From: Symploca sp. SIO1C2
GTDB lineage: Bacteria > Cyanobacteriota > Cyanobacteriia > Cyanobacteriales > Coleofasciculaceae
Assembly: GCA_010672925.1 (NCBI GenBank)
Contig: JAAHFP010000033.1
Coordinates: 1-64,000 of the forward strand
Direction: 5' to 3'
Length of the DNA stretch: 64,000 nucleotides
Part shown: positions 1 through 64,000 of the stretch, piece after piece
How positions within the stretch are numbered: the stretch's first letter is position 1
How the letters are laid out: the number at the start of each line of letters is the position of its first letter
Program-made: the position numbers and the translations under genes
The notes under the pieces: model-generated
What the model was told of the DNA's origin: nothing
What the model saw: only the letters and a program-made list of their open reading frames with translations
Database searches by the model: none

Positions 1-71
1 GAGATTGGCGCCACCATCGCAGAAAGGTCTAAAGATTTCTCAAACGCGGCACGCTTCTCTTCGCCCGTGTC

Positions 72-186
72 CCCCAGCTTCCTCAGCTCCCCCAGCTTCC
101 TCAGCTCCCCCAGCTCCCCCAGCTCCCTCAGCTCCCCCAGCTCCCCCAGCTCCCCCAGCTCCCTCAGCTCCCTCAGCTCCTCACAC
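72..186. repeat. STRR tract, CAGCTCCCC/CAGCTTCCT units
   Basis: Tandem 9-base units alternating CAGCTCCCC, CAGCTTCCT and CAGCTCCCT. The same unit forms the long tract at 11.9-12.2 kb and, on the opposite strand, the tract at 46.84-46.95 kb. It is followed by a TTTTTTCGCTCACCC motif that also lies inside the protein genes at 16.4 kb and, slightly changed, at 41.6 kb. An open reading frame crosses the tract but encodes only a low-complexity APPAPSAPP pattern, so I do not call a gene. I see nothing else in bases 1-229. Confidence 0.85.
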
Positions 187-229
187 CCCCACACCTTTTT
201 TCGCTCACCCCCTGCCACCTGCTTTACTA

Positions 230-919
230 TCACTCCTTAGCTAAGCGTTGGCGAAGGATAAATTCCGCGATCGCTAAATCAACTGGTGTTGTAACCTTAA
301 GATTAGTTTCCTCCCCTTCCACAACTTGCACTGGCAGCTCACATCTCTCAAATAATGCTGCGTCATCGGTAACCTTCCAGCCAGAGTTTCGTCCTTGTTC
401 GTGACAGCGCTTCAGCAGCTGTACCTCAAATCCCTGGGGAGTCTGGGCAGCCCACAGCTGTCTTCTATCTGGAGTATCTTGAATTAACCCAGTTTCATCC
501 ACTACTTTAATCGTATCCTTTACTGGTATGGCAGCAATAAGACCAGAACAATTCTGCAAGGCAGCAGCACAGCGATTCAGCAGCTGGGGAGTTGCTAAAC
601 ATCTTGCTCCATCATGAATCAACACCCTGGTTGCCTCCGGAGGCAACCCCTGCAAACCATTGTCCACCGATTCCTGTCGTGTTTCTCCTCCTTCAATCAA
701 CTGCACTGGTTTAGATAAGGAAACTTCCGCCAGAATTGCCTTAAAATCTGACCAGTCATCCGGTTGTCCCATAATCCCAATCCAATCGATATCATCGGCG
801 GCTTCTGCTGCTAGGAGAGTCCAGGCAAGTAGGGGTTTACCCAAAAGTTTTAAGAGAAGCTTATTGCGATCACTCCCCATCCGTCGTCCCATACCTGCTG
901 CTGGAATTAGTAAATGCAT
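230..919 (-). CDS. ispD: 2-C-methyl-D-erythritol 4-phosphate cytidylyltransferase IspD
   Basis: Third enzyme of the non-mevalonate (MEP) isoprenoid pathway. It transfers CMP from CTP to methylerythritol 4-phosphate in the cytoplasm. At 229 residues it has the usual family length. The N-terminal nucleotide-binding loop PAAGMGRRMG (residues 6-15) with K20, the GGETRQESVDNGL stretch (77-89) and HDGAR (102-106, matching the family HDxAR) are all visible. The ATG start places the PAAG loop at the very N-terminus as in homologues. It is transcribed away from the glycosyltransferase at 1.0 kb. No operon partner is visible, because the upstream gene is divergent and the downstream flank is repeat. 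Confidence 0.96.
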   Translation of the reverse strand: MHLLIPAAGMGRRMGSDRNKLLLKLLGKPLLAWTLLAAEAADDIDWIGIMGQPDDWSDFKAILAEVSLSKPVQLIEGGETRQESVDNGLQGLPPEATRVLIHDGARCLATPQLLNRCAAALQNCSGLIAAIPVKDTIKVVDETGLIQDTPDRRQLWAAQTPQGFEVQLLKRCHEQGRNSGWKVTDDAALFERCELPVQVVEGEETNLKVTTPVDLAIAEFILRQRLAKE

Positions 920-1016
920 TATTGTTCTCCTCTTAGCTTATGGATAGAGTTAGGGTTAGGTCTTTCCATCTCTCAAGTTAAAATTATTCTTGATCAATAA
1001 GCTCAACCGATCTCAG

Positions 1017-1973
1017 ATGAGAATACTAGCCCTAGTCCCTGGTGAAATTGGTGACCAAATTCTGTTCTTTCCTACCCTAGATGAACTGAAGCGATATTAC
1101 CCCAAAGCCAATATAGATGTCATTGTGGAACCGAGAGCCAAAGGAGCTTATCGGGTTTCAGGATCTGTTAATGAAGTTCTAACCTTTAATTTTAAAGACC
1201 GTAACGGTTTGGCGGATTTTGCTAATTTGCTGGGGGTAATACGTGACCGCGAATACGATGCGGTCTTTTCCTTAGCAAATCAGTGGCCTATCGGTCTGTT
1301 ACTCTGGATGAGTGGCATTCCGGTTACCATTGGCTACAAAAAGCTTGCTGGGGGATGGTTTTTCAGTAATCCTGTTCCTCAGAAAACAGAGCAGTATGCC
1401 GCCTATATGTATTATGACTTACTACAAGGCTTGGATCTTAGTTCTCCCTGTCCCCAACCAGCACTGGCACTTCGGAAAAAGGATCTGGACTGGGCTCAAG
1501 AGGAACAGCAACGCTTGGGAGCTAAAGATGGCTATATTCTGATCCATGGTGGTTCTACTAGCCTGTCTCAGGCAGAAGGCATCGATAAAGTTTACCCAGT
1601 GGAAAAATGGCAACAGATTATCAAAGAAATTCAACAAAAACAGTCAGGTTTGCCGATTGTACTCCTTCAAGGACCAGAGGATGGAGAATTCATCGAGGCA
1701 ATGGTTCAAGCTTGTCCTGAGTTGAAAATTACCACACCAGGAGATGTGGGTAAGTTGTCAGCAGTTATTGCAGGAGCCAATCTACTTCTGTGTATTGATA
1801 GCACCCCAATGTATCTAGCTGTGGCAGTTGGCACTTATACTATTGCTCTGTTTGGTCCTACGGAAGCTAAAAAACTACTACCGGACAATGAGCACTGTGT
1901 TGGCTTACAATCTCCTACCCGTTGGATTGCTGACGTTAAACCAGAGGCGGTTTTAGAGCAAATCTGGCGTTAA
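1017..1973 (+). CDS. Glycosyltransferase family 9 (heptosyltransferase-like)
   Basis: About 318 residues with the GT-B fold pattern of ADP-heptose:LPS heptosyltransferases. It opens MRILALVPGEIGDQILF (the loop seen as GDxL in the family), has a C-terminal domain starting near YILIHGGSTS, and a donor-site region LLLCIDSTPMYLAVAVGTYTIALFGPT. Such enzymes add sugars to lipid A-core or other envelope glycans at the cytoplasmic face of the inner membrane. The donor and acceptor cannot be read from sequence. A TTG at position 990 lies in frame upstream, but the ATG at 1017 puts the conserved MRIL motif at the N-terminus as in the family, so I chose it. An STRR tract follows the stop. Confidence 0.88.
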   Translation: MRILALVPGEIGDQILFFPTLDELKRYYPKANIDVIVEPRAKGAYRVSGSVNEVLTFNFKDRNGLADFANLLGVIRDREYDAVFSLANQWPIGLLLWMSGIPVTIGYKKLAGGWFFSNPVPQKTEQYAAYMYYDLLQGLDLSSPCPQPALALRKKDLDWAQEEQQRLGAKDGYILIHGGSTSLSQAEGIDKVYPVEKWQQIIKEIQQKQSGLPIVLLQGPEDGEFIEAMVQACPELKITTPGDVGKLSAVIAGANLLLCIDSTPMYLAVAVGTYTIALFGPTEAKKLLPDNEHCVGLQSPTRWIADVKPEAVLEQIWR

Positions 1974-2000
1974 GGGATTTACCAATAAGCGCTACGCGCT

Positions 2001-2064
2001 AGGCAAAAGGCAGGAGGCAGGAGGCAGAAGGCAGAAGGCAGGAGGCAGGAGGGAAGAAAGAAGG
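2001..2064. repeat. STRR tract, GGCAGAAGGCAGGA units
   Basis: Tandem AGGCAGGAGGCAGAAGGC-like units between the glycosyltransferase and lnt. The same motif recurs inside lnt (2.90-2.95 kb), in the GT39-like gene (14.29 kb) and, as its complement, in a tract at 11.17-11.26 kb. Confidence 0.85.
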
Positions 2065-2138
2065 TTGCAAGGTAGAAGGTAATTATAAGTAATTATCCTA
2101 ACTTGATATGATTTCCGCTGTGCTGCACTAGGTATTCA

Positions 2139-3956
2139 ATGAGTAAAACTCAAGTTACAAGCGCTTTGTTTTCCCCTCTGATACTGCTGCCTTTAATCGG
2201 CGGCATTCTGATGGGTTTGACACCTTCACCAGTAGAAGCTTGGCCCTTAGCATGGATTGCCCTAGTTCCCCTTTGGTTTCTCCTTGGTGTGGGGAGATGG
2301 GGAGATGGGGAGACGGGGAGATGGGGGGACGCGGGGACGCGGGGACGCGGAGATGAGAAGCTCAATTCTCAATTCGACCTTCTCAATTCGACCTTCTCAA
2401 TTCCTCAATCTGCTTTATACGGTTTAATCTGGGGTATTGGTTACCATGGGCTAGCACTATTTTGGATTACTGGCATTCACCCCATGGACTGGATGGGAGT
2501 ACCCTGGCTTGCTAGTATTGCGATCGCTCTTTTCTGCTGGACTTTCATTACTCTTTGGGGAGCTTTCCTTGTAGCTATTTGGGCAGCAGGAATGGCGTTT
2601 TTCCAGAAAGCAACATTCTTAGCCAAAGAAACCGAAAGAGCTAGTTTGTTATCTGCCTTAGTTCGCGTCTTGATTGGTACAGCTTTGTGGTGTGGCTTAG
2701 AAACTATTTGGACTGCTAGCCCTCTGTGGTGGACTTCCCTATCTTATACTCAAAGTCCCCACAATTTACTGATTTTACACCTTGGTCAACTATCTGGTCC
2801 CACAACAATCACAGCAGCAATTGTTGCTGTCAATGGTTTACTAGCTGAGAGTATAGCAGTCACATTATATCAAGTTCGGGATAATAATTTGGTTGCAACA
2901 AGGCAGAAGGTTGCAACAAGGCAGAAGGCAGAGGGCAGAGGGCAGAAGGAAGAAGAGCTTTCTTCCCCTATATCCAATTCCCCATTCTCAATTCTCAATT
3001 CTCAATTCTCAATTCTCAATTCCCCATTCCCCATTTTCAATATCGCAATAGGACTATTAATACTCCTACACTTAATTGGTTTTGGACTCTACAGCCGCCC
3101 TTTAAGTCAACCAACTACTACAGCATTGAAGGTGGGGATTATTCAGGGCAACATTCCTAATGAAATTAAACTTTACTCAGAAGGTTGGCGTCGTGCCCTC
3201 AGAAATTATACTACCGGCTACGAAGCCTTGGCAGAAGAGGGAGTTGAAGCTGTGCTGACTCCGGAGGTAGCACTGCCTTTTCTGTGGGATGAGGTTCAAA
3301 ACAGCAGTCCCTTCTATTCAGCTATCTTAGACAAAGGTGTTCTGGCTTGGGTAGGAGCGCTTGGCAAACAAGGAGGTAATTTTACCAACAGTTTGTTTAC
3401 TGTTACTGGTACTGGAAAAACTGTTAGCCGCTTCAATAAAGTTAAATTAGTACCCTTAGGAGAATATATTCCCTTTGAACAGGTTGTCGGCAGTTTAGTT
3501 GATAGACTTTCCCCCCTCAATGCTCATCTAGTAGCTGGTAAGCCAACTCAGATAATGGAGACGCCATTTGGTAGAGCAATTGTTGGTATCTGTTATGAGT
3601 CAGCTTTCACCTACCACTTCCAGCGTCAGGCTGCAGCTGGTGGGCAATTTATCTTAACAGCCTCTAATAATGCTCATTACAGCGAAACTATGCCAGCCCA
3701 GCACCATGCCCAGGATGTAATACGGGCAGTGGAAACAGACAGGTGGGCAGTACGTGCTACCAACACTGGCTATTCTGGTATTGTAGACCCTCATGGTAGA
3801 ACCCGATGGTTATCCGGGATTAATACCTATGAAATTCATGCAGACACGATTTATCGAAGGCAGACAAAGACTTTATATGTGCGTTGGGGAGATTGGTTGA
3901 CACCAATATTGTTGGGATTGGCTCTCATCAGTTGGTTGATTGTTAATCGTAGATAA
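2139..3956 (+). CDS. lnt: Apolipoprotein N-acyltransferase, with two repeat-derived insertions
   Basis: Transfers a third acyl chain to the N-terminal cysteine of lipoproteins in the inner membrane. The N-terminal half has several hydrophobic membrane segments; the C-terminal half is a nitrilase-fold domain. The catalytic triad is visible as the Glu in LTPEVALPF (about residue 374), the Lys in FNKVKLVPLGEY (about 436) and the Cys in VGICYESAF (about 486). The length of 605 residues exceeds the usual roughly 500-540. The excess is two hydrophilic insertions that are translated intergenic repeats. One is at residues about 50-95 (GRWGDGETGRWGD, then [12 protein letters not shown]). The other is at about 248-305 (VATRQKVATRQK, then FSILNSQFSILN). 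Both stay in frame and sit between membrane segments or before the nitrilase domain, so the enzyme may still work. Confidence 0.93.
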   Translation: MSKTQVTSALFSPLILLPLIGGILMGLTPSPVEAWPLAWIALVPLWFLLGVGRWGDGETGRWGDAGTRGRGDEKLNSQFDLLNSTFSIPQSALYGLIWGIGYHGLALFWITGIHPMDWMGVPWLASIAIALFCWTFITLWGAFLVAIWAAGMAFFQKATFLAKETERASLLSALVRVLIGTALWCGLETIWTASPLWWTSLSYTQSPHNLLILHLGQLSGPTTITAAIVAVNGLLAESIAVTLYQVRDNNLVATRQKVATRQKAEGRGQKEEELSSPISNSPFSILNSQFSILNSPFPIFNIAIGLLILLHLIGFGLYSRPLSQPTTTALKVGIIQGNIPNEIKLYSEGWRRALRNYTTGYEALAEEGVEAVLTPEVALPFLWDEVQNSSPFYSAILDKGVLAWVGALGKQGGNFTNSLFTVTGTGKTVSRFNKVKLVPLGEYIPFEQVVGSLVDRLSPLNAHLVAGKPTQIMETPFGRAIVGICYESAFTYHFQRQAAAGGQFILTASNNAHYSETMPAQHHAQDVIRAVETDRWAVRATNTGYSGIVDPHGRTRWLSGINTYEIHADTIYRRQTKTLYVRWGDWLTPILLGLALISWLIVNRR

Positions 3957-4122
3957 ACTATAGCAGTCCTCAGAAACACTTTCAGTCTCCAGTAAAGTAG
4001 GTTAGGTTCCACATTTATTGCCAAAATACTACTCTTCAAGAACGCTACACCCAAACGCTCCTACAACCCCTACAAGTATTTCTTTCATTTGTAGCTGAAG
4101 GTGTGTTGCTGGTTGGGGGTTC

Positions 4123-4359
4123 CTATGAAACGCGAACCACTTCTACAATCCAAGGCAGTTGTTCCTTAAGTGTTCGTTCAATACCATGCTTGATGGTTAA
4201 GCTAGAACTCGGACAAGCAATACAAGTTCCTTGAAGTCTAACAAATACAACTCCTTCTTCAAGAGACACTAAATTAACATCACCACCATCTGCTTGCATG
4301 GCAGGTCTTAAGTTTGCAAGAATAGATTCTATTTTTTGAAGTTTTTCAGATATTTCCAT
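4123..4359 (-). CDS. NifU-like C-terminal domain Fe-S scaffold protein
   Basis: A 78-residue protein matching the stand-alone Nfu/NifU C-terminal domain that carries an Fe-S cluster for transfer to apoproteins. The pattern RPAMQADGGDVNLV, then CIACPSSSLTIKHGIE, includes the CxxC that binds the cluster in this family. The frame remains open to a TTG at 4434, which would overlap the end of the upstream gene by 32 bases and add a duplicated SEKLQK segment. The ATG at 4359 gives the normal family length and avoids the overlap, so I favour it, though no clear ribosome-binding site supports either. It lies just downstream of the 4403-5806 membrane gene on the same strand and may be cotranscribed. 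Confidence 0.88.
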   Translation of the reverse strand: MEISEKLQKIESILANLRPAMQADGGDVNLVSLEEGVVFVRLQGTCIACPSSSLTIKHGIERTLKEQLPWIVEVVRVS

Positions 4360-4402
4360 TTTTTGAAGCTTTTCAGATATTTCTATTATGGATTTAATTC
4401 TC

Positions 4403-5806
4403 TTAATCAGGCCAAGTTTTAAGATTTGCTTCAAGGTTTAATTCAATTACTGCATTTTTATTTTGCAATAGTACATTAGAGTACCTATATTCACTTTTTT
4501 TAGACAGATCTTCTGAATTTATTTCTGTATGTTCACGTATAATTGTTTCCGCGAAACATTCAATCAATTCTTGTCGTAATTGATTTGTTACGTCCTCTGA
4601 AAAAATTTTTGTGAGATTGTCTTTTAACTTTGACTTCTTTTCTTCATTTGATATATTGTTATCGTCATCTGATAAATTGTTATTATTTTTGTTGTTTTCA
4701 AGCCATTGTTTTATTGCTTCGCACTGTAATTGTGCCGTAGACTCACCAAGTAAAGACTCTGGAAGGTTAGAGTAATAATAGTACATTTGCTCTATGTCTC
4801 GAATAATTGCTCTATCCTGAGTTTCTAATCCAATCATTTGAACTGTAGGGAGTTGTTCAGGCATTGAAGGTACTCCTTTGGGAAAAGGTAAAAACAAAGG
4901 AGCCACAATAATAGCTCTTTCTCTTGTAAAGAAAAGATAGTATCCTGGCATAAAGCTAGATGGCAGCCTACGCACCCCCTTACGAACCTCTCGATTACTG
5001 TTGTCCTTAGTAAGATTATCAATAAGTCCTTGCCCAGCATTAGTTGCTTCATCAGCTGACAATTTACTAATTTCGCCTTTTAGTGTTCTCCGTCCAACAA
5101 ATAATCTATGCCATATTTTCAAATCTTGTTCGCGGAGACATGTTATCTTAGCAATAGGCTGACCAGTAGGTTGCTTTTTGAGTGCTTCACTAAATCTAAT
5201 CCAATCACTTTCCGGTTGAGCAAGATAACCTATTGCTGGTGTATAAGCAAGAATATGTAATGGATTTTTGTCTGTCGCTTTCTGAGTCATTCTTTCAACG
5301 CGGTCAATTAACTCGGAAAAACTACTAATAGTACGGCGTAATTCCCAAAGACCCTGTAAAGTTAATCCAACACCATACAGAGTAGCCAAGCCAGTTAATA
5401 CAGCAAAAATACCACCTGGATTTTCGTACACTGGCTTCATAATATTTAAAAAACTTATTTCATTTTCTCCCACAATCGCATGAGATAAAACTATGCAAAC
5501 TGCGAGAGAAAAAATTGATAAACATAATGCTAATAAAAAAGGCCATTCTTTAAGGCCGCTTACTAAAGGTTTTACCCAATAGGATGAACCTCTGTTGGCT
5601 AGCTGAATAACAACAATAGTTAGAATTATACCACCCAAAGTTCCTAGAATGAGTCCTGTATAGAAGTGAAGATCTTCGATTAAAGTTGCCCAGTTTGGAC
5701 TCGTAAAACCTTGAGCTATCCAGGTTGAAATAAGAACCAACAAAAATCCAATGGCAAGTAGAGCTATGAGAGCTGGAGGCTCAAATTGAGGGATGAATCT
5801 TCTCAT
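4403..5806 (-). CDS. Membrane protein of unknown function
   Basis: A 467-residue protein I do not recognise. Four hydrophobic segments are apparent at about residues 12-32, 47-69, 89-110 and 131-152, followed by a long soluble C-terminal part of about 310 residues. That part contains a segment rich in Asn, Asp and Lys near residue 370. No catalytic motif is visible. The N-terminal four-helix arrangement with a large hydrophilic tail could be a sensor or an anchored scaffold, but nothing in the sequence decides this. The small NifU-like gene follows directly, which may only reflect proximity. Confidence 0.75.
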   Translation of the reverse strand: MRRFIPQFEPPALIALLAIGFLLVLISTWIAQGFTSPNWATLIEDLHFYTGLILGTLGGIILTIVVIQLANRGSSYWVKPLVSGLKEWPFLLALCLSIFSLAVCIVLSHAIVGENEISFLNIMKPVYENPGGIFAVLTGLATLYGVGLTLQGLWELRRTISSFSELIDRVERMTQKATDKNPLHILAYTPAIGYLAQPESDWIRFSEALKKQPTGQPIAKITCLREQDLKIWHRLFVGRRTLKGEISKLSADEATNAGQGLIDNLTKDNSNREVRKGVRRLPSSFMPGYYLFFTRERAIIVAPLFLPFPKGVPSMPEQLPTVQMIGLETQDRAIIRDIEQMYYYYSNLPESLLGESTAQLQCEAIKQWLENNKNNNNLSDDDNNISNEEKKSKLKDNLTKIFSEDVTNQLRQELIECFAETIIREHTEINSEDLSKKSEYRYSNVLLQNKNAVIELNLEANLKTWPD

Positions 5807-5898
5807 GATTGAAGGATGGAACGTTTGTTAAATTAGGCTAGAAACTTTCCTTTAGATCCCACATTCGGTACCCCACCATCACAATTAATTTTTTCTTG

Positions 5899-5955
5899 AT
5901 TTCTAGTTGATATTGGAAATTTTGGTAGACGAAATTTTCAATATCAACTAGAAAT
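5899..5955. repeat. Long near-perfect hairpin in the 5807-6132 gap
   Basis: Two arms of about 23 bases, ATTTCTAGTTGATATTG and its complement CAATATCAACTAGAAAT plus adjoining A/T bases, are separated by a loop of about 9 bases. Weaker inverted similarity continues outwards (CCCACATTC near 5858 against GAATGTGG near 5979). It sits between the stop of the FGE-like gene and the start of the membrane gene, both on the minus strand. It could be a terminator, a binding site or a MITE remnant. The rest of this 326-base gap shows no gene. Confidence 0.75.
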
Positions 5956-6132
5956 TCTTAGTATGAGACTTTAGGATGTGGAATGTGGCTTAGGCTAATT
6001 ATAGCAATTCTCATATTTGTGATGTACCGTTAATTTTCTGTCTTATCCTGTGTAAAATCTTATGGTAAGATAGAGTGTACCTCATGAGTCAGAGAAAGGC
6101 TATATTGAGTTTTCAGCCTAATTAGCATAAGT

Positions 6133-6939
6133 CTAGAAGACATCCTTGCTCAAACAGCAACGAAACCCTACATTGGGAACTGCCTGTGAAGCTTCCATTG
6201 CTCCTCTATTGGCTGCTCTGAGGCGAAATGATTGAATGACGTTCCAAGACCCGCCACGTCTTACACGATATAAACCGGCATCAGAACCTTGAGGATTCTG
6301 ATTAGAACACTTAGAGTAATAATCTTGTTCAAAGTAATCTGTACACCACTGCCAAACATTTCCCACCATGTCGTACAAACCATATCCATTGGGCGCAAAT
6401 GCTTTGACTGGGGTAGTGAGAGGAATGTCAGATGCACTCTTGGCAAAATTACATTGAGTTCCATCGGGTGAATGGTTTCCCCAAGGATAAAGTTGTCCCA
6501 AATTCCCCCCTCTTGCTGCCTTCTCCCATTCAGCTTCGGTGGGTAAACGCTTTCCTGCCCACTGAGCATATGCTACTGCATCATTCCAGCTGACTAAGAC
6601 AACTGGATGCTCTTCACGGTTGGGTAGCGCATAGCGACGCCAAGATAACTCAGAGATCAGAGAGTACTCACCATTGCAATAACCCCAAGCGCTTCCTACA
6701 CGCTCGGCTTCTGTTTGATAGCCAGTCTCCTCAACAAACTTGGCAAACTGCTGATTAGTGACAGGTGTTTCATCCATCCAAAAGTCACCCAGATAGACTT
6801 CATGAATGGGACTCTCAAACTCACCCCAACCTTCACTACCCATCAGAAAAGACCCTGCCGAAATTAGAACCATGCCAGCAGTTGAAACCTTGGCATACTC
6901 AGCTTTTCTCTTTTGCTGATGAATTGCATCTGTGGTCAT
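6133..6939 (-). CDS. Formylglycine-generating-enzyme-like (SUMF1 fold) protein, probably not a true FGE
   Basis: A 268-residue protein of the FGE-sulfatase/SUMF1 (C-type-lectin-like) family. Visible hallmarks are GSFLMGS near the N-terminus, ETPVTNQQFAKFVE, RLPTEAEWEKAARGG, YPWG, GLYDMVGNVWQW, RRGGSWN and a final NVGFRCC. True FGEs use cysteines in the RxAxR region before the terminal GFR. Here that segment reads FRLRAANRGAMEASQAVPN with no cysteine, so sulfatase activation is unlikely. In cyanobacteria this fold often serves as a binding domain or oxidase-related domain. No signal peptide is obvious, no kinase is nearby, and no reverse transcriptase that would suggest diversification is in the window. 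Confidence 0.88.
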   Translation of the reverse strand: MTTDAIHQQKRKAEYAKVSTAGMVLISAGSFLMGSEGWGEFESPIHEVYLGDFWMDETPVTNQQFAKFVEETGYQTEAERVGSAWGYCNGEYSLISELSWRRYALPNREEHPVVLVSWNDAVAYAQWAGKRLPTEAEWEKAARGGNLGQLYPWGNHSPDGTQCNFAKSASDIPLTTPVKAFAPNGYGLYDMVGNVWQWCTDYFEQDYYSKCSNQNPQGSDAGLYRVRRGGSWNVIQSFRLRAANRGAMEASQAVPNVGFRCCLSKDVF

Positions 6940-7066
6940 AGATATTTATTAGTTCCTCTCATGAACTGTTACATATTACTATTCTAAAAGCTGTTAGAGC
7001 CATTTAGAAGTCTACTGTGCAACTTTCTACAGTGGCTTTTTGATAAATCTTCTTGGTAAACGTTTG

Positions 7067-7786
7067 CTATCCATATTGTATCAATTCGAGAACCTGCCTT
7101 TTTAGCTCGATGAATGGGGGTGTGAACTTCAGAGCTTCAGTTCTAGGGCGAGCAAAAGGAGAAGCAAACTCCCCAATAATCAATCCCCCACCTAGTATAA
7201 GCACCCGATCCGAAAGAAAAAGTGCCTCCTCTATATTGTGAGTTACGAATAGCACTGTCTTTTGGTTTTGCTCCCATACATCCAGAAGCCAAGTCTGCAT
7301 TTTTTCCCTGGTATACATATCCAGTGCTCCAAAAGGCTCATCCATTAAAATCAATTCTGGGTTGGGGGCAAGTGCTCGTGCCAGAGCAACACGCTGATTT
7401 TGACCACCTGAGAGTTGAGCGGGATACTTATGGGCTTGCTCAGCAAGCCCAACTAGCTCCAGATGGTTAGTGATTATAGCCTCCCGCTCATGCCGATTAA
7501 TTTTATGTAAACCAAAAGCAATATTACCCCTAACAGTGAGCCAAGGAAAGACTGCATAGTTTTGGAAGACAATTCCAAGGTCTTTTGGCACCCACACTTC
7601 GCCCTCTTTTTCAATAAAACCGGCCAAGGCGTGAAGCAAGGTTGATTTTCCGCTTCCAGACTGACCTACAAGAGACACGAATTCCCCACGTTTTAGGGTT
7701 AAATCAACACCATGAAGAATTGCTTTCCCATCAAGACAAACTTGAAGTCCATGAACTTGGATTTGCTTATGCTTTGTATTATTCAT
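7067..7786 (-). CDS. ABC transporter ATPase, SsuB/TauB type
   Basis: ATP-binding subunit of a nitrate/sulfonate/taurine-family importer. It shows Walker A GQSGSGKST, the Q-loop region FQNYAVFPW, signature LSGGQNQRVALARAL, Walker B LILMDEPFGALD and the H-loop FVTHNIEEAL. I chose the ATG at 7786 because it overlaps the permease stop as ATGA, a classic coupled arrangement, and is preceded by GGGA about 6 bases upstream. A TTG at 7810 would add 8 residues. It is the last gene of a three-gene operon with the permease and lipoprotein. The substrate (sulfonate, nitrate, pyrimidine precursor or other) cannot be read from this subunit. Confidence 0.92.
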   Translation of the reverse strand: MNNTKHKQIQVHGLQVCLDGKAILHGVDLTLKRGEFVSLVGQSGSGKSTLLHALAGFIEKEGEVWVPKDLGIVFQNYAVFPWLTVRGNIAFGLHKINRHEREAIITNHLELVGLAEQAHKYPAQLSGGQNQRVALARALAPNPELILMDEPFGALDMYTREKMQTWLLDVWEQNQKTVLFVTHNIEEALFLSDRVLILGGGLIIGEFASPFARPRTEALKFTPPFIELKRQVLELIQYG

Positions 7787-8541
7787 TTCTGTCCCAAGAA
7801 TTTTAGCCAAGGGAAAACTTGTCCAATAAATCTGATTAATCCAATGTCAGCTATTGCACCCAACAAGCCCAGAAGAACCAAGGCGGCCATCATACGATCC
7901 ATTCGGTAGGCCAGCTGAGATACATAGATTTGATAGCCGATACCAGATGAAGCACCGGCTAACTCAGAAACAAAAACCATAATAAAGGCAATAGAGATTC
8001 CTGTTCGCAAACCAGCCACAACAAAGGGTAGTGAAGCTGGAAAAATGACTTTCCATAAGATGGAAAATCCTGTAACTTTCAAAGTTCTAGCACTCCAGAG
8101 AAATGTTTTTGGAATATCTCGCACTCCTACGTGAGTGTTTATCCAAACTGGGAAAAAAACTGCAAAGGCAATAGAAAATAGTTTCGATATTTCTCCAATT
8201 CCGAACCAAAGAATAACAAGAGGGATGATAGCAACAGGAGGCAGTGGTCTAAGGAGCTGTATCACAGGAGACAGATAATTGTTTGCTAGAGAGATTCTTC
8301 CAGTGACTAGTCCTATAAGGATCGCTATAGCACTACCTAGCACAAAACCCACAACTGCACGCCAAAGACTTGATTGCACATCTTTTATAAGTTCACCACT
8401 GCGAACCATTTCTATCCATGCCTCAACAACTTTTGTAGGTGGAGGAAATAAAGCAGCGGGAACAACTCCTGCAGATGAAATTCCTTGCCAAGCTAGCAGA
8501 ATTACTATAATTGAGAAACTTCCTTGAAAAATTCTGTTCAT
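7783..8541 (-). CDS. ABC transporter permease, SsuC/TauC type
   Basis: Inner-membrane subunit of the same importer, 252 residues with about six hydrophobic segments. The cytoplasmic coupling (EAA-like) region reads WKVIFPASLPFVVAGLRTG, typical of the BPD_transp_1 family that pairs with NMT1/SsuA-like binding proteins. Its stop overlaps the start of the ATPase gene by 4 bases, and the binding-protein gene ends 15 bases upstream, so the three genes form one transcription unit. The order is binding protein, permease, ATPase. Confidence 0.92.
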   Translation of the reverse strand: MNRIFQGSFSIIVILLAWQGISSAGVVPAALFPPPTKVVEAWIEMVRSGELIKDVQSSLWRAVVGFVLGSAIAILIGLVTGRISLANNYLSPVIQLLRPLPPVAIIPLVILWFGIGEISKLFSIAFAVFFPVWINTHVGVRDIPKTFLWSARTLKVTGFSILWKVIFPASLPFVVAGLRTGISIAFIMVFVSELAGASSGIGYQIYVSQLAYRMDRMMAALVLLGLLGAIADIGLIRFIGQVFPWLKFLGQK

Positions 8542-8556
8542 AGCTTTTGATGACTA

Positions 8557-9633
8557 TCAGCTATTATTAAGTTTAACGAGACTTGGATCTACTTTCTCCA
8601 GAAAACTAGAATCGACAATATCACGAAAGTTTGGAATAGAAGTTTCTGGAGTTACTTTACCCGTTTCCTTTGCCCAATCCCCCTGAGCATTCCAGTAATC
8701 AATAAGTTTCTGCGTTAGAGCTGGTTTAAAGACAAAATTATTCCAAATACCATCTATAACATCTCGCTCAAGTTTTGTATAGTCTTGCAATATTTGTTTA
8801 GCTTCTTCCGGATTTTCGTCAATAAATTCTCCTGCCCGCTTAAGACCTTTGAGTAATGATTCAATTTCCTCGGATTGTTGCTCAATTTGTTCAGGACGAG
8901 CGTCTAATACATAAAACTCAGAATAAAGCTCAGGATCAGTAAAAGTTATTGCTCGTTCTCTTAACCTTTTTTCTGCAATAAAAGCAAAAGGATCAAAAAT
9001 GGAAATGGCATCGACACTCCCTGATGCTAAAGCAGCAGGCATATCCTCTGGTTTCTGACTCACAATTTCGATTTCATCATCCTTGATTTGATAACGTTTA
9101 AGGAATTCATAGGTATAAAACTCTGGTCCACCACCAATCGATGTAGCAAGTTTTCGCCTTTTTTTCTTGAAATATTCTGTTGGGTCTTTGAGCTCTCCGT
9201 CTTTGAGAGCAACAACTCTTACTTCGTTAGTAGTATCTTCAACTACTTGTGATACAACCCGGATTTTGTTCCCTTGTAAAGTAGCTAGTGCTACAGGTAC
9301 TTCTCCTGAAACTGCAAAGTCAATGGAACCGCCTAAGAATGCTTGGAGCGCAAACTTACCTGCTGTGAATTCTTTGATTTCTACATTGACTCCTTCTTCC
9401 TGAAAAAATCCTTTTTCCTGGGCAACCATAACTAAAGTCATAGCTGGAGATACTTGTATCCCGACAGTAACTTGAGACTGATTATTCGAGCTATCAGAAC
9501 CATTGGTCGATACCTCAGACCCGTTGGGACAAGCCACCAGTGCCAGCATCATAAAAAGGCTGACAGAGAAAAGAAGTATAAACCGCCTATAAAGTTGCCA
9601 AGTTTTTCTCATAGCTAATTGGAGTCGAACCAT
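8557..9633 (-). CDS. ABC transporter substrate-binding lipoprotein, NMT1/SsuA family
   Basis: A 358-residue periplasmic binding protein. The N-terminus has a basic stretch, a hydrophobic core and a lipobox-like LALVAC with Cys at residue 35, so it is probably lipidated and anchored facing the periplasm. After it comes the family pattern VGIQVSPAMTLVMVAQEKGFF, then NVEIKEFTAGKFALQAFLGGSIDFAVSGEVPVALA, quoted here only as landmarks at about residues 56-130. It is the first gene of the uptake operon. An in-frame ATG at 9612 is an alternative start. The intergenic 9634-9872 shows no riboswitch I recognise. Members of this family bind sulfonates, nitrate, thiamine precursors or other small molecules; I cannot choose among them. 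Confidence 0.9.
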   Translation of the reverse strand: MVRLQLAMRKTWQLYRRFILLFSVSLFMMLALVACPNGSEVSTNGSDSSNNQSQVTVGIQVSPAMTLVMVAQEKGFFQEEGVNVEIKEFTAGKFALQAFLGGSIDFAVSGEVPVALATLQGNKIRVVSQVVEDTTNEVRVVALKDGELKDPTEYFKKKRRKLATSIGGGPEFYTYEFLKRYQIKDDEIEIVSQKPEDMPAALASGSVDAISIFDPFAFIAEKRLRERAITFTDPELYSEFYVLDARPEQIEQQSEEIESLLKGLKRAGEFIDENPEEAKQILQDYTKLERDVIDGIWNNFVFKPALTQKLIDYWNAQGDWAKETGKVTPETSIPNFRDIVDSSFLEKVDPSLVKLNNS

Positions 9634-9872
9634 GATTTCTTTACTGTTTCAAAAATCCTAACCACAAACCTCTTGCATTGTACAGCAACAAAGTTCGGTC
9701 TATGCAGGGCTTGTTTAATAACGCTATAAGCTATACCAGATAATGCTTTTAATGTGTTCTATATTGAAAAATACTTTATTTATAGTGTAATGAAGTTCAC
9801 CAATCGAGTGCATTTTTGAGGAAAATCTCTGAGCTAATCATAAATAATCAGTTTAGGACGGTCCCCAATTCC

Positions 9873-10181
9873 CTACTTCGATAAATCCCGTGGTTCATAA
9901 GAGCAACAATTCTCACAGGGACCAGATGGGTTAACAGCGCAGCGAATGTAGGCAGAGCAAGCATTGAATTTGCAGGTAATGTCACCAATGATATAACCAA
10001 CACCTTCTACATGATGTCGATCGTTTGGTAGCTGATTTCTGCCCAATACCCTAACTACTGGTGCTTGTGTCGCTCTTCTCAGCCTCTCTTGAGCTCGTTC
10101 CTTAGCTTTGCGCATTACTAATACAGAAACCACTGGTGGCATCAAACCCACCAAAAAACAAGCTAAGATTGTCTGTAACAT
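9873..10181 (-). CDS. DUF6464-like small membrane protein
   Basis: A 102-residue protein with one N-terminal hydrophobic segment (MLQTILACFLVGLMPPVVSV) followed by a basic Arg/Lys/Glu-rich stretch and a cysteine-rich tail (CKFNACSAYIRCAVNPSG, then CENCCSYE). The CxxNxxSxYIRCAVNPxGPC pattern matches what I recall of the cyanobacterial DUF6464 family, whose function is unknown. The closely spaced cysteines could bind a metal or form disulfides. It stands alone between the transporter operon and a decayed gene. Confidence 0.78.
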   Translation of the reverse strand: MLQTILACFLVGLMPPVVSVLVMRKAKERAQERLRRATQAPVVRVLGRNQLPNDRHHVEGVGYIIGDITCKFNACSAYIRCAVNPSGPCENCCSYEPRDLSK

Positions 10182-10410
10182 ATGGATTTTCCTCTGGGAT
10201 GAGTCTGCTGATTTCGTCGCTTTACTGCTGCCCTGATTTTGGCGATGTTGTTCATTTGTTCAACTGCCACAGTGCTGATAGCACACTCCAACGCCTCTGA
10301 TACCCAATTTAGCCTGAAATTCCTGAGAAGTTCCACCCTTAGGACTGTATAACCAAAGAGTGGGAAGATATAGCGCTTCGTGCAGGTGTTAGGGAGGTGG
10401 ATATTTGTGA

Positions 10411-10716
10411 TTATTCACCACAGTCAATCTGTAAAAACACGAGCACTCGTTGCTAAATAACAAAATTTCCATCAAAAAGGACAAGGTTTGCTCACAACTC
10501 AGGCCAAGTGTGTAAGACAATATGAGATTCTGCTAAAGTTGCTGTAGCTGTGACTCGGTGAGGACTAAGCTGGTGTACACATATATCAATAAGGGTTGCT
10601 CCTCCAGCTGTAATCGTCGCGCCTTGATTGAGACGATTACAACAATCTAAAATTTCTCTGGTCAAAGCTAGGCAAAACAACAAACAACAAACAACCAATA
10701 ACCAATAACAAACCAA
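10411..10716 (-). pseudogene. speD: Decayed S-adenosylmethionine decarboxylase (SpeD) remnant
   Basis: The open frame 10492-10716 encodes 74 residues whose second half (GGATLIDICVHQLSPHR, then TLAESHIVLHTWPE) matches the core of bacterial AdoMet decarboxylase, including the processing-site-like ESH and the HTWPE motif. The family is usually about 120-140 residues. Here the N-terminal domain is replaced by a hydrophobic peptide translated from a TTGTTTGTTG-type STRR. A TGA follows HTWPEL and, after a further TAG in the same frame, a segment ends VFLQIDCGE, reminiscent of the family C-terminus VFTCG. I infer a pseudogene of a polyamine-biosynthesis enzyme. The C-terminal match is weak. Confidence 0.6.
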
Positions 10717-11057
10717 TGGATTATAAAACAGCTCGTAGTTTCTTAATTAATCAGGCAATAGCATCTGACAAAAATGCTGACACTTTCCTTATGCGTCTTA
10801 AGCAAGGAAAAGCACCAGTACCTGGCCAGGTAACTAATATGTTATTAGCCCTGAAAGTAGTCTTTGATAGTCTAAAAAATTCTCCAACTATTGACCGAGA
10901 ACTCATTTACTCACTGTATCTTTTGTCTGTTGAAAGTAGGCAACATTTTGAAACTGGTCGTCAAGCTGGGGCTAACTGGCCTCCACTGCTAGATGAAGAT
11001 TTAAAACGAATTAACAGGGCTGTCAAGAGTATTTTTGCTGGAGTTTGGAATAATTAG
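10716..11057 (+). CDS. Conserved cyanobacterial small protein of unknown function
   Basis: A 113-residue soluble, mainly helical-looking protein ([18 protein letters not shown]..., ending FAGVWNN) with no motif I can assign. Related cyanobacterial proteins have, as far as I recall, sometimes been labelled dethiobiotin synthetase, but this one lacks a P-loop and is far too short for that enzyme, so I do not accept the label. The ATG shares one base with the end of the divergent speD remnant, and an AACAAACAACC STRR lies immediately upstream of the start. Confidence 0.65.
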
Positions 11058-11166
11058 TTGTTTGTTGTTGGTTGTTTGTTGTTTGTTATTGGCTAAAGCT
11101 TACTGTACAAATTTCCTTCCCTCGGGATTTTCTATTCTCCTCCAAGGAGGGGTTAGGAGTAGGTTG

Positions 11167-11262
11167 GTGCATCCTTCCTCCTGCCTTCTGCCTCCTGCCT
11201 CCTGCCTTCTGCCTCCTGCCTCCTGCCTTCTGCCTCCTGCCTTCTGCCTCCTGCCTTCTCAC
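11167..11262. repeat. STRR tract, CTTCTGCCTCCTGC units
   Basis: Six or more tandem copies of a CTTCTGCCTCCTGC unit, the complement of the GGCAGAAGGCAGGA tract at 2.0 kb. Just upstream (11141-11166) is a copy of the palindromic CCTCCAAGGAGGGGTTAGG element. Open frames crossing this tract are low-complexity PPASCLLPP translations and not genes. Confidence 0.85.
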
Positions 11263-11263
11263 A

Positions 11264-11863
11264 CTAGCGATCGCGTAATTGTGTTTCTAGCTTGTCCAAA
11301 TATTCTTTCTGGAAAATGGTAAGATGTCCATAGAAGGCTTTGCCACTCTCAGTATTGGTTACTTCCATCCAATAAGCATAGCGCTCTCCTAACAGTAGTT
11401 GCCCTTCTTGGGCTGCTAATAGAGGTCGGTCTTGCCGCCTCGCTAAATCTACAGTTTCTGGGGCGGGATAGTCGTATACGAGTCTGGCTCTTTGGTAATC
11501 TTGATAAACAGCTAAACCATAGATCACTCTTAGAGATTCTTGGAGACGGTTGAATGTTACACCATTAATTTGGTCATAGAAAGCAAGGCGCTCATGACGA
11601 ATTGTTCCTTTGTTTTTGACTAAAGTTAGTTCTCCCGGAGGCAGTATGCTAGCTTTAAAAGTAAATTCCTGAGCCGCTGTTTCACTCTTGCGTACTCTTA
11701 ACCTATCAATAACGCCAGGTCTTAGGGTAGGATGAGCATTGATCCAGGCAGCAACTGTTTCCGTCTTCTCTCCTGGTAAAGCTTTGGCAGTAGAGGTGAA
11801 AAGGAAAAAGTACAAAGGAAAAAGTAAAAAATACTTTGCTTGTTTTAGTTGTCTATTTTTCAT
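11264..11863 (-). CDS. Predicted secreted protein of unknown function
   Basis: A 199-residue protein with a clear N-terminal signal peptide: basic [10 protein letters not shown], a Leu/Phe-rich core, then a STAKALP cleavage-like region. It is probably exported to the periplasm or beyond. The mature part has no recognised motif. It resembles unnamed cyanobacterial hypothetical proteins with a mixed alpha/beta composition. Repeat tracts on both sides (11.17-11.26 and 11.9-12.2 kb) isolate it from its neighbours. Confidence 0.7.
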
Positions 11864-11910
11864 TTTTTATTAAGCTGTTGTGTATCTAAACTGTATATAT
11901 AGCAATCCTA

Positions 11911-12170
11911 TCAGCTCCCCCAGCTTCCTCAGCCCCCTCAGCTTCCTCAGCTCCCCCAGCTCCCCCAGCTCCCCCAGCTTCCTCAGCTTCCTCAGCTCCC
12001 CCAGCTCCCTCAGCTCCCTCAGCTCCCCCAGCTTCCTCAGCCCCCTCAGCTTCCTCAGCTCCCCCAGCTCCCCCAGCTCCCCCAGCTTCCTCAGCTTCCT
12101 CAGCTCCCTCAGCTCCCTCAGCTCCCTCAGCTCCCTCAGCTCCCTCAGCTTCCTCAGCTTCCCCAAGCTT
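11911..12170. repeat. Long STRR tract, CAGCTYCYY units
   Basis: About 260 bases of 9-base units (CAGCTCCCC, CAGCTTCCT, CAGCTCCCT), including a higher-order block repeated near 11930-12000 and 12034-12095. It ends right at the stop codon of the alcohol dehydrogenase gene. Open frames on both strands span it (SSPSSPS and LGELREL patterns) but are periodic translations of the repeat. Confidence 0.9.
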
Positions 12171-13200
12171 ACTCCGGTTCAATTGCAACTTTGATGGCTT
12201 GACGATTTTTCATCTCTTCAAACACCTGCTCTAAATCTTTGAGGGGACGGTAGTCACTAATAAGTAGTTCAAACGGTATGACTCGACTCGCTAACAGGGA
12301 TAGGGCCTCTCGCACAAAGGTGGGGGTGTTGTGAAAGACCCCTTTGAGGGTTAGGGAACTGTAATGTAGTTCTTCCGTACTGACGGTAATGGTGGTATCG
12401 CGAGGACAGCCACCAAATAAATTAATTGTCGCACCAGGACGCCCACAAGCGATCGCCATTTCCCAAACAGAGGGAACACCGGTAGCTTCAATCACAATAT
12501 CTGCTCCCCAGCCATCAGTTAAATTGCGCACCAATCCTGGTACATCCTTTAAATTATGGTGGTTAAAAGTTCGAGATGCTCCTAATTGTTCCCCAATTTG
12601 CAGACGTTGATCATGACCCCCAAAGAGAAACACTTCTGCTGCTGATTTTTGAGCTAGTACTGCGGTGAACATCAAACCAATAGCACCATCTCCGATAACC
12701 ACTACTCGGTCAGCAGATTGAACATTAGAAGATGCTACCCCATGCAAGACACAAGCGAGGGGTTCTGTCAGAGATGCTAGAGCATTATCTAAGTCGTCAG
12801 GTAAAGCTAAGAGGTTATGTTGTACGATTGCTGATGGTATTTTCAGGTACTCAGCAAAAGTGCCATTATTGAATACTAAGTTAGGACATAGAGAATACTC
12901 CTGGCGGTGGCAGAAAAAACAGTTCATACAGGGAGCAGAGTTATTGGCAACTACCCTATCGCCAACTTCCCAGCCGGTAACTCCTGCTCCGAGGGAAACA
13001 ATTTCACCAACGGCTTCGTGACCAAACAATGTAGGGAGTTTCAACATTTTCGCATGACCACCACGACGCCAGACTTTAAGATCCGTCCCACAGGTTGTTG
13101 CTGTCTTGACTTTAATCACAATTTCACCCGCCGCAACTGTGGGTAAAGCGACTTCTTCCAACCGCAAATCTTCTTGACCGTAAAGTAGTGCTGCCAGCAA
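12169..13200 (-). CDS. Zinc-dependent alcohol/sugar dehydrogenase (MDR family)
   Basis: A 343-residue medium-chain dehydrogenase that oxidises an alcohol or polyol with NAD(P). Visible features are the catalytic-zinc Cys in TTCGTDLKVW, GHEAVGEI with the zinc-ligand His-Glu, the structural-zinc cysteines in CMNCFFCHRQEYSLC, and the Rossmann-fold glycine motif VVVIGDGAIGLMFTA. The full set of ligands suggests an active enzyme, closest in pattern to threonine/sorbitol dehydrogenase-like members. The substrate is unknown. The last codons run directly into an STRR tract, so the C-terminus (AIKVAIEPE) lies at the repeat boundary. Confidence 0.9.
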   Translation of the reverse strand: MLAALLYGQEDLRLEEVALPTVAAGEIVIKVKTATTCGTDLKVWRRGGHAKMLKLPTLFGHEAVGEIVSLGAGVTGWEVGDRVVANNSAPCMNCFFCHRQEYSLCPNLVFNNGTFAEYLKIPSAIVQHNLLALPDDLDNALASLTEPLACVLHGVASSNVQSADRVVVIGDGAIGLMFTAVLAQKSAAEVFLFGGHDQRLQIGEQLGASRTFNHHNLKDVPGLVRNLTDGWGADIVIEATGVPSVWEMAIACGRPGATINLFGGCPRDTTITVSTEELHYSSLTLKGVFHNTPTFVREALSLLASRVIPFELLISDYRPLKDLEQVFEEMKNRQAIKVAIEPE

Positions 13201-13281
13201 GATGGATCACCTCTGAGCATGGTATTTATGGATGATAACTCAAATTCAGTAGATGGAGAACTTTTGTTCGTGCGGCCTCCA

Positions 13282-13357
13282 GTTCCCCTCCTGGGAGGGG
13301 TTAGGGGTGGGCTTGCCTCGATTTCCCCTCCTGGGAGGGGCTAGGGGTGGGTTTGCC
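13282..13357. repeat. Tandem pair of the CCCCTCCTGGGAGGGG palindromic repeat
   Basis: Two adjacent copies of TTCCCCTCCTGGGAGGGG followed by YTAGGGGTGGG. Single copies of this dispersed element appear near 11141, 35726 (inverted) and 51573. It can fold into a GC-rich hairpin. It lies between the divergent alcohol dehydrogenase and glycosyltransferase genes. Confidence 0.85.
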
Positions 13358-13361
13358 TCCT

Positions 13362-13437
13362 AATGCTCTTGAGAAACTAGAAATAACAATAGGATAGCTA
13401 CATCTTATGATCTGACTAGTTTATGGCTTCTTTTTGG
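13362..13437. repeat. Dispersed ~77-bp repeat, copy 1
   Basis: Begins with the shared 20-base block CTCTTGAGAAACTAGAAATA and contains GACTAGTTT near its end. A second copy with the same order of blocks lies at 50492-50570. Copy 1 is just upstream of the glycosyltransferase start; copy 2 is upstream of the secreted-protein gene at 49.4-50.4 kb. It may be a mobile remnant or a shared regulatory region. Confidence 0.7.
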
Positions 13438-13472
13438 ACTGAAGTCCTACTACTGCTTATTACGAAAAACAG

Positions 13473-15068
13473 TTGATATCAAAAGCTTTCCAGTTCATCC
13501 TACTCCCACTAGTGGCCCTCCTACTGCTGCGACTAGTATTTTGGTTTGCGACTTTCCCGAATCCCGACGAAGCCTACTACTGGCTGTGGGGACAGCATCC
13601 AGCATTTTCTTATTATGATCATCCCCCTCTGCAAGCTTGGGTTCAGGGTCTTGGTACTGCGGTTTTCGGACGCTCTGCTTTTACCTTACGGCTTCCCAAC
13701 CTGATCAGCAATGGGGTTTTCTTCTACACTTACTATCAGATTACCCGCTATCTTTATGGAGAGAAGGACAGATACTCTTTCTGGTTAGTAATGACACTGG
13801 TGTTGACATCACCGTTGTACTTCCTATTTCTCGCCTTAGCTTGGCATGACCATCTTTTGATTACTTTGTCGTTAGTCTCAGCCTACCTATTTATTAGGTT
13901 TCTGGATGCTTACCTAAGGGATGGCAAGGGTCAAAACTGGCGGCTTTATGGAGCAGCAGTAACTATCGGCTTAGCTGGATTGTGCAAATATACGGCAGTG
14001 TTTGTTGCACTGGGATTTGCTGCTACTGTGGTATGTGACCAACGACTGCGCCCTTTGCTACGCGATCGCAGAATTTATTTGGCAGGAGCGATCGCTACTA
14101 GTGCTATTCTCCCTATTGTACTGTGGAACTATACTAACGACTTCCAATCATTTCGCTACTACTTTGACCGGAGTATCAATACTAGTGGTTTTCGTTTCCA
14201 GTTTGCTGAACCGCTGAAATTCTTCCTCTTCTCGGTGCTGATGCTCTCTCCCGTTAATTGTTGGGCAATCTTTCAGGTACTTAAAAGAAGGCAGAAGGTA
14301 GAAGTCAGTCCTAATGAAGAAATTTTTACCACTACTAACGAAAACCCATATTTCCCCGTCCCCGCGTCCCCCCGTCTCCCTGTCTCTTCCGCCTCAGTTT
14401 ACCAAACAGTAGCCCTGTGGGTATTTGCCATTTCAAGCATAACCCTCACAGCTATTTCTTTGGTTTACACAGCCCTCTATTACTGGAACATTTTGGCCTA
14501 TCTGCTGCTATTTCCCCTGTTACCAACCCTCTTTATTAAAAATCAACAGGGAGCAGGAAATGCTTCTCCTCTCCGACGAAAATCACTGCTGTTAACAGGT
14601 CAAATCTACGGTTTACTATTTGCTGCTTTATTGGTAGTTAACTATAGCATACTTCCCTTAGCTAGCCTAGGGAGTAAAGATGCAGATCCTGAATCCCGTA
14701 TGTTGTTTGGCTGGAAAGATGTAGCAGCCGCAGTCCGCCAGGAAGCAGCACAATTAGGTAATGAACCGTTACTGGTAACCACAGATTATCGCTCTGCCTC
14801 TGCACTGGCCTATCAGTTGCAAAATCCTCATGTGATTGCCATTGCCGACAGAATTGATCAGTTCGACTTTTGGTATAATGAAGGTGATTTTCCCAGTAAA
14901 GATGCCCTAATTTTAGCAGACGATTGGCATCCAATTACACCAGAACTACTATCCCGATTTCAGCAAACCTCAGCACCAATTACTGTTCCTGTTACTCGAT
15001 TTGGGGTATGGATTAAGGATTACTATGTAGTGCTAAGTGTTATAGCAAAAGGCAGAGGGCAGGAATAA
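13473..15068 (+). CDS. GT39/ArnT-like membrane glycosyltransferase
   Basis: A 531-residue polytopic membrane protein of the dolichyl-phosphate-mannose mannosyltransferase/ArnT superfamily (PMT_2). The N-terminal loop FPNPDEAYYWLWGQHPA carries the acidic D-E motif typical of the catalytic periplasmic loop, followed by YYDHPPLQAW and many membrane segments. Such enzymes move a sugar from a polyprenyl-phosphate donor onto lipid or protein. Acceptor unknown. The start is a TTG at 13473; I see no ATG that would retain the N-terminal membrane segment. A hydrophilic stretch near residues 270-310 (RRQKVEVSPNEE, then PVPASPRLPVS) looks repeat-derived (CCCCGTCCCCGCGTCC). Confidence 0.87.
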   Translation: MISKAFQFILLPLVALLLLRLVFWFATFPNPDEAYYWLWGQHPAFSYYDHPPLQAWVQGLGTAVFGRSAFTLRLPNLISNGVFFYTYYQITRYLYGEKDRYSFWLVMTLVLTSPLYFLFLALAWHDHLLITLSLVSAYLFIRFLDAYLRDGKGQNWRLYGAAVTIGLAGLCKYTAVFVALGFAATVVCDQRLRPLLRDRRIYLAGAIATSAILPIVLWNYTNDFQSFRYYFDRSINTSGFRFQFAEPLKFFLFSVLMLSPVNCWAIFQVLKRRQKVEVSPNEEIFTTTNENPYFPVPASPRLPVSSASVYQTVALWVFAISSITLTAISLVYTALYYWNILAYLLLFPLLPTLFIKNQQGAGNASPLRRKSLLLTGQIYGLLFAALLVVNYSILPLASLGSKDADPESRMLFGWKDVAAAVRQEAAQLGNEPLLVTTDYRSASALAYQLQNPHVIAIADRIDQFDFWYNEGDFPSKDALILADDWHPITPELLSRFQQTSAPITVPVTRFGVWIKDYYVVLSVIAKGRGQE

Positions 15069-15130
15069 GGTTGCAAGGTAGTGCGTACACGTAGTGCTGC
15101 CTAAGGCGATCGCGTAGAACAGACATTTTA

Positions 15131-15208
15131 TACCAAATCTGGTTACAATAGAGCCGTTTTGAGCAAACCCCGAAAAATCTGTAGAGACGCGCCATGGCGC
15201 GTCTCTAC
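15131..15208. repeat. Direct repeat copy A with perfect 28-bp palindrome
   Basis: Starts ATACCAAATCTGGTTACAAT, continues GAGCCGTTTTGAGCAAACC, and ends in a perfect palindrome at 15181-15208 with half site GTAGAGACGCGCCA. A second copy in the same orientation lies at 15793-15870, on the other side of the small secreted-protein gene. The same palindrome core recurs at 57091. Confidence 0.82.
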
Positions 15209-15269
15209 GGGTTGGATATAGCTCTACGACTATTTAATATTTGATCACTATTAAAAAAAAAGCTGCTAT

Positions 15270-15632
15270 TTATCGAAAAACAGGCTCTACGGCAATTGGC
15301 ACTTCTCCGATGTTTTCTATAACTACTCCATCACCAAACACATTTCCAGGGGGAAAATAACTGTCAATAGCTGATGGGTCACCGCAGGGTAGAAAATTTT
15401 TATCACTAAGGGGTGTCTCCCGGTCAGACACAATGTAAAAGGAATATTCAGCAAACTCAGGATATTGACAATCTACAGCATGAATCACAAATTGAGGGAC
15501 AAGGGGACCTTCAAATACCTCACCGGGGAAGACTATGTCTGCATTTGCAGCAAGAGCGTTTGCTTGAATGACGGTGATGGCCACGATGAGAGCAGCTAAC
15601 CACTTGCCAATTTGATTTAAGTATTTTTTCAT
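15270..15632 (-). CDS. Small predicted secreted protein
   Basis: A 120-residue protein with a signal peptide (MKKYLNQIGKWLAALIVAIT core, cleavage near ANALAANA). The mature part has two cysteines (VDCQYPEF and LPCGDPSA) that could pair, and ends EVPIAVEPVF. I do not recognise the family. It is a single gene framed by two direct repeat copies about 660 bases apart, which may mark an inserted or duplicated segment. Confidence 0.65.
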   Translation of the reverse strand: MKKYLNQIGKWLAALIVAITVIQANALAANADIVFPGEVFEGPLVPQFVIHAVDCQYPEFAEYSFYIVSDRETPLSDKNFLPCGDPSAIDSYFPPGNVFGDGVVIENIGEVPIAVEPVFR

Positions 15633-15792
15633 TGAACTTCACGAACAAAGGTGTGATGTTGATTTGAGTATTTTTACATACTTCCAATTCAACCCTTGTT
15701 TTGTCTATCCGTAAAATTACGTAATTTTGTGCGATCGCATTGCTCAATGTTTACATTCCACAAGCCGCGATTGTTTTCGACCTCAGGGGGTG

Positions 15793-15870
15793 ATACTAAA
15801 TTCGATTACAATGGAGCCGTTTTGAGCAAACCGTGAAATCCCTGTAGAGACGTTGCATGAAACGTCTCTT
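15793..15870. repeat. Direct repeat copy B with imperfect palindrome
   Basis: Contains GGAGCCGTTTTGAGCAAACC followed by TGTAGAGACGTTGCATG and AAACGTCTCTT. It matches copy A at 15131-15208 in order and orientation, except that the palindrome core is the TTGCATG variant and the right arm has one mismatch. Confidence 0.8.
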
Positions 15871-15878
15871 GTTATTAA

Positions 15879-17027
15879 TTATGTTCTTATCCATCTCTCA
15901 TCATACTCTGGTTGTTTTACTTTATCCTTTTCTGTCCTAGGAAAAAGCGCACCAGAGTCTTTATCAGTATATGATTCCTCTAACGATACGGGCTGGGGGT
16001 TATTTGTTGCTTCTGACAATGGTACGAAGTTCACTGATGGCTCTTGGTCATTAGGCTTATAAGTATCCTCGAATAAGTTGAACCGTACTTCGTCATTAAT
16101 ATCAACGTCAGACCCTATTGAGACCCCTGCTGAATTTTTTGGTAGAAGTTCAGGAAGAGGTATTTTTGAGGCATCATTTTCTTCCACCTCGTCATTTGAC
16201 TTGTCCAGCGACTCTTGTTCTGATTTTGTCCCAGCACTAAAAAATAACAGCAGCTCTTCTAGTGCTTTTAAATCATCATTTGATTTGTCCAGCGACTCTT
16301 GTTCTGATTCTGTCTCAGCAGCATCATCTTCAGTAGCAGACTCTCCCAGGGGAAGCTCATTATTTCCTTCCAACTTGTCCAGCGGCTCTTGTTCTGATGG
16401 GTGAGCGACATTTTGGGTAAGATTTCCATTCTCCGCGTCTCCTAACTCGTTTCCCCACTCTTTTTTTCGCTCACCCTGTTCTGATTCTTTCTCAGCACCA
16501 TTATCTTCAGTATTAGCATTTAACTGCTTCCGCTGATTTGTTAGTTCTTCTATCTCAATACTATTATTTTGAATAGTTTGAACAACTGTATTGTTATCTC
16601 CCTCTATCTGAGAAAAATTTACATTCAACTCATCAGCAATTTTATTGATATATACAACAACTTTCGGATAATCCCCCTGCCGAGTTTTTATTACTATCTG
16701 GTTAGTAACTTCTTTACATCTTTCAGAACGATCAACATAGTCATATATCAATTTCGCCACCTGTTTTAATTTGTCCGGTTCACTTAAGTCCAATGAAAGT
16801 ACATTAGATAATGATTCTTTACCAAGAGAACCTGACAACTCATTTCGTTCTTGAGTTAAATCGTTCTGCCAAATCTTTACTTCTTCTCTAGTAGCAGCAT
16901 CTGATGAACTTTTAATTGGCATCAAAAGCGACGTAGCGTACCACACACCTATAATGAGATCTAACATAAGTAAATGCCCTAACCTTATATAAATCCTAAG
17001 ATAGCAACCATAAACTAATAGCAGCAT
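15879..17027 (-). CDS. Low-complexity acidic protein with N-terminal membrane segment, unknown function
   Basis: A 382-residue protein with a hydrophobic N-terminus (to about residue 36), a helical region, and a long acidic tail. The tail contains a partly repeated segment with SEQESLDKSND (about residues 238-275) and an earlier SEQEPLDK. Residues about 180-205 read GERKKEWGNELGDAENGNLT, almost the same as a segment of the OmpA-family protein at 41.6 kb and derived from a dispersed DNA repeat. The alternative start M21 at 16967 would keep only part of the hydrophobic segment. I cannot assign a function. The protein-level repeats indicate expansion by repeat insertion or slippage. Confidence 0.65.
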   Translation of the reverse strand: MLLLVYGCYLRIYIRLGHLLMLDLIIGVWYATSLLMPIKSSSDAATREEVKIWQNDLTQERNELSGSLGKESLSNVLSLDLSEPDKLKQVAKLIYDYVDRSERCKEVTNQIVIKTRQGDYPKVVVYINKIADELNVNFSQIEGDNNTVVQTIQNNSIEIEELTNQRKQLNANTEDNGAEKESEQGERKKEWGNELGDAENGNLTQNVAHPSEQEPLDKLEGNNELPLGESATEDDAAETESEQESLDKSNDDLKALEELLLFFSAGTKSEQESLDKSNDEVEENDASKIPLPELLPKNSAGVSIGSDVDINDEVRFNLFEDTYKPNDQEPSVNFVPLSEATNNPQPVSLEESYTDKDSGALFPRTEKDKVKQPEYDERWIRT

Positions 17028-17173
17028 CTTCCTCTAGTAAAAATTTAATAAAACTTATCCTTCAACACCAACTTCCACAACCCAACCATAGAAACAACCA
17101 ACCACGAGAAAAAGCAATAAAATCCTTACCCTATAAACATTCCCAATTCCCAATCCCCAATTCTCAATATGTC

Positions 17174-17247
17174 GGAGGGCGAAGCATTTGGATTGCATAA
17201 TTTGGGATTTCACCGATGAGTTTTCGCCCAAATGCTTACGCCCCTAC
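17174..17247. repeat. Inverted repeat GGGCGAAGCATTTGG
   Basis: Arms GGGCGAAGCATTTGG (17177-17191) and CCCAAATGCTTACGCCC (17227-17243) can pair around a loop of about 35 bases. It is a palindromic interspersed element in the gap before the VapBC-like pair. An STRR tract of ATTCCCA units precedes it. Confidence 0.75.
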
Positions 17248-17317
17248 ACCCAAATCCCCATTCAACCGAGAAAGCTTACCTTTGGAATTGGGGTAAAATG
17301 AGGAAAAAGAGGGCAAA

Positions 17318-17545
17318 ATGAGTACATCTATTATTAACAAAGTAATCGAACAACTCACACTCATGCCACAGGACAAGCAATTGCAGGTACTGGAATTTGC
17401 TCAGACATTGGTCAAAGTTGAAGTTCGAGGTACTCCAGGAGAAGAATTACTGAGTTTTGCTGGTTCTATTCCTCCTGATGACCTCCAATTAATGCGTGAG
17501 GCGATTGAACACGATTGTGAACAGGTGGATATCAATGAGTGGTAG
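17318..17545 (+). CDS. Antitoxin, DUF2281-like
   Basis: A 75-residue protein opening MSTSIINKVIEQLTLMPQDK with the LPxxxxxxVLEFAxxL-type helix of DUF2281 antitoxins and an acidic C-terminus (EAIEHDCEQVDINEW). It should bind and neutralise the PIN-domain toxin encoded next. The toxin start lies 11 bases inside the end of this gene, the usual coupled arrangement in such pairs. Confidence 0.82.
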   Translation: MSTSIINKVIEQLTLMPQDKQLQVLEFAQTLVKVEVRGTPGEELLSFAGSIPPDDLQLMREAIEHDCEQVDINEW

Positions 17546-17924
17546 GTATTTACTAGATACAAACATCATCATTGCTTTGTTTGCAGACGAAGCAGTAGTC
17601 AAAAACAATCTTGCTCAAGCCGACGAAGTTTTTCTTCCCAGTATTGCTATTGGTGAGTTGTGTTACGGTGCTAGAAAATCAGGACGCAAGCAAGCAAATT
17701 TAGCAAAAGTTGATGAGCTGGTTGCTAATATTACAGTGCTTGGGTGTGATACTGAAACTGCTCAACAATACGGTGAAGTCAAAAACCAGTTAAGGCTCAA
17801 AGGTCGTCCCTTACCTGATAATGATATTTGGATTGCAGCCATTGCATTACAACATCAGTTAGTTTTGGTGACACGGGATGCTCATTTTCAGGAAGTTGAA
17901 AATCTACAAACAGTATCTTGGTGA
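17535..17924 (+). CDS. vapC: PIN-domain ribonuclease toxin, VapC family
   Basis: A 129-residue PIN domain. The acidic active-site residues are visible: Asp in RYLLDTNIIIALF, Glu in IAIGELCYGARKSGR, and the Asp pair in LPDNDIWIAAIALQH, with the final Asp in VTRDAHF. VapC toxins cleave RNA, often tRNA. I chose ATG 17535 because it places LLDTN at residues 6-10 as in the family; the frame is open further upstream but only across the antitoxin. It forms an operon with the upstream DUF2281-like antitoxin. Confidence 0.92.
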   Translation: MSGRYLLDTNIIIALFADEAVVKNNLAQADEVFLPSIAIGELCYGARKSGRKQANLAKVDELVANITVLGCDTETAQQYGEVKNQLRLKGRPLPDNDIWIAAIALQHQLVLVTRDAHFQEVENLQTVSW

Positions 17925-17979
17925 CTTGGTGAATTTTGCTGCAATGCCCGTCCTATAACTCGAAGAGAGTGAGAAGTTT

Positions 17980-18114
17980 ATGAACGAAACACCTTTTGAG
18001 CACCCATCAAACTCTGAAGATGAGCTTTTGCCAGAGTATCAGTTTGATTATAAAAAGGCAAAGCCTAACCGATTTGCCCATCGTTTAAACTCCTTATCTT
18101 GTCCTCCCCCTTGA
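17980..18114 (+). pseudogene. Truncated small antitoxin-like protein (QFDYKKAKPNRFA motif)
   Basis: A 44-codon frame starting ATG at 17980 encodes an acidic N-terminus and PEYQFDYKKAKPNRFAHRL, a motif found in small cyanobacterial proteins that precede toxin genes (family usually about 70-90 residues, from memory). The frame ends in a CCTCCCCCTTGATAAGGGGG palindromic repeat that supplies the stop, so the gene seems cut by repeat insertion. No matching toxin follows. Confidence 0.5.
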
Positions 18115-18174
18115 TAAGGGGGAGTTATAGGGGGTCAACCCCCAGCCAATTTACCAACAACCAACAACAAAATC

Positions 18175-20301
18175 CTAACGTTCCCGCCGCCACCAAGCCC
18201 GTACTAGTTGAATTTCTGGATAGTCGTAATTTTCTCCTAAATGTTCACGAATAGTCTTAAGAGAGCCATCACCAACAGTTTGAATAGCCTTAATTATAGG
18301 TTGTTGCTGATCCGGAGGAACTAATCGGTTTAAATCTACTGGCTGTTTCATCTCAATTAATTCACTCAGATGATTGATAATAGTTCTGGAAGTGAAACCT
18401 CTTCTTTCAGCAATTTCTTCTACAGTCAAATCTTGCTGGTACAATTGCAGAGTCTTGATATGGGTATCAGCAGGAAGCGGTACTGGTAATTGTTGTTCCT
18501 GACAAAAGGCACGGATTTCTGAAATAAATTGCTCCCCATATTGGGAGACTTTGTATTTGGTGACACCAGAGATTTGGGCAAATTCTTCTATACTTTTGGG
18601 CTTGTTTCGCGCCATAACCTTGAGGCTAGAATCGGCAAAAATCACATAAGGGGGAACTGATTGCATGTCAGCTAACTGCTTGCGCAATCGGTAGAGTTTC
18701 TCAAATAATAGTTCTACTTCTGCTTTTCTGGGGTTATTATCTGTTATGGTCTTAGCTGTAGGTGTGGGGTTAACAGCAATTTGCACCTGACGTTGTTTAC
18801 GCAGTATTTCCCAACTACGTTTGTTGAGCTTGAGTACCCGGTAACCATCCGTAGTTTCGTCCATTAACCCCTGATGCAAAAGCGATCGCGCGAGCATTTT
18901 CCAGGCATCTGCTGTTTTATCTTTGCCAATACCATAGGTAGAAAGCAGGTGATGTCCATACTGCTCAACTTTTTTCTTCCTTGAACCCCGCAACACATCA
19001 ATAATATGAGTCGTGCCAAACCTTTCCCGACAACGGGCTACACAGGAAAGGAATTTCTGAGCTTCAATTGTCCAATCTTCTATTGGTTTGGGATGGCGAC
19101 AGTTATCACATTTATCGCAATTGCCGGGAAATCGTTCCCCAAAGTAGCGCAGGACAATTGTACGACGACAATCAGTACCTTCAGCGTAGTCGATTACTTG
19201 ACGCAGCTGCTGACGAGCAACCCGCTGTTCTTGGGGGTCAGGTTTTTGGTCAATGATATAATCCAGCTTGGGGATGTCAGAAGTGCCGAAGAACAGGGTA
19301 CAATGAGCTATCTCTCCATCTCGTCCAGCTCTTCCTGACTCTTGGTAGTAACTTTCCAGGTTACGGGGTAAGTCGTAGTGGATCACGAAGCGTACATCTG
19401 GCTTGTTGATACCCATACCAAAGGCAACGGTAGCTACCATAATCCGCACGTCGTCCCGGATAAAGCGGGTTTGATTAGTGGCTCTGGCTTCATCACTCAT
19501 CCCTGCATGGTAAGGTAAGGCAGAAATTTGGTCATTCTGTAACCGGAAAGCAATTTCATCCACCATGCGACGACTGAGACAGTAGACAATGCCGGAACCT
19601 TGATAGGAGCGAATTTTCCTTAATAACTGGTTATAAGCTTGGCGCTGTTTGGGTTGAACTTCGTAGTAGAGGTTGGTACGGTTGAAGCTGGCAATGTGAA
19701 TTCCTGGTTGGCGCAATGTCAGCTGTTGGATAATATCCTGTTGCACCCTGCCTGTAGCCGTGGCAGTCAAAGCCAGCATAGGAATCTCTGGGTAACGCTG
19801 GCGCAGTTGTCTCATCTGCCGGTATTCTGGACGAAAATCGTGTCCCCAGGCAGAAACGCAATGGGCTTCGTCGATAGCAAAGGCAGAAATCCCAATCTGG
19901 GTTCGCACTGTTTCCAGAAATGGCAGAAACTTCCCTGCGAGCAACCTTTCTGGAGCAACATAGAGGAGTTTAATCTTACCCTTGAGGATTGCTTGTTCCC
20001 GCGATCGCGCTTCTGGTAAACTCAGGCTACTATTGAGAAACGTTGCCCCAATACCGTTATCTTGCAGCGCCGTCACCTGGTCTTGCATCAGGGAAATTAA
20101 AGGAGATACAACTACCGTTAACCCCGGTTTCAGTAATGCTGGCAGTTGGAAGCACAGGGATTTACCACCACCAGTAGGCATAATTACCAGTAAATCCCGA
20201 TTCTGTAGAGCTTCTTCAACTATTTGTCGCTGTCCCGGACGAAAGGTATCGTAACCAAAGAAATGTTTAAGTGCTTCCTCCAGAGATTGCAACTGGTACA
20301 T
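18175..20301 (-). CDS. recQ: ATP-dependent DNA helicase RecQ
   Basis: A 708-residue superfamily-2 helicase that unwinds DNA 3'-5' in recombination and repair. It shows motif I MPTGGGKSLCFQLPALL, the DEAH box AIDEAHCVSAWGHDFRP, motif III ALTATAT, motif VI ESGRAGRDGE, then the RecQ zinc-binding cysteines (CRRTIVLRYFGE... CDKCDNC), a winged-helix region and an HRDC-like domain near residues 545-600. A C-terminal helix-turn-helix-like segment (LTVEEIAERRGFTSRTIINH) completes it. The domain set is complete. It stands alone, with repeats on both sides. Confidence 0.96.
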   Translation of the reverse strand: MYQLQSLEEALKHFFGYDTFRPGQRQIVEEALQNRDLLVIMPTGGGKSLCFQLPALLKPGLTVVVSPLISLMQDQVTALQDNGIGATFLNSSLSLPEARSREQAILKGKIKLLYVAPERLLAGKFLPFLETVRTQIGISAFAIDEAHCVSAWGHDFRPEYRQMRQLRQRYPEIPMLALTATATGRVQQDIIQQLTLRQPGIHIASFNRTNLYYEVQPKQRQAYNQLLRKIRSYQGSGIVYCLSRRMVDEIAFRLQNDQISALPYHAGMSDEARATNQTRFIRDDVRIMVATVAFGMGINKPDVRFVIHYDLPRNLESYYQESGRAGRDGEIAHCTLFFGTSDIPKLDYIIDQKPDPQEQRVARQQLRQVIDYAEGTDCRRTIVLRYFGERFPGNCDKCDNCRHPKPIEDWTIEAQKFLSCVARCRERFGTTHIIDVLRGSRKKKVEQYGHHLLSTYGIGKDKTADAWKMLARSLLHQGLMDETTDGYRVLKLNKRSWEILRKQRQVQIAVNPTPTAKTITDNNPRKAEVELLFEKLYRLRKQLADMQSVPPYVIFADSSLKVMARNKPKSIEEFAQISGVTKYKVSQYGEQFISEIRAFCQEQQLPVPLPADTHIKTLQLYQQDLTVEEIAERRGFTSRTIINHLSELIEMKQPVDLNRLVPPDQQQPIIKAIQTVGDGSLKTIREHLGENYDYPEIQLVRAWWRRER

Positions 20302-20500
20302 GGTGGATGACTTTAGCGCTGATAGCTGTTCAATAATTGATAATGAACAATGGATAATTGATAATGGGATTATTCTACCAAGAGCAGATGGATTGAAGCA
20401 ATTTTTTCATTAACAGGCGTCTGCAGAAGGCAACAGGCAAGAATTTCCTGTCTTCCCAATTCGACCTTCTCAATTCGACCTTCTCAATTCGACCTTCCCC
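20302..20500. repeat. STRR tract CAATTCGACCTTCT at the end of the S9 peptidase
   Basis: The gap between recQ and the S9 peptidase carries ATTGATAATGAACAATGG-type repeats (about 20334-20365) and three CAATTCGACCTTCT units at about 20457-20500. The stop codon of the peptidase gene (20470) lies inside the last tract. Confidence 0.75.
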
Positions 20501-22446
20501 TCCGCTGCTTCAAAACCAAAAATCTGGGAGTAGAAGTAAAACTCCTCATCCAAAGTACGCTTGATATTCTCAGCACGACGGAAACCATGTCCCTCCCCTT
20601 CATAGGCAACATAGGCTACTGTCAATCCCTTCGCTTTCAAAGCTTCCACCATCATTTCCGCTTGATTAGGTGGTACAATTTTATCCTCTAGTCCTTGGAA
20701 GAAAATCACCGGACAAGAGAGTTGATCAGCAAAATGAATAGGCGATCGCGCTTCATAAAGATCCTTTCGTTCTGGGTAAACTCCAATCAAGCCATCAAAG
20801 TAGCGGGATTCAAATTTATGGGTATCTTTGACTAAAGCTTCTAAATCACTAATACCGTAGTGACTAGATCCTGCTTTAAATACATCTCGGAAAGTTAGAG
20901 CTGCTAAGGTAGTATAACCTCCCGCACTACTACCCGCGATCGCTAAACGCTCTCCATCAACTAATCCCTGCTCTACCAGATACTTAGCACCATTAACGCA
21001 GTCATCAACATCAACAATTCCCCACTTCCCTTGAAGTCGTTCTCGATATTCCCTACCATAGCCGGTGCTACCACCATAGTTAACATCCAGGAAAGCAAAG
21101 CCGCGACTAGTCCAGTATTGAATTTTCAAACTAAATGTACCAGAAGTTGCTCCTGTTGGTCCACCGTGACTTTTAACTATTAGGGGTGGTTTTTCCCCAG
21201 TCGGTGCTTGATAGTCTTGGTTTTGGGGAGGGTAGAAAAAGCCATAGGCGGTGAGTCCCTCTTCTGTCGGAAAAGCGATCTCTTGGGGTGTGGAGATATA
21301 TCCTGGACTAATCTCCAACTCCGCTGACTTTCGCAGCACTGTTATTTCCCCTGTCCCTACATTCACCTGTACTACTGCATTAGGTTCTGTTGCTGAACCA
21401 GCGATAAATACGGCTCGACCCCTGGTAACTTGAAGCGAAGCAATACTAGTGTAAGGTGTCTCGATTATCTCTAGTTGTTTGGATTGGAGATTGATACTGG
21501 CTAGATAGGAAATACCATCCTGGCTGTAAGTACAAATGAGGCGATTTTCTGACTCAAAGCCATAAGTAGACATACCAAACACCCATTGGGGAAGTCCAAA
21601 CTCTGCTGCCATTTCCCACAAGGGCTCAACTCCTCCACCATTGGGTTGCCAGCGGTAGAGATTCCACCAGCCAGTACGGTCTGACACAAAGTATAGTACT
21701 CCAGTTGGTGACCACTGTGGTTGAAAAATCGATTCATCAACTCCACCCGCCACTAATTGAGCTTCTCCCAGGGTGCCATCTTCCTGAATGTCAGCAACCC
21801 AGAGTTGAGTCCCATCCCAAGGCATATTGGGATGATTCCAGCTTAGCCATGCTAGTTGAGAATTATCAGGACTTAGACAGGGGGAAGAGTAGAAGTCACT
21901 ACCACAGGCTATTACCTGCACCTTGCCAACATCTAATTCTCGACTTTCTAGGGACAAGACAATGCTAACCAAACTGTTGACTGGTTCCCTACTGTCATCA
22001 GAATAGTCTTCTCTTACACAAATTAAGCGTCCCCTAAGAGAATCAATTATCCCATCTGCGTAACATGCTTTCGCTTCTAGCGTTAGCGGTTGAGGTTCAG
22101 AACCAGGATTTTGTTGATAGAGACGTTGGTCAGCAGAATTAGAGAAGTAAACTTTACCCTGTTTCACCGCAACAGCACCGCCCCCATACTCATGAACCCT
22201 AGTACGAGCATTGAAGGGAGCTGGAATCATATCAGTTAGCTTACCATCTGACGTCCGTTGTAAAATAACATTACGTCCTGCCTCTGCTGGTCTTCCCTCA
22301 ATCCAGTAAGTATCATCGCCATCTAGGACAACACTTCCCATCCTAATTGCACCAGCAACAATTAAATCAGAAGTAATCGGAGATTTCCAGGAACCATAAG
22401 CAATTTGTTGTTTGTTGTTTGTTGTGTGTTGTTTGTTATTGGTCAT
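20470..22446 (-). CDS. S9-family prolyl oligopeptidase-like peptidase
   Basis: A 658-residue serine peptidase with an N-terminal beta-propeller-like region and a C-terminal alpha/beta-hydrolase domain. The catalytic Ser is in [11 protein letters not shown] (about residue 505), the Asp in [12 protein letters not shown] (about 585) and the His in [13 protein letters not shown] (about 620). It is likely a cytoplasmic dipeptidyl-peptidase or acylaminoacyl-peptidase type enzyme. The first 14 residues ([14 protein letters not shown]) are a translated AACAAACAACA-type STRR, so the true start is uncertain; the conserved part begins at IAYGSWKSP. The C-terminus also runs into an STRR tract. Confidence 0.9.
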
Positions 22447-22578
22447 TTGTTATTGGTTGTTGGTTGTTGGTTGTTGGTTGTTGGTTGTTTGTTATTGGTC
22501 ATTTGTCAATTCCCTACTTCTCCATTCGACCTTCTCCGTTTTCCATTCGACCTTCTCCATTCGACCTTCTCCATTCCT
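22400..22578. repeat. STRR tracts (TTGTTTGTTG, TTGGTTG, CCATTCGACCTTCT)
   Basis: Consecutive short repeat blocks between the S9 peptidase and the GNAT gene. The TTGTTTGTTG block covers the first codons of the peptidase, and the CCATTCGACCTTCT block ends at the stop codon of the GNAT gene. Confidence 0.8.
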
Positions 22579-23061
22579 CTACAGTTTCTTGCGAAAAATA
22601 ACTTTATCATCCCCTGCTTTGTAAAACTCGCGGATTCGAGCTTCCTCGTCGTAACCTTGCTTACGGTAGAATGTCCGAGTACGCTCAAAGTTGGGCAATC
22701 CAGAAGTTTCCACTAATAATATACGCTCACCCTGTTCCGCTAACATCTGTTCAACATAGCGCAACAGTTTCGTACCGATGCCTTCCCCCTGACGGCTGGG
22801 ATGAACAGCAATAAAGTACAAGTTCCATGTTCCATAAGCATAGGGTTCTGGTGCACAGTAAGCGACTCCCACTGGTTCACCATCATCGTAGGTTAGCCAG
22901 AATTGCTCAGGAATAGCTCCGCTTTCTGGTGCGCTGTCGAAGTATTCTGTTAACATACCACCAAGGGATTCAAGCTCTTCTGGACTAAATAAACTGATAG
23001 CCTCCGCGATCGCCATTAAGGATTTTCTATCATCAGGTGTAGCAAGTCGAATCATAAGCAA
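22579..23061 (-). CDS. GNAT-family N-acetyltransferase
   Basis: A 160-residue acyl-CoA-dependent acetyltransferase. The acetyl-CoA-binding motif A is visible as FIAVHPSRQGEGIGTKLLRY (V-x-P-x-x-Q/R-x-x-G-x-G/A pattern), followed by a motif B region TSGLPNFERTRTFYRKQGY. The substrate is unknown. The second in-frame Met (MIRLATP) is an equally good start. It lies upstream of the S9 peptidase on the same strand, separated by STRR blocks. Confidence 0.9.
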   Translation of the reverse strand: MLMIRLATPDDRKSLMAIAEAISLFSPEELESLGGMLTEYFDSAPESGAIPEQFWLTYDDGEPVGVAYCAPEPYAYGTWNLYFIAVHPSRQGEGIGTKLLRYVEQMLAEQGERILLVETSGLPNFERTRTFYRKQGYDEEARIREFYKAGDDKVIFRKKL

Positions 23062-23082
23062 ATTATAGGAAAAAACGGCTTT

Positions 23083-23313
23083 TTATTGTCTTGAGACTAA
23101 GCAACAGCATAACCTGTGTGCTAATGACCACCTAGCACTTACGCTAAACCTAATTTTTGCTTCACTGCCGAATTGGAGCTTGACATTGATGATATTTTTA
23201 CAGATGTTCGTGATAAATCCCTTGGATGTGAGGCAGAGGGGATCGTCAGTAATCAACCAGCCCTCTTTTTCTAAAGCAACTCGTACTGTTTTGTGATAGA
23301 TGTCTTTTGCCAC
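23083..23313 (-). pseudogene. xisH: XisH-like remnant
   Basis: A 76-residue frame whose first about 30 residues (MAKDIYHKTVRVALEKEG, then WLITDDPL) match the N-terminus of XisH, the fdxN-element excision controlling factor family with a PD-(D/E)XK-like fold (about 138 residues). After DPL the similarity fades, the expected catalytic YVDLGAE and EVK-type motifs are missing, and the protein ends early. It looks decayed. No xisI partner is visible next to it. XisH/XisI pairs are widespread in cyanobacteria and do not by themselves indicate a nif element. Confidence 0.55.
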
Positions 23314-23438
23314 GTCTTATTTTTCCGTCAAGCTTCGTTACAGCTTATATTTACAGCGTGTTATTCTGGCTGTTAAGATTTTGAGGCCAGCTATAACTAG
23401 TCTCCAACGATTTCTACTCACAATATGAGATACAGAAA

Positions 23439-23684
23439 ATGGCTGTTTTAATTCCGGATGAAATTTTACGCACAACCCGGATGTCGGAAACTGAGCTAAT
23501 TCAGGAAATTGCCATCATGCTCTTTCACAAAGAGAAGTTGACTCTTGCCCAAGCCAGTCGTTTAGCCCAGATGCCGAGAATTCAGTTTCAATATTTGCTA
23601 GCTAGTCGTCGAATACCAGTTCATTACGATATAGCAGAACTAGAAGCCGATGTCCAAACTTTACAAGAGATGGGGTATTTGTGA
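23439..23684 (+). CDS. UPF0175-family antitoxin
   Basis: An 81-residue small helical protein. KEKLTLAQASRLAQMPRIQF is the typical helix-turn-helix-like part of UPF0175, which is found next to DUF3368 PIN-like toxins in cyanobacteria. It probably binds DNA at its own promoter and neutralises the partner. Its TGA stop overlaps the GTG start of the next gene by 4 bases (GTGA). Confidence 0.88.
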   Translation: MAVLIPDEILRTTRMSETELIQEIAIMLFHKEKLTLAQASRLAQMPRIQFQYLLASRRIPVHYDIAELEADVQTLQEMGYL

Positions 23685-24184
23685 TTGTTGTTAGCAATAC
23701 TTCGCCCATTACCAACCTAGCTGCGGTGGGAAAGTTGTTGATACTGCAACAACTCTACAGTAGTATCGTCATTCCCGGAGCTGTTTTTCGAGAATTAACA
23801 GAAGTGGAGTATCCTGTTCCAGGAACAGAAGAAGTCCAAACTTGCGATTGGATCATAACTCAACAGGTGGCTAACCCAGCCCTCGTTACTTCCCTCAAGC
23901 AAGAGTTAGATGCCGGGGAAGCCGAAGCGATCGCACTTGCCCTAGAATTAAAAGCAGATTTGCTTTTGCTTGATGAACGTCGAGGCTATCAAGCTGCTTC
24001 TAGTCTGGGATTGACAGTGCAGGGTTTGCTCGGTGTTTTACTGGCTGCTAAATCGAGAGGTTGGATTCCGACTGTAAAACCTATTATGGATGATTTAATT
24101 GGTAGAGCGGGCTTTTGGGTCTCTCAAGCTCTTTACTCTCGTATTCTAGAACTAGCTGGTGAATCTTCTGCTGATTTAACCTAA
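23681..24184 (+). CDS. DUF3368 PIN-like toxin
   Basis: A 167-residue protein opening MIVVSNTSPITNLAAVGKL. The PIN-like acidic residues are in the central LDAGEAEAIALALELKADLL and LLDERRGYQAA parts. It starts with GTG overlapping the antitoxin stop, so translation is coupled. The family is a presumed RNase toxin paired with UPF0175. A MITE-like element follows directly downstream. Confidence 0.88.
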   Translation: MIVVSNTSPITNLAAVGKLLILQQLYSSIVIPGAVFRELTEVEYPVPGTEEVQTCDWIITQQVANPALVTSLKQELDAGEAEAIALALELKADLLLLDERRGYQAASSLGLTVQGLLGVLLAAKSRGWIPTVKPIMDDLIGRAGFWVSQALYSRILELAGESSADLT

Positions 24185-24200
24185 CACCTAATACCCATTG

Positions 24201-24375
24201 GTGACAAGTTAAGGAAAAAGTGTCGTTGTCAAGGGAATGGAGAATGGAGAATGGAGAAGGTCGAATTGGGAATATAGATTTTTTTGCTCTTTGGCTTTTC
24301 CTTATATAGTGTTTTTTGAGTTATCAAACACTACATATGGTACTTGACAAAACGCACGACCTTTTAACTTGTCAC
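24201..24375. mobile_element. MITE-like element, 175 bp, with terminal inverted repeats and apparent 5-bp target duplication
   Basis: Ends with perfect 12-base inverted repeats GTGACAAGTTAA...TTAACTTGTCAC, with partial pairing continuing inwards (GTCGTTGTCAA against TTGACAAAACGCACGAC). It is flanked on both sides by CATTG (24196-24200 and 24376-24380), as expected for a target-site duplication. It encodes no protein. An STRR block of GGAGAATGGAGAATGG lies inside it. Confidence 0.72.
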
Positions 24376-24429
24376 CATTGCCTAATACCTACCACCTACA
24401 ACCTACAATTTACCTGCACTAGATGAATC

Positions 24430-25185
24430 ATGAGCGTTAAAGTTGAATCCTCCACCAAGCAAGTCAAGCCACCCTGCTCCCCGAAAGAAGTCCTCCCTAC
24501 CATGTATGATCTACCCAGTGAAGACCCGGAGGAACCTGGTTTGCCCGATCAATTTCATCTGTTGCAGGCGCAACTTTGCTCAGCAACCTTTCGCCCTCCC
24601 CATTATCCCAGCAATCGCATCTTCTTTGCCAGTGACTTGAATTTGTACTATGATCCTCAACATCCAAGTTGGTACAAGCGTCCTGACTGGTTTGCTGTTC
24701 TGGGAGTATCGCAGTTTTACGAAGAGCGAGAGTTGCGCCTGAGTTACGTCACTTGGCAAGAGGGAGTACGTCCCACTGTTGCGATCGAATTCCTCTCTCC
24801 CAGTACCCGCGCTGAAGATTTAGGAGAAACAGAACGAAATCGAAAGCCTCCGACAAAGTGGGAAGTTTACGAGCAAATTTTAGGCATCCCCTACTACATC
24901 ATCTTTGATCGCCTCACCAATGAATTGCAGGTGTTTCAATTGGCTGGGACTCACTACCAAAAACAGGCATTGACTCAGGAGCGAATTTGGTTGCCAGGTT
25001 TGCAGTTAGGATTGGGACTATGGCAGGGAGAATATCAGGAACGAGAAAGAAAGTGGCTACGTTGGTACGACAGGGACGGTAACTGGATTCTCACTGATGC
25101 TGAACGAGAAAGTCAACGTGCTGAAAGGTTAGCTCAACGTTTGCGACAAGCGGGAATCGACCCTGATGAAATCGAATTAAGATAA
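24430..25185 (+). CDS. Uma2-family (DUF820) putative endonuclease
   Basis: A 251-residue protein of the Uma2 family, a PD-(D/E)XK-fold group greatly expanded in cyanobacteria and of uncertain role. Landmarks are RPDWFAVLGV (Asp), VAIEFLSPSTRAEDLGE (Glu), KWEVYEQILGIPYYIIFD and VFQL. The C-terminal tail has an ERESQRAERLAQRLRQAGID helix, common in the family. It lies alone after the MITE-like element. I see no partner gene. Confidence 0.88.
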   Translation: MSVKVESSTKQVKPPCSPKEVLPTMYDLPSEDPEEPGLPDQFHLLQAQLCSATFRPPHYPSNRIFFASDLNLYYDPQHPSWYKRPDWFAVLGVSQFYEERELRLSYVTWQEGVRPTVAIEFLSPSTRAEDLGETERNRKPPTKWEVYEQILGIPYYIIFDRLTNELQVFQLAGTHYQKQALTQERIWLPGLQLGLGLWQGEYQERERKWLRWYDRDGNWILTDAERESQRAERLAQRLRQAGIDPDEIELR

Positions 25186-25230
25186 GGTTAATGTAGTGAC
25201 TATAGAGGCGCAACGGTATATAAGGTCGCC

Positions 25231-27066
25231 ATGAAAAAGTTTCTCTTAGCGTGTTTATTCATTTTTGGCCTGGGTTTTGCCCTGTTTAACTTTAAAGGTT
25301 TAGCCAGCCAAGGAGAGTATCAGTCAATTGTACTGGACTTCAGGGAAGATATCCCAGCAGCTCAGATACAAGAACAAGTAGCAGCGATCGCGCAAAAATA
25401 CAATCTTGAGCCTCGGCTCAACAGCGAATTTTCTGCCACTGACAATATTTATATCTTAAAGGGTGACAAGCAGTTGCTCAAGGCTCTGAAAAAATCAGGC
25501 TTGTCTAAGCAAACAGAATTTATTGAGCCGAATTATGTCTACGGTTTGCCGGAACCGCACCCCAATAATTTACCAGCTCTTTCCTCAGAAGAGAACAACT
25601 CTACGGTAAATCCTTCCCTGAAAGGACCTAATGACCCTTACTACAATAAGCAGTGGAATCTGCACAATATTAATATTGAATCCGCTTGGGATGAAACTCA
25701 AGGTAGTGGCGTTACGGTGGCGGTAATTGACAGCGGTGTCAGTAATGTTCCCGATTTGCGGAATACCAAATTTGTCAAAGGCTACGACTTCGTCAACGAT
25801 CAAGTTGATGCCTCTGATGATCACGGTCACGGAACCCATGTGGCTGGTACTATTGCTCAATCGACTAACAATGGTTACGGGGTGGCAGGGGTTGCTTACG
25901 AAGCCAGTCTGATGCCCTTAAAAGTCTTGGGCGCTGGCGGTGGTGGCACAGTTGCAGATATTGCCGAAGCTATTCGCTTTGCGGCGGACAATGGTGCTGA
26001 TGTGATCAATCTGAGTTTGGGTGGTGCTGGTGAGAGCAAGGTGATGGCAGAAGCAATTGATTATGCTTACCAAAAAGGTGTCGTCATTGTTGCAGCAGCG
26101 GGTAATGCTAACCAAAATTCTGCCTCCTATCCGGCTCGTTATCCCCACGTTATCGGTGTTTCTGCCATAGATGCAGTAGGGGAAAAAGCACCCTACTCTA
26201 ACTTTGGTGCTGGTGTGGATATTTCTGCTCCTGGGGGTAGTGAAGCCGGGAAGATATTGCAAAACACCATTAACCCTAAAACCGGTGAATCAGTTTTTGC
26301 TGGCTATCAGGGTACTAGCATGGCTGCTCCCCACGTCGCTGGAGTTGCTGCTTTAATCAAAACTACTGGTATTACTGAACCCGATGAAGTTTTGGCTATC
26401 CTCCAGCAATCTACCCGCACTGTGGAAGAAGACCCCTTAAACCACTTTGGTGCGGGACATCTGGATGCTGGTAATGCTGTCAAACTAGCGATGGGAGGGC
26501 AAATTAACTTCCGTGATTTCTTCCGGTGGCTTAGTGATAACGGCTATCTTAATCTCAAATTTTGGTTTGATGGCGGTGTAGTGGCTCTATTGCCCAAGGT
26601 TTTAATGGTGATTGGTTCTTACCTACTCGCCTGGTTATTGCGGAATTATTTAACTTTTGGTTGGGGTTGGTTCCTCACCAGTGGTTTAATTGGTGGTAGT
26701 AGTGGCTTGTTTTTTCTCAAAGGTTTTTATATCTTTGATTTACCCCAATGGCCATTCCGAGTTATGGGTAGTTCTATTCCGGAATTGGGGAGTGCAATCC
26801 AGGGCAGTAGTGCTTTAAACCCCATATTTGCTAGTGTATTGATTCCCTTGGTGCTGGTAGTTCTCTTACTAGGACATCCCCAATGGAAATGGTTAGCTAT
26901 CGGTTCTGCTCTTGGTGTAGCTAGTTGTTTGGCCGTGAGTGCCTTCTTCTCACCCAGTCTGCTTTGGTTGGGAAATGGTCTGATTGCGAGAGCTTTCCTT
27001 GTTGTCAATGCTTTGCTCTGCTTTGGACTGGCTTCTTTAGCTAGTAAAGAGCAATTTAGTAATTAG
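25231..27066 (+). CDS. Membrane-anchored subtilisin-like serine protease (S8)
   Basis: A 611-residue S8 peptidase. A signal-like N-terminus (MKKFLLACLFIFGLGFALFN) is followed by an inhibitor-like propeptide region (residues about 30-105) and the catalytic domain with Asp167 in VAVIDSGVSN, His200 in DDHGHGTHVAGT and Ser363 in QGTSMAAPHVAG. After the catalytic domain come about five hydrophobic segments (residues about 445-605), unusual for a secreted subtilase. This suggests an inner-membrane protein with the protease facing the periplasm. The patatin-like gene follows on the same strand, but a repeat-filled gap of about 340 bases separates them. Confidence 0.93.
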   Translation: MKKFLLACLFIFGLGFALFNFKGLASQGEYQSIVLDFREDIPAAQIQEQVAAIAQKYNLEPRLNSEFSATDNIYILKGDKQLLKALKKSGLSKQTEFIEPNYVYGLPEPHPNNLPALSSEENNSTVNPSLKGPNDPYYNKQWNLHNINIESAWDETQGSGVTVAVIDSGVSNVPDLRNTKFVKGYDFVNDQVDASDDHGHGTHVAGTIAQSTNNGYGVAGVAYEASLMPLKVLGAGGGGTVADIAEAIRFAADNGADVINLSLGGAGESKVMAEAIDYAYQKGVVIVAAAGNANQNSASYPARYPHVIGVSAIDAVGEKAPYSNFGAGVDISAPGGSEAGKILQNTINPKTGESVFAGYQGTSMAAPHVAGVAALIKTTGITEPDEVLAILQQSTRTVEEDPLNHFGAGHLDAGNAVKLAMGGQINFRDFFRWLSDNGYLNLKFWFDGGVVALLPKVLMVIGSYLLAWLLRNYLTFGWGWFLTSGLIGGSSGLFFLKGFYIFDLPQWPFRVMGSSIPELGSAIQGSSALNPIFASVLIPLVLVVLLLGHPQWKWLAIGSALGVASCLAVSAFFSPSLLWLGNGLIARAFLVVNALLCFGLASLASKEQFSN

Positions 27067-27405
27067 TTGTTTGTTGTTGGTTGTTTGTTTAAGGAAGACA
27101 AATGACAAATAAGCAACATTTTATCAAAGAGCTAGAGATAGCTTAACGGTTGGCTTCCACACCCACCCAGAACTTAAGTTCTGGGCTAATAGATCAAGTC
27201 CACTTTAAGTGGACTAAATATAGTGTTTGGAGAATGGAATGTGAACCTTGACTACTATTTCAGAGGGAACAGGCAACAGAGGTAGTAGTACAGAAGTTTT
27301 GCTTTTTTTGACAAAAAAATTCATTCTCCATTCTCCATTCTCCATTCTCCATTCTCCATTCTCCATTCTCCATTCTCCATTCTCCACTCCCCATTCCCCA
27401 TTCCC
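27067..27405. repeat. Repeat-filled gap: two perfect palindromes and an ATTCTCC STRR
   Basis: Holds the 20-base palindrome CCCAGAACTTAAGTTCTGGG (27166-27185), a 19-base one (AGTCCACTTTAAGTGGACT, 27197-27215) and a tract of about ten CCATTCT units (27324-27403) that ends within a few bases of the next start codon. No gene is apparent. Confidence 0.85.
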
Positions 27406-29766
27406 ATGAACCACAAACCACAGACTAAAACCCAGGCAAATTCTAATATTGCTCGGCTTATAGGAATTGTCATTGTAGTAACGCTACCTATAATATTATT
27501 TCACCAATATATTTATTACTTGCGTGTACCTATTTTAGGTATTTTATTCTTAATTGTGCTCCCTCTTATTTCTCGCTCTTCCATGCTGAGAAATTTATTT
27601 ATTTTTGATAACAAATGGCAATTAGTTTTTGTAATTGCAGCAGTTCCCATCGCTGGATTAGCGATCGCGAATACTTTGGAAGCCATTTTATCGGAAGCTC
27701 CGACTCGTTTTAACTTTAATCCGCCGTCGGGATGGGAGTGGGTTAAAAGTATTATATCCTATGAACTAACTTTATTCCACCTCAACCAACTATCCCTTAA
27801 TATTAAACCTGTTAAAGAAATATTCGCACTTTTATTAGCCTCGTTAACCTGCATCACTGCAATCGAACGTTCTCGCAAAGATAGCGGACTCAGTAGATAT
27901 GTTAACAGTAACAATCAACCGATTAATAATAAAGCTGGTGTGTGGCTTGTACCAGGGGTATTAATCGGAGTATTGCTAGCAATAGCATTCAGTCTTTTAG
28001 TTAACATATCCACTACTCTAGTTACTGATTATGTAACCAAAAATGATCCAAACTGGGAGCAGCAGCTAGTCAATATAATCAAGATTTTACCACAAAAAGG
28101 AGAACAAAGCTATTTATTCAACAATAGTAATTACGATGTTGGACTCAAGGGTTACCATTTGAGCAATTTAGGATTTTTCTTAGTAGTATTAGGCTTCTAT
28201 ATCGCCAATTACTTCTGGGGTTTATACTTAATACGCCAACCTTCGTCAAAAAAAGGCCAAACAAGAGAAAAAGAAAGATTTTATATTCCCGCCCTTTTTT
28301 ACTTAATGTTGATCACCACAGGGCTGATTCTCTTGTTTGGCAGTTTAACTTTTTTGCTTGATTACTACTTGGTTCCAGTACTGCTCACTTTCTTCATTTT
28401 CTCTGCCTTGATGTATGGGTTATTTGATGTAGATCATTATTACCAACTCAATCCCTACCATTGTGACAAGCAACTCCTGATTAATGAAAAACAAGCGACC
28501 GCAGATTTTAAGCAAGCATTGCAACAACGACTCAAAAACCAGGGAGAAACAAACCGCACCTTAGTAGTAGTATGTGCTAGTGGGGGAGGGATTCAAGCAG
28601 CAGGATGGACGGTACAAGTGCTGACTGGTTTGCAACAGGCACTTGATGAGATCAAACCAGGTATGGGCTCTAAGTTTACCCAAGCCATTGGCATGATCAG
28701 TTCTGTATCGGGGGGCTCGGTTGGTACGATGTACTATCTTGATCGCTTTACCACAAATGGTTACCCGCCAGAAACTGAGTTTAAGCAGATTTTTCACGGT
28801 GCAACGGCTAATAGCTTAGATGCTACCGGTTGGGGACTAGCTTACCCAGATTTGTTGCGCTTTGTCGGATTTCCCTGGATACCAAAAATTCTAGGATTGG
28901 GGGATCGTGGCACAGCAGTAGAAACCGATTGGCAAGGGAATCTCAAAAATAAAACTCTTAGCCTGAATACTTGGCGTGCTGAAGCTTTGGTTGGTATGAT
29001 TCCCATTCCGGTGTTTAATGCCACCTTTGTTGATAATGGTGATCGTTTTTTGATTAGTCCCATGACCTTTATCAAGACCAGCAATGATCAAAAATATCAG
29101 GATTTTAACAGTCTCTATGGCAAAGATAATTATGATATAAACGTGACAACTGCCGCTAGACTCTCCGCCACTTTTGCTTACGTAACGCCTATTTGTCGTA
29201 ATTTATATCCTCGTAATCACGAAGGGCAAGAAGAACATAACTATCACGTAGCTGATGGCGGTTATTTCGATAATTCTGGTGTGTTTACTACTGTAGAATG
29301 GTTAGATAAAGTGGTCTTAAAAAATCTCAAAGAGTTAAAACTAGAAAAGGTGGTCATTCTGCAAATAAATGCTTTTCGTCCATCAGCATCAACCAATAAT
29401 AACCCAATTACCAAAAGAGGTTGGCTGATGTCTCTAGCCGGACCATTGCTAGCTACACTAAAAGTTCGTAGCTCAACACAAACTGATCGCAACAATCTGG
29501 AAATACAAGTTCTTCAGGAGAAATGGAAGCAGTGGCTCGATATTGAACATGTCAAGGTTGATCCTCCGAAACTAGGATATAGTGATTTCAGCAATAATAA
29601 AAAGTCCAAATCTCTCAGAAACTATTGGAAATTATTTGTTAATAGGACAGGTGAATATGACCCACCCCTATCTTGGAAACTTTCCCAGTTTGAAAAAGAA
29701 ATGATTAAACTTGCCTGGGAAAAAATTAAATACGAAGTTGCTGGGGACATTAAAGCAAGGTTGTGA
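27406..29766 (+). CDS. Patatin-like phospholipase with N-terminal membrane domain
   Basis: A 786-residue protein. Residues 1 to about 345 contain seven or more hydrophobic segments. The C-terminal half is a patatin-like lipid hydrolase with the oxyanion loop SGGGIQAAG (about 391-399), the nucleophile elbow GGSVG within ISSVSGGSVGTMYYLD (about 430-445) and the catalytic Asp in VADGGYFDNSG (about 615). It is predicted to act as a Ser-Asp acyl hydrolase on membrane lipids. The ATG lies next to an STRR tract, so the ribosome-binding site is replaced by CCCCATTCCC. It has the broad patatin plus membrane-domain layout seen in various bacterial proteins. No defence partner (such as a cyclase of the CBASS type) is adjacent. 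Confidence 0.88.
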   Translation: MNHKPQTKTQANSNIARLIGIVIVVTLPIILFHQYIYYLRVPILGILFLIVLPLISRSSMLRNLFIFDNKWQLVFVIAAVPIAGLAIANTLEAILSEAPTRFNFNPPSGWEWVKSIISYELTLFHLNQLSLNIKPVKEIFALLLASLTCITAIERSRKDSGLSRYVNSNNQPINNKAGVWLVPGVLIGVLLAIAFSLLVNISTTLVTDYVTKNDPNWEQQLVNIIKILPQKGEQSYLFNNSNYDVGLKGYHLSNLGFFLVVLGFYIANYFWGLYLIRQPSSKKGQTREKERFYIPALFYLMLITTGLILLFGSLTFLLDYYLVPVLLTFFIFSALMYGLFDVDHYYQLNPYHCDKQLLINEKQATADFKQALQQRLKNQGETNRTLVVVCASGGGIQAAGWTVQVLTGLQQALDEIKPGMGSKFTQAIGMISSVSGGSVGTMYYLDRFTTNGYPPETEFKQIFHGATANSLDATGWGLAYPDLLRFVGFPWIPKILGLGDRGTAVETDWQGNLKNKTLSLNTWRAEALVGMIPIPVFNATFVDNGDRFLISPMTFIKTSNDQKYQDFNSLYGKDNYDINVTTAARLSATFAYVTPICRNLYPRNHEGQEEHNYHVADGGYFDNSGVFTTVEWLDKVVLKNLKELKLEKVVILQINAFRPSASTNNNPITKRGWLMSLAGPLLATLKVRSSTQTDRNNLEIQVLQEKWKQWLDIEHVKVDPPKLGYSDFSNNKKSKSLRNYWKLFVNRTGEYDPPLSWKLSQFEKEMIKLAWEKIKYEVAGDIKARL

Positions 29767-29838
29767 GATTAGGTGGTAGGTTGTAGGTGCTAGGTGGTAG
29801 GTATTAGCTGTTAGGTAGTAGGTGTTGGGTGGTAGGGA
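29766..29838. repeat. STRR tract GGTGGTAGGTGTTA
   Basis: Degenerate units of GGTGGTAGGTGYTAGGT directly after the patatin stop. The complement (CCTACCACCTAACA) forms the tract at 36.44-36.49 kb, and a short copy follows the MITE at 24.38 kb. Confidence 0.8.
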
Positions 29839-29915
29839 TAATTGAATTAGGGAGTTATGAGATAACAGTTTGTATTCAAAATAATCATCAATCAAAACTG
29901 CGATCGCATTACTGG

Positions 29916-30040
29916 CCACTGACACACTTAAAAATGTAGGTTGGGTAGAGCTTTCTTCGTGACCCAACATCAGAGGCTTTGTTGGGTCGAGGCAACGAGA
30001 CCCAACCTACATCTATTCTCTCATTTAAGGTGTGTCACGG
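29916..30040. repeat. ~125-bp imperfect palindrome with TAGGTTGGGT arms
   Basis: Inner arms TGTAGGTTGGGT (29935-29946) and ACCCAACCTACA (30000-30011), and outer arms CTGACACACTTAAA and TTTAAGGTGTGTCACG, bracket an A/T-mixed loop. It sits 3 bases from the stop of the RTX gene on the minus strand and could act as its terminator. Related TAGGTTGGGT copies occur near 57412. Confidence 0.75.
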
Positions 30041-30042
30041 CA

Positions 30043-32103
30043 CTATGGATAAATAGTGAAATGATCACTAGTGAGTTCATTAGCTTCTATTCCTTGGAGA
30101 ATTGCTAAGACTTCACCAGTTTGTTCATCCTTAATCAAGGCTTCATTATTTCCGCTATTAATGCCATAAGTAATCTCTAGTTGTTCATAGGTGAGACCTC
30201 CTGACAATCCGATTAAATCCTCAGCAACGTCAAAGTCGAGAATCGTATTAACACCTTCTTCAGATGTCAGCACAAATACATCACTACCACTGCCACCATT
30301 TAGCTGATTGTTACCAGCACCACCGTTGAGCAGATCATCATTGGCATCACCAACAAGGTAGTCATTGCCACTGCCTCCAAGAAGGGTATCGTTACCAGTA
30401 CCTCCATCTAGGGTGTCGTTACCAACACCGCCTCTGAGGAGATCATCACCCCCAAATCCTGTGATTTCGTCATTACCTCCCTGAGCATTAATTACATCGT
30501 CAGAGTTGTTAAACCCTTGAGTCTCGTTGTCAAGATCATTGAGGAAAGTGACGGTACTTTCCCGGAAAATGTTAATCGGATTATCTTCAGCGTTGATAAT
30601 ATCAATGCTGTCTTGGATGCTACTGTCTCCGTCAAATAATATATTGCCAATAGTGGCCGCTGCTTCTGTCTCGGTTGTGAGATTATCGAGATTTTCGAGA
30701 GCAAAATCTTTCAAGACAACTTCAGTGTTGGCAACTCCCTCAAAGTTAAGAATGAGATCATCACCTGCTTGAGTAATCAGCAAATTTTCCGCAGTAAGAC
30801 CAACACCTTCAAACTTGAGAGTATCGACTTCACTCATAACTTCTTCAGAAGGATTTGTGCCAGATCCAATACCTCCAAAATTGATAATTTCTACAGTCTT
30901 ACCAAGTTGGACAATAAACTCTTTCTGACCATTGCTGCCATCTAGGATCGGATCCTCTGAATTATTATCCTCGCCTTGATCATCAGGTAAAACAGCTTCT
31001 GTCTCACTTTCAGTCACAACAGCTTCTGTCTCCGTTTCAGGTAAAACAGTTTCTGTCTCCGTTTCGGGTAAAACAGTTTCTGTCTCCGTTTCAGGTAAAA
31101 CAGTTTCTGTCTCCGTTTCGGGTAAAATAGTTTCTGTCTCCGTTTCAGGTAAAACAGCTTCTATCTCCGTTTCAGGTAAAACAGTTTCTGTCTCCGTTTC
31201 AGGTAAAACAGCTTCTATCTCCGTTTCAGGTAAAACAGTTTCTGTCTCCGTTTCAGGTAAAACAGTTTCTGTCTCCGTTTCAGCGAGATTAATGCTAATG
31301 CCATTGATATCGGATAGAGCATCACTACCGTCATTAGCGGGTAATTCCCTCAAGAAACTGGGCTGAAGTTGGGAAAATGTTGATATTTCCTCGTTTTCCT
31401 CAGGAAAAACCTGGTTTTTGAGAATATTGGACTGTCTCTGTAGACTATCATCAGGTAGTACAACAGCCTGTGACTCGCTCGAAGAAACCAGTTGATTGAG
31501 TAACAAAAAAGTAACTAGCAACTCGTTATCCAGAATTTGATTTTGAGAAGAGCGATCGCTACCAGATTTCCTATCAAAGTTTCCAACTCCAGGCAGATGT
31601 GTTGCTTCAGAAAATAGTGTCCAGATTTGATCTGGAAGAATATTTACTTCATCTGCTCCGAGTAGAGAGGGTTCTTTTCTAGGAGATGTTTGTTGTTGAT
31701 GGCCATTATACTCTTCCCATTCTCGGATAAACAAGGGAACAGCTAACCTTAATAGCAAAAGAGTTAATACCAGAGGTATTTCTGCAGCTTGATTTTTGTC
31801 GTCAGTAGATCTAGTAGAGTGATGGGAATCAGCTGATTGGACACCAAGAGTAAAAACGCTAAGCTCAGAAGTATTGTCTATATCCCTCGACCATTGGGGA
31901 TGAGAGTCTATATATTGTTCAAATTGTCGCTGAACATCTGATTTCGTTTTTCCATAAAAAGCCTCCCAGATATCCAACTCTGGCTTCTTAAAGGACGCTT
32001 GGTATTCTCCAGTACGTCCATTTTGATAAATATAAATTGTTTGCTTTTTATACGAGAAGTTGGAGCCCTCGGGTTTTGGTGATACGTTGAAGACGTCTGG
32101 CAT
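30043..32103 (-). CDS. RTX-type calcium-binding protein with ETE-repeat region
   Basis: A 686-residue acidic protein. The N-terminal part (to about residue 75) resembles a small alpha/beta domain (QTIYIYQNGRTGEYQASFKK). Residues about 272-375 are about ten 9-residue repeats of the type VLPETETET (27-base DNA repeats). The C-terminal part has about six RTX nonapeptides (GGDDLLRGG, GNDTLDGGTGNDTLLGG) that bind calcium, followed by a short terminal beta-rich segment. RTX proteins are typically exported by type I secretion using a C-terminal signal. No exporter gene is in the window. Role unknown; surface or extracellular location is inferred. Confidence 0.85.
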   Translation of the reverse strand: MPDVFNVSPKPEGSNFSYKKQTIYIYQNGRTGEYQASFKKPELDIWEAFYGKTKSDVQRQFEQYIDSHPQWSRDIDNTSELSVFTLGVQSADSHHSTRSTDDKNQAAEIPLVLTLLLLRLAVPLFIREWEEYNGHQQQTSPRKEPSLLGADEVNILPDQIWTLFSEATHLPGVGNFDRKSGSDRSSQNQILDNELLVTFLLLNQLVSSSESQAVVLPDDSLQRQSNILKNQVFPEENEEISTFSQLQPSFLRELPANDGSDALSDINGISINLAETETETVLPETETETVLPETEIEAVLPETETETVLPETEIEAVLPETETETILPETETETVLPETETETVLPETETETVLPETETEAVVTESETEAVLPDDQGEDNNSEDPILDGSNGQKEFIVQLGKTVEIINFGGIGSGTNPSEEVMSEVDTLKFEGVGLTAENLLITQAGDDLILNFEGVANTEVVLKDFALENLDNLTTETEAAATIGNILFDGDSSIQDSIDIINAEDNPINIFRESTVTFLNDLDNETQGFNNSDDVINAQGGNDEITGFGGDDLLRGGVGNDTLDGGTGNDTLLGGSGNDYLVGDANDDLLNGGAGNNQLNGGSGSDVFVLTSEEGVNTILDFDVAEDLIGLSGGLTYEQLEITYGINSGNNEALIKDEQTGEVLAILQGIEANELTSDHFTIYP

Positions 32104-32469
32104 GACTTAGAGTTTTCATGGAATAAGTTGTTTGGCTTGTATCTAAGTTGAGTTGTTCTTGCATTTTGTAACTATGTAGTTAAGAAGTATTGCGAAATAC
32201 TATATAAATTTTAACTACGTTATGCTTCTAAGTGTCGGTTATATTCTACCAACTAAGACTAATTATCGAAAATAGTTGGAGACTTAGTTGCGCTTAATTC
32301 CTGATATATCGTTAATTCAGGGTTGTTATATCTCCGGCCACTTTGGAGAAATAGTATAAGATCCCACGTAAAAGAGAAGAAAGCTAGTATTCTAATCTTT
32401 GCACCCACATTCCTCATAACAAAATCATAACTTGCACATTAACCCAAAGGTGGAAATATGGGTAGATAC
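32104..32469. other. Gene-free gap upstream of the RTX gene
   Basis: An A/T-rich stretch with a short inverted repeat AGTATTGCGAAATACT (32187-32202) in the region upstream of the RTX start. It probably carries the promoter of that gene. I see no gene in it. Confidence 0.4.
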
Positions 32470-32495
32470 CAAACAGTATTTTGAGATACTGTTTT
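32470..32495 (-). terminator. Hairpin downstream of the TPR gene
   Basis: AACAGTAT and ATACTGTT pair around a 6-base loop about 60 bases past the stop of the 32556-33971 gene. The trailing T-run is weak on the minus strand (and stronger on the plus strand), so this is only a probable terminator. Confidence 0.45.
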
Positions 32496-32555
32496 TGAAA
32501 TGGTGTAAACGGTATTAACAGTTACAAAAAAGAGCGAAGATTCTCAATATTAGTC

Positions 32556-33971
32556 TCAAAAAGGTAGTTCATAGCCTTTGTACACCAACTCATGCCGCAG
32601 AGTTACCACAGACAAAGCTTTCATCTCTTTGTCACGCTGAGACTCAATCTTCTTCAGTTTGTTCCCCATTTTATCTCTTAGCCCCAGAGCTTTTAATAAT
32701 TCTTTAACCTTCTGGCAGGAAATGTCTGTACGAGTAGGTTCAGCAAAGATCGCTTTGAAAGTTTCGTACTGTGAGTCACTTAGGTTGTAGGGATTTTTGG
32801 CTTTACTAAACCACTGGTGTTGAAATCTTTCTTCTAGCTCCTGTGCTTTCTGCTCAGCTGTTTTTGATAATTCTGGCAGATTTAGAAACACATATAGCTT
32901 ATTCATCGCTCTATAAGCTTGAGCCCCGTACCAAAGGGAGTCAGGGGAGTCAAGGTTTTGGTATAGACTTTGTACTTGCTGATAGTAAGACAATGCTTTA
33001 TGATACTTTTGGGAAGATGTTAGAACTTCTCCCATTGCTTCAAGAGTTCTAGCTTCCCCGAAACTATAGCCAATTTCTCGATATAATTCCCTTGCCTGTT
33101 GGTAATACTCCAATGCTTGGTCTGGCTGTTCACGGGAATAATACAATTTACCAATAATCCGGAGGGTTTTTGCTTCGTTTAACCAGTCTCCAATTCTTTT
33201 GTATAATTCCAGTGCATCTTCATAGTTTTTTAAGGCTTCCTTAGGTTCATCTTGCAGCTCTTGTTGTACTTTGCCGATAGTTCTTGTGATTTTCGCTAAA
33301 AGCCCAGTATCTTGCTTGAGTTCTTGAGCGGCGACATTGAGAGCTTGTAAAGCTATATCTCCTTGCTTAGTTTGTAAAGCCAATTGTCCTTGCCAAAAAC
33401 AAATCCCTCCTTTAGCTAATCCAGTAACTCGTTCAGAGTCTACCTGCTCCATTAAGATATTTACTAAAGATTCTAGTTCAGTATAAGAAAAGGAAGCATT
33501 CCACTTGGCTGCTATCTTCCACAAGTGTTTGGTAGCCTCCATTCGGTCATTGCTTACAATCAAATGATAGAGCCATTCAATGCGATCCATTGGCTCATCA
33601 CCGGAGGAAAAATATTTAGCAGCTAGCTTCGAGAGGCTGAGGAATTTTTCAGGCTCTCTGTTAAATAGATCTTCTAATATCCATTTTCGGTTAAATTTCT
33701 GGATGCGACAATATTGTATCTGTGGTATTGTTTCCACAAAATCAGAAGTTATCAATTGATCATAAAGTTTGTCAAAATCAGCTTTTAAATTGGGAAGCAG
33801 TGCCCTTAAAATATCTTGATTGAACCAGTGTGGAATAGCTGCTGCACGTAAAATTTGATACAAATTAGCATCTTTCTTCAAACAATTCTGTAACTGAGCA
33901 TCATGAATCAACCTAGCTCTTGCTTCAGGCGTTTGTGCATTAGCCAACAAAGAAAGTAAATTATTGCTCAT
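32556..33971 (-). CDS. TPR-repeat protein, downstream half of a split STAND-like module
   Basis: A 471-residue protein. The N-terminal third is helical without a known motif. Residues about 185-390 hold tetratricopeptide-like repeats (ALKNYEDALELYKRIGDW, ALEYYQQARELYREIGY, KALSYYQQVQSLYQNL). The C-terminal part (about 400-471) may be a small helical domain. The start overlaps the end of the upstream gene by 11 bases, so the two are probably coupled. Together they have the order N-terminal adaptor, NTPase-like, TPR, as in single-chain STAND proteins such as the one at 58-60 kb. I infer a split signalling or defence protein; no effector domain is visible. Confidence 0.75.
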   Translation of the reverse strand: MSNNLLSLLANAQTPEARARLIHDAQLQNCLKKDANLYQILRAAAIPHWFNQDILRALLPNLKADFDKLYDQLITSDFVETIPQIQYCRIQKFNRKWILEDLFNREPEKFLSLSKLAAKYFSSGDEPMDRIEWLYHLIVSNDRMEATKHLWKIAAKWNASFSYTELESLVNILMEQVDSERVTGLAKGGICFWQGQLALQTKQGDIALQALNVAAQELKQDTGLLAKITRTIGKVQQELQDEPKEALKNYEDALELYKRIGDWLNEAKTLRIIGKLYYSREQPDQALEYYQQARELYREIGYSFGEARTLEAMGEVLTSSQKYHKALSYYQQVQSLYQNLDSPDSLWYGAQAYRAMNKLYVFLNLPELSKTAEQKAQELEERFQHQWFSKAKNPYNLSDSQYETFKAIFAEPTRTDISCQKVKELLKALGLRDKMGNKLKKIESQRDKEMKALSVVTLRHELVYKGYELPF

Positions 33972-35220
33972 AATTCTCTTGTCTTGTCTCGGCTAAGAGT
34001 TTTAATGAATTAGCAACGTTTGCAGGATGCCCTTTATTTGCATTAACAGCCTCCTCAACCTCCTCTCGACTCAGATGCAGCCCTCGCTCTTGACAGTATT
34101 GATACCACGCTGCCACATCCCAAATTTCCTGTAAATAAAGATTTTCACAGTAATCATCCCATTCTACTGTAGCTTGTGGTACCGAATCTCCAGCAATGAC
34201 AACAGCTAATCGAGGTGTAGCGATCGCACCTAAGAGAAAATCTCCTGTCATCCAATCCTGTAATTCGTTATTAGCTTCTTCAAACTCATTCAAAAAAATC
34301 ACCACCTGCTGATTGAGCTGTCTTAAGTCAGTGAAGAAAGCTTGAGTTACCTCTGTCCATAGATGACTAAGCTGCTTTCTATAAGGGTTATTTCTATAAT
34401 CCTCCAGATCTATTTGCTCTGGCAGATATTTTAAAAATTCTTCTCGCTTCTGCCAGTAGTTTTTTTCTGTTATTTCTAGATTGGGAAAATACTGGCTTCC
34501 TAGTCGCACACTGACACTATCCAACAGATGCCTACGCCCTTTACGAGCAGCGACTTGGAGAGAAATAGGAATACAATGCATCTCCAGTTCTGAAGAATAT
34601 TTTTCCACAAATTTTTTCCATAATCTTCTTCTGCCAAACCCTACAGGAGCCTGAATCAGCAAGATTTTGGGAGTTTGTTGCCGAATCATTTGTTCCAACA
34701 GTTGTAATTCTTTAGTGCGGTTTGCCAGAAACACTGGCTTGCCCACAGCTGGGGGAAGATTATTGGAGTAAGTGAGTTGAACTGGTTGCTCCCTTGGTTG
34801 TAGTTGCTTAGATTTTTCGGATCGTTTGCTCTCCCACTCTTGATCCAACCGTTCTATATTCCTGGTTTTGTCCTTTGACCATAAGGCTAGGGTGAAATTC
34901 CAGATATCCGAACCCCGTTGCTGTACCCGATTATCTTCTAAAATCCCAAGGAAGTCTTTCATCATGTTAAGGGCTTGCCGGATTTGATCCTTAGTAAGCT
35001 CACCTGGATAGTTATCCTTTTGGAGCAATTCTGCTAAAAATCTGAGCTTGGTTTCAACTATCAGCTTAGGACGAGCCGAATTCTCAGATTCCCAACGATA
35101 CGTGATGCTCTTTTCAAGATGCTCAAACCCCTCCAACTCGTAATTGACAAACCCAAGCAATGCTTCCAACAGGCGAAGGGCTCTCTTTTTTGGTTTAGCT
35201 CCAGTGCTAGTTTTTGGCAT
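33961..35220 (-). CDS. STAND-like ATPase with degenerate P-loop
   Basis: A 419-residue protein. The N-terminal about 150 residues (RALRLLEALLGFVNYELEGF, GELTKDQIRQALNMMKDFLG, RGSDIWNFTLALWSKD) are clearly related to the N-terminus of the 58-60 kb NB-ARC protein. The following domain has the layout of an NTPase (FLANRTKELQLLEQMI, then a P-loop-like APVGFGRRRLWKKF, and VVIFLNEFEE at the Walker B place). The Walker A lysine is replaced by Arg and the Walker B acidic core is NEFEE, so ATP hydrolysis is doubtful. It is the first gene of a pair with the TPR protein. It may be an inactive or regulatory member of the STAND group. Confidence 0.72.
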   Translation of the reverse strand: MPKTSTGAKPKKRALRLLEALLGFVNYELEGFEHLEKSITYRWESENSARPKLIVETKLRFLAELLQKDNYPGELTKDQIRQALNMMKDFLGILEDNRVQQRGSDIWNFTLALWSKDKTRNIERLDQEWESKRSEKSKQLQPREQPVQLTYSNNLPPAVGKPVFLANRTKELQLLEQMIRQQTPKILLIQAPVGFGRRRLWKKFVEKYSSELEMHCIPISLQVAARKGRRHLLDSVSVRLGSQYFPNLEITEKNYWQKREEFLKYLPEQIDLEDYRNNPYRKQLSHLWTEVTQAFFTDLRQLNQQVVIFLNEFEEANNELQDWMTGDFLLGAIATPRLAVVIAGDSVPQATVEWDDYCENLYLQEIWDVAAWYQYCQERGLHLSREEVEEAVNANKGHPANVANSLKLLAETRQENYEQ

Positions 35221-35407
35221 ATATCTAAGCAGTAGATTGGTTAAAGAAGTTTGGGTATAGGGTAGATATCTCCCAAATTGTTTACTACCCCAAACTCTCT
35301 TAATCCTGATAGCTAGAGCTTTTCAGCTTGTTTTATTCACACTCGACTTATATTACTACCCCAAAGTGACACTAGTCATATAGCAAATTACCAATGTAAT
35401 GTAAGCC

Positions 35408-35650
35408 ATGGAAGAATACAAGATGGAAATCTTAAACAATAACTTGCCCCAAGCACAGCAATTTACTGTTAGTATCGAGCTGGTAAAATCAAACCAAGAG
35501 CTTATCGATGTTGACATCATCTGGATTCAAGGAACACCGAACCCTGCTGAAATAATGCTGGCACTAGCTGTTTTAGTAAATTCATTCACTCGGCTGACTA
35601 AGGTTCTAATGCCTTTATTCCGGAAAAAACCACACGACAATAGCGAATAA
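35408..35650 (+). CDS. Small hypothetical protein, divergent from the STAND-like pair
   Basis: An 80-residue protein with a hydrophilic N-terminus and a hydrophobic stretch (PAEIMLALAVLVNSFTRLTK, residues about 47-66), then a basic tail. It may be a single-pass membrane protein. No family is recognised. It is divergent from the STAND-like gene, separated by about 190 bases that would hold both promoters, so a functional link is possible but not shown. Confidence 0.5.
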   Translation: MEEYKMEILNNNLPQAQQFTVSIELVKSNQELIDVDIIWIQGTPNPAEIMLALAVLVNSFTRLTKVLMPLFRKKPHDNSE

Positions 35651-35867
35651 ACTCAGTTCGGGATAAGGTGGGTTAAATTCTAGGGATGGGTTTGGCTAAA
35701 TTATCTCTCTTACTGCCCAGTTGAGGGTTAACCCACCCCTAACCCATCCCAGGAGGGGAACCCGTTTCTACACATTTACTTTATGACGATATCAGGTGCA
35801 GTTAATTGTGTATGATCCAATACAAGAGGAAATGGTAAATCAGAAACCTGGTTTCTAGCTTCCACTT

Positions 35868-36170
35868 TTACGATGCAGACTTAGGACGCGAATTACGCTT
35901 CACCGGCTTGAAGGTTAGCCCTTTAAAGTCATCTTCGTCAGATGAACTTGGAGCAGTGGACAGACGAACTTCTCTTCCTCCATCACTTTTAAGTTTTTCC
36001 TCATCCTTAGTAATTTCTTTGTACATTGAACCTGTCTCTTTCCAATTTATTATTCCAGACTCAATTTCCTCAAGATACTCTTGAAGCTTGTACAAATCTT
36101 CCTTAGGCACACCCGCTTCTTTAGCTTCTTGAATTAAGATTCTAACTTCTCTGGGTGTTACAGGAATCAT
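35868..36170 (-). CDS. Small hypothetical protein
   Basis: A 100-residue hydrophilic protein (MIPVTPREVRILIQEAKEAG..., basic C-terminus KPVKRNSRPKSAS) with a central charged helix. Not recognised. No signal peptide or membrane segment. It lies between a palindromic CCTCCTGGGATGG-type element at 35.73-35.76 kb and the cyclase operon. Confidence 0.5.
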   Translation of the reverse strand: MIPVTPREVRILIQEAKEAGVPKEDLYKLQEYLEEIESGIINWKETGSMYKEITKDEEKLKSDGGREVRLSTAPSSSDEDDFKGLTFKPVKRNSRPKSAS

Positions 36171-36483
36171 CGATTACTCCTCTGTGTAAAAAAAAAATCT
36201 GTTAAATATAGCTTATTAGGTCAGATATAGCTGGCTAGATCGATTTTGTTGGTAATGTGGCTCAATTCCCTGGGAAAATTCTGGCGATGGAACCACAGAG
36301 GCTTAAAGTTTACAGAGGGTTTATAGGCGCACAACTATCCCATTATCTAATAATAGCACCAAACAACAGCTGGATGATAGCTTACAGGCAAGATGCGAAG
36401 TTCCACAAAAAACTGATGAATCAATGGACTCGATGAAGCAAACCTTACCTACCACCTACCACCTAACACCTACCACCTAACAC
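36171..36483. repeat. Gap with CCTACCACCTAACA STRR next to the cyclase stop
   Basis: The last about 50 bases (36436-36492) are tandem CCTACCACC/CCTAACACC units that run into the final codons of the cyclase gene (stop at 36484). The remaining 36171-36435 shows nothing I can assign. Confidence 0.75.
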
Positions 36484-38475
36484 CTACCACCTATCTACCT
36501 TCCTACCAACTAGAAAGTAAGTACTCATTTCTCCCTTCCCTTTCACCGTAATCTGACCTCTGTCCTCGAACAAGTATTTATCCCGCAAGTATTTGTAGGT
36601 ACTAGCTGTGAGGTGAATTTTACCAGCTACACCGTGGGACTCCATCCTGCTAGCGGTATTTACTGCGTCACCCCACAAATCATAAATAAACTTACTAACA
36701 CCAATCACCCCTGCCACTACGGGTCCCGTATTAATGCCAATGCGGATGTGGAACTCTTGTCCTCTTTCTTGGCTCAACTCTGCTACTGCTGCTTGCATAT
36801 CCATTGCCATTTCCGCGATAGCTTCAGCATGATTTGGTTGTATCTTTGGTAAACCTCCCACCACCATATAGGCATCCCCAATAGTCTTGATTTTTTCCAA
36901 GCCATGTTGTCCTGCTAGTTTGTCAAACTTGGAGAAAATTGCATTGAGTAACTCGACTAATTCTGGTGCAGAAATCTTGGCAGAGAGCTCGGTAAAGCCG
37001 ACAATATCAGCAAACAAAACCGTGACTTCAGCAAAATTTTCCGCAATTGTACCTTGTTCGTTTTTCAGGCGTTCTGCAATAGGTTTGGGTAAAATATTGA
37101 GTAATAGGCGTTCAGTTTGTTCCTGTTGATAGCGCAGTGCCTCTTCAGCTTGCTTGCGTTTGATCCACTGTCCCAGCTGGCGACCAATGGCTGCCATTAT
37201 TTTCAGTAAATCTTCATCAGTCTGTTGAGCATCGCTACTAAACAGAGTTAGTACTCCCAAAATTTTTTTATCTGCTAGCAGGGGAATACCAAACGCTTGT
37301 TGCAATCTCGTTGAGGAAATTGGTCTGGAATCGGAGAATTCCGAGTCATACATAATATTAGTAAGCCCATGAATGGAATGAGTTACCCAAACACGACCAG
37401 GTAATCCTAAACCAGGGGAAAATGTTGTATGCTGGCTATGATTCATCAAGTTAGGGAGAGTTATTGACGGCTTGACCCAAGATGCAATACATCTTAGTGC
37501 GATTGAGTCCCCTTTACCCTCATTCTCTTTCCCAATCTCTTCTAACGATTTATCTGGTTCCCAAATTTCCCCTATATCCCATTCCAGTTTTTCACAAATA
37601 GCTTCTAAGATTTTCGGAGTTGCCTCCGATAAAGTGGCAGATTCCGACATGATATGGGTAATGGCGTACTGTACTGCCAATCGCTTTTGAGTACGTTGGC
37701 GCTCAGTAATATCTCGACCTATATAGATAAAATTTTCTAAGCCTTCTGTCTCCGTTTGAATGGCTGAGCAGGAAAACGCGATCGCTAATTTTTCTCCAGA
37801 TTTGGTCTGACAAAGAACTTCTACATTATTTAAAACTTCATTAAACAAAAGGGAGGAATGACTGGATTGGTTGATAAAAAATTTGTCCGCAATAATCATC
37901 GAGATTGACTGGCCAACTAATTCTGCTTCACTGTAACCAAATAAGTCTTGAGCAGCTTGATTGACAGTCTTGATAATTCCCGATGGCTTAGTTACTAATA
38001 AAGCATCTGCCATTGATGAGATGATTTTATCAACATAATCCTTGGCGGCAACTAAAGCACTGGATAAGAGATTAGTTTCATTAATTCTTTGGATTAAACT
38101 TTGCTCCAAAGTCATCCTTTCCGTAACTTCTTCAAGAACGATTATTAATTTCTTTTCTACAGGTTCTTCATCAAGATTATTAAAAATATGGATATCAAAG
38201 TAAATAGGGGGCTGAGTATTTGGTGTTCTAGCAATTCCTTTGAGCTCAAAACTCTCTTGTTCCCCTTCAATAATCTCTGTCAGGATGTCTTCAACTCCGA
38301 ACAGTTCAGGAAACCCAAGACGTATATCTTGTCCTTTACTCAGGTCATCTGGACAATCAACAAATCGTTGCACTCCAACAGAGGTCTCGATAATGTTAAA
38401 GTCCTGATCAATCTCTAAATATTCCCCTCGATTGGGAGCAAGGACTGATAGGAGTTTATTTAATAGGGCATTCAT
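36484..38475 (-). CDS. PAS-GAF class III adenylate/guanylate cyclase
   Basis: A 663-residue sensor cyclase. Domain order: an N-terminal heme-NO-binding-associated/PAS-like region (residues about 1-120), a coiled linker (VTERMTLEQSLIQ), a PAS domain with PAC-like end (about 145-265), a GAF domain (about 285-440) and a class III cyclase domain (about 465-655). The metal-binding Asp is in VLFADIVGFTELS and the second in KTIGDAYMVVGG. EKIKTIGD and LWGDAVNTASRME carry the Lys and Asp positions associated with ATP rather than GTP preference, so an adenylate cyclase is likelier. It is the last gene of the operon, 6 bases after the GTPase gene. Confidence 0.92.
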   Translation of the reverse strand: MNALLNKLLSVLAPNRGEYLEIDQDFNIIETSVGVQRFVDCPDDLSKGQDIRLGFPELFGVEDILTEIIEGEQESFELKGIARTPNTQPPIYFDIHIFNNLDEEPVEKKLIIVLEEVTERMTLEQSLIQRINETNLLSSALVAAKDYVDKIISSMADALLVTKPSGIIKTVNQAAQDLFGYSEAELVGQSISMIIADKFFINQSSHSSLLFNEVLNNVEVLCQTKSGEKLAIAFSCSAIQTETEGLENFIYIGRDITERQRTQKRLAVQYAITHIMSESATLSEATPKILEAICEKLEWDIGEIWEPDKSLEEIGKENEGKGDSIALRCIASWVKPSITLPNLMNHSQHTTFSPGLGLPGRVWVTHSIHGLTNIMYDSEFSDSRPISSTRLQQAFGIPLLADKKILGVLTLFSSDAQQTDEDLLKIMAAIGRQLGQWIKRKQAEEALRYQQEQTERLLLNILPKPIAERLKNEQGTIAENFAEVTVLFADIVGFTELSAKISAPELVELLNAIFSKFDKLAGQHGLEKIKTIGDAYMVVGGLPKIQPNHAEAIAEMAMDMQAAVAELSQERGQEFHIRIGINTGPVVAGVIGVSKFIYDLWGDAVNTASRMESHGVAGKIHLTASTYKYLRDKYLFEDRGQITVKGKGEMSTYFLVGRKVDRW

Positions 38476-38481
38476 GCCAAT

Positions 38482-38988
38482 TTAAAGCATTCCGTAAGCT
38501 AATTTTTGAAAAATTTCGTCAACGTGGGAGCCAGTTTTTGCAGAAGTTGAATAGGTAGTTATTACTTGTTCTATATCTTGAAATTTAGGTATTTTAGCCA
38601 ATTTTTCTTCATCAATTAAATCATATTTGTTCAGGGCAAAAATCATGACCCCATTGGGATTAACATCCAAAAATAACTGAGCACGCTCTGGAAGATTATC
38701 AATAGTTTCCTGGCGAGTAACATCACCAACGACTATAGCACCACTAGCTCCTTTTAAGTAACTTGGAGCTATAGCTTTAAATTTAGTATGACCTTCTAAG
38801 TCCCAAATTAATAATTGTACTTTCTGTGTTGTTGACTCAGTTAATTCAACAGTTTTACGAGAAATTTTAACTCCTACTGTTGAAAGATACTGGTCACTAA
38901 ACTGACGTTCTACAAAGCGCCGAATTAGGCTAGTCTTACCCACCCCAAAGTCACCTATCAAGCAAATTTTTTTAGAAATTGTTGCCAT
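38482..38988 (-). CDS. Rab/Ras-like small GTPase
   Basis: A 168-residue single-domain GTPase. All G motifs are present: G1 GDFGVGKTS, switch I Thr in LSTVGVK, G3 LIWDLEGHTKFKA (DxxG, with Glu where Gln is common in eukaryotic Rab), G4 ALNKYDL (NKxD) and G5 TSAKTG. It has no C-terminal cysteine for prenylation. Bacterial members of this group switch between GDP and GTP states, often with roadblock/LC7 partners. The neighbours fit: the upstream OmpA-family gene has a roadblock-like segment (2-base gap) and the downstream gene is a cyclase (6-base gap). Confidence 0.93.
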   Translation of the reverse strand: MATISKKICLIGDFGVGKTSLIRRFVERQFSDQYLSTVGVKISRKTVELTESTTQKVQLLIWDLEGHTKFKAIAPSYLKGASGAIVVGDVTRQETIDNLPERAQLFLDVNPNGVMIFALNKYDLIDEEKLAKIPKFQDIEQVITTYSTSAKTGSHVDEIFQKLAYGML

Positions 38989-38990
38989 AA

Positions 38991-41849
38991 TTATTTATTT
39001 TTAGTGGGTATAAACGGTTCAAAGATGACACACCTGTGCAACTCCATTGACTGTGAGTTATCCCAACCAGGAGGAGGTTCGGTTGTTCCTGAAATGTCTT
39101 GTAGTCTCTCAGGAGCAATACCCTGCTGGATCAGGATGTCTTGTACTGTTTTAGCACGCTTTTTGGCTAAAGACCGGTCTACATCCAGGGGACGCAAGTC
39201 GCTAGGGTCACTATAACCTGTTAATCTCAGATGAACTTTGGGATACTGCTCAAGGAATTCCTGAATCTTGGGAAGTTTCTGGGATAACTCTGCTGGTTTT
39301 AATTCAGCTGAATCCACTTTGAAGTAGAGCCTGGTCTCAATTTTTGGTAAGTTGATCTTGGTATTGTTGTTGACCGACTTGACTCCCGGAATCTCCTCAA
39401 ATGTCTGGGTAAGATCTGGAGAATCTCCCTCAGCAATAATTACATTGCCCTCCAGGGTTACTACCCCATCTACATACTTTGCCGAAATATCAACCCCCTC
39501 GATTTGGTTCAGGTTATAGGCGACTCGTTCTACCTCTTCTACTGCCAATACTGGATCCGGAGGCAAATCGAGAACTACAATATGATTATCTACTTCCAAG
39601 GCGGGAGCTATTTCCTTGGCAATTTTTTCTACTTTCCGACTCATATACCCATTTGGTACTCTTCCTCCTAGCTTCATGGTCTTTTGATTAGCATCAACTT
39701 TCAGTTGATAAACAGATACTTCTGGAGCAGAATAGGCGAGAGCAAGTTCAATATCCGACTCCAGGTTGCGGTTAATACCTCGTTTGTGCCAATAAATGCC
39801 CAAGGGTACGCATAATAAGGCAAAAGCAGCTAAGGCGCTGGCGAGGAAAGCAACTGGTAGTTTCTTCTTCTCCTCTAATCGTTCGTAAATTAAACTTTCT
39901 ACTAGGGAATGTACCTGAGGAGGAATAGTTTCAGGATCCCCCTCAAAGGATTTAATTTCTTCACCATAATTTTCAATAATTTTTCTCAGGGTATCCCGGA
40001 TTTTCTGGATTAACAGCTGTGGTGGTTCTCCATCAACTACCACTGCCATGTAACAGTATCCTGCTGCTTCTAAAATAATCCTGGAAGTACCATAATAGAT
40101 TTCGTCAAGTTCTGAGAGATTGCCTGAGTTAGCCATACAGTCACTAGCAAAGCTGCGGATAGCAGTTAGCATACCGGCCACCATATCTGACTCTAGCTTT
40201 TCCCCCTCTGAGGGTTGTATGTCTGAAATTACCAAACCAGAGCCTTTATGAACTAAGAAAATGGCTCTAATAAGGGAGTGCATCGTCTCCTTCAGGAGCA
40301 ACTCTGCCTCAGAAACTCCCCGCACCTTGGCGCGAACCTTGCGAGATACAGCATCTACACTGAATGCATGTTCAATTTGTTCGTTAATCGCCCGGAGTTC
40401 CGAACCGATATAGGAAGAAATTGTACTGCCAATCACAGGATAGAGAGCATCCACCATGGCATCTCTTTCTAGGAGAACTTGCTCTCTGATAGCTTCTGCC
40501 ATTTCTGGTGCAAGGGAATTGGCAATTTCCTTAGGAGATTTACTAACCTGTTGGGAAATGGCGATGGGAATTGCTGCTGCCAGAGCTTCTCCCATTGCTA
40601 CTCTATTCTTGGAAGTATTTTGCTCAATTAGCTCATCAATCCGCTCATAAATTTTTTGCTCAAGTGCTCTAAGTCTCGGTTCAAGTTTTTCTGGATGTAC
40701 TAATTTCTCGAGGAGTCTCATTATCTCCTCCAAATCATCAGTAGGCAAATCCTCAGCTGGAGTTTCCTGCTCCTGAACTACTAGAGTTGAGTTGTCAGCT
40801 TCTTGCTTAGCTGGCTCACTAGTTTCAGCTTCTTGCTTAGTTGGCTCAGTGGTTTCAGCTTTTTCAATCTGCTGTAGCGTAGTTTTGGGTTCTTGGTTAT
40901 TTAGGAAAGCTAAAGAGTTTTCCTGTTGATTAGTATTAGTTAAGTATAGTGTGGAGGTATACTTCAACAGACTCCTTACCTCTGGAGTAATCTTGGAATT
41001 CTGTTTGGTAAAGGTAGCTTTACCTGAGGAAGTAAGGGACTGACTCTTGAGCTTGGTTGTTTGTTCTGGGCTATCAGTTGGCGACGGCTTTCCTAAATGT
41101 GGAGAACCATTATTAGCTTCATTCCCTCCCTTTCCATTGTTTTGAGCTGCTACTGAAATGTTTTCATCCTGTGGGATGATGGCTTCAGAGCTTGGTTGCT
41201 CTGGGGAATTAGCTGAGTCTAGCTCCCGTAGTAACTTCAACAGCTTCTGGGCTTCACGGTCTGGTAGTTGTAAATCTTGCTTACTATCTTCCTCTGAAGC
41301 AGGAAGGGACTGACTCCTAAGTCTGGTTACCGGTGCTTCTTGGCTATAGTCATCTGGCAGAGGAGTTTCTAAATGGTTAGGAGTATGATTAATCGAGTGA
41401 TCCAAATATGAAGTGGAATTTCCATTCTCCGAGTCCCCGTGTCCTTGTCTCCCCGCGTCTGAGGTGAGATTTCCATTCTCCGAGTCCCCGCTTTCCCAAA
41501 TATCCACGTCTGAGGTGAGATTTCCATTCTCCGAGTCCCCGTGTCCTTGTGTCTCCGAGTCTGAGGTGGAATTTCCATTCTCCGAGTCCCCAATTTCCCA
41601 AATATCCGGGTCTGCTGACTCGTTTTCCCACTCCTTTTTTCCCTCACCCTCCTGTTGCTGAGGCATATCTGTGCTGAATTGGTCTATAGAACTAGATTCT
41701 TGGAGGTCATCTTCTAGTGTAATTTGCCAATCATCTAGGGGTTCTTCTGCTTGGAGATTGAGCTCTCTTGACTTTAAATCAACACCCAACTGCTGCTCTA
41801 ACTCAGCCTGATTTTCCTTTGCCACAGTCATGACCCTAATCTCCGTCAC
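38991..41849 (-). CDS. OmpA-family membrane protein with roadblock-like and BON-like domains
   Basis: A 952-residue protein. Residues 1 to about 370 are a Glu/Asn/Ser-rich disordered region, including repeats of GDSENGNLTSD. Then comes a helical region, a roadblock/LC7-like segment (about 515-640: LIRAIFLVHKGSGLVISDIQ ... AAGYCYMAVVVDG), one membrane helix (about 667-690, LASALAAFALLCVPLGIYW), two BON-like repeats (about 705-835) and a C-terminal OmpA peptidoglycan-binding domain (about 845-945: RLTGYSDPSDLRPLDVDRSLA). The order predicts a cytoplasmic N-terminus with GTPase-regulator-like domain, and a periplasmic part bound to peptidoglycan. The roadblock call is by pattern only. It lies directly upstream of the GTPase gene. 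Confidence 0.85.
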   Translation of the reverse strand: MTEIRVMTVAKENQAELEQQLGVDLKSRELNLQAEEPLDDWQITLEDDLQESSSIDQFSTDMPQQQEGEGKKEWENESADPDIWEIGDSENGNSTSDSETQGHGDSENGNLTSDVDIWESGDSENGNLTSDAGRQGHGDSENGNSTSYLDHSINHTPNHLETPLPDDYSQEAPVTRLRSQSLPASEEDSKQDLQLPDREAQKLLKLLRELDSANSPEQPSSEAIIPQDENISVAAQNNGKGGNEANNGSPHLGKPSPTDSPEQTTKLKSQSLTSSGKATFTKQNSKITPEVRSLLKYTSTLYLTNTNQQENSLAFLNNQEPKTTLQQIEKAETTEPTKQEAETSEPAKQEADNSTLVVQEQETPAEDLPTDDLEEIMRLLEKLVHPEKLEPRLRALEQKIYERIDELIEQNTSKNRVAMGEALAAAIPIAISQQVSKSPKEIANSLAPEMAEAIREQVLLERDAMVDALYPVIGSTISSYIGSELRAINEQIEHAFSVDAVSRKVRAKVRGVSEAELLLKETMHSLIRAIFLVHKGSGLVISDIQPSEGEKLESDMVAGMLTAIRSFASDCMANSGNLSELDEIYYGTSRIILEAAGYCYMAVVVDGEPPQLLIQKIRDTLRKIIENYGEEIKSFEGDPETIPPQVHSLVESLIYERLEEKKKLPVAFLASALAAFALLCVPLGIYWHKRGINRNLESDIELALAYSAPEVSVYQLKVDANQKTMKLGGRVPNGYMSRKVEKIAKEIAPALEVDNHIVVLDLPPDPVLAVEEVERVAYNLNQIEGVDISAKYVDGVVTLEGNVIIAEGDSPDLTQTFEEIPGVKSVNNNTKINLPKIETRLYFKVDSAELKPAELSQKLPKIQEFLEQYPKVHLRLTGYSDPSDLRPLDVDRSLAKKRAKTVQDILIQQGIAPERLQDISGTTEPPPGWDNSQSMELHRCVIFEPFIPTKNK
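41400..41640. repeat. In-frame ~57-63-bp repeats inside the OmpA-family gene
   Basis: Four units of TTTCCATTCTCCGAGTCCCC with variable inserts, translated on the minus strand as GDSENGNLTSD. The unit resembles the dispersed STRR (ATTCTCC and CCCCGTGTCC) and ends at CCTTTTTTCCCTCACCC, the same kind of motif as at 200 and 16470. Confidence 0.85.
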
Positions 41850-41950
41850 CTGCCATCTATAAACTCCCCCAGCACAGTTACTCGCCTCAGAATTATCATC
41901 CCTCGATAATTGAGTAGTAGTTGGCTCGATTGTAGTATGAGGGTGAGATT

Positions 41951-42469
41951 TTACTCCAGGGTTTGACTTTGTTCTAATAGCAGCAGAGCATTCTTTCCCT
42001 GACTATCGTCAGTCGCTGATTGAATGGCTTCTTTGACCCCAGGAACCAGTGCAGTCCCTTGTAGTCTCAAACCCATCTCCATCAAAATGTCTGCCATCTC
42101 GCTCTTTGAGGTTTTGTCCTCTTTGAGAAGACTAAATCTCCTCTCCAACTCCTGCAACACCTGATTTTTGAGGGCAAGGATATCTTGCTCCAATTTGCCT
42201 GAAGTAACTGAGATTTCCTGCTTGAGAGAGGTTGTCTGTTTATATACTATTTCATCGAGTGCTTCAATTGTCTTAGAAAAGTTCTTGTCGTTACGTTCTA
42301 GTTGCTCAAGACGAGAGCGAACCTCAGCTTCAAAGGTTGACAAATTAGCTTCTAGCTGCTCAAAGCGAGTTTCATATTCCCGCTGATGAGAGCCAAAGAT
42401 TATATCACGTATCTTGTCAATGTTCTCTATTCTATCCCGGGCTGGGTTTTGTGGTGTAATGTCACTCAT
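41951..42469 (-). CDS. Coiled-coil protein, first gene of the GTPase operon
   Basis: A 172-residue hydrophilic protein (MSDITPQNPARDRIENIDKI...) with heptad-rich segments between about 30 and 120 (ETRFEQLEANLSTFEAEVRSRL) and a helical C-terminus. No known catalytic motif. It lies about 100 bases upstream of the OmpA-family gene on the same strand, with no terminator visible between, so it is probably the first gene of the operon. A structural or adaptor role is inferred. It has no signal peptide, so it is cytoplasmic. Confidence 0.8.
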   Translation of the reverse strand: MSDITPQNPARDRIENIDKIRDIIFGSHQREYETRFEQLEANLSTFEAEVRSRLEQLERNDKNFSKTIEALDEIVYKQTTSLKQEISVTSGKLEQDILALKNQVLQELERRFSLLKEDKTSKSEMADILMEMGLRLQGTALVPGVKEAIQSATDDSQGKNALLLLEQSQTLE

Positions 42470-42713
42470 GCTGATATATCCGTGTTCTGAAGGAGTTTAG
42501 TGAATACAGGGCATTCACTTTGGAGCTGCAATGTCAAGATTGTATAGTGATTGAAGATTATAGTCACGTTCAGTTCTCTATATTAGGATACTTGTGAGTT
42601 AAGCAAAGTTGTGATTTACTCTAGGGTAATAAGTCAAACTCCCATAAACTTTCACTTCACAGCATTAAGATGCAAATTTCTCCTTCTCCGCGTCTGGTGC
42701 GTCTATTTTCAGA

Positions 42714-43346
42714 TTAGGCCTTAATTAATCGGCTAATCCCCTTCAAAACTTGCAAAGCACTATAAAGCTCTTGCTTTGAGATCAACGGAGCAAATACTCT
42801 AGAAACGTCATACTGCCTAGGGTCTGTCTGTGTTAGTTTCACAAACAAAATATCATCACCATTGGTCATCATGCCAAAACTGGGTTGCTCAGGCTGAGGA
42901 TTAGCCATTAAATAAGCAAGAGTTTGGGGCAAAGCAGACCAAACTGATAGTGGCGTCTTCTCAGATTCGATAACTATTATCCAGAGTTGATGCCGAAGCA
43001 CCAACACATCAATGCGCCCTTGTAAAGTTTCTTCACCATCATCAAGGGTAATCTGCGCCGACTCCTGTGCCCTAACCTTAAACGGTGGATCAAAGAAACC
43101 GGCAGTAGCCAGCAGAGGAGAAATCAAGATAAGCATCACCGTGCCCTCCGACAAATAGCCATCGCCGCGTTGATACAGATACCGCCGCCTCAGTTCATTG
43201 AGTGCTATCTTCTCTATATCAAAAAGATTCGGTAAACCCGTGCGCCACTCTGGGAAAAATCGCTCATCTTCAGTGCGGATGAGGTCAAATAGCCATTCTG
43301 CTTCTGCCAGAGTGGTAATCACTTCGCTAATTGCTGGTGTCGTCAT
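42714..43346 (-). CDS. PD-(D/E)XK-like nuclease-family protein (type I restriction R-like N-terminal region)
   Basis: A 210-residue protein. The core (GRIDVLVLRHQLWIIVIES, then EKT) shows Asp and a Glu-x-x-Lys-like arrangement as in restriction-endonuclease-like folds, and cyanobacterial homologues are often labelled restriction endonuclease subunit R although only this segment is present. The first part (PNLFDIEKIALNELRRRYLY) is typical of them. No methyltransferase or specificity gene is nearby, so a full restriction system is not present here. It could be an orphan or defence-related nuclease. Confidence 0.65.
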   Translation of the reverse strand: MTTPAISEVITTLAEAEWLFDLIRTEDERFFPEWRTGLPNLFDIEKIALNELRRRYLYQRGDGYLSEGTVMLILISPLLATAGFFDPPFKVRAQESAQITLDDGEETLQGRIDVLVLRHQLWIIVIESEKTPLSVWSALPQTLAYLMANPQPEQPSFGMMTNGDDILFVKLTQTDPRQYDVSRVFAPLISKQELYSALQVLKGISRLIKA

Positions 43347-43566
43347 ATTCTATGCTCTGCGGCTATTAATACTAGACCTGCAAAAGTCTATAATTGGTTG
43401 TACAGGCATAGCATTGGCGCTGGCATATTGCCCATAAAATCAAAGTTTTATTGCGCTAATGCTACGCCCTTATGGGATTTATGCAAGAAGTCTTATTGTT
43501 AGTGTAGAGAGAAAAAAAAGGGAATTAGCCTTTAGCTTTTAAGAAACTGGTTGCTGATCTTAGAAA

Positions 43567-43947
43567 ATGCACATTACCAAATGTCTTCATACCGCTGTTG
43601 TGGTTTCTGACTTGGAAAAGGCAGAACATTTTTATAGCAATATACTGGGATTGAACAAAGTTGAACGACCTTTAAAATATGCTGGTGTTTGGTATCAAGT
43701 GGGAGATTTCCAATTGCACCTCATCGTTGCCCCCACTGCTTCAACTCAACTACAGAATCCCCAAAAATGGGGTCGCAACCCCCACGTAGCTTTTTCAGTA
43801 GCTGACTTAGAGTTGATTAAGAACTTGCTGCTAGAACATGGGTGTGAAGTCCAAATGAGTGCTTCCGGTAGAGCTGCTCTGTTTACTCAAGATCCAGATG
43901 GCAATATTATTGAGCTCACCCAGCTTTCAGCAACAGCCTCTACTTAG
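43567..43947 (+). CDS. VOC-superfamily (glyoxalase/dioxygenase fold) protein
   Basis: A 126-residue single-chain member of the vicinal-oxygen-chelate fold. MHITKCLHTAVVVSDLEKAE with His8, a middle QLHLIV, HVAFSVADLE, and DPDGNIIELTQL with Glu near the C-terminus give the usual metal-ligand pattern. The substrate is unknown: glyoxalase I, fosfomycin-resistance and dioxygenase members share the fold. It stands alone, followed by a long repeat-rich gap. Confidence 0.88.
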   Translation: MHITKCLHTAVVVSDLEKAEHFYSNILGLNKVERPLKYAGVWYQVGDFQLHLIVAPTASTQLQNPQKWGRNPHVAFSVADLELIKNLLLEHGCEVQMSASGRAALFTQDPDGNIIELTQLSATAST

Positions 43948-44420
43948 GTTGTAGGGTCAAGGGGTCAAAAAAATTGAATTCCTCTTCCCGGGTGAACCAA
44001 ATTTTGGATGAGATTTCTTGAGCTTTGTATCCAAAAATTATTAGTTCTTCCTTCTCCCTCCGCTCCTCTGCTCCTCCGCCCCTCCTCACAAGGGTAGGTT
44101 TTTAATATTTAGGTGAAAATGAGACAAGGAAGGAAAGAAGGAAAGTAGACAAGGAGGATTTTGTACGAAAAACTGGGCTTTTTAACATCAACAATTTTGG
44201 CGAACCGAACAGGATTTTGTACGGTTTTACTCCCTTGTCACCTTGTCTTCCTTGTCCCCCTTGTCTTGTCCCAACCCGAAAGTAAAAAACCTACCCTTGT
44301 CAGCTCCGCCCCTCCGCCCCTCCGCTCCCCACCCTTTTTTTCTCTAACTCCCTATTCCCCAAAAACCAATAACTTCGTACCTCATCCCAAGGAAAAACGC
44401 TGTATTTTCCCCTTTTTTTT
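43948..44420. other. Gene-free gap with (CTCCGCCCC) and CCTTGTC repeats
   Basis: Holds short CTCCGCCCCTCCGCCCC and CCCTTGTCACCTTGTCTTCC repeats and duplicated ATTTTGTACG (44157 and 44214). An open frame at 44161-44424 translates repeat and shows no motif, so I do not call it a gene. Confidence 0.6.
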
Positions 44421-44442
44421 GTGACAGTTGCATTTGTGTCAC
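44421..44442. promoter_or_regulatory. Inverted repeat GTGACA-N10-TGTCAC
   Basis: A 22-base site with 6-base arms, reminiscent of but not equal to CRP-type sites (TGTGA-N6-TCACA). It precedes the candidate small RNA at 44443-44565. As RNA it could also be a small hairpin. Confidence 0.35.
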
Positions 44443-44565
44443 GCTAGATACTCACCCCCTAAGGAGCAGTGATAGGATGTAATCGTGTGAGGAGCAAGTT
44501 AGAACGGATAAGCGCTTGGGGTCGAAACACGGCAAGACTCCCAGGCGCTTTTTCACTTTTTCAAT
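44443..44565 (+). ncRNA. Candidate small RNA ending in a strong terminator hairpin
   Basis: Between VOC and HU genes. The hairpin AAGCGCTTGGGGTC (44510-44523) and GACTCCCAGGCGCTT (44536-44550), with loop GAAACACGGCAA, is followed by TTTTCACTTTTTC, a convincing rho-independent terminator. No open reading frame with protein character ends at it. Upstream at 44485-44494, GTGTGAGGAG is complementary to the conserved unpaired CUCCUCACAC of the cyanobacterial sRNA Yfr1. The start of the transcript is guessed. Confidence 0.45.
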
Positions 44566-44571
44566 CAACAA

Positions 44572-44614
44572 AGCAGTCCCAATTAAGAAAATTTTTCAAC
44601 ACTAGGTGCTTAAA
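44572..44614. repeat. Dispersed GCAGTCCCAATKAARAAAAT element, copy 1
   Basis: GCAGTCCCAATTAAGAAAAT followed by TTTTC and CACTAGGTGCTTAAA. A similar block (GCAGTCCCAATGAAAAAAT, TTTTCC, CACCAGGTGATGAAA) lies at 53093-53135, upstream of the AmtB-kinase gene. Function unknown. Confidence 0.55.
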
Positions 44615-44790
44615 TAAGATAATTCCCTCACCTTCGTGCATTTCTTTGAAACTCTTTTTTATTCCCAAACTTCCCTTCTATAAAGGCTTTTAGCTGAAAA
44701 AGCTGCCCTTACTACACAAATAGAGCTGGGCAAATGACGGCTTTTTAAAGAAAGCTGCTATAATTCATGCAGAGAAAGGGATTGATTAGT

Positions 44791-45120
44791 GTGAATAAGC
44801 AAGAATTAGTTACCACTATCTCCAAGTTAACCGGAATTACCCAGAAAACAGTCAATGCCATTATTACTGTTACCCTAGAGGAAATTACCGAGACAGTAGC
44901 AGAAGGAGATAAAGTTGTACTGGTTGGTTTTGGTAGCTTCGAGCGAAAGAATCGCAGTGCGAGGGAAGGACGTAACCCCAAAACTGGTGAAGTGATGGAA
45001 ATTCCAGCACGGCAGGTTCCTGCATTTAGTGCTGGTAAGTTGTTTAAGGACGCTGTTGCCTCTGGTAAATTTCCAGAGGAGAACAGAGTTGATTACCACA
45101 AACGTCTCCATCAATCTTGA
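44791..45120 (+). CDS. hup: HU-family nucleoid DNA-binding protein
   Basis: Histone-like protein that bends DNA in the nucleoid. The HU/IHF signature GFGSFERKNRSAREGRNPKTGE is present (residues about 46-67). I chose the GTG at 44791, giving MNKQELVTTISKLTG, because HU proteins nearly always begin MNK(x)EL and AAAGGG lies 8 bases upstream. An in-frame ATG at 44767 would add 8 residues and lacks a good ribosome-binding site. The roughly 110 residues include a tail of about 15 (KFPEENRVDYHKRLHQS) longer than the usual 90-95. Confidence 0.93.
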   Translation: MNKQELVTTISKLTGITQKTVNAIITVTLEEITETVAEGDKVVLVGFGSFERKNRSAREGRNPKTGEVMEIPARQVPAFSAGKLFKDAVASGKFPEENRVDYHKRLHQS

Positions 45121-45205
45121 GTTAGGGCAGGTTTTGCTTTAAACAGATATCTGATACTCAACCTGGGCTAACTACCCCTTGTATTAGACAACCTGCAAAA
45201 ACCCC

Positions 45206-45315
45206 GTAGAGACGTTGCCTGCAGCGTCTCTATATTCTTATAAGGGTTTGATCTGATGTTCCCTTAAACAGTTAAACAGTAATATGGTGCGTTACGCTGC
45301 GCTAACACACCCTAC
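45206..45315. repeat. Palindromic repeats: GTAGAGACGTTGC and GTGCGTTACGCTGCGCTAAC
   Basis: 45206-45233 is an imperfect copy of the GTAGAGACG...CGTCTCTA palindrome (core TTGCCTGCAG). At 45284-45315 GGTGCGTTACGCTGCGCTAA begins a second common palindromic type ending CACCCTAC. Both lie between the HU gene and the GHL10-type hydrolase. Confidence 0.75.
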
Positions 45316-45360
45316 GATGGGTATATTCTTTCCTATATCATCTAGCACCTAATACCTTTT

Positions 45361-46836
45361 ATGTCTAAGAGTTTTCTAATAGGGAAACGGCATCGGCTTT
45401 ATCGCGGTTTACTCACAGCACTTTTGACCAGCAGTAGTTTGGTCAGTCAATATGGGTTGGCATCAAAGGCTCAGGCTCAAACCCGAGCACATTGCCAGTT
45501 TACCCAAGAGGAAATTGCCAAAAAAGAAAGCTTACGCCAGAGTTCCCTCAAGGGAAATTCTGACTCAGAAAAACGCTACAAAGCTCTTTTGAAGCGACAC
45601 GCTGATTATTTGCAGCGATGCCGTAGTCGTACTTTTCCTCAGAACCAAGTTATTTGGCTGCGCCTATACTCTTGTGATGCTCGTCCCGGAGCCCTTGATG
45701 AGATTCTCGATCGCATCGTTAACAAAGGCTACAACCAAATCAACTTAGAAGTATTTTACAGCGGTCAGGTGCTCCTACCATCAGCAGAGAACCGGACACC
45801 TTGGCCATCTGTAGTGCAAACACCAGGGTATGAAAATGTGGATTTGTTTGCCCAGACCATCGCTAAAGCTCGTGAGCGAGGTCTCAAGGTTTATGCCTGG
45901 ATGTTTACCATGAATTTTGGCTACAGCTATTCTCAGCGTCGAGACAGGCAAGGAGCAATCGCTCGCAACGGTAGAGGGCAGAACAGTTTATCTGTAGTAC
46001 CTGGTGGCTATCAATTGTTTATTGACCCCTATAGCCGTCAAGCTCAGACAGACTTCTATCAACTGGTTGATGTCTTAATGAAACGACGCCCGGATGGAGT
46101 GCTATTCGACTATATCCGTTATCCCCGTGGGGGTGGCTCTGATACTATTGCCGATAAAATTGAGGATTTGTGGATTTATGGTGATGCTTCTAAAAATGCT
46201 CTCTATGACCGCGCTCTGAATAATCAAGGTAGAGAGCTAATTAGGCGCTATATAAGTAAGGGTTCTATTAGTGCTAGGGATGTCAAAGCAGTAGAAAAAC
46301 TCTATCCCAAGGAGGATGCGCCTCGTTGGGAAGGTCGTTCCCCCTCTTCTGGAGATACTGCAGCATCTCTACGATGGCAACTGTGGCAACTGAGTGTAGC
46401 TCACGCCGCTCAAGGTGTCCTCGACTTCCTCGCCTTAGCAGTCCTGGCGGCCCAGCGCAATGGGGTACAATCCGGAGCAGTATTTTTTCCTGATGCCAAC
46501 CAAGTTGTTGGTGGAAGTGGATATGATGCGAGGTTACAACCCTGGGACAATTTTCCCAGCACAATTGAATGGCACGCGATGTCTTATGGCGTCTGTGGTA
46601 ATACCAGCTGTATTGACAGTTTGGTCAAGCGAGCTTTAGAACGAACTCCCTCTCAAACCCAGCTTACACCAGCTCTTGCAGGAACTTGGGGCAGATCGAT
46701 CAAAAATCGTCCCTCTCTAGAAGCTCAGATGCGTTCCATCCAACGGATATCACCAAGAATTAACTCAATTAGTCATTTTGACTTCTCCTGGCAAGAGCCA
46801 GAATTTGACCGCCAGCGGAAGTTTTGTCAACTATAG
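45361..46836 (+). CDS. Secreted glycosyl hydrolase-like protein, GHL10/DUF187 type
   Basis: A 491-residue exported protein: N-terminal signal (hydrophobic core LLTALLTSSSLVSQYGLAS, cleavage near QAQT). The TIM-barrel-like domain shows VIWLRLYSCDARPG, NQINLEVFYSGQVL, LKVYAWMFTMNFGYS, DGVLFDYIRYPRGG and, later, QSGAVFFPDANQ, the pattern of the family-10-like GHL10 group. The Asp/Tyr pair in LFDYIRYP is typical of the active-site strand. Likely periplasmic, acting on envelope glycans (substrate unproven). It is followed by an STRR tract of GGAGCTGAGG units. Confidence 0.85.
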   Translation: MSKSFLIGKRHRLYRGLLTALLTSSSLVSQYGLASKAQAQTRAHCQFTQEEIAKKESLRQSSLKGNSDSEKRYKALLKRHADYLQRCRSRTFPQNQVIWLRLYSCDARPGALDEILDRIVNKGYNQINLEVFYSGQVLLPSAENRTPWPSVVQTPGYENVDLFAQTIAKARERGLKVYAWMFTMNFGYSYSQRRDRQGAIARNGRGQNSLSVVPGGYQLFIDPYSRQAQTDFYQLVDVLMKRRPDGVLFDYIRYPRGGGSDTIADKIEDLWIYGDASKNALYDRALNNQGRELIRRYISKGSISARDVKAVEKLYPKEDAPRWEGRSPSSGDTAASLRWQLWQLSVAHAAQGVLDFLALAVLAAQRNGVQSGAVFFPDANQVVGGSGYDARLQPWDNFPSTIEWHAMSYGVCGNTSCIDSLVKRALERTPSQTQLTPALAGTWGRSIKNRPSLEAQMRSIQRISPRINSISHFDFSWQEPEFDRQRKFCQL

Positions 46837-46842
46837 GAGGAA

Positions 46843-47035
46843 GCTTGGGGAGATGGGGGAGCTGAGGGAGCTGAGGGAGCTGGGGGAGCTGAGGGAGATG
46901 GGGAGCTGAGGGAGCTGGGGGAGCTGGGGAGATAGGGAGTTGAGGGAGATGGGGAAGATAAAGGATACATTCACTAATAACAAACAACAAACAACCAACA
47001 ACAAACAACCAACAACAAACAACCAACAACAAGCA
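46843..47035. repeat. STRR tracts GGAGCTGAGG and AACAAACAACC around the helicase start
   Basis: 46843-46955 is GGAGCTGAGGGAGCTGGGG-type, the complement of the CAGCTCCCC family. 46976-47033 is AACAAACAACCAACAAC-type. The second one is translated as [13 protein letters not shown] at the start of the helicase gene. Minus-strand frames across these tracts are hydrophobic repeats, not genes. Confidence 0.88.
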
Positions 47036-49270
47036 TTACAACAACTCCGCGATAGTTTGCGGCAGGGACAGCAAAGCATGGCAGACTGGCAGGGAGGACG
47101 GCTGGCAGTTTCTGCTGTACCTGGTGCGGGGAAGTCTACGGGAATGGCGGTAGCTGCTGCGATCGCGATCGCTCGTTACCAACTCCATGCTAAGCGTCAA
47201 TTAGTAGTAGTTACTTTTACCCGCTCTGCTGCTGCTAGTATCAAAGCCAAAATTCGTACTCATCTTAACTCCCTTTCCATACCACAAAATAGTTTTGTTG
47301 TCCATACCTTACATGGTTTAGCTCTCAATATCGCTAACCGTCATCCAGATTTATCAGGCATAAATCTGGAAAATGCCACGGTGGTGATCCCTCGTTCGAG
47401 TAACCGCTTAATTCGTTCTGCTGTAGAACAGTGGATTGCTCTCCATCCAGGTCGTTATTCTACCCTCTTGGAAGGACAAAGTTTTGATGGAGAAGAAACG
47501 GAACGACTTAGGCGACAGTCGGTGTTGCGGACTGAAGTATTACCAAAATTGGCTTATATTGTGATTCATGAAGCCAAGAGTTCTGGTTTAACCCCAGAAG
47601 ATTTGTGGAAACTCAATCAACAAACTAACGACCCTTATGAAACTTTAGCGATCGCAGCTGGCTTGTACGAACAATATCAAACTATTGCGCGATCGAGAAA
47701 CTTCATCGACTATGATGACATGATTCTGGCAGCCTTGAGAGTGTTGAACAATAATGCTATCCGTCAGATGTGGCAAAAGCAATACTTTGCTGTCTTTGAA
47801 GACGAAGCTCAGGATTCTACCCAACTTCAATACCGATTGTTGCAGACTCTGGCGACAGACCCAAGCAATCCCTCTGGCTCCCTCAACTTAATTAGGGTGG
47901 GTGACCCCAATCAAGCCATTAACTCTACTTTTACTCCTGCTGATCCAATTTATTTCAATCGCTTCTGCGAAGACTGTCAGACACAAGAGCGTCTGGCAAC
48001 AATGGATCAGGCTGGTCGTAGTACTACTATTATTATCGAAGCTGCCAACTTTATCCTGCACTGGGTTAATCACTCCAAGCTGACAGGGAAAGAACTTGCC
48101 TTTCGCTCCCAAAATATTCGTCGTGTCAATGCTGATGATCCCCAGCCAGATGCTAATCCTAGTCCTACGGGAAGGGGTTTAGAAATCTACAGTCCCCGGG
48201 ATATTTACCACACCGTCGAATTGATGGGCAAGCGGGTAGTAGAATTATTTGATCAAAGTCCCAAACATCGAGCAGCGGTACTAGTCAGGGAAAATCGGCA
48301 AGGTAGTTTTGTTGCTCAGCAATTAGAACATCTCCAGCGGCAGTATGGCATTGAAATCTATGATGTACAAGAAAGCGATCGCCAATCCCATGTTCCTCGG
48401 GAAATCCTGACCCTGCTCCATTTCTTAGATCTACCTCATTCTCCAGATTACCTCAAAGCTGCTCTAGTAGTCTTAGTAGAGCGTCAACTCATTCCTACCC
48501 AAGACCTCAATGCTTTGGCTACCTTTCCAGAACAGTTCCTCTATCCCGGACCTCTTGATCCACACCAAACCCCAGCAGTAACTAAAGCTGCTCGTTATTG
48601 TCGCAGTTTACTACGGGCTCGTCTAGAGTTACCTCACTATCAACTGATTTCTTTCCTAGCTCTTACCTTAAACTACAATCAATCTGAGTTAGCAACGGCG
48701 GATAAATTAGCAGAAAGGATTGCCAAACAGACTTTAGGCAACAGCTCCATGAATGCTACCCTAGGAGCACTCCAAGAAATCGTCAATTCGGAACGTTTTG
48801 AACCAGTAGAAACAGAAGATGCCGACTCTCGCTATCTTCGTGCTGGTCAACTTACAATTATTACCATGCACAAAGCTAAGGGACTCGACTGGGATTATGT
48901 CTTTATCCCCTTTTTGCACGAAGATACTTTACCTGGAAACCCTTGGGTTCCTACTGCTGGCCAATTCTTAGGTGACTTTACCTTAGCAGAAGTTGCCAGA
49001 GCCCAAATTCGCGCCAGTCTTCATGAGCAGACAATACCCCTAGCACCGGAAGCTTGGGAACAAGCAGGACAACTGAAGACAGCAGAGGAGTTTCGTCTCC
49101 TTTATGTCGCAATGACGAGGGCAAAACGTCTATTGTGGATATCTGCAGCGGAACAAGGGCCTTTCCGTTGGAGTACTTTTAGTGGTAAGGGAGATAACTT
49201 ACAACAGAAAAAACCTTGCCCAGTTTTGCCAGCTTTAAGGAATCATTTTCCTCAAGCGAATGTGAATTAA
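46940..49270 (+). CDS. UvrD/PcrA-like superfamily-1 DNA helicase
   Basis: A 776-residue SF1A helicase-like ATPase. Motif I is VSAVPGAGKSTGMAVA, motif II FAVFEDEAQDSTQ (DExQ), and the C-terminal part has TMHKAKGLDWDYVFIPF and LLYVAMTRAKRLLW, the UvrD/Rep motifs V and VI. Predicted to translocate on ssDNA in repair. The start is unclear: the frame opens with TTG at 46940 (ATG 46949) but the first about 35 residues are a translated STRR, and ATG 47078, with AGGGA about 9 bases before it, is a better-supported start. That one directly precedes the conserved MADWQGG segment. Confidence 0.88.
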   Translation: MREMGKIKDTFTNNKQQTTNNKQPTTNNQQQALQQLRDSLRQGQQSMADWQGGRLAVSAVPGAGKSTGMAVAAAIAIARYQLHAKRQLVVVTFTRSAAASIKAKIRTHLNSLSIPQNSFVVHTLHGLALNIANRHPDLSGINLENATVVIPRSSNRLIRSAVEQWIALHPGRYSTLLEGQSFDGEETERLRRQSVLRTEVLPKLAYIVIHEAKSSGLTPEDLWKLNQQTNDPYETLAIAAGLYEQYQTIARSRNFIDYDDMILAALRVLNNNAIRQMWQKQYFAVFEDEAQDSTQLQYRLLQTLATDPSNPSGSLNLIRVGDPNQAINSTFTPADPIYFNRFCEDCQTQERLATMDQAGRSTTIIIEAANFILHWVNHSKLTGKELAFRSQNIRRVNADDPQPDANPSPTGRGLEIYSPRDIYHTVELMGKRVVELFDQSPKHRAAVLVRENRQGSFVAQQLEHLQRQYGIEIYDVQESDRQSHVPREILTLLHFLDLPHSPDYLKAALVVLVERQLIPTQDLNALATFPEQFLYPGPLDPHQTPAVTKAARYCRSLLRARLELPHYQLISFLALTLNYNQSELATADKLAERIAKQTLGNSSMNATLGALQEIVNSERFEPVETEDADSRYLRAGQLTIITMHKAKGLDWDYVFIPFLHEDTLPGNPWVPTAGQFLGDFTLAEVARAQIRASLHEQTIPLAPEAWEQAGQLKTAEEFRLLYVAMTRAKRLLWISAAEQGPFRWSTFSGKGDNLQQKKPCPVLPALRNHFPQANVN

Positions 49271-49427
49271 ATTTTACATATCCTGGGGGCGGGTTTAGGG
49301 GAAATTTTAGATTTTAGATTTTAGATTTTAGATTGATTTATGAGGTAAATCTTCAATCTTCAATTGCTTGACTGGAACATTTCGATCAAAACCCGCCTAA
49401 TATCAAGTTCGGTTGAATATTTACACT
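49271..49427. repeat. ATTTTAGATTTTAGATT repeat between convergent genes
   Basis: Four TTTAGATTTTAGATT-type units at about 49306-49336. Next to them GGGCGGGTTTAGGGG (49289-49303) and AAAACCCGCC (49388-49397) form one of the window's GGGCGGGTTT inverted repeats. They separate the helicase from the convergent secreted-protein gene. Confidence 0.7.
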
Positions 49428-50402
49428 TTACTCAGATTCTAAATCCATATCCATTGATAAATTCATATCCATGTTCATCTCTCGTCCACCGTTAGGTCCG
49501 GTAATCTTCATCTGTGTCTGAGACTTTAAGGAAATATTGCCAATTATTGGCATAATTTGATCCAGCTCAATCTCAATGTTAGCTTGACCCTCAGAATCTA
49601 AAGATTCCAGCTTGACGGACGCGCCAGGAGGCATTCCTGGTTGATTGATTGTCTGGGAAGGTGCATCCTGTGTGATGTTAACTGCTAAGGTAGCAACATC
49701 ATCCTGTAGACCAACCAATTCATAGATAGCTGTCTGATTGATAGTCATGCCATTGAGGTTGAGGGAGTGAGCAACCTGCCACTGGGCACCAATACCGATT
49801 GCTGCTGAGGGAAATGGTGAGGATAGTTGCTTTAGGGAACCAGATATTTGCTGAAACATTTGTTTCGTGTTGGGGTCAAGTCCCTCAGGCAAATCGAAGT
49901 TAACATCTTTTGTGTTGCCTTGAGCATCCATAACCAAGGAACCTTCCAAACCCACTAAACTTTGGAGTTTCGATTGCATGGCATTAACCAACTCTGGAGG
50001 AGTCTTAGAATCAGCGATGACATCCACCTCAGAATAGGAGAAATCAGCATAAATATCCCCGTTAGCATCAACTTGAGTAACTTGTGTCTCCATCTTCATC
50101 TCAATTGCTGGAGTATCCACAGTGGGGGGACTTTGACCTCCGATAGACATGCTAACGTCTACATCCATGGTCATGGTTAAAGTTTGCTGGGAATTGACCG
50201 CAGGGGTGAAGCGCATTTCCTGCCTAGGTTCAATTCCGGGATCAAGCAGTTCTAATGAGGCATTAACAGAAGTACTGGTAGACTGTTTGGTAAGTTGAGT
50301 AACTTCCAATGGCTGATCCGCATTGATATAGGTAGGCTCAGACTTCGCTTCAAATCCAGCAATAAAGAAAACAAGAGAGCTAACGAACAGTAGTTTTTTC
50401 AT
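49428..50402 (-). CDS. Predicted secreted protein, DUF6263-like
   Basis: A 324-residue protein if started at ATG 50402, which gives a standard signal peptide (MKKLLFVSSLVFFIAGFEAK). The frame is open further, to 50648, but that extension is a translation of a dispersed 77-bp repeat and STRR and is unlikely to be protein. The mature part is beta-rich with Met-rich strands (LTMTMDVDVSMSIGG, MQSKLQSLVGLEGSLVMD, MNMDMNLSMDMDLES), a pattern that looks like the DUF6263 group. No catalytic motif. Located in the periplasm or outer envelope by inference. It is convergent with the helicase gene. Confidence 0.75.
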   Translation of the reverse strand: MKKLLFVSSLVFFIAGFEAKSEPTYINADQPLEVTQLTKQSTSTSVNASLELLDPGIEPRQEMRFTPAVNSQQTLTMTMDVDVSMSIGGQSPPTVDTPAIEMKMETQVTQVDANGDIYADFSYSEVDVIADSKTPPELVNAMQSKLQSLVGLEGSLVMDAQGNTKDVNFDLPEGLDPNTKQMFQQISGSLKQLSSPFPSAAIGIGAQWQVAHSLNLNGMTINQTAIYELVGLQDDVATLAVNITQDAPSQTINQPGMPPGASVKLESLDSEGQANIEIELDQIMPIIGNISLKSQTQMKITGPNGGREMNMDMNLSMDMDLESE

Positions 50403-50491
50403 AGAACCAATATTTTTTCTTTTTAATTTCCCCGCTGTACGGAGATGGGGAGATGGGGAGATGAGGAGATAGGGAAAAAATCTATATCTAC

Positions 50492-50570
50492 TCATTACTC
50501 TTGAGAAACTAGAAATAAAAACAGGATGGTTAAATCCTTTGATATGACTAGTTTTTAACTTTTTTTTAGG
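50492..50570. repeat. Dispersed ~77-bp repeat, copy 2
   Basis: Begins CTCATTACTCTTGAGAAACT, then AGAAATAAAAACAGGATGG, and ends GATATGACTAGTTTTTAACT. Same order of blocks as 13362-13437. It lies upstream of the secreted-protein gene's preferred start. Confidence 0.7.
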
Positions 50571-50644
50571 CAATAAAAACTCTTGTTCCTCCTGCCTCGG
50601 AGCCTCCTGCCTTCTAATGCTCATTACCCATCTGTGGAAAAGTC

Positions 50645-51073
50645 TCAAGCGATCGCTACTAATTCAAGATCAAATGTCAAATCTTGTCCAGCAAGGGGAT
50701 GATTAGCATCTAATCTGACATTAGAATCTGTAACCTGAGTTACAATAACCCCAATACTTTGACCATTTGGTTGTTGGAGTTGTAATTGCTGACCAACTTC
50801 TGGTTGTAAGTCTGAGGGCATTTTGTCTCTACCTACTTCCAAAACCATCTCGTCTCGATAGGGACCGTAAGCTTGATCCATAGGAATTGTTGCAGTTTTC
50901 GATTCTCCAGGGCTCATACCCATAACTGCTTGATCGAAACCGGGAATAACCTGTCCTCCACTAATAGTAAATTCTAAGGGCTCACGGTTAGTAGACGAGT
51001 CAAACACTGTTCCATCGTCTAATTTTCCTGTATAGTGGATTTTCACAGTGTCGCCTGATTTTGCTTGTACCAT
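50645..51073 (-). CDS. FKBP-type peptidyl-prolyl isomerase, SlyD-like
   Basis: A 142-residue FKBP-fold prolyl isomerase and chaperone: AKSGDTVKIHYTGKLDDG, FDSSTNREPLEFTISGGQVI and PGFDQAVMGMSPGESKTATI are characteristic, with YGPYRDEMV in the flap region as in SlyD/FkpB. It lacks a metal-binding His-rich tail. I chose the ATG at 51073 because it begins at the conserved MVQAKSGDTV; the open frame up to 51157 adds 28 residues of no family similarity. Confidence 0.93.
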   Translation of the reverse strand: MVQAKSGDTVKIHYTGKLDDGTVFDSSTNREPLEFTISGGQVIPGFDQAVMGMSPGESKTATIPMDQAYGPYRDEMVLEVGRDKMPSDLQPEVGQQLQLQQPNGQSIGVIVTQVTDSNVRLDANHPLAGQDLTFDLELVAIA

Positions 51074-51365
51074 TGGTATTTTTTGACCTTGCTTGCTTTG
51101 GGTTAACTTTTTGAGGTTATCAATTGACTTATCTATCCTGTTAACCGCAAGCGGCATAACTGGAGACTCTCAAATCTTGCTACATAAAACCCTATACTAA
51201 CGCTTTCCTGTTTTCCTTGTCTTAGTCTCAGTGGTCATTGATTGGGTAGGTAGGGGGCACGTCAGTTATTGGTGTCAACTTAAGGCAATTTTTGAGAATC
51301 ATTGTACCCACAATGTGGTGGCGAAATTAACAATTGGAAACATCGGCTACAAGAGGAAAGTTATT

Positions 51366-51602
51366 GAAGCCCCCCAGCCCCCAATTCTGGGGGAGCCCGG
51401 ACTCAAAGTCCCCCAGAATTGGGGGATTTAGGGGGCTTTCAGCAGCTGAGATATATTACTAAATATTTCCCCAACAGCATCCGCTCCGATAACCCACCCT
51501 ACGATAGGTACATTTTTTCGGAGCAAATCACCTCAAGTGAAATCCTTGCCTCTCAGGGAAAGAAACTCCGGTTCCCCTCCTTGGAGGGGCTAGGGGTGGG
51601 TT
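51366..51602. repeat. Palindromic repeats in the 51.1-51.6 kb gap
   Basis: 51366-51440 is a GC-rich inverted repeat (GAAGCCCCCCAGCCCCC... with GGGGGATTTAGGGGGCTTTC) with an inner CCCCCAATTCTGGGGG part; a shorter relative lies at 57971. 51573-51602 is one copy of the CCCCTCCTTGGAGGGG element. The rest of the gap (51074-51618) shows no gene. Confidence 0.8.
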
Positions 51603-51618
51603 AATCGGTGACACTACA

Positions 51619-52425
51619 TTAACGGGAGGTAGCCCGACGCCATCGGAGCCCTGGATGCTCTTTGGGAGCTGACATCAGTAAGACTTTTTCCAATAGCCAA
51701 GGGAGAATGCGATCGCACCATACCGCTAGGTGACTTTGCCATCCGACTAAAATTTCTGGTGATTGTTTCCGTACTCCAGTAACCAGTGCCTTGGCTACTC
51801 TCTGGGGAGTCATTGGTACTACCCAGCGGAACAACTTTAATTCTCGCACCATATCTGTATCGGTTAAAGAGGGGAGCAGAGCAAGCACCTGGATATTGTG
51901 AGGTGCTAATTCGCTGCGTAAGGCTTTGGTGAATCCCAAAATTGCAAATTTGGTGGCAGAGTAGGTAGCCATTGTAGGTGCTGCAACTTTACCCATCAAG
52001 CTGGAAACATTAACAATGGTTCCTTCCCCTCTATTGGCCATGCGTCGGGCAACTAAACGGGTAATGGTATACATTCCCATTAAATTAAGAGCAATCTCTT
52101 CCTCCACTTTTGGCAGTTGGGATTGTAGAAAGGAGGTTTGGTGAGCAACTCCGGCACAATTAACCAGCAGCTGAATTGGTCCGTGAGTTCGCCAAGCTTG
52201 GGCAATGGCAATATTTACTTGCACAGGCTCAGTCAAATCCACTGCCAAGGTTACGGCTTCTACACCCAACGCTTCAATTTCTGTAGCTACTTCCCCTAAC
52301 CGCTGGCGATTCCTGGCTACTAACAACAAGCGTTTAACTCCTTGTTGAGCTAACTCTAGGGCAATTGCCCGTCCAATTCCACGAGAGGCTCCGGTAACCA
52401 AAGCCGTCTTTCCTTGAATATTCAT
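51619..52425 (-). CDS. Short-chain dehydrogenase/reductase (SDR)
   Basis: A 268-residue classical SDR, NAD(P)-dependent. TGASRGIGRAIALELA is the cofactor-binding glycine motif, NCAG (structural) is at LLVNCAGVA, and the active-site Ser-Tyr-x-x-x-Lys reads VNVSSLMGKVAAPTMATYSATK. I chose the ATG at 52425 (MNIQGKTALVTG) with AGGA about 10 bases upstream. An open frame to 52563 gives 46 unrelated residues. The substrate is unknown. A C-terminal hydrophobic stretch may associate with membrane. Confidence 0.93.
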   Translation of the reverse strand: MNIQGKTALVTGASRGIGRAIALELAQQGVKRLLLVARNRQRLGEVATEIEALGVEAVTLAVDLTEPVQVNIAIAQAWRTHGPIQLLVNCAGVAHQTSFLQSQLPKVEEEIALNLMGMYTITRLVARRMANRGEGTIVNVSSLMGKVAAPTMATYSATKFAILGFTKALRSELAPHNIQVLALLPSLTDTDMVRELKLFRWVVPMTPQRVAKALVTGVRKQSPEILVGWQSHLAVWCDRILPWLLEKVLLMSAPKEHPGLRWRRATSR

Positions 52426-52547
52426 GGCAAAAATTTCCTGAAGTTGCAACCTCACTGCACTGCGATACATTACCGAAGAGGCAAGATTATGCTTGCTTGT
52501 TGCCGCTTCGGTAAGCAGTGAGATGAAAAGTCTGTTATATTCCAGAC

Positions 52548-52577
52548 TGTAGAGACGTTGCATGCAACGTCTCTACA
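52548..52577. repeat. Perfect 30-bp palindrome of the GTAGAGACG family
   Basis: Half site TGTAGAGACGTTGCA followed by its exact complement. Same family as 15181, 15843, 45206 and 57091. Confidence 0.9.
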
Positions 52578-53383
52578 GGTTTTTAGCTTGTTTGTTCAAA
52601 ACAGAGTTAGAGTAGGTGTATTTGGTATCAATCTCATCAAAGTTGACTGGCAATAGGTAAAGGGCAAGCAGACAAACGCGAAGAATCATTTGTTGAGCCC
52701 CTAGCTGCAGACTTCGGGGCAATTGTGCATTCTCGCGTCACCCCATTAGCTTTGTCGGTGTAAATTTAAGGTTGATGTAGAGCAAGGATAATACTTCTCC
52801 TAAAATACAAGCATCTACCAAATGAAACTCTCTATGCATACGCTAACAACCACATCAAGCATTTGCAACATTTCTTAGTTAAAAATTGGCTATTGTTACA
52901 ATCTGATACATAACTCTCAGGAATTGCTCCGATGAAATAATTTTTACCAATATCTATCTAGTCCTGGCGTTAATTGACTTATATTGGTTTGATACTCTAG
53001 GAAAATTATGAAAAAATCGCGATCGCGTCCAGCTTATAACTGAGCCAATCTTAATACCAAAAATCTAAAATAGTGCCATACTTTCAGGCAAGAGGCAGTC
53101 CCAATGAAAAAATTTTTCCCCACCAGGTGATGAAAGTAGGTTCTTCCCTGTTGCCTGTTCCCTGTTGCCTACTTTCAAGTCAGGAGGCAGGAGGAAAGAG
53201 AAGGAAGCATGTGTCTGTCAGGATTTTTAATTTTTGGTATAATTTTCAATTCCCAATTCCCCATTCTCAATTCCCCATTCTCAATTCCCCATTCTCAATT
53301 CGACCTTCCTTAGGTAACTGTCCCGGATAGCTAGATTTTGATATGTATAGGGGAGATGGGTTATTCTGTATCAAAAATTACCA
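52578..53383. other. Gene-free gap upstream of the AmtB-kinase gene
   Basis: About 800 bases without a convincing gene. It holds a copy of the GCAGTCCCAATGAAAAAAT block (53093-53135) and STRR blocks CAATTCCCAATTCCCCATTC (53247-53306) close to the start. The regulatory region of the ammonium sensor probably lies here, but I recognise no NtcA site (GTA-N8-TAC) with confidence. Confidence 0.5.
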
Positions 53384-56300
53384 ATGTATGATATTGTCTG
53401 GCTCCTAGCTTGTGCTGGTTTGGTCTTCCTGATGCAACCGGGCTTTATGTGTTTGGAGTCAGGGCTAACTCGCTCAAAAAACAGCATCAATGTTGCTGTT
53501 AAAAACTTGGCGGATGTTGGTATTTCCGTAATTTTATTTTGGGCATTTGGTTATGCTCTGATGTTTGGGGCATCTTGGGTTGGATGGATTGGCACCAAAG
53601 GTTTCTTTATTGATCTCGATGCTGACCCCAAGCTAGCGGCTTTCTTTATTTTTGAAGCGATGTTTTGCGGTACTGCTACTACTATTATCTCAGGAGCAGT
53701 AGCAGAACGATTGCGCTTCAGTTGTTACTTGCTCATTGCCCTATTAGTTTCCGGTATTATTTATCCTATTTTTGGTCATTGGGCTTGGAATGGCGCTGAG
53801 ACAGGGAGCTTTACTGGCTGGTTGGGGAAGCTGGGCTTCGTTGATTTTGCTGGTTCGGCAGTGGTGCACTGTATTGGGGGTTGGGTTGCTTTAGCAGCCT
53901 TGTTGGTTATTGGACCCCGTACTGGTAGATTTACGAGTAATGGGCGAGCACAAAAAATCCACGGCTCTAATATGCCCTTTTCTGTCCTAGGGGTGATGCT
54001 GTTGTGGTTGGGTTGGTTGGGGTTTAATGGTGGTAGTACCCTAGCCTTAAATGAACAAATTCCTGGGATTATTGTCCATACCATCCTTGCTGGTGCTGGT
54101 GGCATGTTAACTACCGTAGCAATCGGTTGGTTCCAACGCAAACTACCAGAGGTAGAATTATTAATTAACGGCTCAATTGCTGGATTGGTATCAATTACTG
54201 CCTCTTGCCATGCGGTAAAAACTCCAGAATCCTTACTGATTGGTGCTATTGGTGGAGCAGTAATGCTCTTTGCTAACTATTGGATCGAACGTTGGCGCAT
54301 TGATGATGGAGTAGATGCGGTAGCGATTCACGGAGTTGCAGGGGTTTGGGGCATCTTGGCCGTGGCTTGGTTTGGAGACCCAGAGATACTAGGAACCGGT
54401 TTGAGTCGGCATAGCCAGCTGTTAGTGCAACTATTGGGAATTATCGTTGCTTTTGTTTGGGCTTTTGGTTTAACTTACCTAGTGCTGTCGATTACCAATC
54501 GCTTCTTTCCCCTGCGGGTTTCTCTTGAAGATGAAGAAATGGGTCTGAATGTTTCCCAACATCGAGCGAAAACGGAAGTTTATCAACTGTTTCAAGTAAT
54601 GGATAAGCAGGCAGAAACCAGGGATTTTAGCTTGCGAGTGCCGGAGGAGCCATTTACTGAGGTAGGAAAAATAGCTCACCGTTACAATCAGGTAATGGAC
54701 TCTTTAGAAGAGTACGCCAATCAACTACAAGAATTCAATGCTACTCTAGAGCGAACAGTTGAACAACGAACAGCAGAACTTGCGGAAGCCAATGCAGAGT
54801 TACAACGTTTAGATCGACTCAAAGATGAGTTTCTTGCTAATACTTCCCACGAATTAAGAACTCCCCTCAACGGTATTATCGGTATTGCTGAATCTCTGGT
54901 TGATGGTGTTACCGGTTCTCTATCTCCCCAAACTTGTTCTAATTTAAACCTGATTGTTTCTAGTGGCAGGCGTTTATCCAATCTAGTAAATGATATTCTA
55001 GATTTTTCCAAAATGTTCCACAAGAATATTGAGCTACAACTCAAACCAGTGGGACTGCGAGAAATTGTTGAAGTAGTACTTAAGCTTAGCCAACCGCTGA
55101 TTGGTTATAAAGAATTACAACTAATTAATGGAATTCCTGATTACCTTCCTCCAGCTAATGCTGACGAAAATCGCTTACAGCAAATTCTCTACAACCTAAT
55201 TGGTAATGCGATTAAGTTTACTAAATCTGGCACTGTCGAAATTTCAGCAGTAGTTGTGGAATTGGGAGGGGGGGATGAGGAGACACAGGAACGCGGGGAC
55301 GCGGGGAAGCCGAGACAAGAGAGATCAGAAGACGAGGGAGACATTCCCAATTCCCAATTTCCAATTCCCAATTCCCAATTCCCAAACAACCAACAACAAA
55401 CAACAAATAACCAACAACAATTAGCTATTTCCGTTTATGATACTGGTATCGGTATTCCAGAAGAGAATTTAGACCGCATTTTTGAATCCTTTGAACAAGC
55501 TGATGGTTCTACTGCCCGTGAATATGGTGGTACTGGCTTGGGTTTAGCAGTAACCAGAAAGCTAGTTGAGCTTCACGGAGGAGAAATTAAGGTTGAGTCT
55601 ACTGTAGGGGAAGGTTCCTGCTTCAGTTTTACTTTACCTATGGCCACTAGTCAGCCGTCAGTTATTACCCCTCAATCGTCACAATTATCATTAGTTAGTC
55701 CGCAGACTTCAATCCCAACAACGATAGATAACGGACTGCAAACTAATAACAAACAACTAATAAGCAATAACCAACAACTAATAACTAACAACCAAGAACC
55801 AACAAGTCATCAATTCAAGGTTTTGATTGTGGATGATGAACCAGTAAATTTACAGGTGTTAGTGAATCATCTGTCTCTAGAAAATTATGCGATCGCGCGA
55901 GCAATCAATGGCATGGAAGCACTGGAGTTAATTGAGAATGGCTTTCAACCTGACTTACTGTTACTCGATGTGATGATGCCAAAAATGACTGGCTATGAAG
56001 TCTGTCACAAGATTCGGGAGAAATTTCCGGCTACGGAATTACCGGTTTTGATGTTAACTGCAAAAAACCGAGTTTCGGATGTTGTGGAAGGATTGACTGC
56101 TGGTGCTAATGATTATCTGAGTAAACCGGTTTCTAAAAAAGAACTACTAGCCAGAATTAAAACTCAGTTGCAACTGTCTCAAATCAATGCTGCCTACGGT
56201 CGTTTTGTGCCTCGTCAATTTCTCCAATTATTGCAAAAAGAAAGTATTCTAGATGTTCAACTAGGGGATAATGTACAGCAGGAAATGTCAGTGCTGTTTT

Positions 56301-57001
56301 CTGATATTCGCTCCTTTACGACCCTATCAGAAAGGATGACACCCCAGGAAAATTTCCAATTTATCAATTCCTTTCTTTCTCGTATGGAGCCTGCCATTAT
56401 CGACAATCGTGGCTTTATTGATAAATACATCGGTGATGCGATTATGGCACTGTTTAGTGGAGGGGCTGACGATGCTGTCAAAGCTGGGATTGCGATGTTG
56501 CATCAGCTAGCTGAATACAATCAACATCGCCTCCAATCAGGCTATCAACCGATTAAAGTAGGGATTGGCATCAATACAGGGGATTTGATGTTAGGTACAG
56601 TTGGTGGACAGTCTCGGATGGATGGTACTGTAATTAGCGATAATGTTAATATAGCCTCCCGGATTGAAGGGTTGACTAAAAAATATGGAGTTTCGATGCT
56701 CATCTCTCACCAAACTTTTAGCTCCTTAAAATATCCTAACGAATATGTTTTTCGCTTTATTGCTCAAGTCAGAATGAAAGGTAAGTCAGAATTGGTGAGT
56801 CTCTTTGAAGTCTTTGATGCTGATGATCCGAAAATTAAAGAGAAAAAAATGCTTACGAAAACCAATTTTGAGAAGGCTTGTTTGCTCTACTATCAGCGTC
56901 GTTTTAGTAAAGCCGCACAACTGTTTAAAGATGTATTGAATATTATACCAGAGGATAAAATCACTCAAATTTATCTGAAACGCTGTTCAGAACAATGTTA
57001 G
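53384..57001 (+). CDS. AmtB-like ammonium sensor/transporter fused to histidine kinase, receiver and class III cyclase
   Basis: A 1205-residue fusion. Residues 1 to about 375 form an Amt/Rh channel-like domain with many membrane helices ([15 protein letters not shown] at the start; twin-His positions in [11 protein letters not shown] and [12 protein letters not shown]). Then a linker-coiled coil (about 395-470), HisKA with phospho-His in [13 protein letters not shown] (about 487), and HATPase (N box IGNAIKFT, G1 YDTGIGIP, G2 GGTGLGLAV). A receiver follows with Asp in [10 protein letters not shown] (about 862) and SKPVS, then a class III cyclase with both metal Asp residues ([13 protein letters not shown] and [11 protein letters not shown]). 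Ammonium binding may drive phosphorelay and cAMP. Between N and G1 boxes a repeat-derived insertion ([17 protein letters not shown]) has been accepted in frame; a second lies before the receiver. Confidence 0.93.
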
Positions 57002-57018
57002 GTTTTTACCAGTATGTA

Positions 57019-57202
57019 GATCCCCGACTTCTTGAAGGGATGCCACTGGGAAATGGGGGGTCACACCCCTCATTTATACGAAAATTGGCTTGTAGAGACG
57101 CGCCATGGCGCGTCTCTACATTTAGCGGAATAAGGAAAAATCCTGATATGAGGGGTCACACCCCTGATTCAACCGCAGTATCCTTGAAGAGGTCGGGGAT
57201 AT
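57019..57202. repeat. Nested palindromic element
   Basis: Outer arms GATCCCCGACTTCTTGAAG (57019-57037) and CTTGAAGAGGTCGGGGATAT (57183-57202); a pair of GGGGTCACACCCCT copies (57057 and 57152); and, inside, a perfect 30-bp palindrome TGTAGAGACGCGCCA with its complement (57091-57120). It looks as though one repeat was inserted into another. Confidence 0.75.
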
Positions 57203-57457
57203 TGAGAGTGTAGAGTACCCTACAGGCACGATAGGTAAAATCTTCTGTTGCATTTGTGATTATTTTTTGCTAGTATAATTTTATAATGGGAAACTGTGTG
57301 CACATATATACAGTGATAAGGTTATATCTAGTTTGCTACATGCTGATAGAGTAAGCGATCGCGTAAGCCAATAGTACCCTGTTAGATTTTCCCCGGTGTT
57401 CAGTGGAATAAGTAGGTTGGGTGTAGCCGATAGCGTAACCCAACTTCAGTAACTCAT

Positions 57458-57613
57458 CTATTCATCTTGTGCAAGGAAGCACCAAGCAAAGATGGCTAGA
57501 TTGACAACCAAACCTAGTCCTGGATAGAGAATATCTGCGAGGATAGTCAGGGTCAATTCAAGAGTGAGGAGTATCTGCTTTCGTCGTCGCTGGTATTTGT
57601 GGTTGGTGTTCAT
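57458..57613 (-). CDS. Small 51-residue membrane protein candidate
   Basis: Opens MNTNHKYQRRRKQILLTLEL, with a basic N-terminus, then a hydrophobic stretch (TLTILADILYPGLGLVV ... AIFAWCFLAQD). The composition and ATG-to-TAG frame in an otherwise gene-free region suggest a real short protein with one or two membrane segments, but no family is recognised and no ribosome-binding site is strong. It could be chance. Confidence 0.35.
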   Translation of the reverse strand: MNTNHKYQRRRKQILLTLELTLTILADILYPGLGLVVNLAIFAWCFLAQDE

Positions 57614-57934
57614 CTTTTAGCCTTAGTTTTACTGATGATGCAAGGCTAAATTTGGTGTCGTGGAGTAAAGCAAATACACCAAAGTGAGGCGGAAAGTCAA
57701 AACAATTCAAAATTAAAAATTATCAATTCAAAATTAAAGACAATTAATGGGGGCTTGTACCCACCACTAATTGAAGACCATCATAATCTTTGATTTTGCA
57801 TTTTGAATTCCAAAAATGGTCTTTGGTTATCAAGGGTGGGCAGTTTGGTGTGGTTTGATTAGATTGAAGTAGTACCAAACTTTTTGTGTAGCGCGTAGCG
57901 CTAGGCAAAAGGCAACAGGCAACAGTAAGTTGTA
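57614..57934. other. Gene-free gap with CAATTCAAAATTAAA repeats
   Basis: Holds CAATTCAAAATTAAA-type duplications (about 57703-57740) and a TAGCGCGTAGCGCTAGGCAAAA stretch that also occurs near 1990. No gene is visible. Confidence 0.55.
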
Positions 57935-58040
57935 ATACCAAATCCGGTTAAGACACAAGATATTCATTTGCCCCCTAAATCCCCCAATTCTGGGGGACTT
58001 TGAATTATTCTTACCCTGATATAAGAACCGGATTTGGTAT
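57935..58040. mobile_element. MITE-like element with 15-bp inverted ends ATACCAAATCCGGTT
   Basis: Perfect 15-base terminal inverted repeats (57935-57949 and 58026-58040) enclose a 76-base centre that includes a CCCCCAATTCTGGGGG palindrome. It encodes nothing. One end-like sequence (ATACCAAATCTGGTT) also begins the direct repeat at 15131. The element lies 62 bases upstream of the NB-ARC gene start. Confidence 0.65.
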
Positions 58041-58101
58041 AAGTGGGTTTAGAGAGTTTAGGAATCTCCTAAGCAAAACTTGTAGCGTTATAGCTGATGG
58101 G

Positions 58102-58353
58102 ATGAAACAGTCGGGAAAGCGTCCAACTTATGGCCCGAAAGTGAAACGGCGGGTGAAGCACCTGCTGGAGGCGTTGCTGGCTTTTGTCAATGATGAAATC
58201 GAGGATGGAGATACCCTTGATATCACGGTTAGGAAGAATGAGCAGGAGCTGATTGTTAGGACAAAGCTGAGGGTTTTGGTAGAATTAACGGGAAAATACC
58301 AAGATGAGGGGAAGTTAACTACAACAGGGCAAGTTAGGGAAGCCCTCAACTGA
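58102..58353 (+). pseudogene. N-terminal piece of the NB-ARC/TPR protein, ended by in-frame TGA
   Basis: 83 residues (MKQSGKRPTYGPKVKRRVK..., ending VREALN) that belong to the N-terminal domain shared with the STAND-like protein at 33961-35220. The frame continues after the TGA (58351-58353) without shift: the homologue reads REALN-like MMKDFLGILED where this reads VREALN, stop, LKDFLEILED. So a single codon change separates it from the rest. It may be a pseudogene mutation, a read-through or a sequencing error. Confidence 0.75.
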
Positions 58354-58365
58354 CTGAAAGATTTT

Positions 58366-60237
58366 TTGGAAATTCTGGAAGACTTGCGGGAACAGAAGCG
58401 AGGTTCCGATAACTGGCATTTTAAGCTTAAACTGTGGCACAAGTACCAGGATCACGATGCCAATTTAGAGAGGTTTGACGAAGAATGGGATAATCGTAGA
58501 CCAGCAAAATCGAAAGCTGCTGCTAAGGAGAGTAATTCTAAGAAGACACTTCCACCACCAACAGTTTATGAGAACCTTGGGCGTAAGGGTATTCTTAACC
58601 AAGAAGAATTTATCGGACGTCGGGCAGAACTTGACCAATTACATCGATTGTTGCAAGAAAATACCCAAGTAGCAATCGCGGCAACGGTTACTGGTATGGG
58701 GGGAGTGGGTAAAACGGAATTAGCAATTCAGTATGCCAGGGAGCAGTTACCAACTTATCCGGGGGGAGTTTGTTGGTTATCCGCTAGGAATTTTGCTGTC
58801 GGGTTAGTCGAATTTGCCCGTCCCCATTTTTTCCCTAATGTCAATTTAGAGCATTTGTCTCCAGAAGAGCGAGTTACCTATTGCTGGCAGCATTGGGTTG
58901 AAGGGGATGTTTTGCTGGTGCTGGATGATGTGACTAATTACGAGAAGCAGGTAAAGCCTTATTTGCCGGAATCATCCCGGTTTAAACTGCTGCTTACCAC
59001 TAGGGAAAATTTGGGTGATAAGTTTGTCTGTTTGAATTTGGAGGTACTCAAGCCCCTAGCAGCAATGGCTTTATTACAATCCCTGGTAGGGAGGAAGCGA
59101 CTGTTACAGGAACCTTGGCTTGCGAGAAAACTCTGTAAATGGCTGGGTTATTTGCCTCTGGGCTTGGAGTTGGTGGGATGTTATCTTAAGCAGGAAGAGG
59201 ATTTATCTCTAGCAGAATTACTCGAAGAGTTACAAAATGAGCGACTAGCAGCAGAAGCTTTGGTAGAAACTCACTCTGGCATGACGGCTCAACTGGGGGT
59301 TGCTGCTGCTTTTGAGTTGAGTTGGAAACGGTTAAACCAAAATGCCCAAGTTGTGGCCTATTTACTGAGTTTATTTGCCCTTGCTCCTATTCCTTGGTCA
59401 TTGGTGGAAAGTGCAGCAAAGAGTAAATCTACTAAAGAATTGAAGCAGGCTAGACGCACTCTTGTCCAGCTGAATTTGCTGAAGCGCACGGATAAGAATA
59501 CTTACCAACTGCATCAACTGATTCGGGAGTTCTTTTGCTACAAGGGGGAAGAGTCTGGTGAGGCAAAGGAGTTAAAGCGCGGGTTAGCAACAGCGATGGT
59601 GACAGTGGCAGAGCAAATTCCTCAAGAGATTACCCTAGAGTTGGTAAAGTCTTTTGAGCCTGCGATACCCCATCTGGAAGAAGTAGCGAGGAAATTAACA
59701 GAGTTTCTTACTAATGAAGATTTAATCTGGCCTTGTACTGGTTTAGGGAAGTTTTATCAAGGTCAAGGCTTCTATGAGTTGGCAGAACCTTGGTTGCAGC
59801 GATGTAAAGCATTGGCAAAAACTCGCCTGGGTAAAGAACATCCTGATTTTGCTACTAGTCTTAACAACTTAGCTGGATCATACCAATCCCTTGGATGCTA
59901 CAGTGATGCTGAATCATTGTATAAGCAAGCGATTGAAATCAATAAGCGCTCTTTACCTGAAGACAATCCTTCATTGCCTATCTACCTCAACAGCTTAGCT
60001 GTACTATACAAATCCCTTAGACGCTACAGTGAAGCTGAAACATTGTATCTGGAAGCCTTGATAATTTTGTATCGCTCTTTAGGGTCAGAGCATCCTAATA
60101 CTGTTACAGTGGAGAACAGTTTTGTCGAATTCTTGATGCAAGTAGTCAGTGAGGGTCAGGAGTCGCTGCTGTCTGAGCATCCTTGGATGCAGAAATTGCT
60201 GGTGATAATTAAGGAGGAAGGGGAATTGGGAATGTAG
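58366..60237 (+). CDS. NB-ARC/TPR STAND ATPase (main part after the TGA)
   Basis: 623 residues in the same frame as the preceding piece; the start shown is a TTG (MEILEDLREQK) and is not secure. After the tail of the N-terminal domain come EFIGRRAELDQLHRLLQ and the NB-ARC P-loop TVTGMGGVGKTELAIQYARE, Walker B LLVLDDVTNY, the RNBS-B-like LLLTTRE, GLPL-like LGYLPLGLELVG and a winged-helix region. C-terminal TPRs follow (FATSLNNLAGSYQSLGCY, LPIYLNSLAVLYKSLRRY, ATLYLEALIILYRSLG). STAND proteins of this type act in signalling or antiviral defence; the target is unknown. Its last residues (GELGM) run into an STRR, so the natural end may be lost. Confidence 0.87.
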   Translation: MEILEDLREQKRGSDNWHFKLKLWHKYQDHDANLERFDEEWDNRRPAKSKAAAKESNSKKTLPPPTVYENLGRKGILNQEEFIGRRAELDQLHRLLQENTQVAIAATVTGMGGVGKTELAIQYAREQLPTYPGGVCWLSARNFAVGLVEFARPHFFPNVNLEHLSPEERVTYCWQHWVEGDVLLVLDDVTNYEKQVKPYLPESSRFKLLLTTRENLGDKFVCLNLEVLKPLAAMALLQSLVGRKRLLQEPWLARKLCKWLGYLPLGLELVGCYLKQEEDLSLAELLEELQNERLAAEALVETHSGMTAQLGVAAAFELSWKRLNQNAQVVAYLLSLFALAPIPWSLVESAAKSKSTKELKQARRTLVQLNLLKRTDKNTYQLHQLIREFFCYKGEESGEAKELKRGLATAMVTVAEQIPQEITLELVKSFEPAIPHLEEVARKLTEFLTNEDLIWPCTGLGKFYQGQGFYELAEPWLQRCKALAKTRLGKEHPDFATSLNNLAGSYQSLGCYSDAESLYKQAIEINKRSLPEDNPSLPIYLNSLAVLYKSLRRYSEAETLYLEALIILYRSLGSEHPNTVTVENSFVEFLMQVVSEGQESLLSEHPWMQKLLVIIKEEGELGM

Positions 60238-60285
60238 AATTTAGAATTGGGAATAAACTACAGTTAATTGGTTCGGATGGGTGAG

Positions 60286-60363
60286 CGATAGGGCGGGTTT
60301 TGGATTAAAAATATCGTATTAAGCGTCAAAGGTGACCCTAAACCCGCCCCTACAAGGATTGAT
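60286..60363. repeat. 78-bp direct repeat, copy A (GGGCGGGTTTTG ... AAACCCGCCC)
   Basis: Starts CGATAGGGCGGGTTTTG, contains AAAAATATCGT and GGTGACCCTAAACCCGCCCC and ends GATTGAT. About 70 of 78 positions agree by eye with copy B at 62228-62305, same orientation. The arms GGGCGGGTTT and AAACCCGCCC are inverted. Positioned just past the stop of the Shedu-like gene. Confidence 0.85.
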
Positions 60364-60372
60364 TGGGACAAA

Positions 60373-61032
60373 CTAGTCCAAATGCTTACATATTTTAAGT
60401 GTTGACAGCTTTTCTATTGACTCTTCCAGCAATTTGTCAAAGGTTATACAGTGAAGAGGTCTACTATTGATAATAGTTTTGTTTGATCTCCATAAGAATC
60501 TTTGCATCAAGCCAGATTGTTTAAGAAACTGATCCCTTCCGATAACAAGCAGGCCAGTATAGCTCACTTGAGTATGACCAAAATACTCTTCAAATTTATT
60601 GGTTCTTTCATAATCATCCATCCGATAGTACCAGTCGATAACTTGACTCAACCCATGTTCATACCTAGGAGACCACTCATAACTAGTATTCCACGAATCA
60701 GACTGTCCAGACTTAATCTTAAAAATACTATTTTCTTTGGCATCTTCAAATTCAATAAAGACAAATTTCTTTTTCTGTCGATCAGCGACAACAAAATCAG
60801 CTCTAAACTCATTGCTAAATAAACTTACTTCAGGTTTATAAAAAGCTGGCTCTAGACCAAAATGCCAATATCCGAGCAAAAGAATTAAGTTTGGCCGGTC
60901 TGCAAAAAACTTTTGCAGGCCATTGTCTCCCGCCTCAGCAATTGCTAGATTTTTTGACAAAAAATTTTTCAGTTCCTGGAGCTCTTTGTCACACTCTTGA
61001 ATGTCAAAGCGATGAGGAAAAAGTGTGATCAC
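60373..61032 (-). CDS. Shedu-like (DUF4263) nuclease-domain protein
   Basis: A 219-residue protein with the DUF4263/Shedu pattern: FRADFVVADRQKKKFVFIEF gives the Asp and the Glu-x-(E/D) strand of a PD-(D/E)XK-like core, and the helix WSPRYEHGLSQVIDWYYRMD is typical of the domain, as is the GLLVIGRD strand. Shedu proteins protect against phage in other bacteria by DNA nicking. This protein has only the nuclease domain. It starts with GTG overlapping the toxin gene's TAG by one base (TAGTG), so it is coupled to the upstream RelE-like gene. Alternative view: a nuclease with a repair role. Confidence 0.82.
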   Translation of the reverse strand: MITLFPHRFDIQECDKELQELKNFLSKNLAIAEAGDNGLQKFFADRPNLILLLGYWHFGLEPAFYKPEVSLFSNEFRADFVVADRQKKKFVFIEFEDAKENSIFKIKSGQSDSWNTSYEWSPRYEHGLSQVIDWYYRMDDYERTNKFEEYFGHTQVSYTGLLVIGRDQFLKQSGLMQRFLWRSNKTIINSRPLHCITFDKLLEESIEKLSTLKICKHLD

Positions 61033-61286
61033 TAGTAGTCTTCCTTATTGCGGTCAATAATATCAATTATCAAAAAACCCTGGTCTTTCTCTGTAAAAAG
61101 CAGTCGTACAGTTTTGTCTACTTTTACTACCCACGTATCTAAATCTTGATTTTTGAATATGTCAGAGTTTAACTGTTGAAAATTATTTATATCTAGCTGC
61201 TCTATTACGTGAGCAACTTTAGTTTTTTGCGGTGATGGCATTGTTTCATATGCCATCAAAGCTTTTTCTCGGAACTGTACTGTCAT
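61032..61286 (-). CDS. RelE/ParE-superfamily toxin
   Basis: An 84-residue protein (MTVQFREKALMAYETMPSPQ, then TWVVKVDKTVRLLFTEKDQG, LIIDIIDRNKEDY) matching the RelE-like fold: short helices, then antiparallel strands with Arg in VRLLF and a C-terminal I-D-R-x-x-x-Y pattern. I chose the ATG 61286 with GGAG 8 bases upstream; a TTG at 61316 would add 10 residues. Flanked by a small antitoxin-like gene upstream and the Shedu-like gene downstream (1-base overlap), so the three form one operon. Confidence 0.8.
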   Translation of the reverse strand: MTVQFREKALMAYETMPSPQKTKVAHVIEQLDINNFQQLNSDIFKNQDLDTWVVKVDKTVRLLFTEKDQGFLIIDIIDRNKEDY

Positions 61287-61345
61287 GGATTCATCTCCAT
61301 AGTCGAGAAGAGACAAGAGGTAGTTACGTCACTATATTATATACC

Positions 61346-61549
61346 CTACCTATTGTAAAAGACCTCAGCTTCTCGTAACTCACGTCCATATTTTAGAGCT
61401 TGTAGAAAAATTTCCTCATCGGAAACTGAACCAACTAACTTATCTAACCAGTTTTCAGTAGCAGTCTGGCTATTAACTTTAAGTTGAAGATCGGAAACTA
61501 TTTGCTCAAGGTTAGCTAGACGTTGTTCAAGTACTGCTTCGTCTAGCAT
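61346..61549 (-). CDS. Small antitoxin-like protein partner of the RelE-like toxin
   Basis: A 67-residue protein: an N-terminal coiled helix (LEQRLANLEQIVSDLQLKV), then ENWLDKLVGSVSDEEIFLQA and LKYGRELREAE. This layout is common in cyanobacteria directly before RelE-like toxins. It should bind the toxin; DNA-binding is not evident. It sits about 60 bases upstream of the toxin start on the same strand. Confidence 0.8.
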   Translation of the reverse strand: MLDEAVLEQRLANLEQIVSDLQLKVNSQTATENWLDKLVGSVSDEEIFLQALKYGRELREAEVFYNR

Positions 61550-61706
61550 AATGTTTTTATCCTTATATTGCTTTAGGTTAGCATTCTAACGGGCAAGTTC
61601 GGCAGCGTTTTGACTGGCAAGATGCCAGTTCCACATAAGGAAATCTGGGAAAATGGGTATTCTATTTTGGTTTATCTTGCAATAGTACCAACAACCACAT
61701 CCCCTT

Positions 61707-61901
61707 TTACAAATCTTGCCAAGCCTCATCCTCCTCTGGAAGTAACCAATCTTTTTGCAAAGAGGATTCACTCAATAGACTAACTTCAAGCATCTCTTGC
61801 CGAGACTTAGCCTTGAGAAATTTCAGGAAATCTAACACTTCGGCTAATAACAGTTCTGAAGTTTGATCGAGTTCCTGGATAATCAACTCTTTCAAATGCA
61901 T
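61707..61901 (-). CDS. DUF2281-type antitoxin with a missing toxin
   Basis: A 64-residue protein (MHLKELIIQELDQTSELLLA, then EVLDFLKFLKAK) of the DUF2281 antitoxin type. Its natural partner is normally encoded immediately downstream. There the frame (minus strand, about 61668-61706) gives only VKGDVVVGTIAR before a stop, resembling the first residues of a MazF/PemK-type toxin, and then a GGAACTGGCATCTTGCCAG repeat fills the site. I infer that the toxin was destroyed by repeat insertion, so the antitoxin may be an orphan. Confidence 0.72.
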   Translation of the reverse strand: MHLKELIIQELDQTSELLLAEVLDFLKFLKAKSRQEMLEVSLLSESSLQKDWLLPEEDEAWQDL

Positions 61902-62227
61902 ACTGATTTTTTGTGCAATTTTGACCTTAGACCAATAGTTGAATCTAAAATGCTCTACCGGGTATTGTCATTTTATACCAAAAAGATCACCAACTGTCCA
62001 TAACCCTATTGTAGGGGCGGGTTTAGGGACAATCTAGACCATCTAACCCGGATATTAGAATCAAAACCTGCCCTCACCGGCATCTTCCGCTTAACGCAAC
62101 AATCCCTAACAAAGAACGATATGCCTTATATTGGTGTTGCGATCGCCTACGGTACAAGGGAAGTTGATAGTATGTACTGCGGTGAATTAAAAGATGAGGG
62201 GAATAATTGTGGTAATCGGATGGTTAT

Positions 62228-62305
62228 CGATAGGGCGGGTTTTGTCTGAAAAATATCGTCTTCAGGGTCAACGGTGACCCTAAACCCGCCCCTACAACGA
62301 TTGAT
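62228..62305. repeat. 78-bp direct repeat, copy B
   Basis: Same length, order and orientation as copy A at 60286-60363, with about 8 differences by eye. The two copies bracket the Shedu-like, RelE-like and DUF2281 genes. Confidence 0.85.
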
Positions 62306-62346
62306 GCTGAAGGGATGGTTCATCAAGTGCAGCACACCAATATGCA

Positions 62347-62377
62347 GATGCCCGACTTCTTGAAGAGGTCGGGCATC
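62347..62377. terminator. GATGCCCGACTTCTT hairpin
   Basis: GATGCCCGACTTCTT and GAAGAGGTCGGGCATC form a 31-base hairpin with almost no loop. It lies about 100 bases past the PEP-CTERM stop on the minus strand. It has no T-run, so a terminator role is uncertain. The same hairpin, split by an insertion, forms the outer arms at 57019-57202. Confidence 0.5.
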
Positions 62378-62472
62378 CCGGGGTAGGTGTTAGGTATTAA
62401 CTTTAATCTTAACTCAAAACTTGTTACTTGTTACTTCCTCAAATATTTTCATTTGAGAGATTCTCCCAAACC

Positions 62473-63036
62473 CTAGATGGTGCCCCTAACTTTGCCCATT
62501 AAACCTAGAACAAAAATAGTACCCAGTCCAAAAATAGTAGCTGGTTCAGGAACCGTTTGGGCTGTTACTTCTTTGGCCACAGCGTAGTGTAGCCCAAAAG
62601 AACCGCTGCTTCCTAGACTACTCAACTCGTTGCCTCCCATATTTGGTAATCCAACAGCAACAGAATTGATTTGGGTTGCAGTAAGGTCATAAACAAATAA
62701 GGGTGAAGTTCCTCCGAATAAGGGATTGGTACTGCCAAACTCATCAAAAGGAGTAGAGCAGGAAGAACCCTCAAATGGACCATTACAGTTATATACTTGA
62801 CTAGCTGCTTCAAAGGCAGGCACAAGGTCGGTTTGAACTCCGGTGTACCAGGGTTGTGCCTCAAATACAGCTTGCAAATCTGGGCTTATATTACTACTAT
62901 CAAAAGTATCAAATTCAAAACTAATTTCAAACGTAACGCCATTTAACTCTATATTTGGTAATGCTGCTGCTGCTTCTGTTAAACAGATACCAATCATTGC
63001 TGAACCTGCTAGTACAGATAGACTATGCTTTAACAT
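62473..63036 (-). CDS. PEP-CTERM sorting-domain secreted protein
   Basis: A 187-residue protein with an N-terminal signal peptide (LSVLAGSAMIGICLTEAAAA) and a C-terminal PEP-CTERM tail VPEPATIFGLGTIFVLGLMG followed by KVRG. That tail is a target of the exosortase sorting system and predicts surface or matrix location. The central part has two cysteines close together (YNCNGPFEGSSCSTPF). No exosortase gene is in the window. Function unknown. Confidence 0.88.
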   Translation of the reverse strand: MLKHSLSVLAGSAMIGICLTEAAAALPNIELNGVTFEISFEFDTFDSSNISPDLQAVFEAQPWYTGVQTDLVPAFEAASQVYNCNGPFEGSSCSTPFDEFGSTNPLFGGTSPLFVYDLTATQINSVAVGLPNMGGNELSSLGSSGSFGLHYAVAKEVTAQTVPEPATIFGLGTIFVLGLMGKVRGTI

Positions 63037-63083
63037 AAATTCCCTGGATTTGATAATCTACTTGCAATATAGCAATTCGCTGA

Positions 63084-63250
63084 GAGAGGGGAGGGAAGAG
63101 AAGACAAGGGAGACAAGGGAGACAAGGAGGACAAGGAGGACAAGGAGGACAAGGAGGACAAGGGAGACAAGGAGGACAAGGAGGATAAGGAAGATATTGA
63201 CAATTCCCAATTCTCAATTCTCAATTCTCAATTCTTAATTCTCAATTCTC
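63084..63250. repeat. STRR tracts GACAAGGAG and CAATTCT
   Basis: 63093-63188 is about eleven units of GGACAAGGA/GAGACAAGG. 63199-63248 is CAATTCTCAATTCTTAATTC-type and ends close to the CHAT gene's stop. Frames crossing them are repetitive. Confidence 0.88.
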
Positions 63251-63253
63251 CCT

Positions 63254-64000
63254 TTACCAAGGACTACCAATCATGGTGAAGGCTGACCAAAATAGAGGAT
63301 GGGAAAGATTTTGATCTCCTAACTGAGCTAATTCTGGTGGTAGGGGCACTACTTGAGAGGGAGTTACTAGCTTACCGTCTTCTAGCCTGACTTCCCCTTT
63401 GAGCATCGCTAGTTGAGCACGACGCAGCGCTTCTGCCTTAATTGGTGCTTTTCTCAACTCTTCGTAGAAGTTTGTCATCAAAGCCATGGTTCCCTCATCA
63501 TTAACAAACCACAAACTCGCTAGGGCTGACTTGACTCCCGCTTGTACCCCTAACCCCGCAAACCCTAACTCTACTTCTTCACTACCTTGTGCTGTTTGAC
63601 AGGCACTGAGTACCAACAACTCTACTGGGGGTTGATGCCACCCCAATTGCCGCAGTTGATCTAATCTGAGTTTGCTATTCCATAATTGGATATAAGAATC
63701 TCCGGGTATGATCGGTTCAAAAAAGGCATGGGTAGCTAGGTGGATAATACCAAAAGGCTTTTGGCTGCGCTGCCGTTTGAGGTTATCGAGGGTAAAACCT
63801 TCATTGAGGAAAGACTTTCCTTGCCACAAACTATCGGTAACTACTGACAACTCTACTGGCACGGCTGCTAAAGAGCGATGTTCGGTAAAATCTGACGCTC
63901 CCATCGCTAGCACTTGGAAGTTTTGAATATTTTCGTAGCGAGTATCGGTTAAACTGATACTGGGCATTAAACCGACGCTGTAATCTTCTACTAAAAAGTT
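63254..64000 (-). CDS. CHAT-domain protease, C-terminal part (gene continues past the window)
   Basis: Only the last about 248 residues are in the window; the frame is open to base 64000. The catalytic His is in GIIHLATHAFFEP and the Cys in LVLSACQTAQGSEE, the two hallmarks of CHAT peptidases (caspase-like fold). LGVQAGVKSALASLWFVNDEGTMALM and HPLFWSAFTMIGSPW close the domain. CHAT proteins in cyanobacteria often carry N-terminal TPRs, which would lie outside the window. Some act in defence or programmed cell death; this one has no decisive partner here. Confidence 0.9.
   Translation of the reverse strand, partial: NFLVEDYSVGLMPSISLTDTRYENIQNFQVLAMGASDFTEHRSLAAVPVELSVVTDSLWQGKSFLNEGFTLDNLKRQRSQKPFGIIHLATHAFFEPIIPGDSYIQLWNSKLRLDQLRQLGWHQPPVELLVLSACQTAQGSEEVELGFAGLGVQAGVKSALASLWFVNDEGTMALMTNFYEELRKAPIKAEALRRAQLAMLKGEVRLEDGKLVTPSQVVPLPPELAQLGDQNLSHPLFWSAFTMIGSPW

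Follow-up and report, generated by a model that had tools for sequence, protein, structure and literature searches.

Tandem repeats with 7-bp units, the STRRs, have been described in filamentous cyanobacteria (PMC2670836), and in Nostoc 7120 68% of the GGGGA(C/T)T repeats are intergenic, with the remainder intragenic (PMC4692102). Rickettsia palindromic elements (RPEs; Ogata 2000, 2002; reviewed in PMC10969869) are palindromic elements of ~150 nt with a conserved encoded peptide, and heptanucleotide contingency loci are exemplified by Haemophilus influenzae HMW1A (PMC8262952). A search of open-access papers found no report of in-frame STRR inserts in cyanobacterial proteins. The repeats described here, in a window of 64,000 nucleotides (on contig C173 of the 8.67-Mb, 245-contig genome of Symploca sp. 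SIO1C2), resemble STRRs in having tandem units of ~7 nt, multiple families, and numerous dispersed, mainly intergenic copies in a filamentous cyanobacterium. They go beyond the known STRRs in occupying loops of conserved enzymes in frame, in the conservation of the sites while their content turns over, and in forming polar composites that combine several unit families, 8- and 9-mers among them. Tandem repeats within an essential gene product have a counterpart in RNase P RNA, inside which STRRs reportedly lie, to go by the title of work by Vioque from 1997 that PMC2858038 cites; that product is an RNA, whereas the hosts here are proteins, obliged to keep their frame and avoid stops.

Tandem arrays are abundant in this genome, with 717 found by TRF in 1.124 Mb (3.3% of the DNA) compared with 13 TRF rows in 660 kb of order-2 Markov control DNA, which rules out chance. 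The period is 7 in 429 of the 717 arrays. The share of DNA in arrays is 0.6% in a repeat-poor member of the family (G001) and 4.9% in Moorena bouillonii. The genome contains 172 copies of the string CAATTCTCAATTCTCAATTC and none of its reversed control, and the unit families that fill the intergenic gaps are those found in the two inserts of lnt.

The lnt gene is present as a single copy and encodes a 605-residue apolipoprotein N-acyltransferase (Lnt), the frame of which stays open across both inserts. The four repeat strings quoted for this gene in an earlier sequence-only reading of the window are all present, and TRF placed arrays at 2290-2355, 2366-2403, 2891-2955, and 2975-3041, with 7- and 8-nt units that are dispersed through the genome as tandem repeats. 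Insert 1 (approximately residues 50-90) lies in the cytosolic loop between TM2 and TM3 and insert 2 (approximately residues 250-301) in that between TM6 and TM7. The AlphaFold model has a mean pLDDT of 84, with values of ~50 in the inserts (51-59 for residues 51-80 and 49-53 for residues 271-290), and the inserts fold no better than shuffled sequences (z = -0.7 and +1.3). The sides of the loops were assigned by what we take to be the topology of the known enzymes, with the nitrilase domain outside, after TM7. Across 46 aligned cyanobacterial sequences three cytosolic loops are variable in length (S.D. 14-20 aa) and the periplasmic loops have an S.D. of 0-0.7; if the topology follows that of the known enzymes, every length-variable site of Lnt would be a cytosolic loop. 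Glu376, Lys434, and Cys485, which from established knowledge of Lnt and an alignment to 5n6m are presumably the catalytic triad, are invariant in 46/46 of these sequences. These conserved residues, together with the dN/dS of the flanks given below, argue against lnt being a broken gene.

The closest relatives compared were Symploca sp. SIO2E6 (G004) and Symploca sp. SIO2C1 (G005). At the insert 1 site of lnt, G004 is longer and different, G005 has the CAATTC module only, and the loops of other genera are short. The three congeners have insert 2 partly in common, and in Moorena its position is filled by the unrelated repeats LKVDR and NLQPSTPQ. A rearrangement was also observed in M. bouillonii PNG5-198 (G012:C1:1838000-1848000 and G012:C1:4666000-4676000, compared with G013), where the 3' part of lnt (~1.8 kb, beginning in a repeat insert after TM4) is absent from its original place at 1.84 Mb and present at 4.67 Mb, with ~90 bp of the repeat at both places. 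The gene is thus split at a repeat insert.

Table 1. Host genes, inserts, and arrays in the window
Feature	Position	Strand	Content	Basis or remark
Intergenic array immediately 5' of lnt	2001..2052	+	AGGCAGA array	TRF; family as in lnt insert 2
lnt, apolipoprotein N-acyltransferase, 605 aa	2139..3956	+	two repeat inserts	Pfam LNT_N and CN_hydrolase
lnt insert 1	2289..2405	+	(GGGGAGAT/GGGGACGC)n then (CAATTCT+CGACCTT)n	
lnt insert 2	2886..3041	+	(GGTTGCAACAAGGCAGAA)2-(AAGGCAG)n then (CAATTCT/CCCATT)n	
PMT_2/GT39-like glycosyltransferase	13473..15068	+	one insert	Pfam PMT_2
GT39-like insert	14298..14420	+	KRRQKVEVSPNEEIFTTTNENPYFPVPASPRLPV: AAGGCAG module, interspersed element, CCCCGTCC module	
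Acidic protein (ORF 15879-17027)	16416..16477	-	interspersed repeat	common with OmpA gene
S9 peptidase (20470-22446), last codons	20452..20497	-	CTTCTCAATTCGAC array	species-specific 14-nt unit common with lnt
S9 peptidase, N terminus	22404..22499	-	AACAAC-type array	
BON/OmpA-domain gene	38991..41849	-	repeats	Pfam
BON/OmpA in-frame unit	41418..41614	-	51/102-nt unit, GDSENGNLTSD...	partly related to G-rich repeats
UvrD-like helicase (46940-49270), N-terminal extension	46979..47032	+	AACAAAC array	
AmtB-histidine kinase-response regulator-cyclase fusion	53384..57001	+	inserts at two sites	Pfam, orthologues
AmtB-kinase composite insert	55260..55420	+	G-rich, then CAATTCC, then AACAAC modules	
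AmtB-kinase second insert	55741..55805	+		TRF, orthologue comparison

Most of the other hosts named in the sequence-only reading were borne out: repeats are present in the AmtB-kinase fusion (at two sites), the BON/OmpA gene, and the GT39-like gene (Table 1). The acidic protein has an interspersed repeat, found also at ~12 other places in 1.12 Mb, but no TRF array. The composite AmtB-kinase insert is absent from the orthologues of G005 and Symploca sp. SIO2E9 (G018), and is longer and different in G004. The AmtB insert examined for folding does better than shuffles (z = -3.1). The repeats of the BON/OmpA gene consist chiefly of the 51/102-nt higher-order unit, which is absent in G004 and G005. 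The GT39-like insert differs in the G005 orthologue, and a similar composite is found in another SIO1C2 ORF. The terminal arrays of the S9 peptidase and the UvrD-like helicase are additional to the genes named earlier. Elsewhere in the window, a palindromic interspersed repeat, CCCACCCCTAACCCCTCCAAGGAGGGGAA, is located at 13275-13360; it recurs at many loci, one 18-mer being found at 27 loci in 864 kb, and apparently reads in frame as PTPNPSQEGN within genes of SIO1C2 and G004.

The phenomenon extends beyond the genes of the earlier reading, being genome-wide and found in M. bouillonii as well. In the 1.124 Mb of SIO1C2, 36 of 497 repeat clusters are interior to an open frame and have coding sequence on either flank, these interior cases including VCBS-like repeats and other in-frame minisatellites as well as STRRs; with ~74% of the DNA called coding, this is an approximately tenfold depletion. 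Clear STRR hosts are PurL, MenC, PutA, NagA, an RND permease, a type I-D Cas3' helicase (~95 extra residues), a RuBisCO-activase-like protein, a nucleoside-recognition-domain membrane protein, and a histidine kinase. The PurL insert lands at a gap relative to the solved PurL chain 3viu. In 340 kb of M. bouillonii, 8 of 188 clusters are interior, again with non-STRR cases among them, and the unit families are its own. Genes were called from ORFs and codon usage, and candidate broken genes were judged by manual inspection; no convincing frame-broken gene was found, the three different-frame and four stop-containing candidates resembling junctions of neighboring genes.

The arrays admitted into genes differ from those outside in their stops and orientation. 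Since neither 7 nor 8 is divisible by 3, an array of at least three such units has every codon read whichever the frame, so that each strand of a perfect array has stops in every frame or in none. The commonest heptamer family, ATTTTAG, contains stops on both strands and is found in genes 0 times out of 36, whereas the other families have 68 runs in genes. Heptamers that are stop-free on both strands make up 22 of 25 in genes versus 107 of 318 elsewhere, a difference that arises partly by construction. Modules in genes are predominantly in the sense orientation (53 versus 15), compared with 70 versus 58, and thus no bias, between co-oriented genes (p = 0.002).

In further host genes of the window and elsewhere, the content of a given site is not the same in G004 and G005, and the site is short in G002, G018, or Symplocastrum torsivum (G019), most of the relatives being draft assemblies. 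The repeat family itself differs between congeners at the MenC, GT39-like, and PutA sites, and at the PurL site TNNQQ repeats are also present in another genus (G021). The sites are thus old and their content young, in that most were occupied before the split of the three Symploca-like species and have undergone turnover since. This is not merely a series of recent independent invasions, and the earlier reading needs to be amended to that extent. Purifying selection on the flanks of the host genes is strong (dN/dS of 0.08-0.24 versus the congeners), with the exception of G004 putA, the alignment of which extends into another gene. The dN of the inserts is several times that of the flanks, their dN/dS being rough, as the homology of the aligned insert parts is uncertain. 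Deviations from the unit consensus in the in-frame arrays are spread evenly over codon positions 1, 2, and 3 (26, 25, and 27; p = 0.95, from only 78 deviations), so that only the frame and the absence of stops are apparently constrained. The PutA frame of Symploca sp. SIO2E6 (G004:C832:2784-6185) continues through a long array into aldo/keto-reductase-like sequence, which is either a repeat-mediated gene fusion or a misassembly.

The modules within composites follow a fixed order, with the G-rich array preceding the CAATTC array in the same relative orientation in all 15 adjacent pairs, and other loci have composites similar to the lnt inserts. Moreover, a 14-nt unit, CAATTCGACCTTCT, is found at three loci (lnt, 20.45 kb, and contig C9), of which lnt and C9 have 41 identical nt in common, and is present in SIO1C2 alone of the 22 genomes (0/21 relatives). 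These observations favor copying between loci over independent slippage, and repeat material seems to have been copied from locus to locus, probably by gene conversion or template switching. The polarity of the modules could instead stem from a strand-specific mechanism without inter-locus copying.

Taken together, the inserts are probably in-frame copies of dispersed STRR-type composites, generated by copying or recombination together with slippage and filtered by selection, with a functional host protein retained. Arrays would copy or recombine with one another and so carry composites from locus to locus, copying or gene conversion being the likely route, and slippage would lengthen or shorten the composites. 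Entry into a gene would usually be harmful and eliminated by selection, the survivors being in-frame arrays in flexible loops or termini, with a stop-free strand as the one read. The peptide would subsequently drift without visible amino-acid constraint, presumably close to neutrality, while further modules may be joined or swapped at the same site in the fixed polar order, with no loss of host protein function. The inserts are presumably translated in the cell. The central claim of the sequence-only reading, that dispersed repeats have entered coding DNA in frame at tolerated sites, mostly as hydrophilic linkers, is thus supported.

Selection could alternatively maintain the insert peptides for their usefulness as flexible segments or in interactions; their predicted disorder, the sites common to the three congeners, and the TNNQQ repeats of PurL in G021 are consistent with this. 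It had been proposed that relatives with the same inserts at conserved positions, under selection on sequence, would argue for functional linkers; inserts are indeed found at these positions in relatives, but with no conservation of their sequence. Content, length, and even family vary among congeners, a codon-position bias is absent, the outgroups have short loops without inserts, and the same repeats are found in unrelated genes and as intergenic DNA. The high insert dN relative to the flanks, the differing families at one site, and the short outgroup loops do not indicate conserved functional linkers, which the turnover of content and the even codon-position changes likewise disfavor; such a role is quite improbable. 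Phase variation, in which in-frame heptamer arrays toggle genes by single-unit slippage, is very unlikely. Gain or loss of one heptamer shifts the frame, Haemophilus provides a known case of heptanucleotide phase variation (PMC8262952), and heptanucleotide arrays of varying copy number are common to both systems. However, ~22/23 orthologous host genes are open across the site in two congeners, no off-state copy was seen among the orthologues examined, the hosts are housekeeping genes (e.g. purL), and imperfect, composite arrays should damp slippage.

It is also unlikely that a small RPE- or MITE-like element, mobilized by a transposase, enters genes and leaves the tandem arrays as its degraded body. 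The fixed module order, the palindromic repeats such as CCCCTCCAAGGAGGGG that recur beside arrays, and the folding of the AmtB-kinase insert would fit such an element, but the lnt inserts show no comparable folding, and no constant ends were noticed at the sites compared, which included no clean recent empty site. Composites also vary in length and in the modules present, and the unit families differ between the Symploca-like species and Moorena. Folding and insert comparison did not support identity with RPEs or MITEs. The likeness to RPEs drawn in the earlier reading holds for behavior, in that small dispersed repeats stand in frame within unrelated protein genes, and fails for the DNA, which is tandem, composite, variable in length, and only partly hairpin-forming. 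No RPE-type conserved encoded peptide was found in the inserts, the content and length of which differ even at orthologous sites, and hence these are not RPEs. An artifact of assembly or binning at repeats is scarcely credible: the genome is a draft and the run-on of G004 putA into another gene may be a misjoin, but independent assemblies of three species concur on sites and frame, and an M. bouillonii assembly with an 8.26-Mb contig has the same kind of inserts.

Inserts arising from dispersed composites reveal how much apparently meaningless repeat peptide can be accommodated by functional enzymes, among them PurL and Lnt, which are single-copy, and they constitute a natural experiment in which intergenic repeats become protein sequence. 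They also allow one to ask whether short tandem repeats can move from locus to locus with no transposase involved. More tentatively, it is possible that polar composites are a transposase-free form of spreading DNA, propagated by array-to-array recombination or gene conversion, homogenized within species, and constantly rewriting the loops of essential proteins at an extrapolated ~200-300 coding sites in one genome. For alignment, modeling, and expression, multi-residue inserts in cyanobacterial proteins should be viewed with caution, as they may be repeat debris and not domains.

Three further observations were made. In rnpB of SIO1C2, about two copies of a GTCATTT-type repeat are found at a length-variable place, with a similar arrangement in G004. 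In the ORF of a DUF6263 protein (49428-50648, minus strand), both a GGAGATGG array and a repeat with a high copy number in the relatives overlap the N-terminal part (window 50441-50475 and 50489-50631). Stretches of ~140-230 bp at 44081-44303, 51316-51502, 24179-24405, and 17945-18083 recur at many places in G004 and G005 (~75-94% identity) and are possibly MITE-like.

What the first reader, a model, noticed from the sequence alone, without database searches (positions are those of the whole stretch)
36484..42469. Operon joining a Rab-like GTPase, a roadblock-like/BON/OmpA envelope protein, a coiled-coil protein and a PAS-GAF cyclase
The three downstream genes are separated by only 2 and 6 bases, so they are probably cotranscribed and their products functionally linked. 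The large protein has a roadblock/LC7-like segment facing the cytoplasm by topology prediction, one membrane helix, and periplasmic BON and peptidoglycan-binding OmpA domains. Bacterial Ras-like GTPases are known to work with roadblock proteins (as MglA/MglB do). The inference is an envelope-tension or cell-wall sensor that acts through a small GTPase to control cAMP. The combination as one operon is, to my knowledge, not well described.
Basis: partly seen in the sequence, partly recalled or inferred. Interest (0 to 1): 0.78.

Follow-up and report, generated by a model that had tools for sequence, protein, structure and literature searches.

The report
Envelope-linked bacterial Rab-like signalling operon
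Four neighbouring cyanobacterial genes encode an already described but little-tested signalling set, in which a wall-binding membrane protein probably uses a Rab-like switch protein to control an enzyme that makes cyclic AMP; its previously unassigned inner domain is predicted to share a fold with helper proteins of eukaryotic Rab switches.

Summary
In detail: a minus-strand operon encodes a coiled-coil protein, a 952-aa protein with one membrane helix, BON and OmpA domains, a Rab-like GTPase and a PAS-GAF class III cyclase. The combination is not new: it is a "Group 1 Rup" system (Wuichet and Sogaard-Andersen 2014, PMC4316618), described from gene neighbourhoods and then without experimental characterisation. 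What this work adds: (1) AlphaFold2 plus structure comparison gives the "conserved domain of unknown function" of the OmpA protein a longin/roadblock fold (best match Sec22b longin, Z 13.0; MglB 10.8). Pfam and profile comparison do not detect it, and the topology fits longin at least as well as roadblock. (2) In 244 cyanobacterial genomes the domain and the GTPase each occur in 31; 30 are the same. (3) The cyclase begins with a PAS domain missed by Pfam plus a helix with a near-invariant glutamine. This unit heads kinases, cyclases, GGDEF and SpoIIE enzymes, and both glutamines of the helix recur in a rhizobial operon of the same layout. (4) Class III cyclases are the second commonest output among 89 examined. 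The path longin/roadblock domain to GTPase to cyclase is inferred; no interaction was modelled or measured.

The parts
41951..42469 (-). Gene 1: cytoplasmic coiled-coil protein, 172 aa
   Evidence: ORF; no hydrophobic segment; homologue within 1 kb upstream of the OmpA gene in 69 of 80 named loci. Coiled coil is read from the sequence and from the 2014 description, not from a predictor
38991..41849 (-). Gene 2: 952-aa longin/roadblock-TM-BON-OmpA protein
   Evidence: ORF; Pfam; structure model of residues 435-650
39900..40310 (-). Longin/roadblock-like domain, residues 514-650 of gene 2 (model residues 80-216)
   Evidence: AlphaFold2 model m2c144deafa00; Foldseek and VIA-align 2 matches
39795..39851 (-). 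Membrane helix, residues 667-685
   Evidence: Kyte-Doolittle maximum 2.31
39570..39767 (-). BON domain, residues 695-760 (best of two stretches)
   Evidence: PF04972 1.6e-8
39099..39326 (-). OmpA-like peptidoglycan-binding domain, residues 842-917
   Evidence: PF00691 7.8e-8; aligns with Pal and YiaD, Asp and Arg of the binding site retained (role of the residues recalled)
38482..38988 (-). Gene 3: Rab-like small GTPase (Rup), G3 = DLEGH
   Evidence: Pfam Ras 6.1e-29; best-scoring solved chains are Rabs; motifs
36484..38475 (-). Gene 4: output protein, PAS-helix-PAS-GAF-class III cyclase, 663 aa
   Evidence: ORF, Pfam, PDB sequence alignments
38125..38475 (-). N-terminal PAS domain of gene 4, residues 1-117, not recognised by Pfam
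   Evidence: AlphaFold2 model m5154dbdea1b7, mean pLDDT 83.5; PAS/LOV matches
38029..38124 (-). Helix residues 118-149 with motif Q125-x-L-x-Q129-R
   Evidence: Q125 in 131 and Q129 in 130 of 135 homologue rows; helix in model
36508..37044 (-). Class III cyclase catalytic domain, residues 478-656
   Evidence: PF00211 5.1e-68; metal-binding Asp pair and adenine-specifying Lys/Asp align with mammalian adenylyl cyclases 5 and 9 (roles recalled)

Best explanation
This is a Group 1 Rup signalling system with an adenylyl cyclase as output. Shown by sequence: the four parts, their order and their joint occurrence. Inferred: the OmpA-family protein sits in the inner membrane, binds peptidoglycan with its OmpA domain and holds its longin/roadblock-like domain in the cytoplasm just before the membrane helix. 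There it works as platform and nucleotide-state regulator of the Rab-like GTPase, as MglB does for MglA and as longin complexes do for Rabs, with the coiled-coil protein as scaffold. The GTPase passes the signal to the N-terminal PAS domain and glutamine helix of the cyclase and so sets the cAMP level; that helix may also help the GTPase active site. The PAS-helix unit is a portable Rup-response module, and other enzymes carrying it, linked or unlinked, are further outputs. Identity as a Rup system about 0.93; the signal path as worded about 0.5.
For: Gene content and order match the published Group 1 Rup neighbourhood. The GTPase has Ras-type G motifs without the G3 glutamine. Order conserved: of 80 named loci centred on the OmpA protein, coiled coil upstream in 69, GTPase downstream in 68, and of those 68 an output with the PAS-helix unit next in 61. 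244 genomes: domain in 31, GTPase in 31, both in 30. Longin/roadblock fold. The N-terminal PAS heads HK, cyclase, GGDEF and SpoIIE outputs. Q129 is kept in 9 of 9 divergent type-2 proteins and both glutamines in the cyclases of two rhizobial plasmids. Of 55 PAS-helix places in the 244 genomes, 37 lie within 8 kb of a GTPase and 18 do not.
Against: No interaction was modelled or measured. The fold rests on one model with mean pLDDT 67 (block means 70-92 over residues 91-216 except 57 at 141-150; 56 at 81-90; 34-66 before). Profile comparison with MglB-type proteins is no better than shuffles (4 of 60 shuffles higher, 7 of 60 as high). If the helix simply supplied the missing glutamine to the GTPase, it might be expected to be lost where the GTPase has its own; it is not (13 of 13 such pairs keep both glutamines). 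In 10 of 80 loci no GTPase lies beside the OmpA gene. In the 51 stretches chosen by GTPase, 14 have no OmpA gene, and 11 of 31 OmpA-GTPase pairs lack an adjacent output. One genome of 244 has the domain without the GTPase (G227), and one GTPase and output without the domain (G141).
Confidence: 0.55

Rival explanations
1. The GTPase works mainly with the output's PAS-helix unit, and the longin/roadblock-like domain is only a dimerisation or docking scaffold that places the complex at the membrane without acting on nucleotide state.
For: GTPase plus PAS-helix protein occur as a pair away from the OmpA gene (L059, L061), and with a GGDEF output in a genome where the domain was not found (G141). 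The published model also pointed to the glutamine of the output protein as a possible GAP residue.
Against: Domain and GTPase share 30 of 31 genomes each and are usually adjacent, often 2 bases apart.
Confidence: 0.3
2. The genes are only neighbours, or cotranscribed without a shared pathway; the cyclase answers to its own PAS and GAF ligands.
For: The second PAS and the GAF domain could bind ligands of their own; the output enzyme changes from locus to locus; linkage alone proves no interaction.
Against: The same N-terminal unit is kept while the output class changes: 14 changes on a quick tree, the class 'no enzyme found' included (HK label 8, cyclase 6, GGDEF 2; well-supported branches alone force 5, 3 and 1). 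Gene order recurs in rhizobia.
Confidence: 0.08
3. It is an MglA/MglB-type pair in which MglB has been fused to an OmpA protein.
For: Shared superfamily fold, MglB of the MglA complex at Z 10.8.
Against: GTPase G3 is DLEGH, not TVPGQ or GTPGQ as in MglA groups; no Robl_LC7 match; no significant profile match; the genome has three separate Robl_LC7 proteins elsewhere.
Confidence: 0.07

Closest known systems
Group 1 Rup systems (Wuichet and Sogaard-Andersen 2014, PMC4316618)
   Same: Rup GTPase lacking the G3 glutamine, coiled-coil protein, protein with conserved domain + membrane helix + OmpA, output protein with an invariant N-terminal glutamine
   Different: Output here is an adenylyl cyclase, whereas the paper names GGDEF/EAL fusions or histidine kinases as typical. 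[quoted passage not shown] here the domain is predicted to have a longin/roadblock fold
MglA/MglB (Myxococcus, Thermus)
   Same: Small GTPase with a partner of the longin/roadblock superfamily
   Different: Different G3 motif, no significant sequence similarity of the partner, partner fused to membrane and peptidoglycan-binding domains
Actinobacterial conservons (CvnA-D)
   Same: Four-gene set of kinase, roadblock protein, unknown protein and small GTPase, compared with Rup systems by the 2014 paper
   Different: MglA-family GTPase, free-standing roadblock protein, histidine kinase with its own membrane helices, no OmpA protein
Eukaryotic Rab-longin complexes (TRAPP, Mon1-Ccz1, Fuzzy-Inturned)
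   Same: Rab-like GTPase with longin-fold partner; chains of such entries are among the structural matches of the domain
   Different: Bacterial, membrane protein with a peptidoglycan-binding domain, enzyme outputs such as cyclases; no common descent shown for the domain
YfiBNR of Pseudomonas
   Same: OmpA-like envelope protein coupled to a second-messenger cyclase (recalled; only starts of abstracts seen)
   Different: No GTPase, GGDEF output, periplasmic relay protein (partly recalled)

Membership tests
Group 1 Rup system | Single-domain Ras-superfamily GTPase under 240 aa with DxxG in G3 | tested here: met
   168 aa, Pfam Ras 6.1e-29; G3 Asp in 113 of 114 distinct homologues, window DLEGH
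Group 1 Rup system | Lack of the G3 glutamine | tested here: met
   His67 in the window; across 114 distinct homologues His 55, Ser 32, Asn 12, Gln 11, Glu 3, Arg 1, so not absolute
Group 1 Rup system | Neighbouring coiled-coil gene and gene for unknown domain + membrane helix + OmpA | tested here: met
   80 named loci
Group 1 Rup system | Output protein whose N-terminal region has an invariant glutamine | tested here: met
   Q129 in 130 and Q125 in 131 of 135 rows; 121 and 122 of 126 distinct rows. Which residue the paper's logo shows could not be checked, as figures are not held
Group 1 Rup system | Falls in the Rup Group 1 clade of the GTPase tree | not tested
   The paper's sequences were not at hand
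MglA family | G3 motif TVPGQ or GTPGQ | tested here: not met
   DLEGH (motifs)
Roadblock/LC7 (Pfam PF03259) | Match to the family profile | tested here: not met
   No match for the window domain or any of 15 alignment members, nor at this place in the own-genome search
Roadblock/LC7 (Pfam PF03259) | N-terminal helix packed beside the C-terminal helix | tested here: inconclusive
   Helix 80-88 is modelled at low confidence; MglB of the MglA complex aligns over model residues 91-200 only
Longin domain | Five-stranded sheet with two C-terminal helices and no N-terminal helix (definition from PMC10933270) | tested here: inconclusive
   Sec22b aligned 90..216, Z 13.0, rmsd 2.7, 119 aligned, a range that includes helix 210-215; the model ends at residue 650, right after that helix, and a low-confidence helix precedes the first strand
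Class III adenylyl cyclase | Catalytic domain with metal-binding Asp pair and adenine-specifying Lys and Asp | tested here: met
   Pfam; residues aligned with adenylyl cyclases 5 and 9 (roles recalled). Activity not tested
OmpA-like peptidoglycan-binding domain | Pfam OmpA match and the Asp/Arg pair of the binding site | tested here: met
   (roles recalled); binding not tested

The most novel reading that the evidence does not exclude
Group 1 Rup systems are bacterial Rab-longin cassettes: a longin-fold domain, tethered through the inner membrane to peptidoglycan, acts as exchange factor or activating platform for a Rab-like GTPase, whose GTP form drives a whole set of enzymes (cyclases, kinases, GGDEF proteins) that share one GTPase-reading PAS-glutamine-helix module. 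The 2014 paper found Rab/Ran/Ras/Rho proteins very similar to Group 1 Rup proteins, so this pairing would be a bacterial counterpart, and perhaps the source, of the eukaryotic Rab-longin partnership.
Probability: 0.3. Interest if true: 0.78.

Novelty: new variant of a known kind. Interest (0 to 1): 0.52.

Why it matters
Rup GTPases were proposed in 2014 as the prokaryotic kin of eukaryotic Rab/Ras proteins, and none had been characterised then. A predicted longin/roadblock partner with a wall-binding domain and a recurrent response module give specific interactions to test, and would tie cell-wall state to cAMP, c-di-GMP and phosphorelays in cyanobacteria and rhizobia. If the GTPase reads out through one portable PAS-helix, its targets can be listed in any genome.

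Tried and rejected
Sequence proof that the domain is a roadblock: Pfam on 15 members gave no Robl_LC7; a profile search of solved structures gave one chance hit, E 0.87; hhalign against 16 cyanobacterial Robl_LC7-type sequences gave probabilities of 0.5-0.9 per cent, and 4 of 60 column shuffles scored higher. With type-2 and rhizobial sequences added, the alignment spans 94 columns in register with the fold, but 7 of 60 shuffles score as high. So the fold rests on the model. In making the MglB-type alignment, of 28 loci tried 3 gave no suitable ORF and one gave a wrong 184-aa ORF (L194); 16 of the remaining 24 were used.

Glutamine supplied in trans: tested by asking whether outputs lose the glutamine where the GTPase has its own; no such exchange was seen. 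This weakens that idea but does not exclude it.

Canonical MglA/MglB pair: rejected on the G3 motif and the missing Robl_LC7 match. Phages: the GTPase has no match in 50,697 phage records.

Limits of the counts. The pair counts join every GTPase with every output of the same stretch. The 57-genome set and the 80-locus set overlap (for example L039 and L090), so the output counts use the 80-locus set alone; the 135 PAS rows hold 126 distinct ones and the 116 OmpA-protein rows 104. The 80 loci are the best 80 of 249 confirmed and lean towards close relatives. The three searches of 244 genomes used different E-value limits (0.001, 1e-20, 1e-15).

Not run: complex modelling (single-chain tool), a GTPase tree with the paper's sequences, a search of other phyla beyond plasmid and phage records.
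Full report
Observation. All four ORFs are on the minus strand at the coordinates given, with gaps of 101, 2 and 6 bases. Pfam confirms a Ras-family GTPase, BON and OmpA domains, and PAS, GAF and class III cyclase domains. The best-scoring solved chains for the GTPase are Rabs. The window lies in an 8.67-Mb assembly; the closest named relatives listed by this domain are Symploca sp. SIO2C1 and SIO2E6, 90 and 89 per cent identical.

Already described. The combination is the Group 1 Rup neighbourhood of Wuichet and Sogaard-Andersen 2014 (PMC4316618; abstract, sections 16-18 and passages read). They report a rup gene with a coiled-coil protein, a protein with a conserved unknown domain often followed by a membrane helix and OmpA, and an output protein, typically GGDEF/EAL or histidine kinase, with an invariant glutamine in its N-terminal region. 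[quoted passage not shown] Searches for later work (listings with titles and starts of abstracts, open-licence papers only) showed no experimental study of Rup and no fold assignment of that domain. Most papers of subscription journals are not in that library.

Gene order. In 80 named cyanobacterial loci found by the OmpA protein's domain (best 80 of 249), a coiled-coil gene lies within 1 kb upstream in 69 (9 absent, 2 cut by a stretch end). A GTPase lies within 1 kb downstream in 68 (10 absent or elsewhere, 2 cut). Of these 68, an output with the N-terminal unit follows in 61 (5 absent, 2 cut). Two other sets, chosen differently and partly overlapping, are less clean. In 51 stretches around GTPase hits, 14 have no OmpA gene; of the 37 with one, 31 have the GTPase behind it, and of these 31, 18 have an adjacent output (11 absent, 2 cut). 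In 11 further stretches all 11 have coiled coil and GTPase but only 3 an adjacent output of the window's type; 5 of those 11 were picked as divergent type-2 systems.

Co-inheritance. In 244 evenly drawn cyanobacterial genomes at least 90 per cent complete, the domain occurs in 31, the GTPase in 31 and the output's N-terminal unit in 32. Domain and GTPase share 30 genomes, Fisher p 4e-36; by genus 23 are shared of 23 and 24, p 3e-22. These tests ignore kinship, so the p values are too small, but the 31 genomes with the domain bear 12 family codes.

Outside cyanobacteria. Four of 72,556 plasmid records match the domain, and the same four match the GTPase: one Nostoc, two Rhizobium, one Mesorhizobium. 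The Mesorhizobium plasmid shows a 222-codon gene, an OmpA family protein, a Rab family GTPase and a cyclase in the same order, 6, 11 and 3 bases apart; the Rhizobium CC1099 plasmid, for which no annotation is held there, has the same four ORFs. No phage record matches the GTPase. Other phyla were not searched.

The unknown domain. Residues 435-650 were modelled from 58 sequences: mean pLDDT 67, pTM 0.55; the order from model residue 80 is helix, two strands, helix, three strands, helix, short helix. Foldseek lists 24 solved chains at E 0.001 or better, among them Sec22b, Ykt6, adaptor sigma chains, Rag-Ragulator chains and MglB. By VIA-align 2 all 50 rows shown belong to the longin/roadblock group as I read their titles: Sec22b Z 13.0 (rmsd 2.7, 119 aligned, residues 90-216), MglB in its MglA complex Z 10.8 (rmsd 2.5, 105 aligned, residues 91-200). 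PMC10933270 (passages read) defines longin as lacking the N-terminal helix of the roadblock fold and having a second C-terminal one. The model has that second helix at the end of the construct, so longin fits better, but the weak N-terminal part keeps this open. Sequence profiles do not prove descent.

The output's N-terminus. Residues 1-150 of the cyclase form a PAS domain followed by a long helix (pLDDT 83.5; PAS and LOV matches). Across 135 homologue rows Q125 is kept in 131 and Q129 in 130; in 126 distinct rows 122 and 121. In a second, divergent cyanobacterial subfamily Q129 is kept in 9 of 9 proteins and Q125 in 4 of 9. In two rhizobial cyclases both glutamines align, without a gap from Q125 onwards and with one gap just before it. 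Behind this unit sit different enzymes. Of 89 outputs in the 80-locus set, 50 are histidine kinases, 26 class III cyclases, 4 GGDEF and 9 without a catalytic domain found, of which 3 are cut by a stretch end. One SpoIIE phosphatase occurs in the other set. On a quick tree of 89 rows with many long branches the class changes at least 14 times, 'no enzyme found' counted as a class. Of 55 places with the unit in the 244 genomes, 18 are not within 8 kb of a GTPase, one of them with stops. I looked at 9 of these 18 and at 2 further places beside a GTPase. The 9 unlinked ones are cyclase 4, GGDEF 2, histidine kinase 2 and one stand-alone unit in the window's own genome; the 2 linked ones are a cyclase and a GGDEF protein.

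GTPase chemistry. The G3 glutamine position is His in 55 of 114 distinct GTPases, Ser 32, Asn 12, Gln 11, Glu 3, Arg 1. So its loss is common but not absolute, unlike the 2014 text. Outputs keep both glutamines where the GTPase has its own (13 of 13 pairs), which argues against a simple exchange of one catalytic glutamine.

The window's output. The cyclase domain retains the residues of a homodimeric adenylyl cyclase when aligned with mammalian types 5 and 9 (their roles are recalled). The OmpA domain aligns with Pal, Asp and Arg of the binding site included (roles recalled). No hydrophobic segment was found in the first 60 residues of any of 116 homologue rows; 94 of 116 have one segment in all, 21 two and one three. 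Cytoplasmic placement of the longin-like domain follows from this and from the usual periplasmic place of OmpA domains; it is inference.

Mechanism. Shown: the parts, their order, their joint occurrence. Predicted: the folds. Inferred: peptidoglycan binding, GTPase regulation by the longin-like domain, reading of the GTPase by the PAS-helix, and cAMP as the result. 'Tension sensor' is only one of several possible inputs; wall integrity, attachment or growth state are as likely.

Noticed in passing
window 53384-57001 (+): One 1205-aa ORF joins an ammonium transporter domain (1e-121), histidine kinase, receiver and class III cyclase: a candidate ammonium-sensing cyclase fusion.
   Followed up: no
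window 32556-35220 (-) and 58366-60237 (+): EAD4 (effector-associated domain 4) proteins: one overlapping a TPR-protein gene, one with NB-ARC and TPR domains and a partial EAD4 match; they look like conflict/defence-type NTPase systems.
   Followed up: no
window 41418-41614: A 51/102-base tandem repeat lies inside the N-terminal coding part of the OmpA protein; a 7-base repeat at 36447-36493 covers the end of the cyclase gene.
   Followed up: no
L060 9366-9899 (own genome, contig C172): A second Rup-like GTPase (65 per cent identical, G3 DLEGN) with no coiled-coil or OmpA homologue found within 5.5 kb; a class III cyclase lies about 1.3 kb upstream.
   Followed up: partly
L202-L206, L087, L089: A second, divergent Rup subfamily in cyanobacteria: coiled coil (5 of 7 stretches), about 600-aa OmpA protein with the same domain, GTPase, then a stand-alone 127-135-aa protein and/or a histidine kinase; in L089 the stand-alone protein's relative is fused to a cyclase.
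   Followed up: partly
L127, L134, L157, L167: OmpA proteins of about 1200 aa with the same domain but no coiled-coil or GTPase gene beside them; such genomes may share one GTPase among two OmpA proteins.
   Followed up: no
own genome, contigs C79 and C224 (L177, L187, L196): Three Robl_LC7 (MglB-like) proteins; Ras-family hits lie close by on the same two contigs, so the genome probably has MglA/MglB-type pairs besides the Rup system.
   Followed up: partly
L225 4618-6555: A GTPase directly followed by a PAS-unit GGDEF protein in a genome where the longin/roadblock-like domain was not found: a possible minimal Rup pair.
   Followed up: partly
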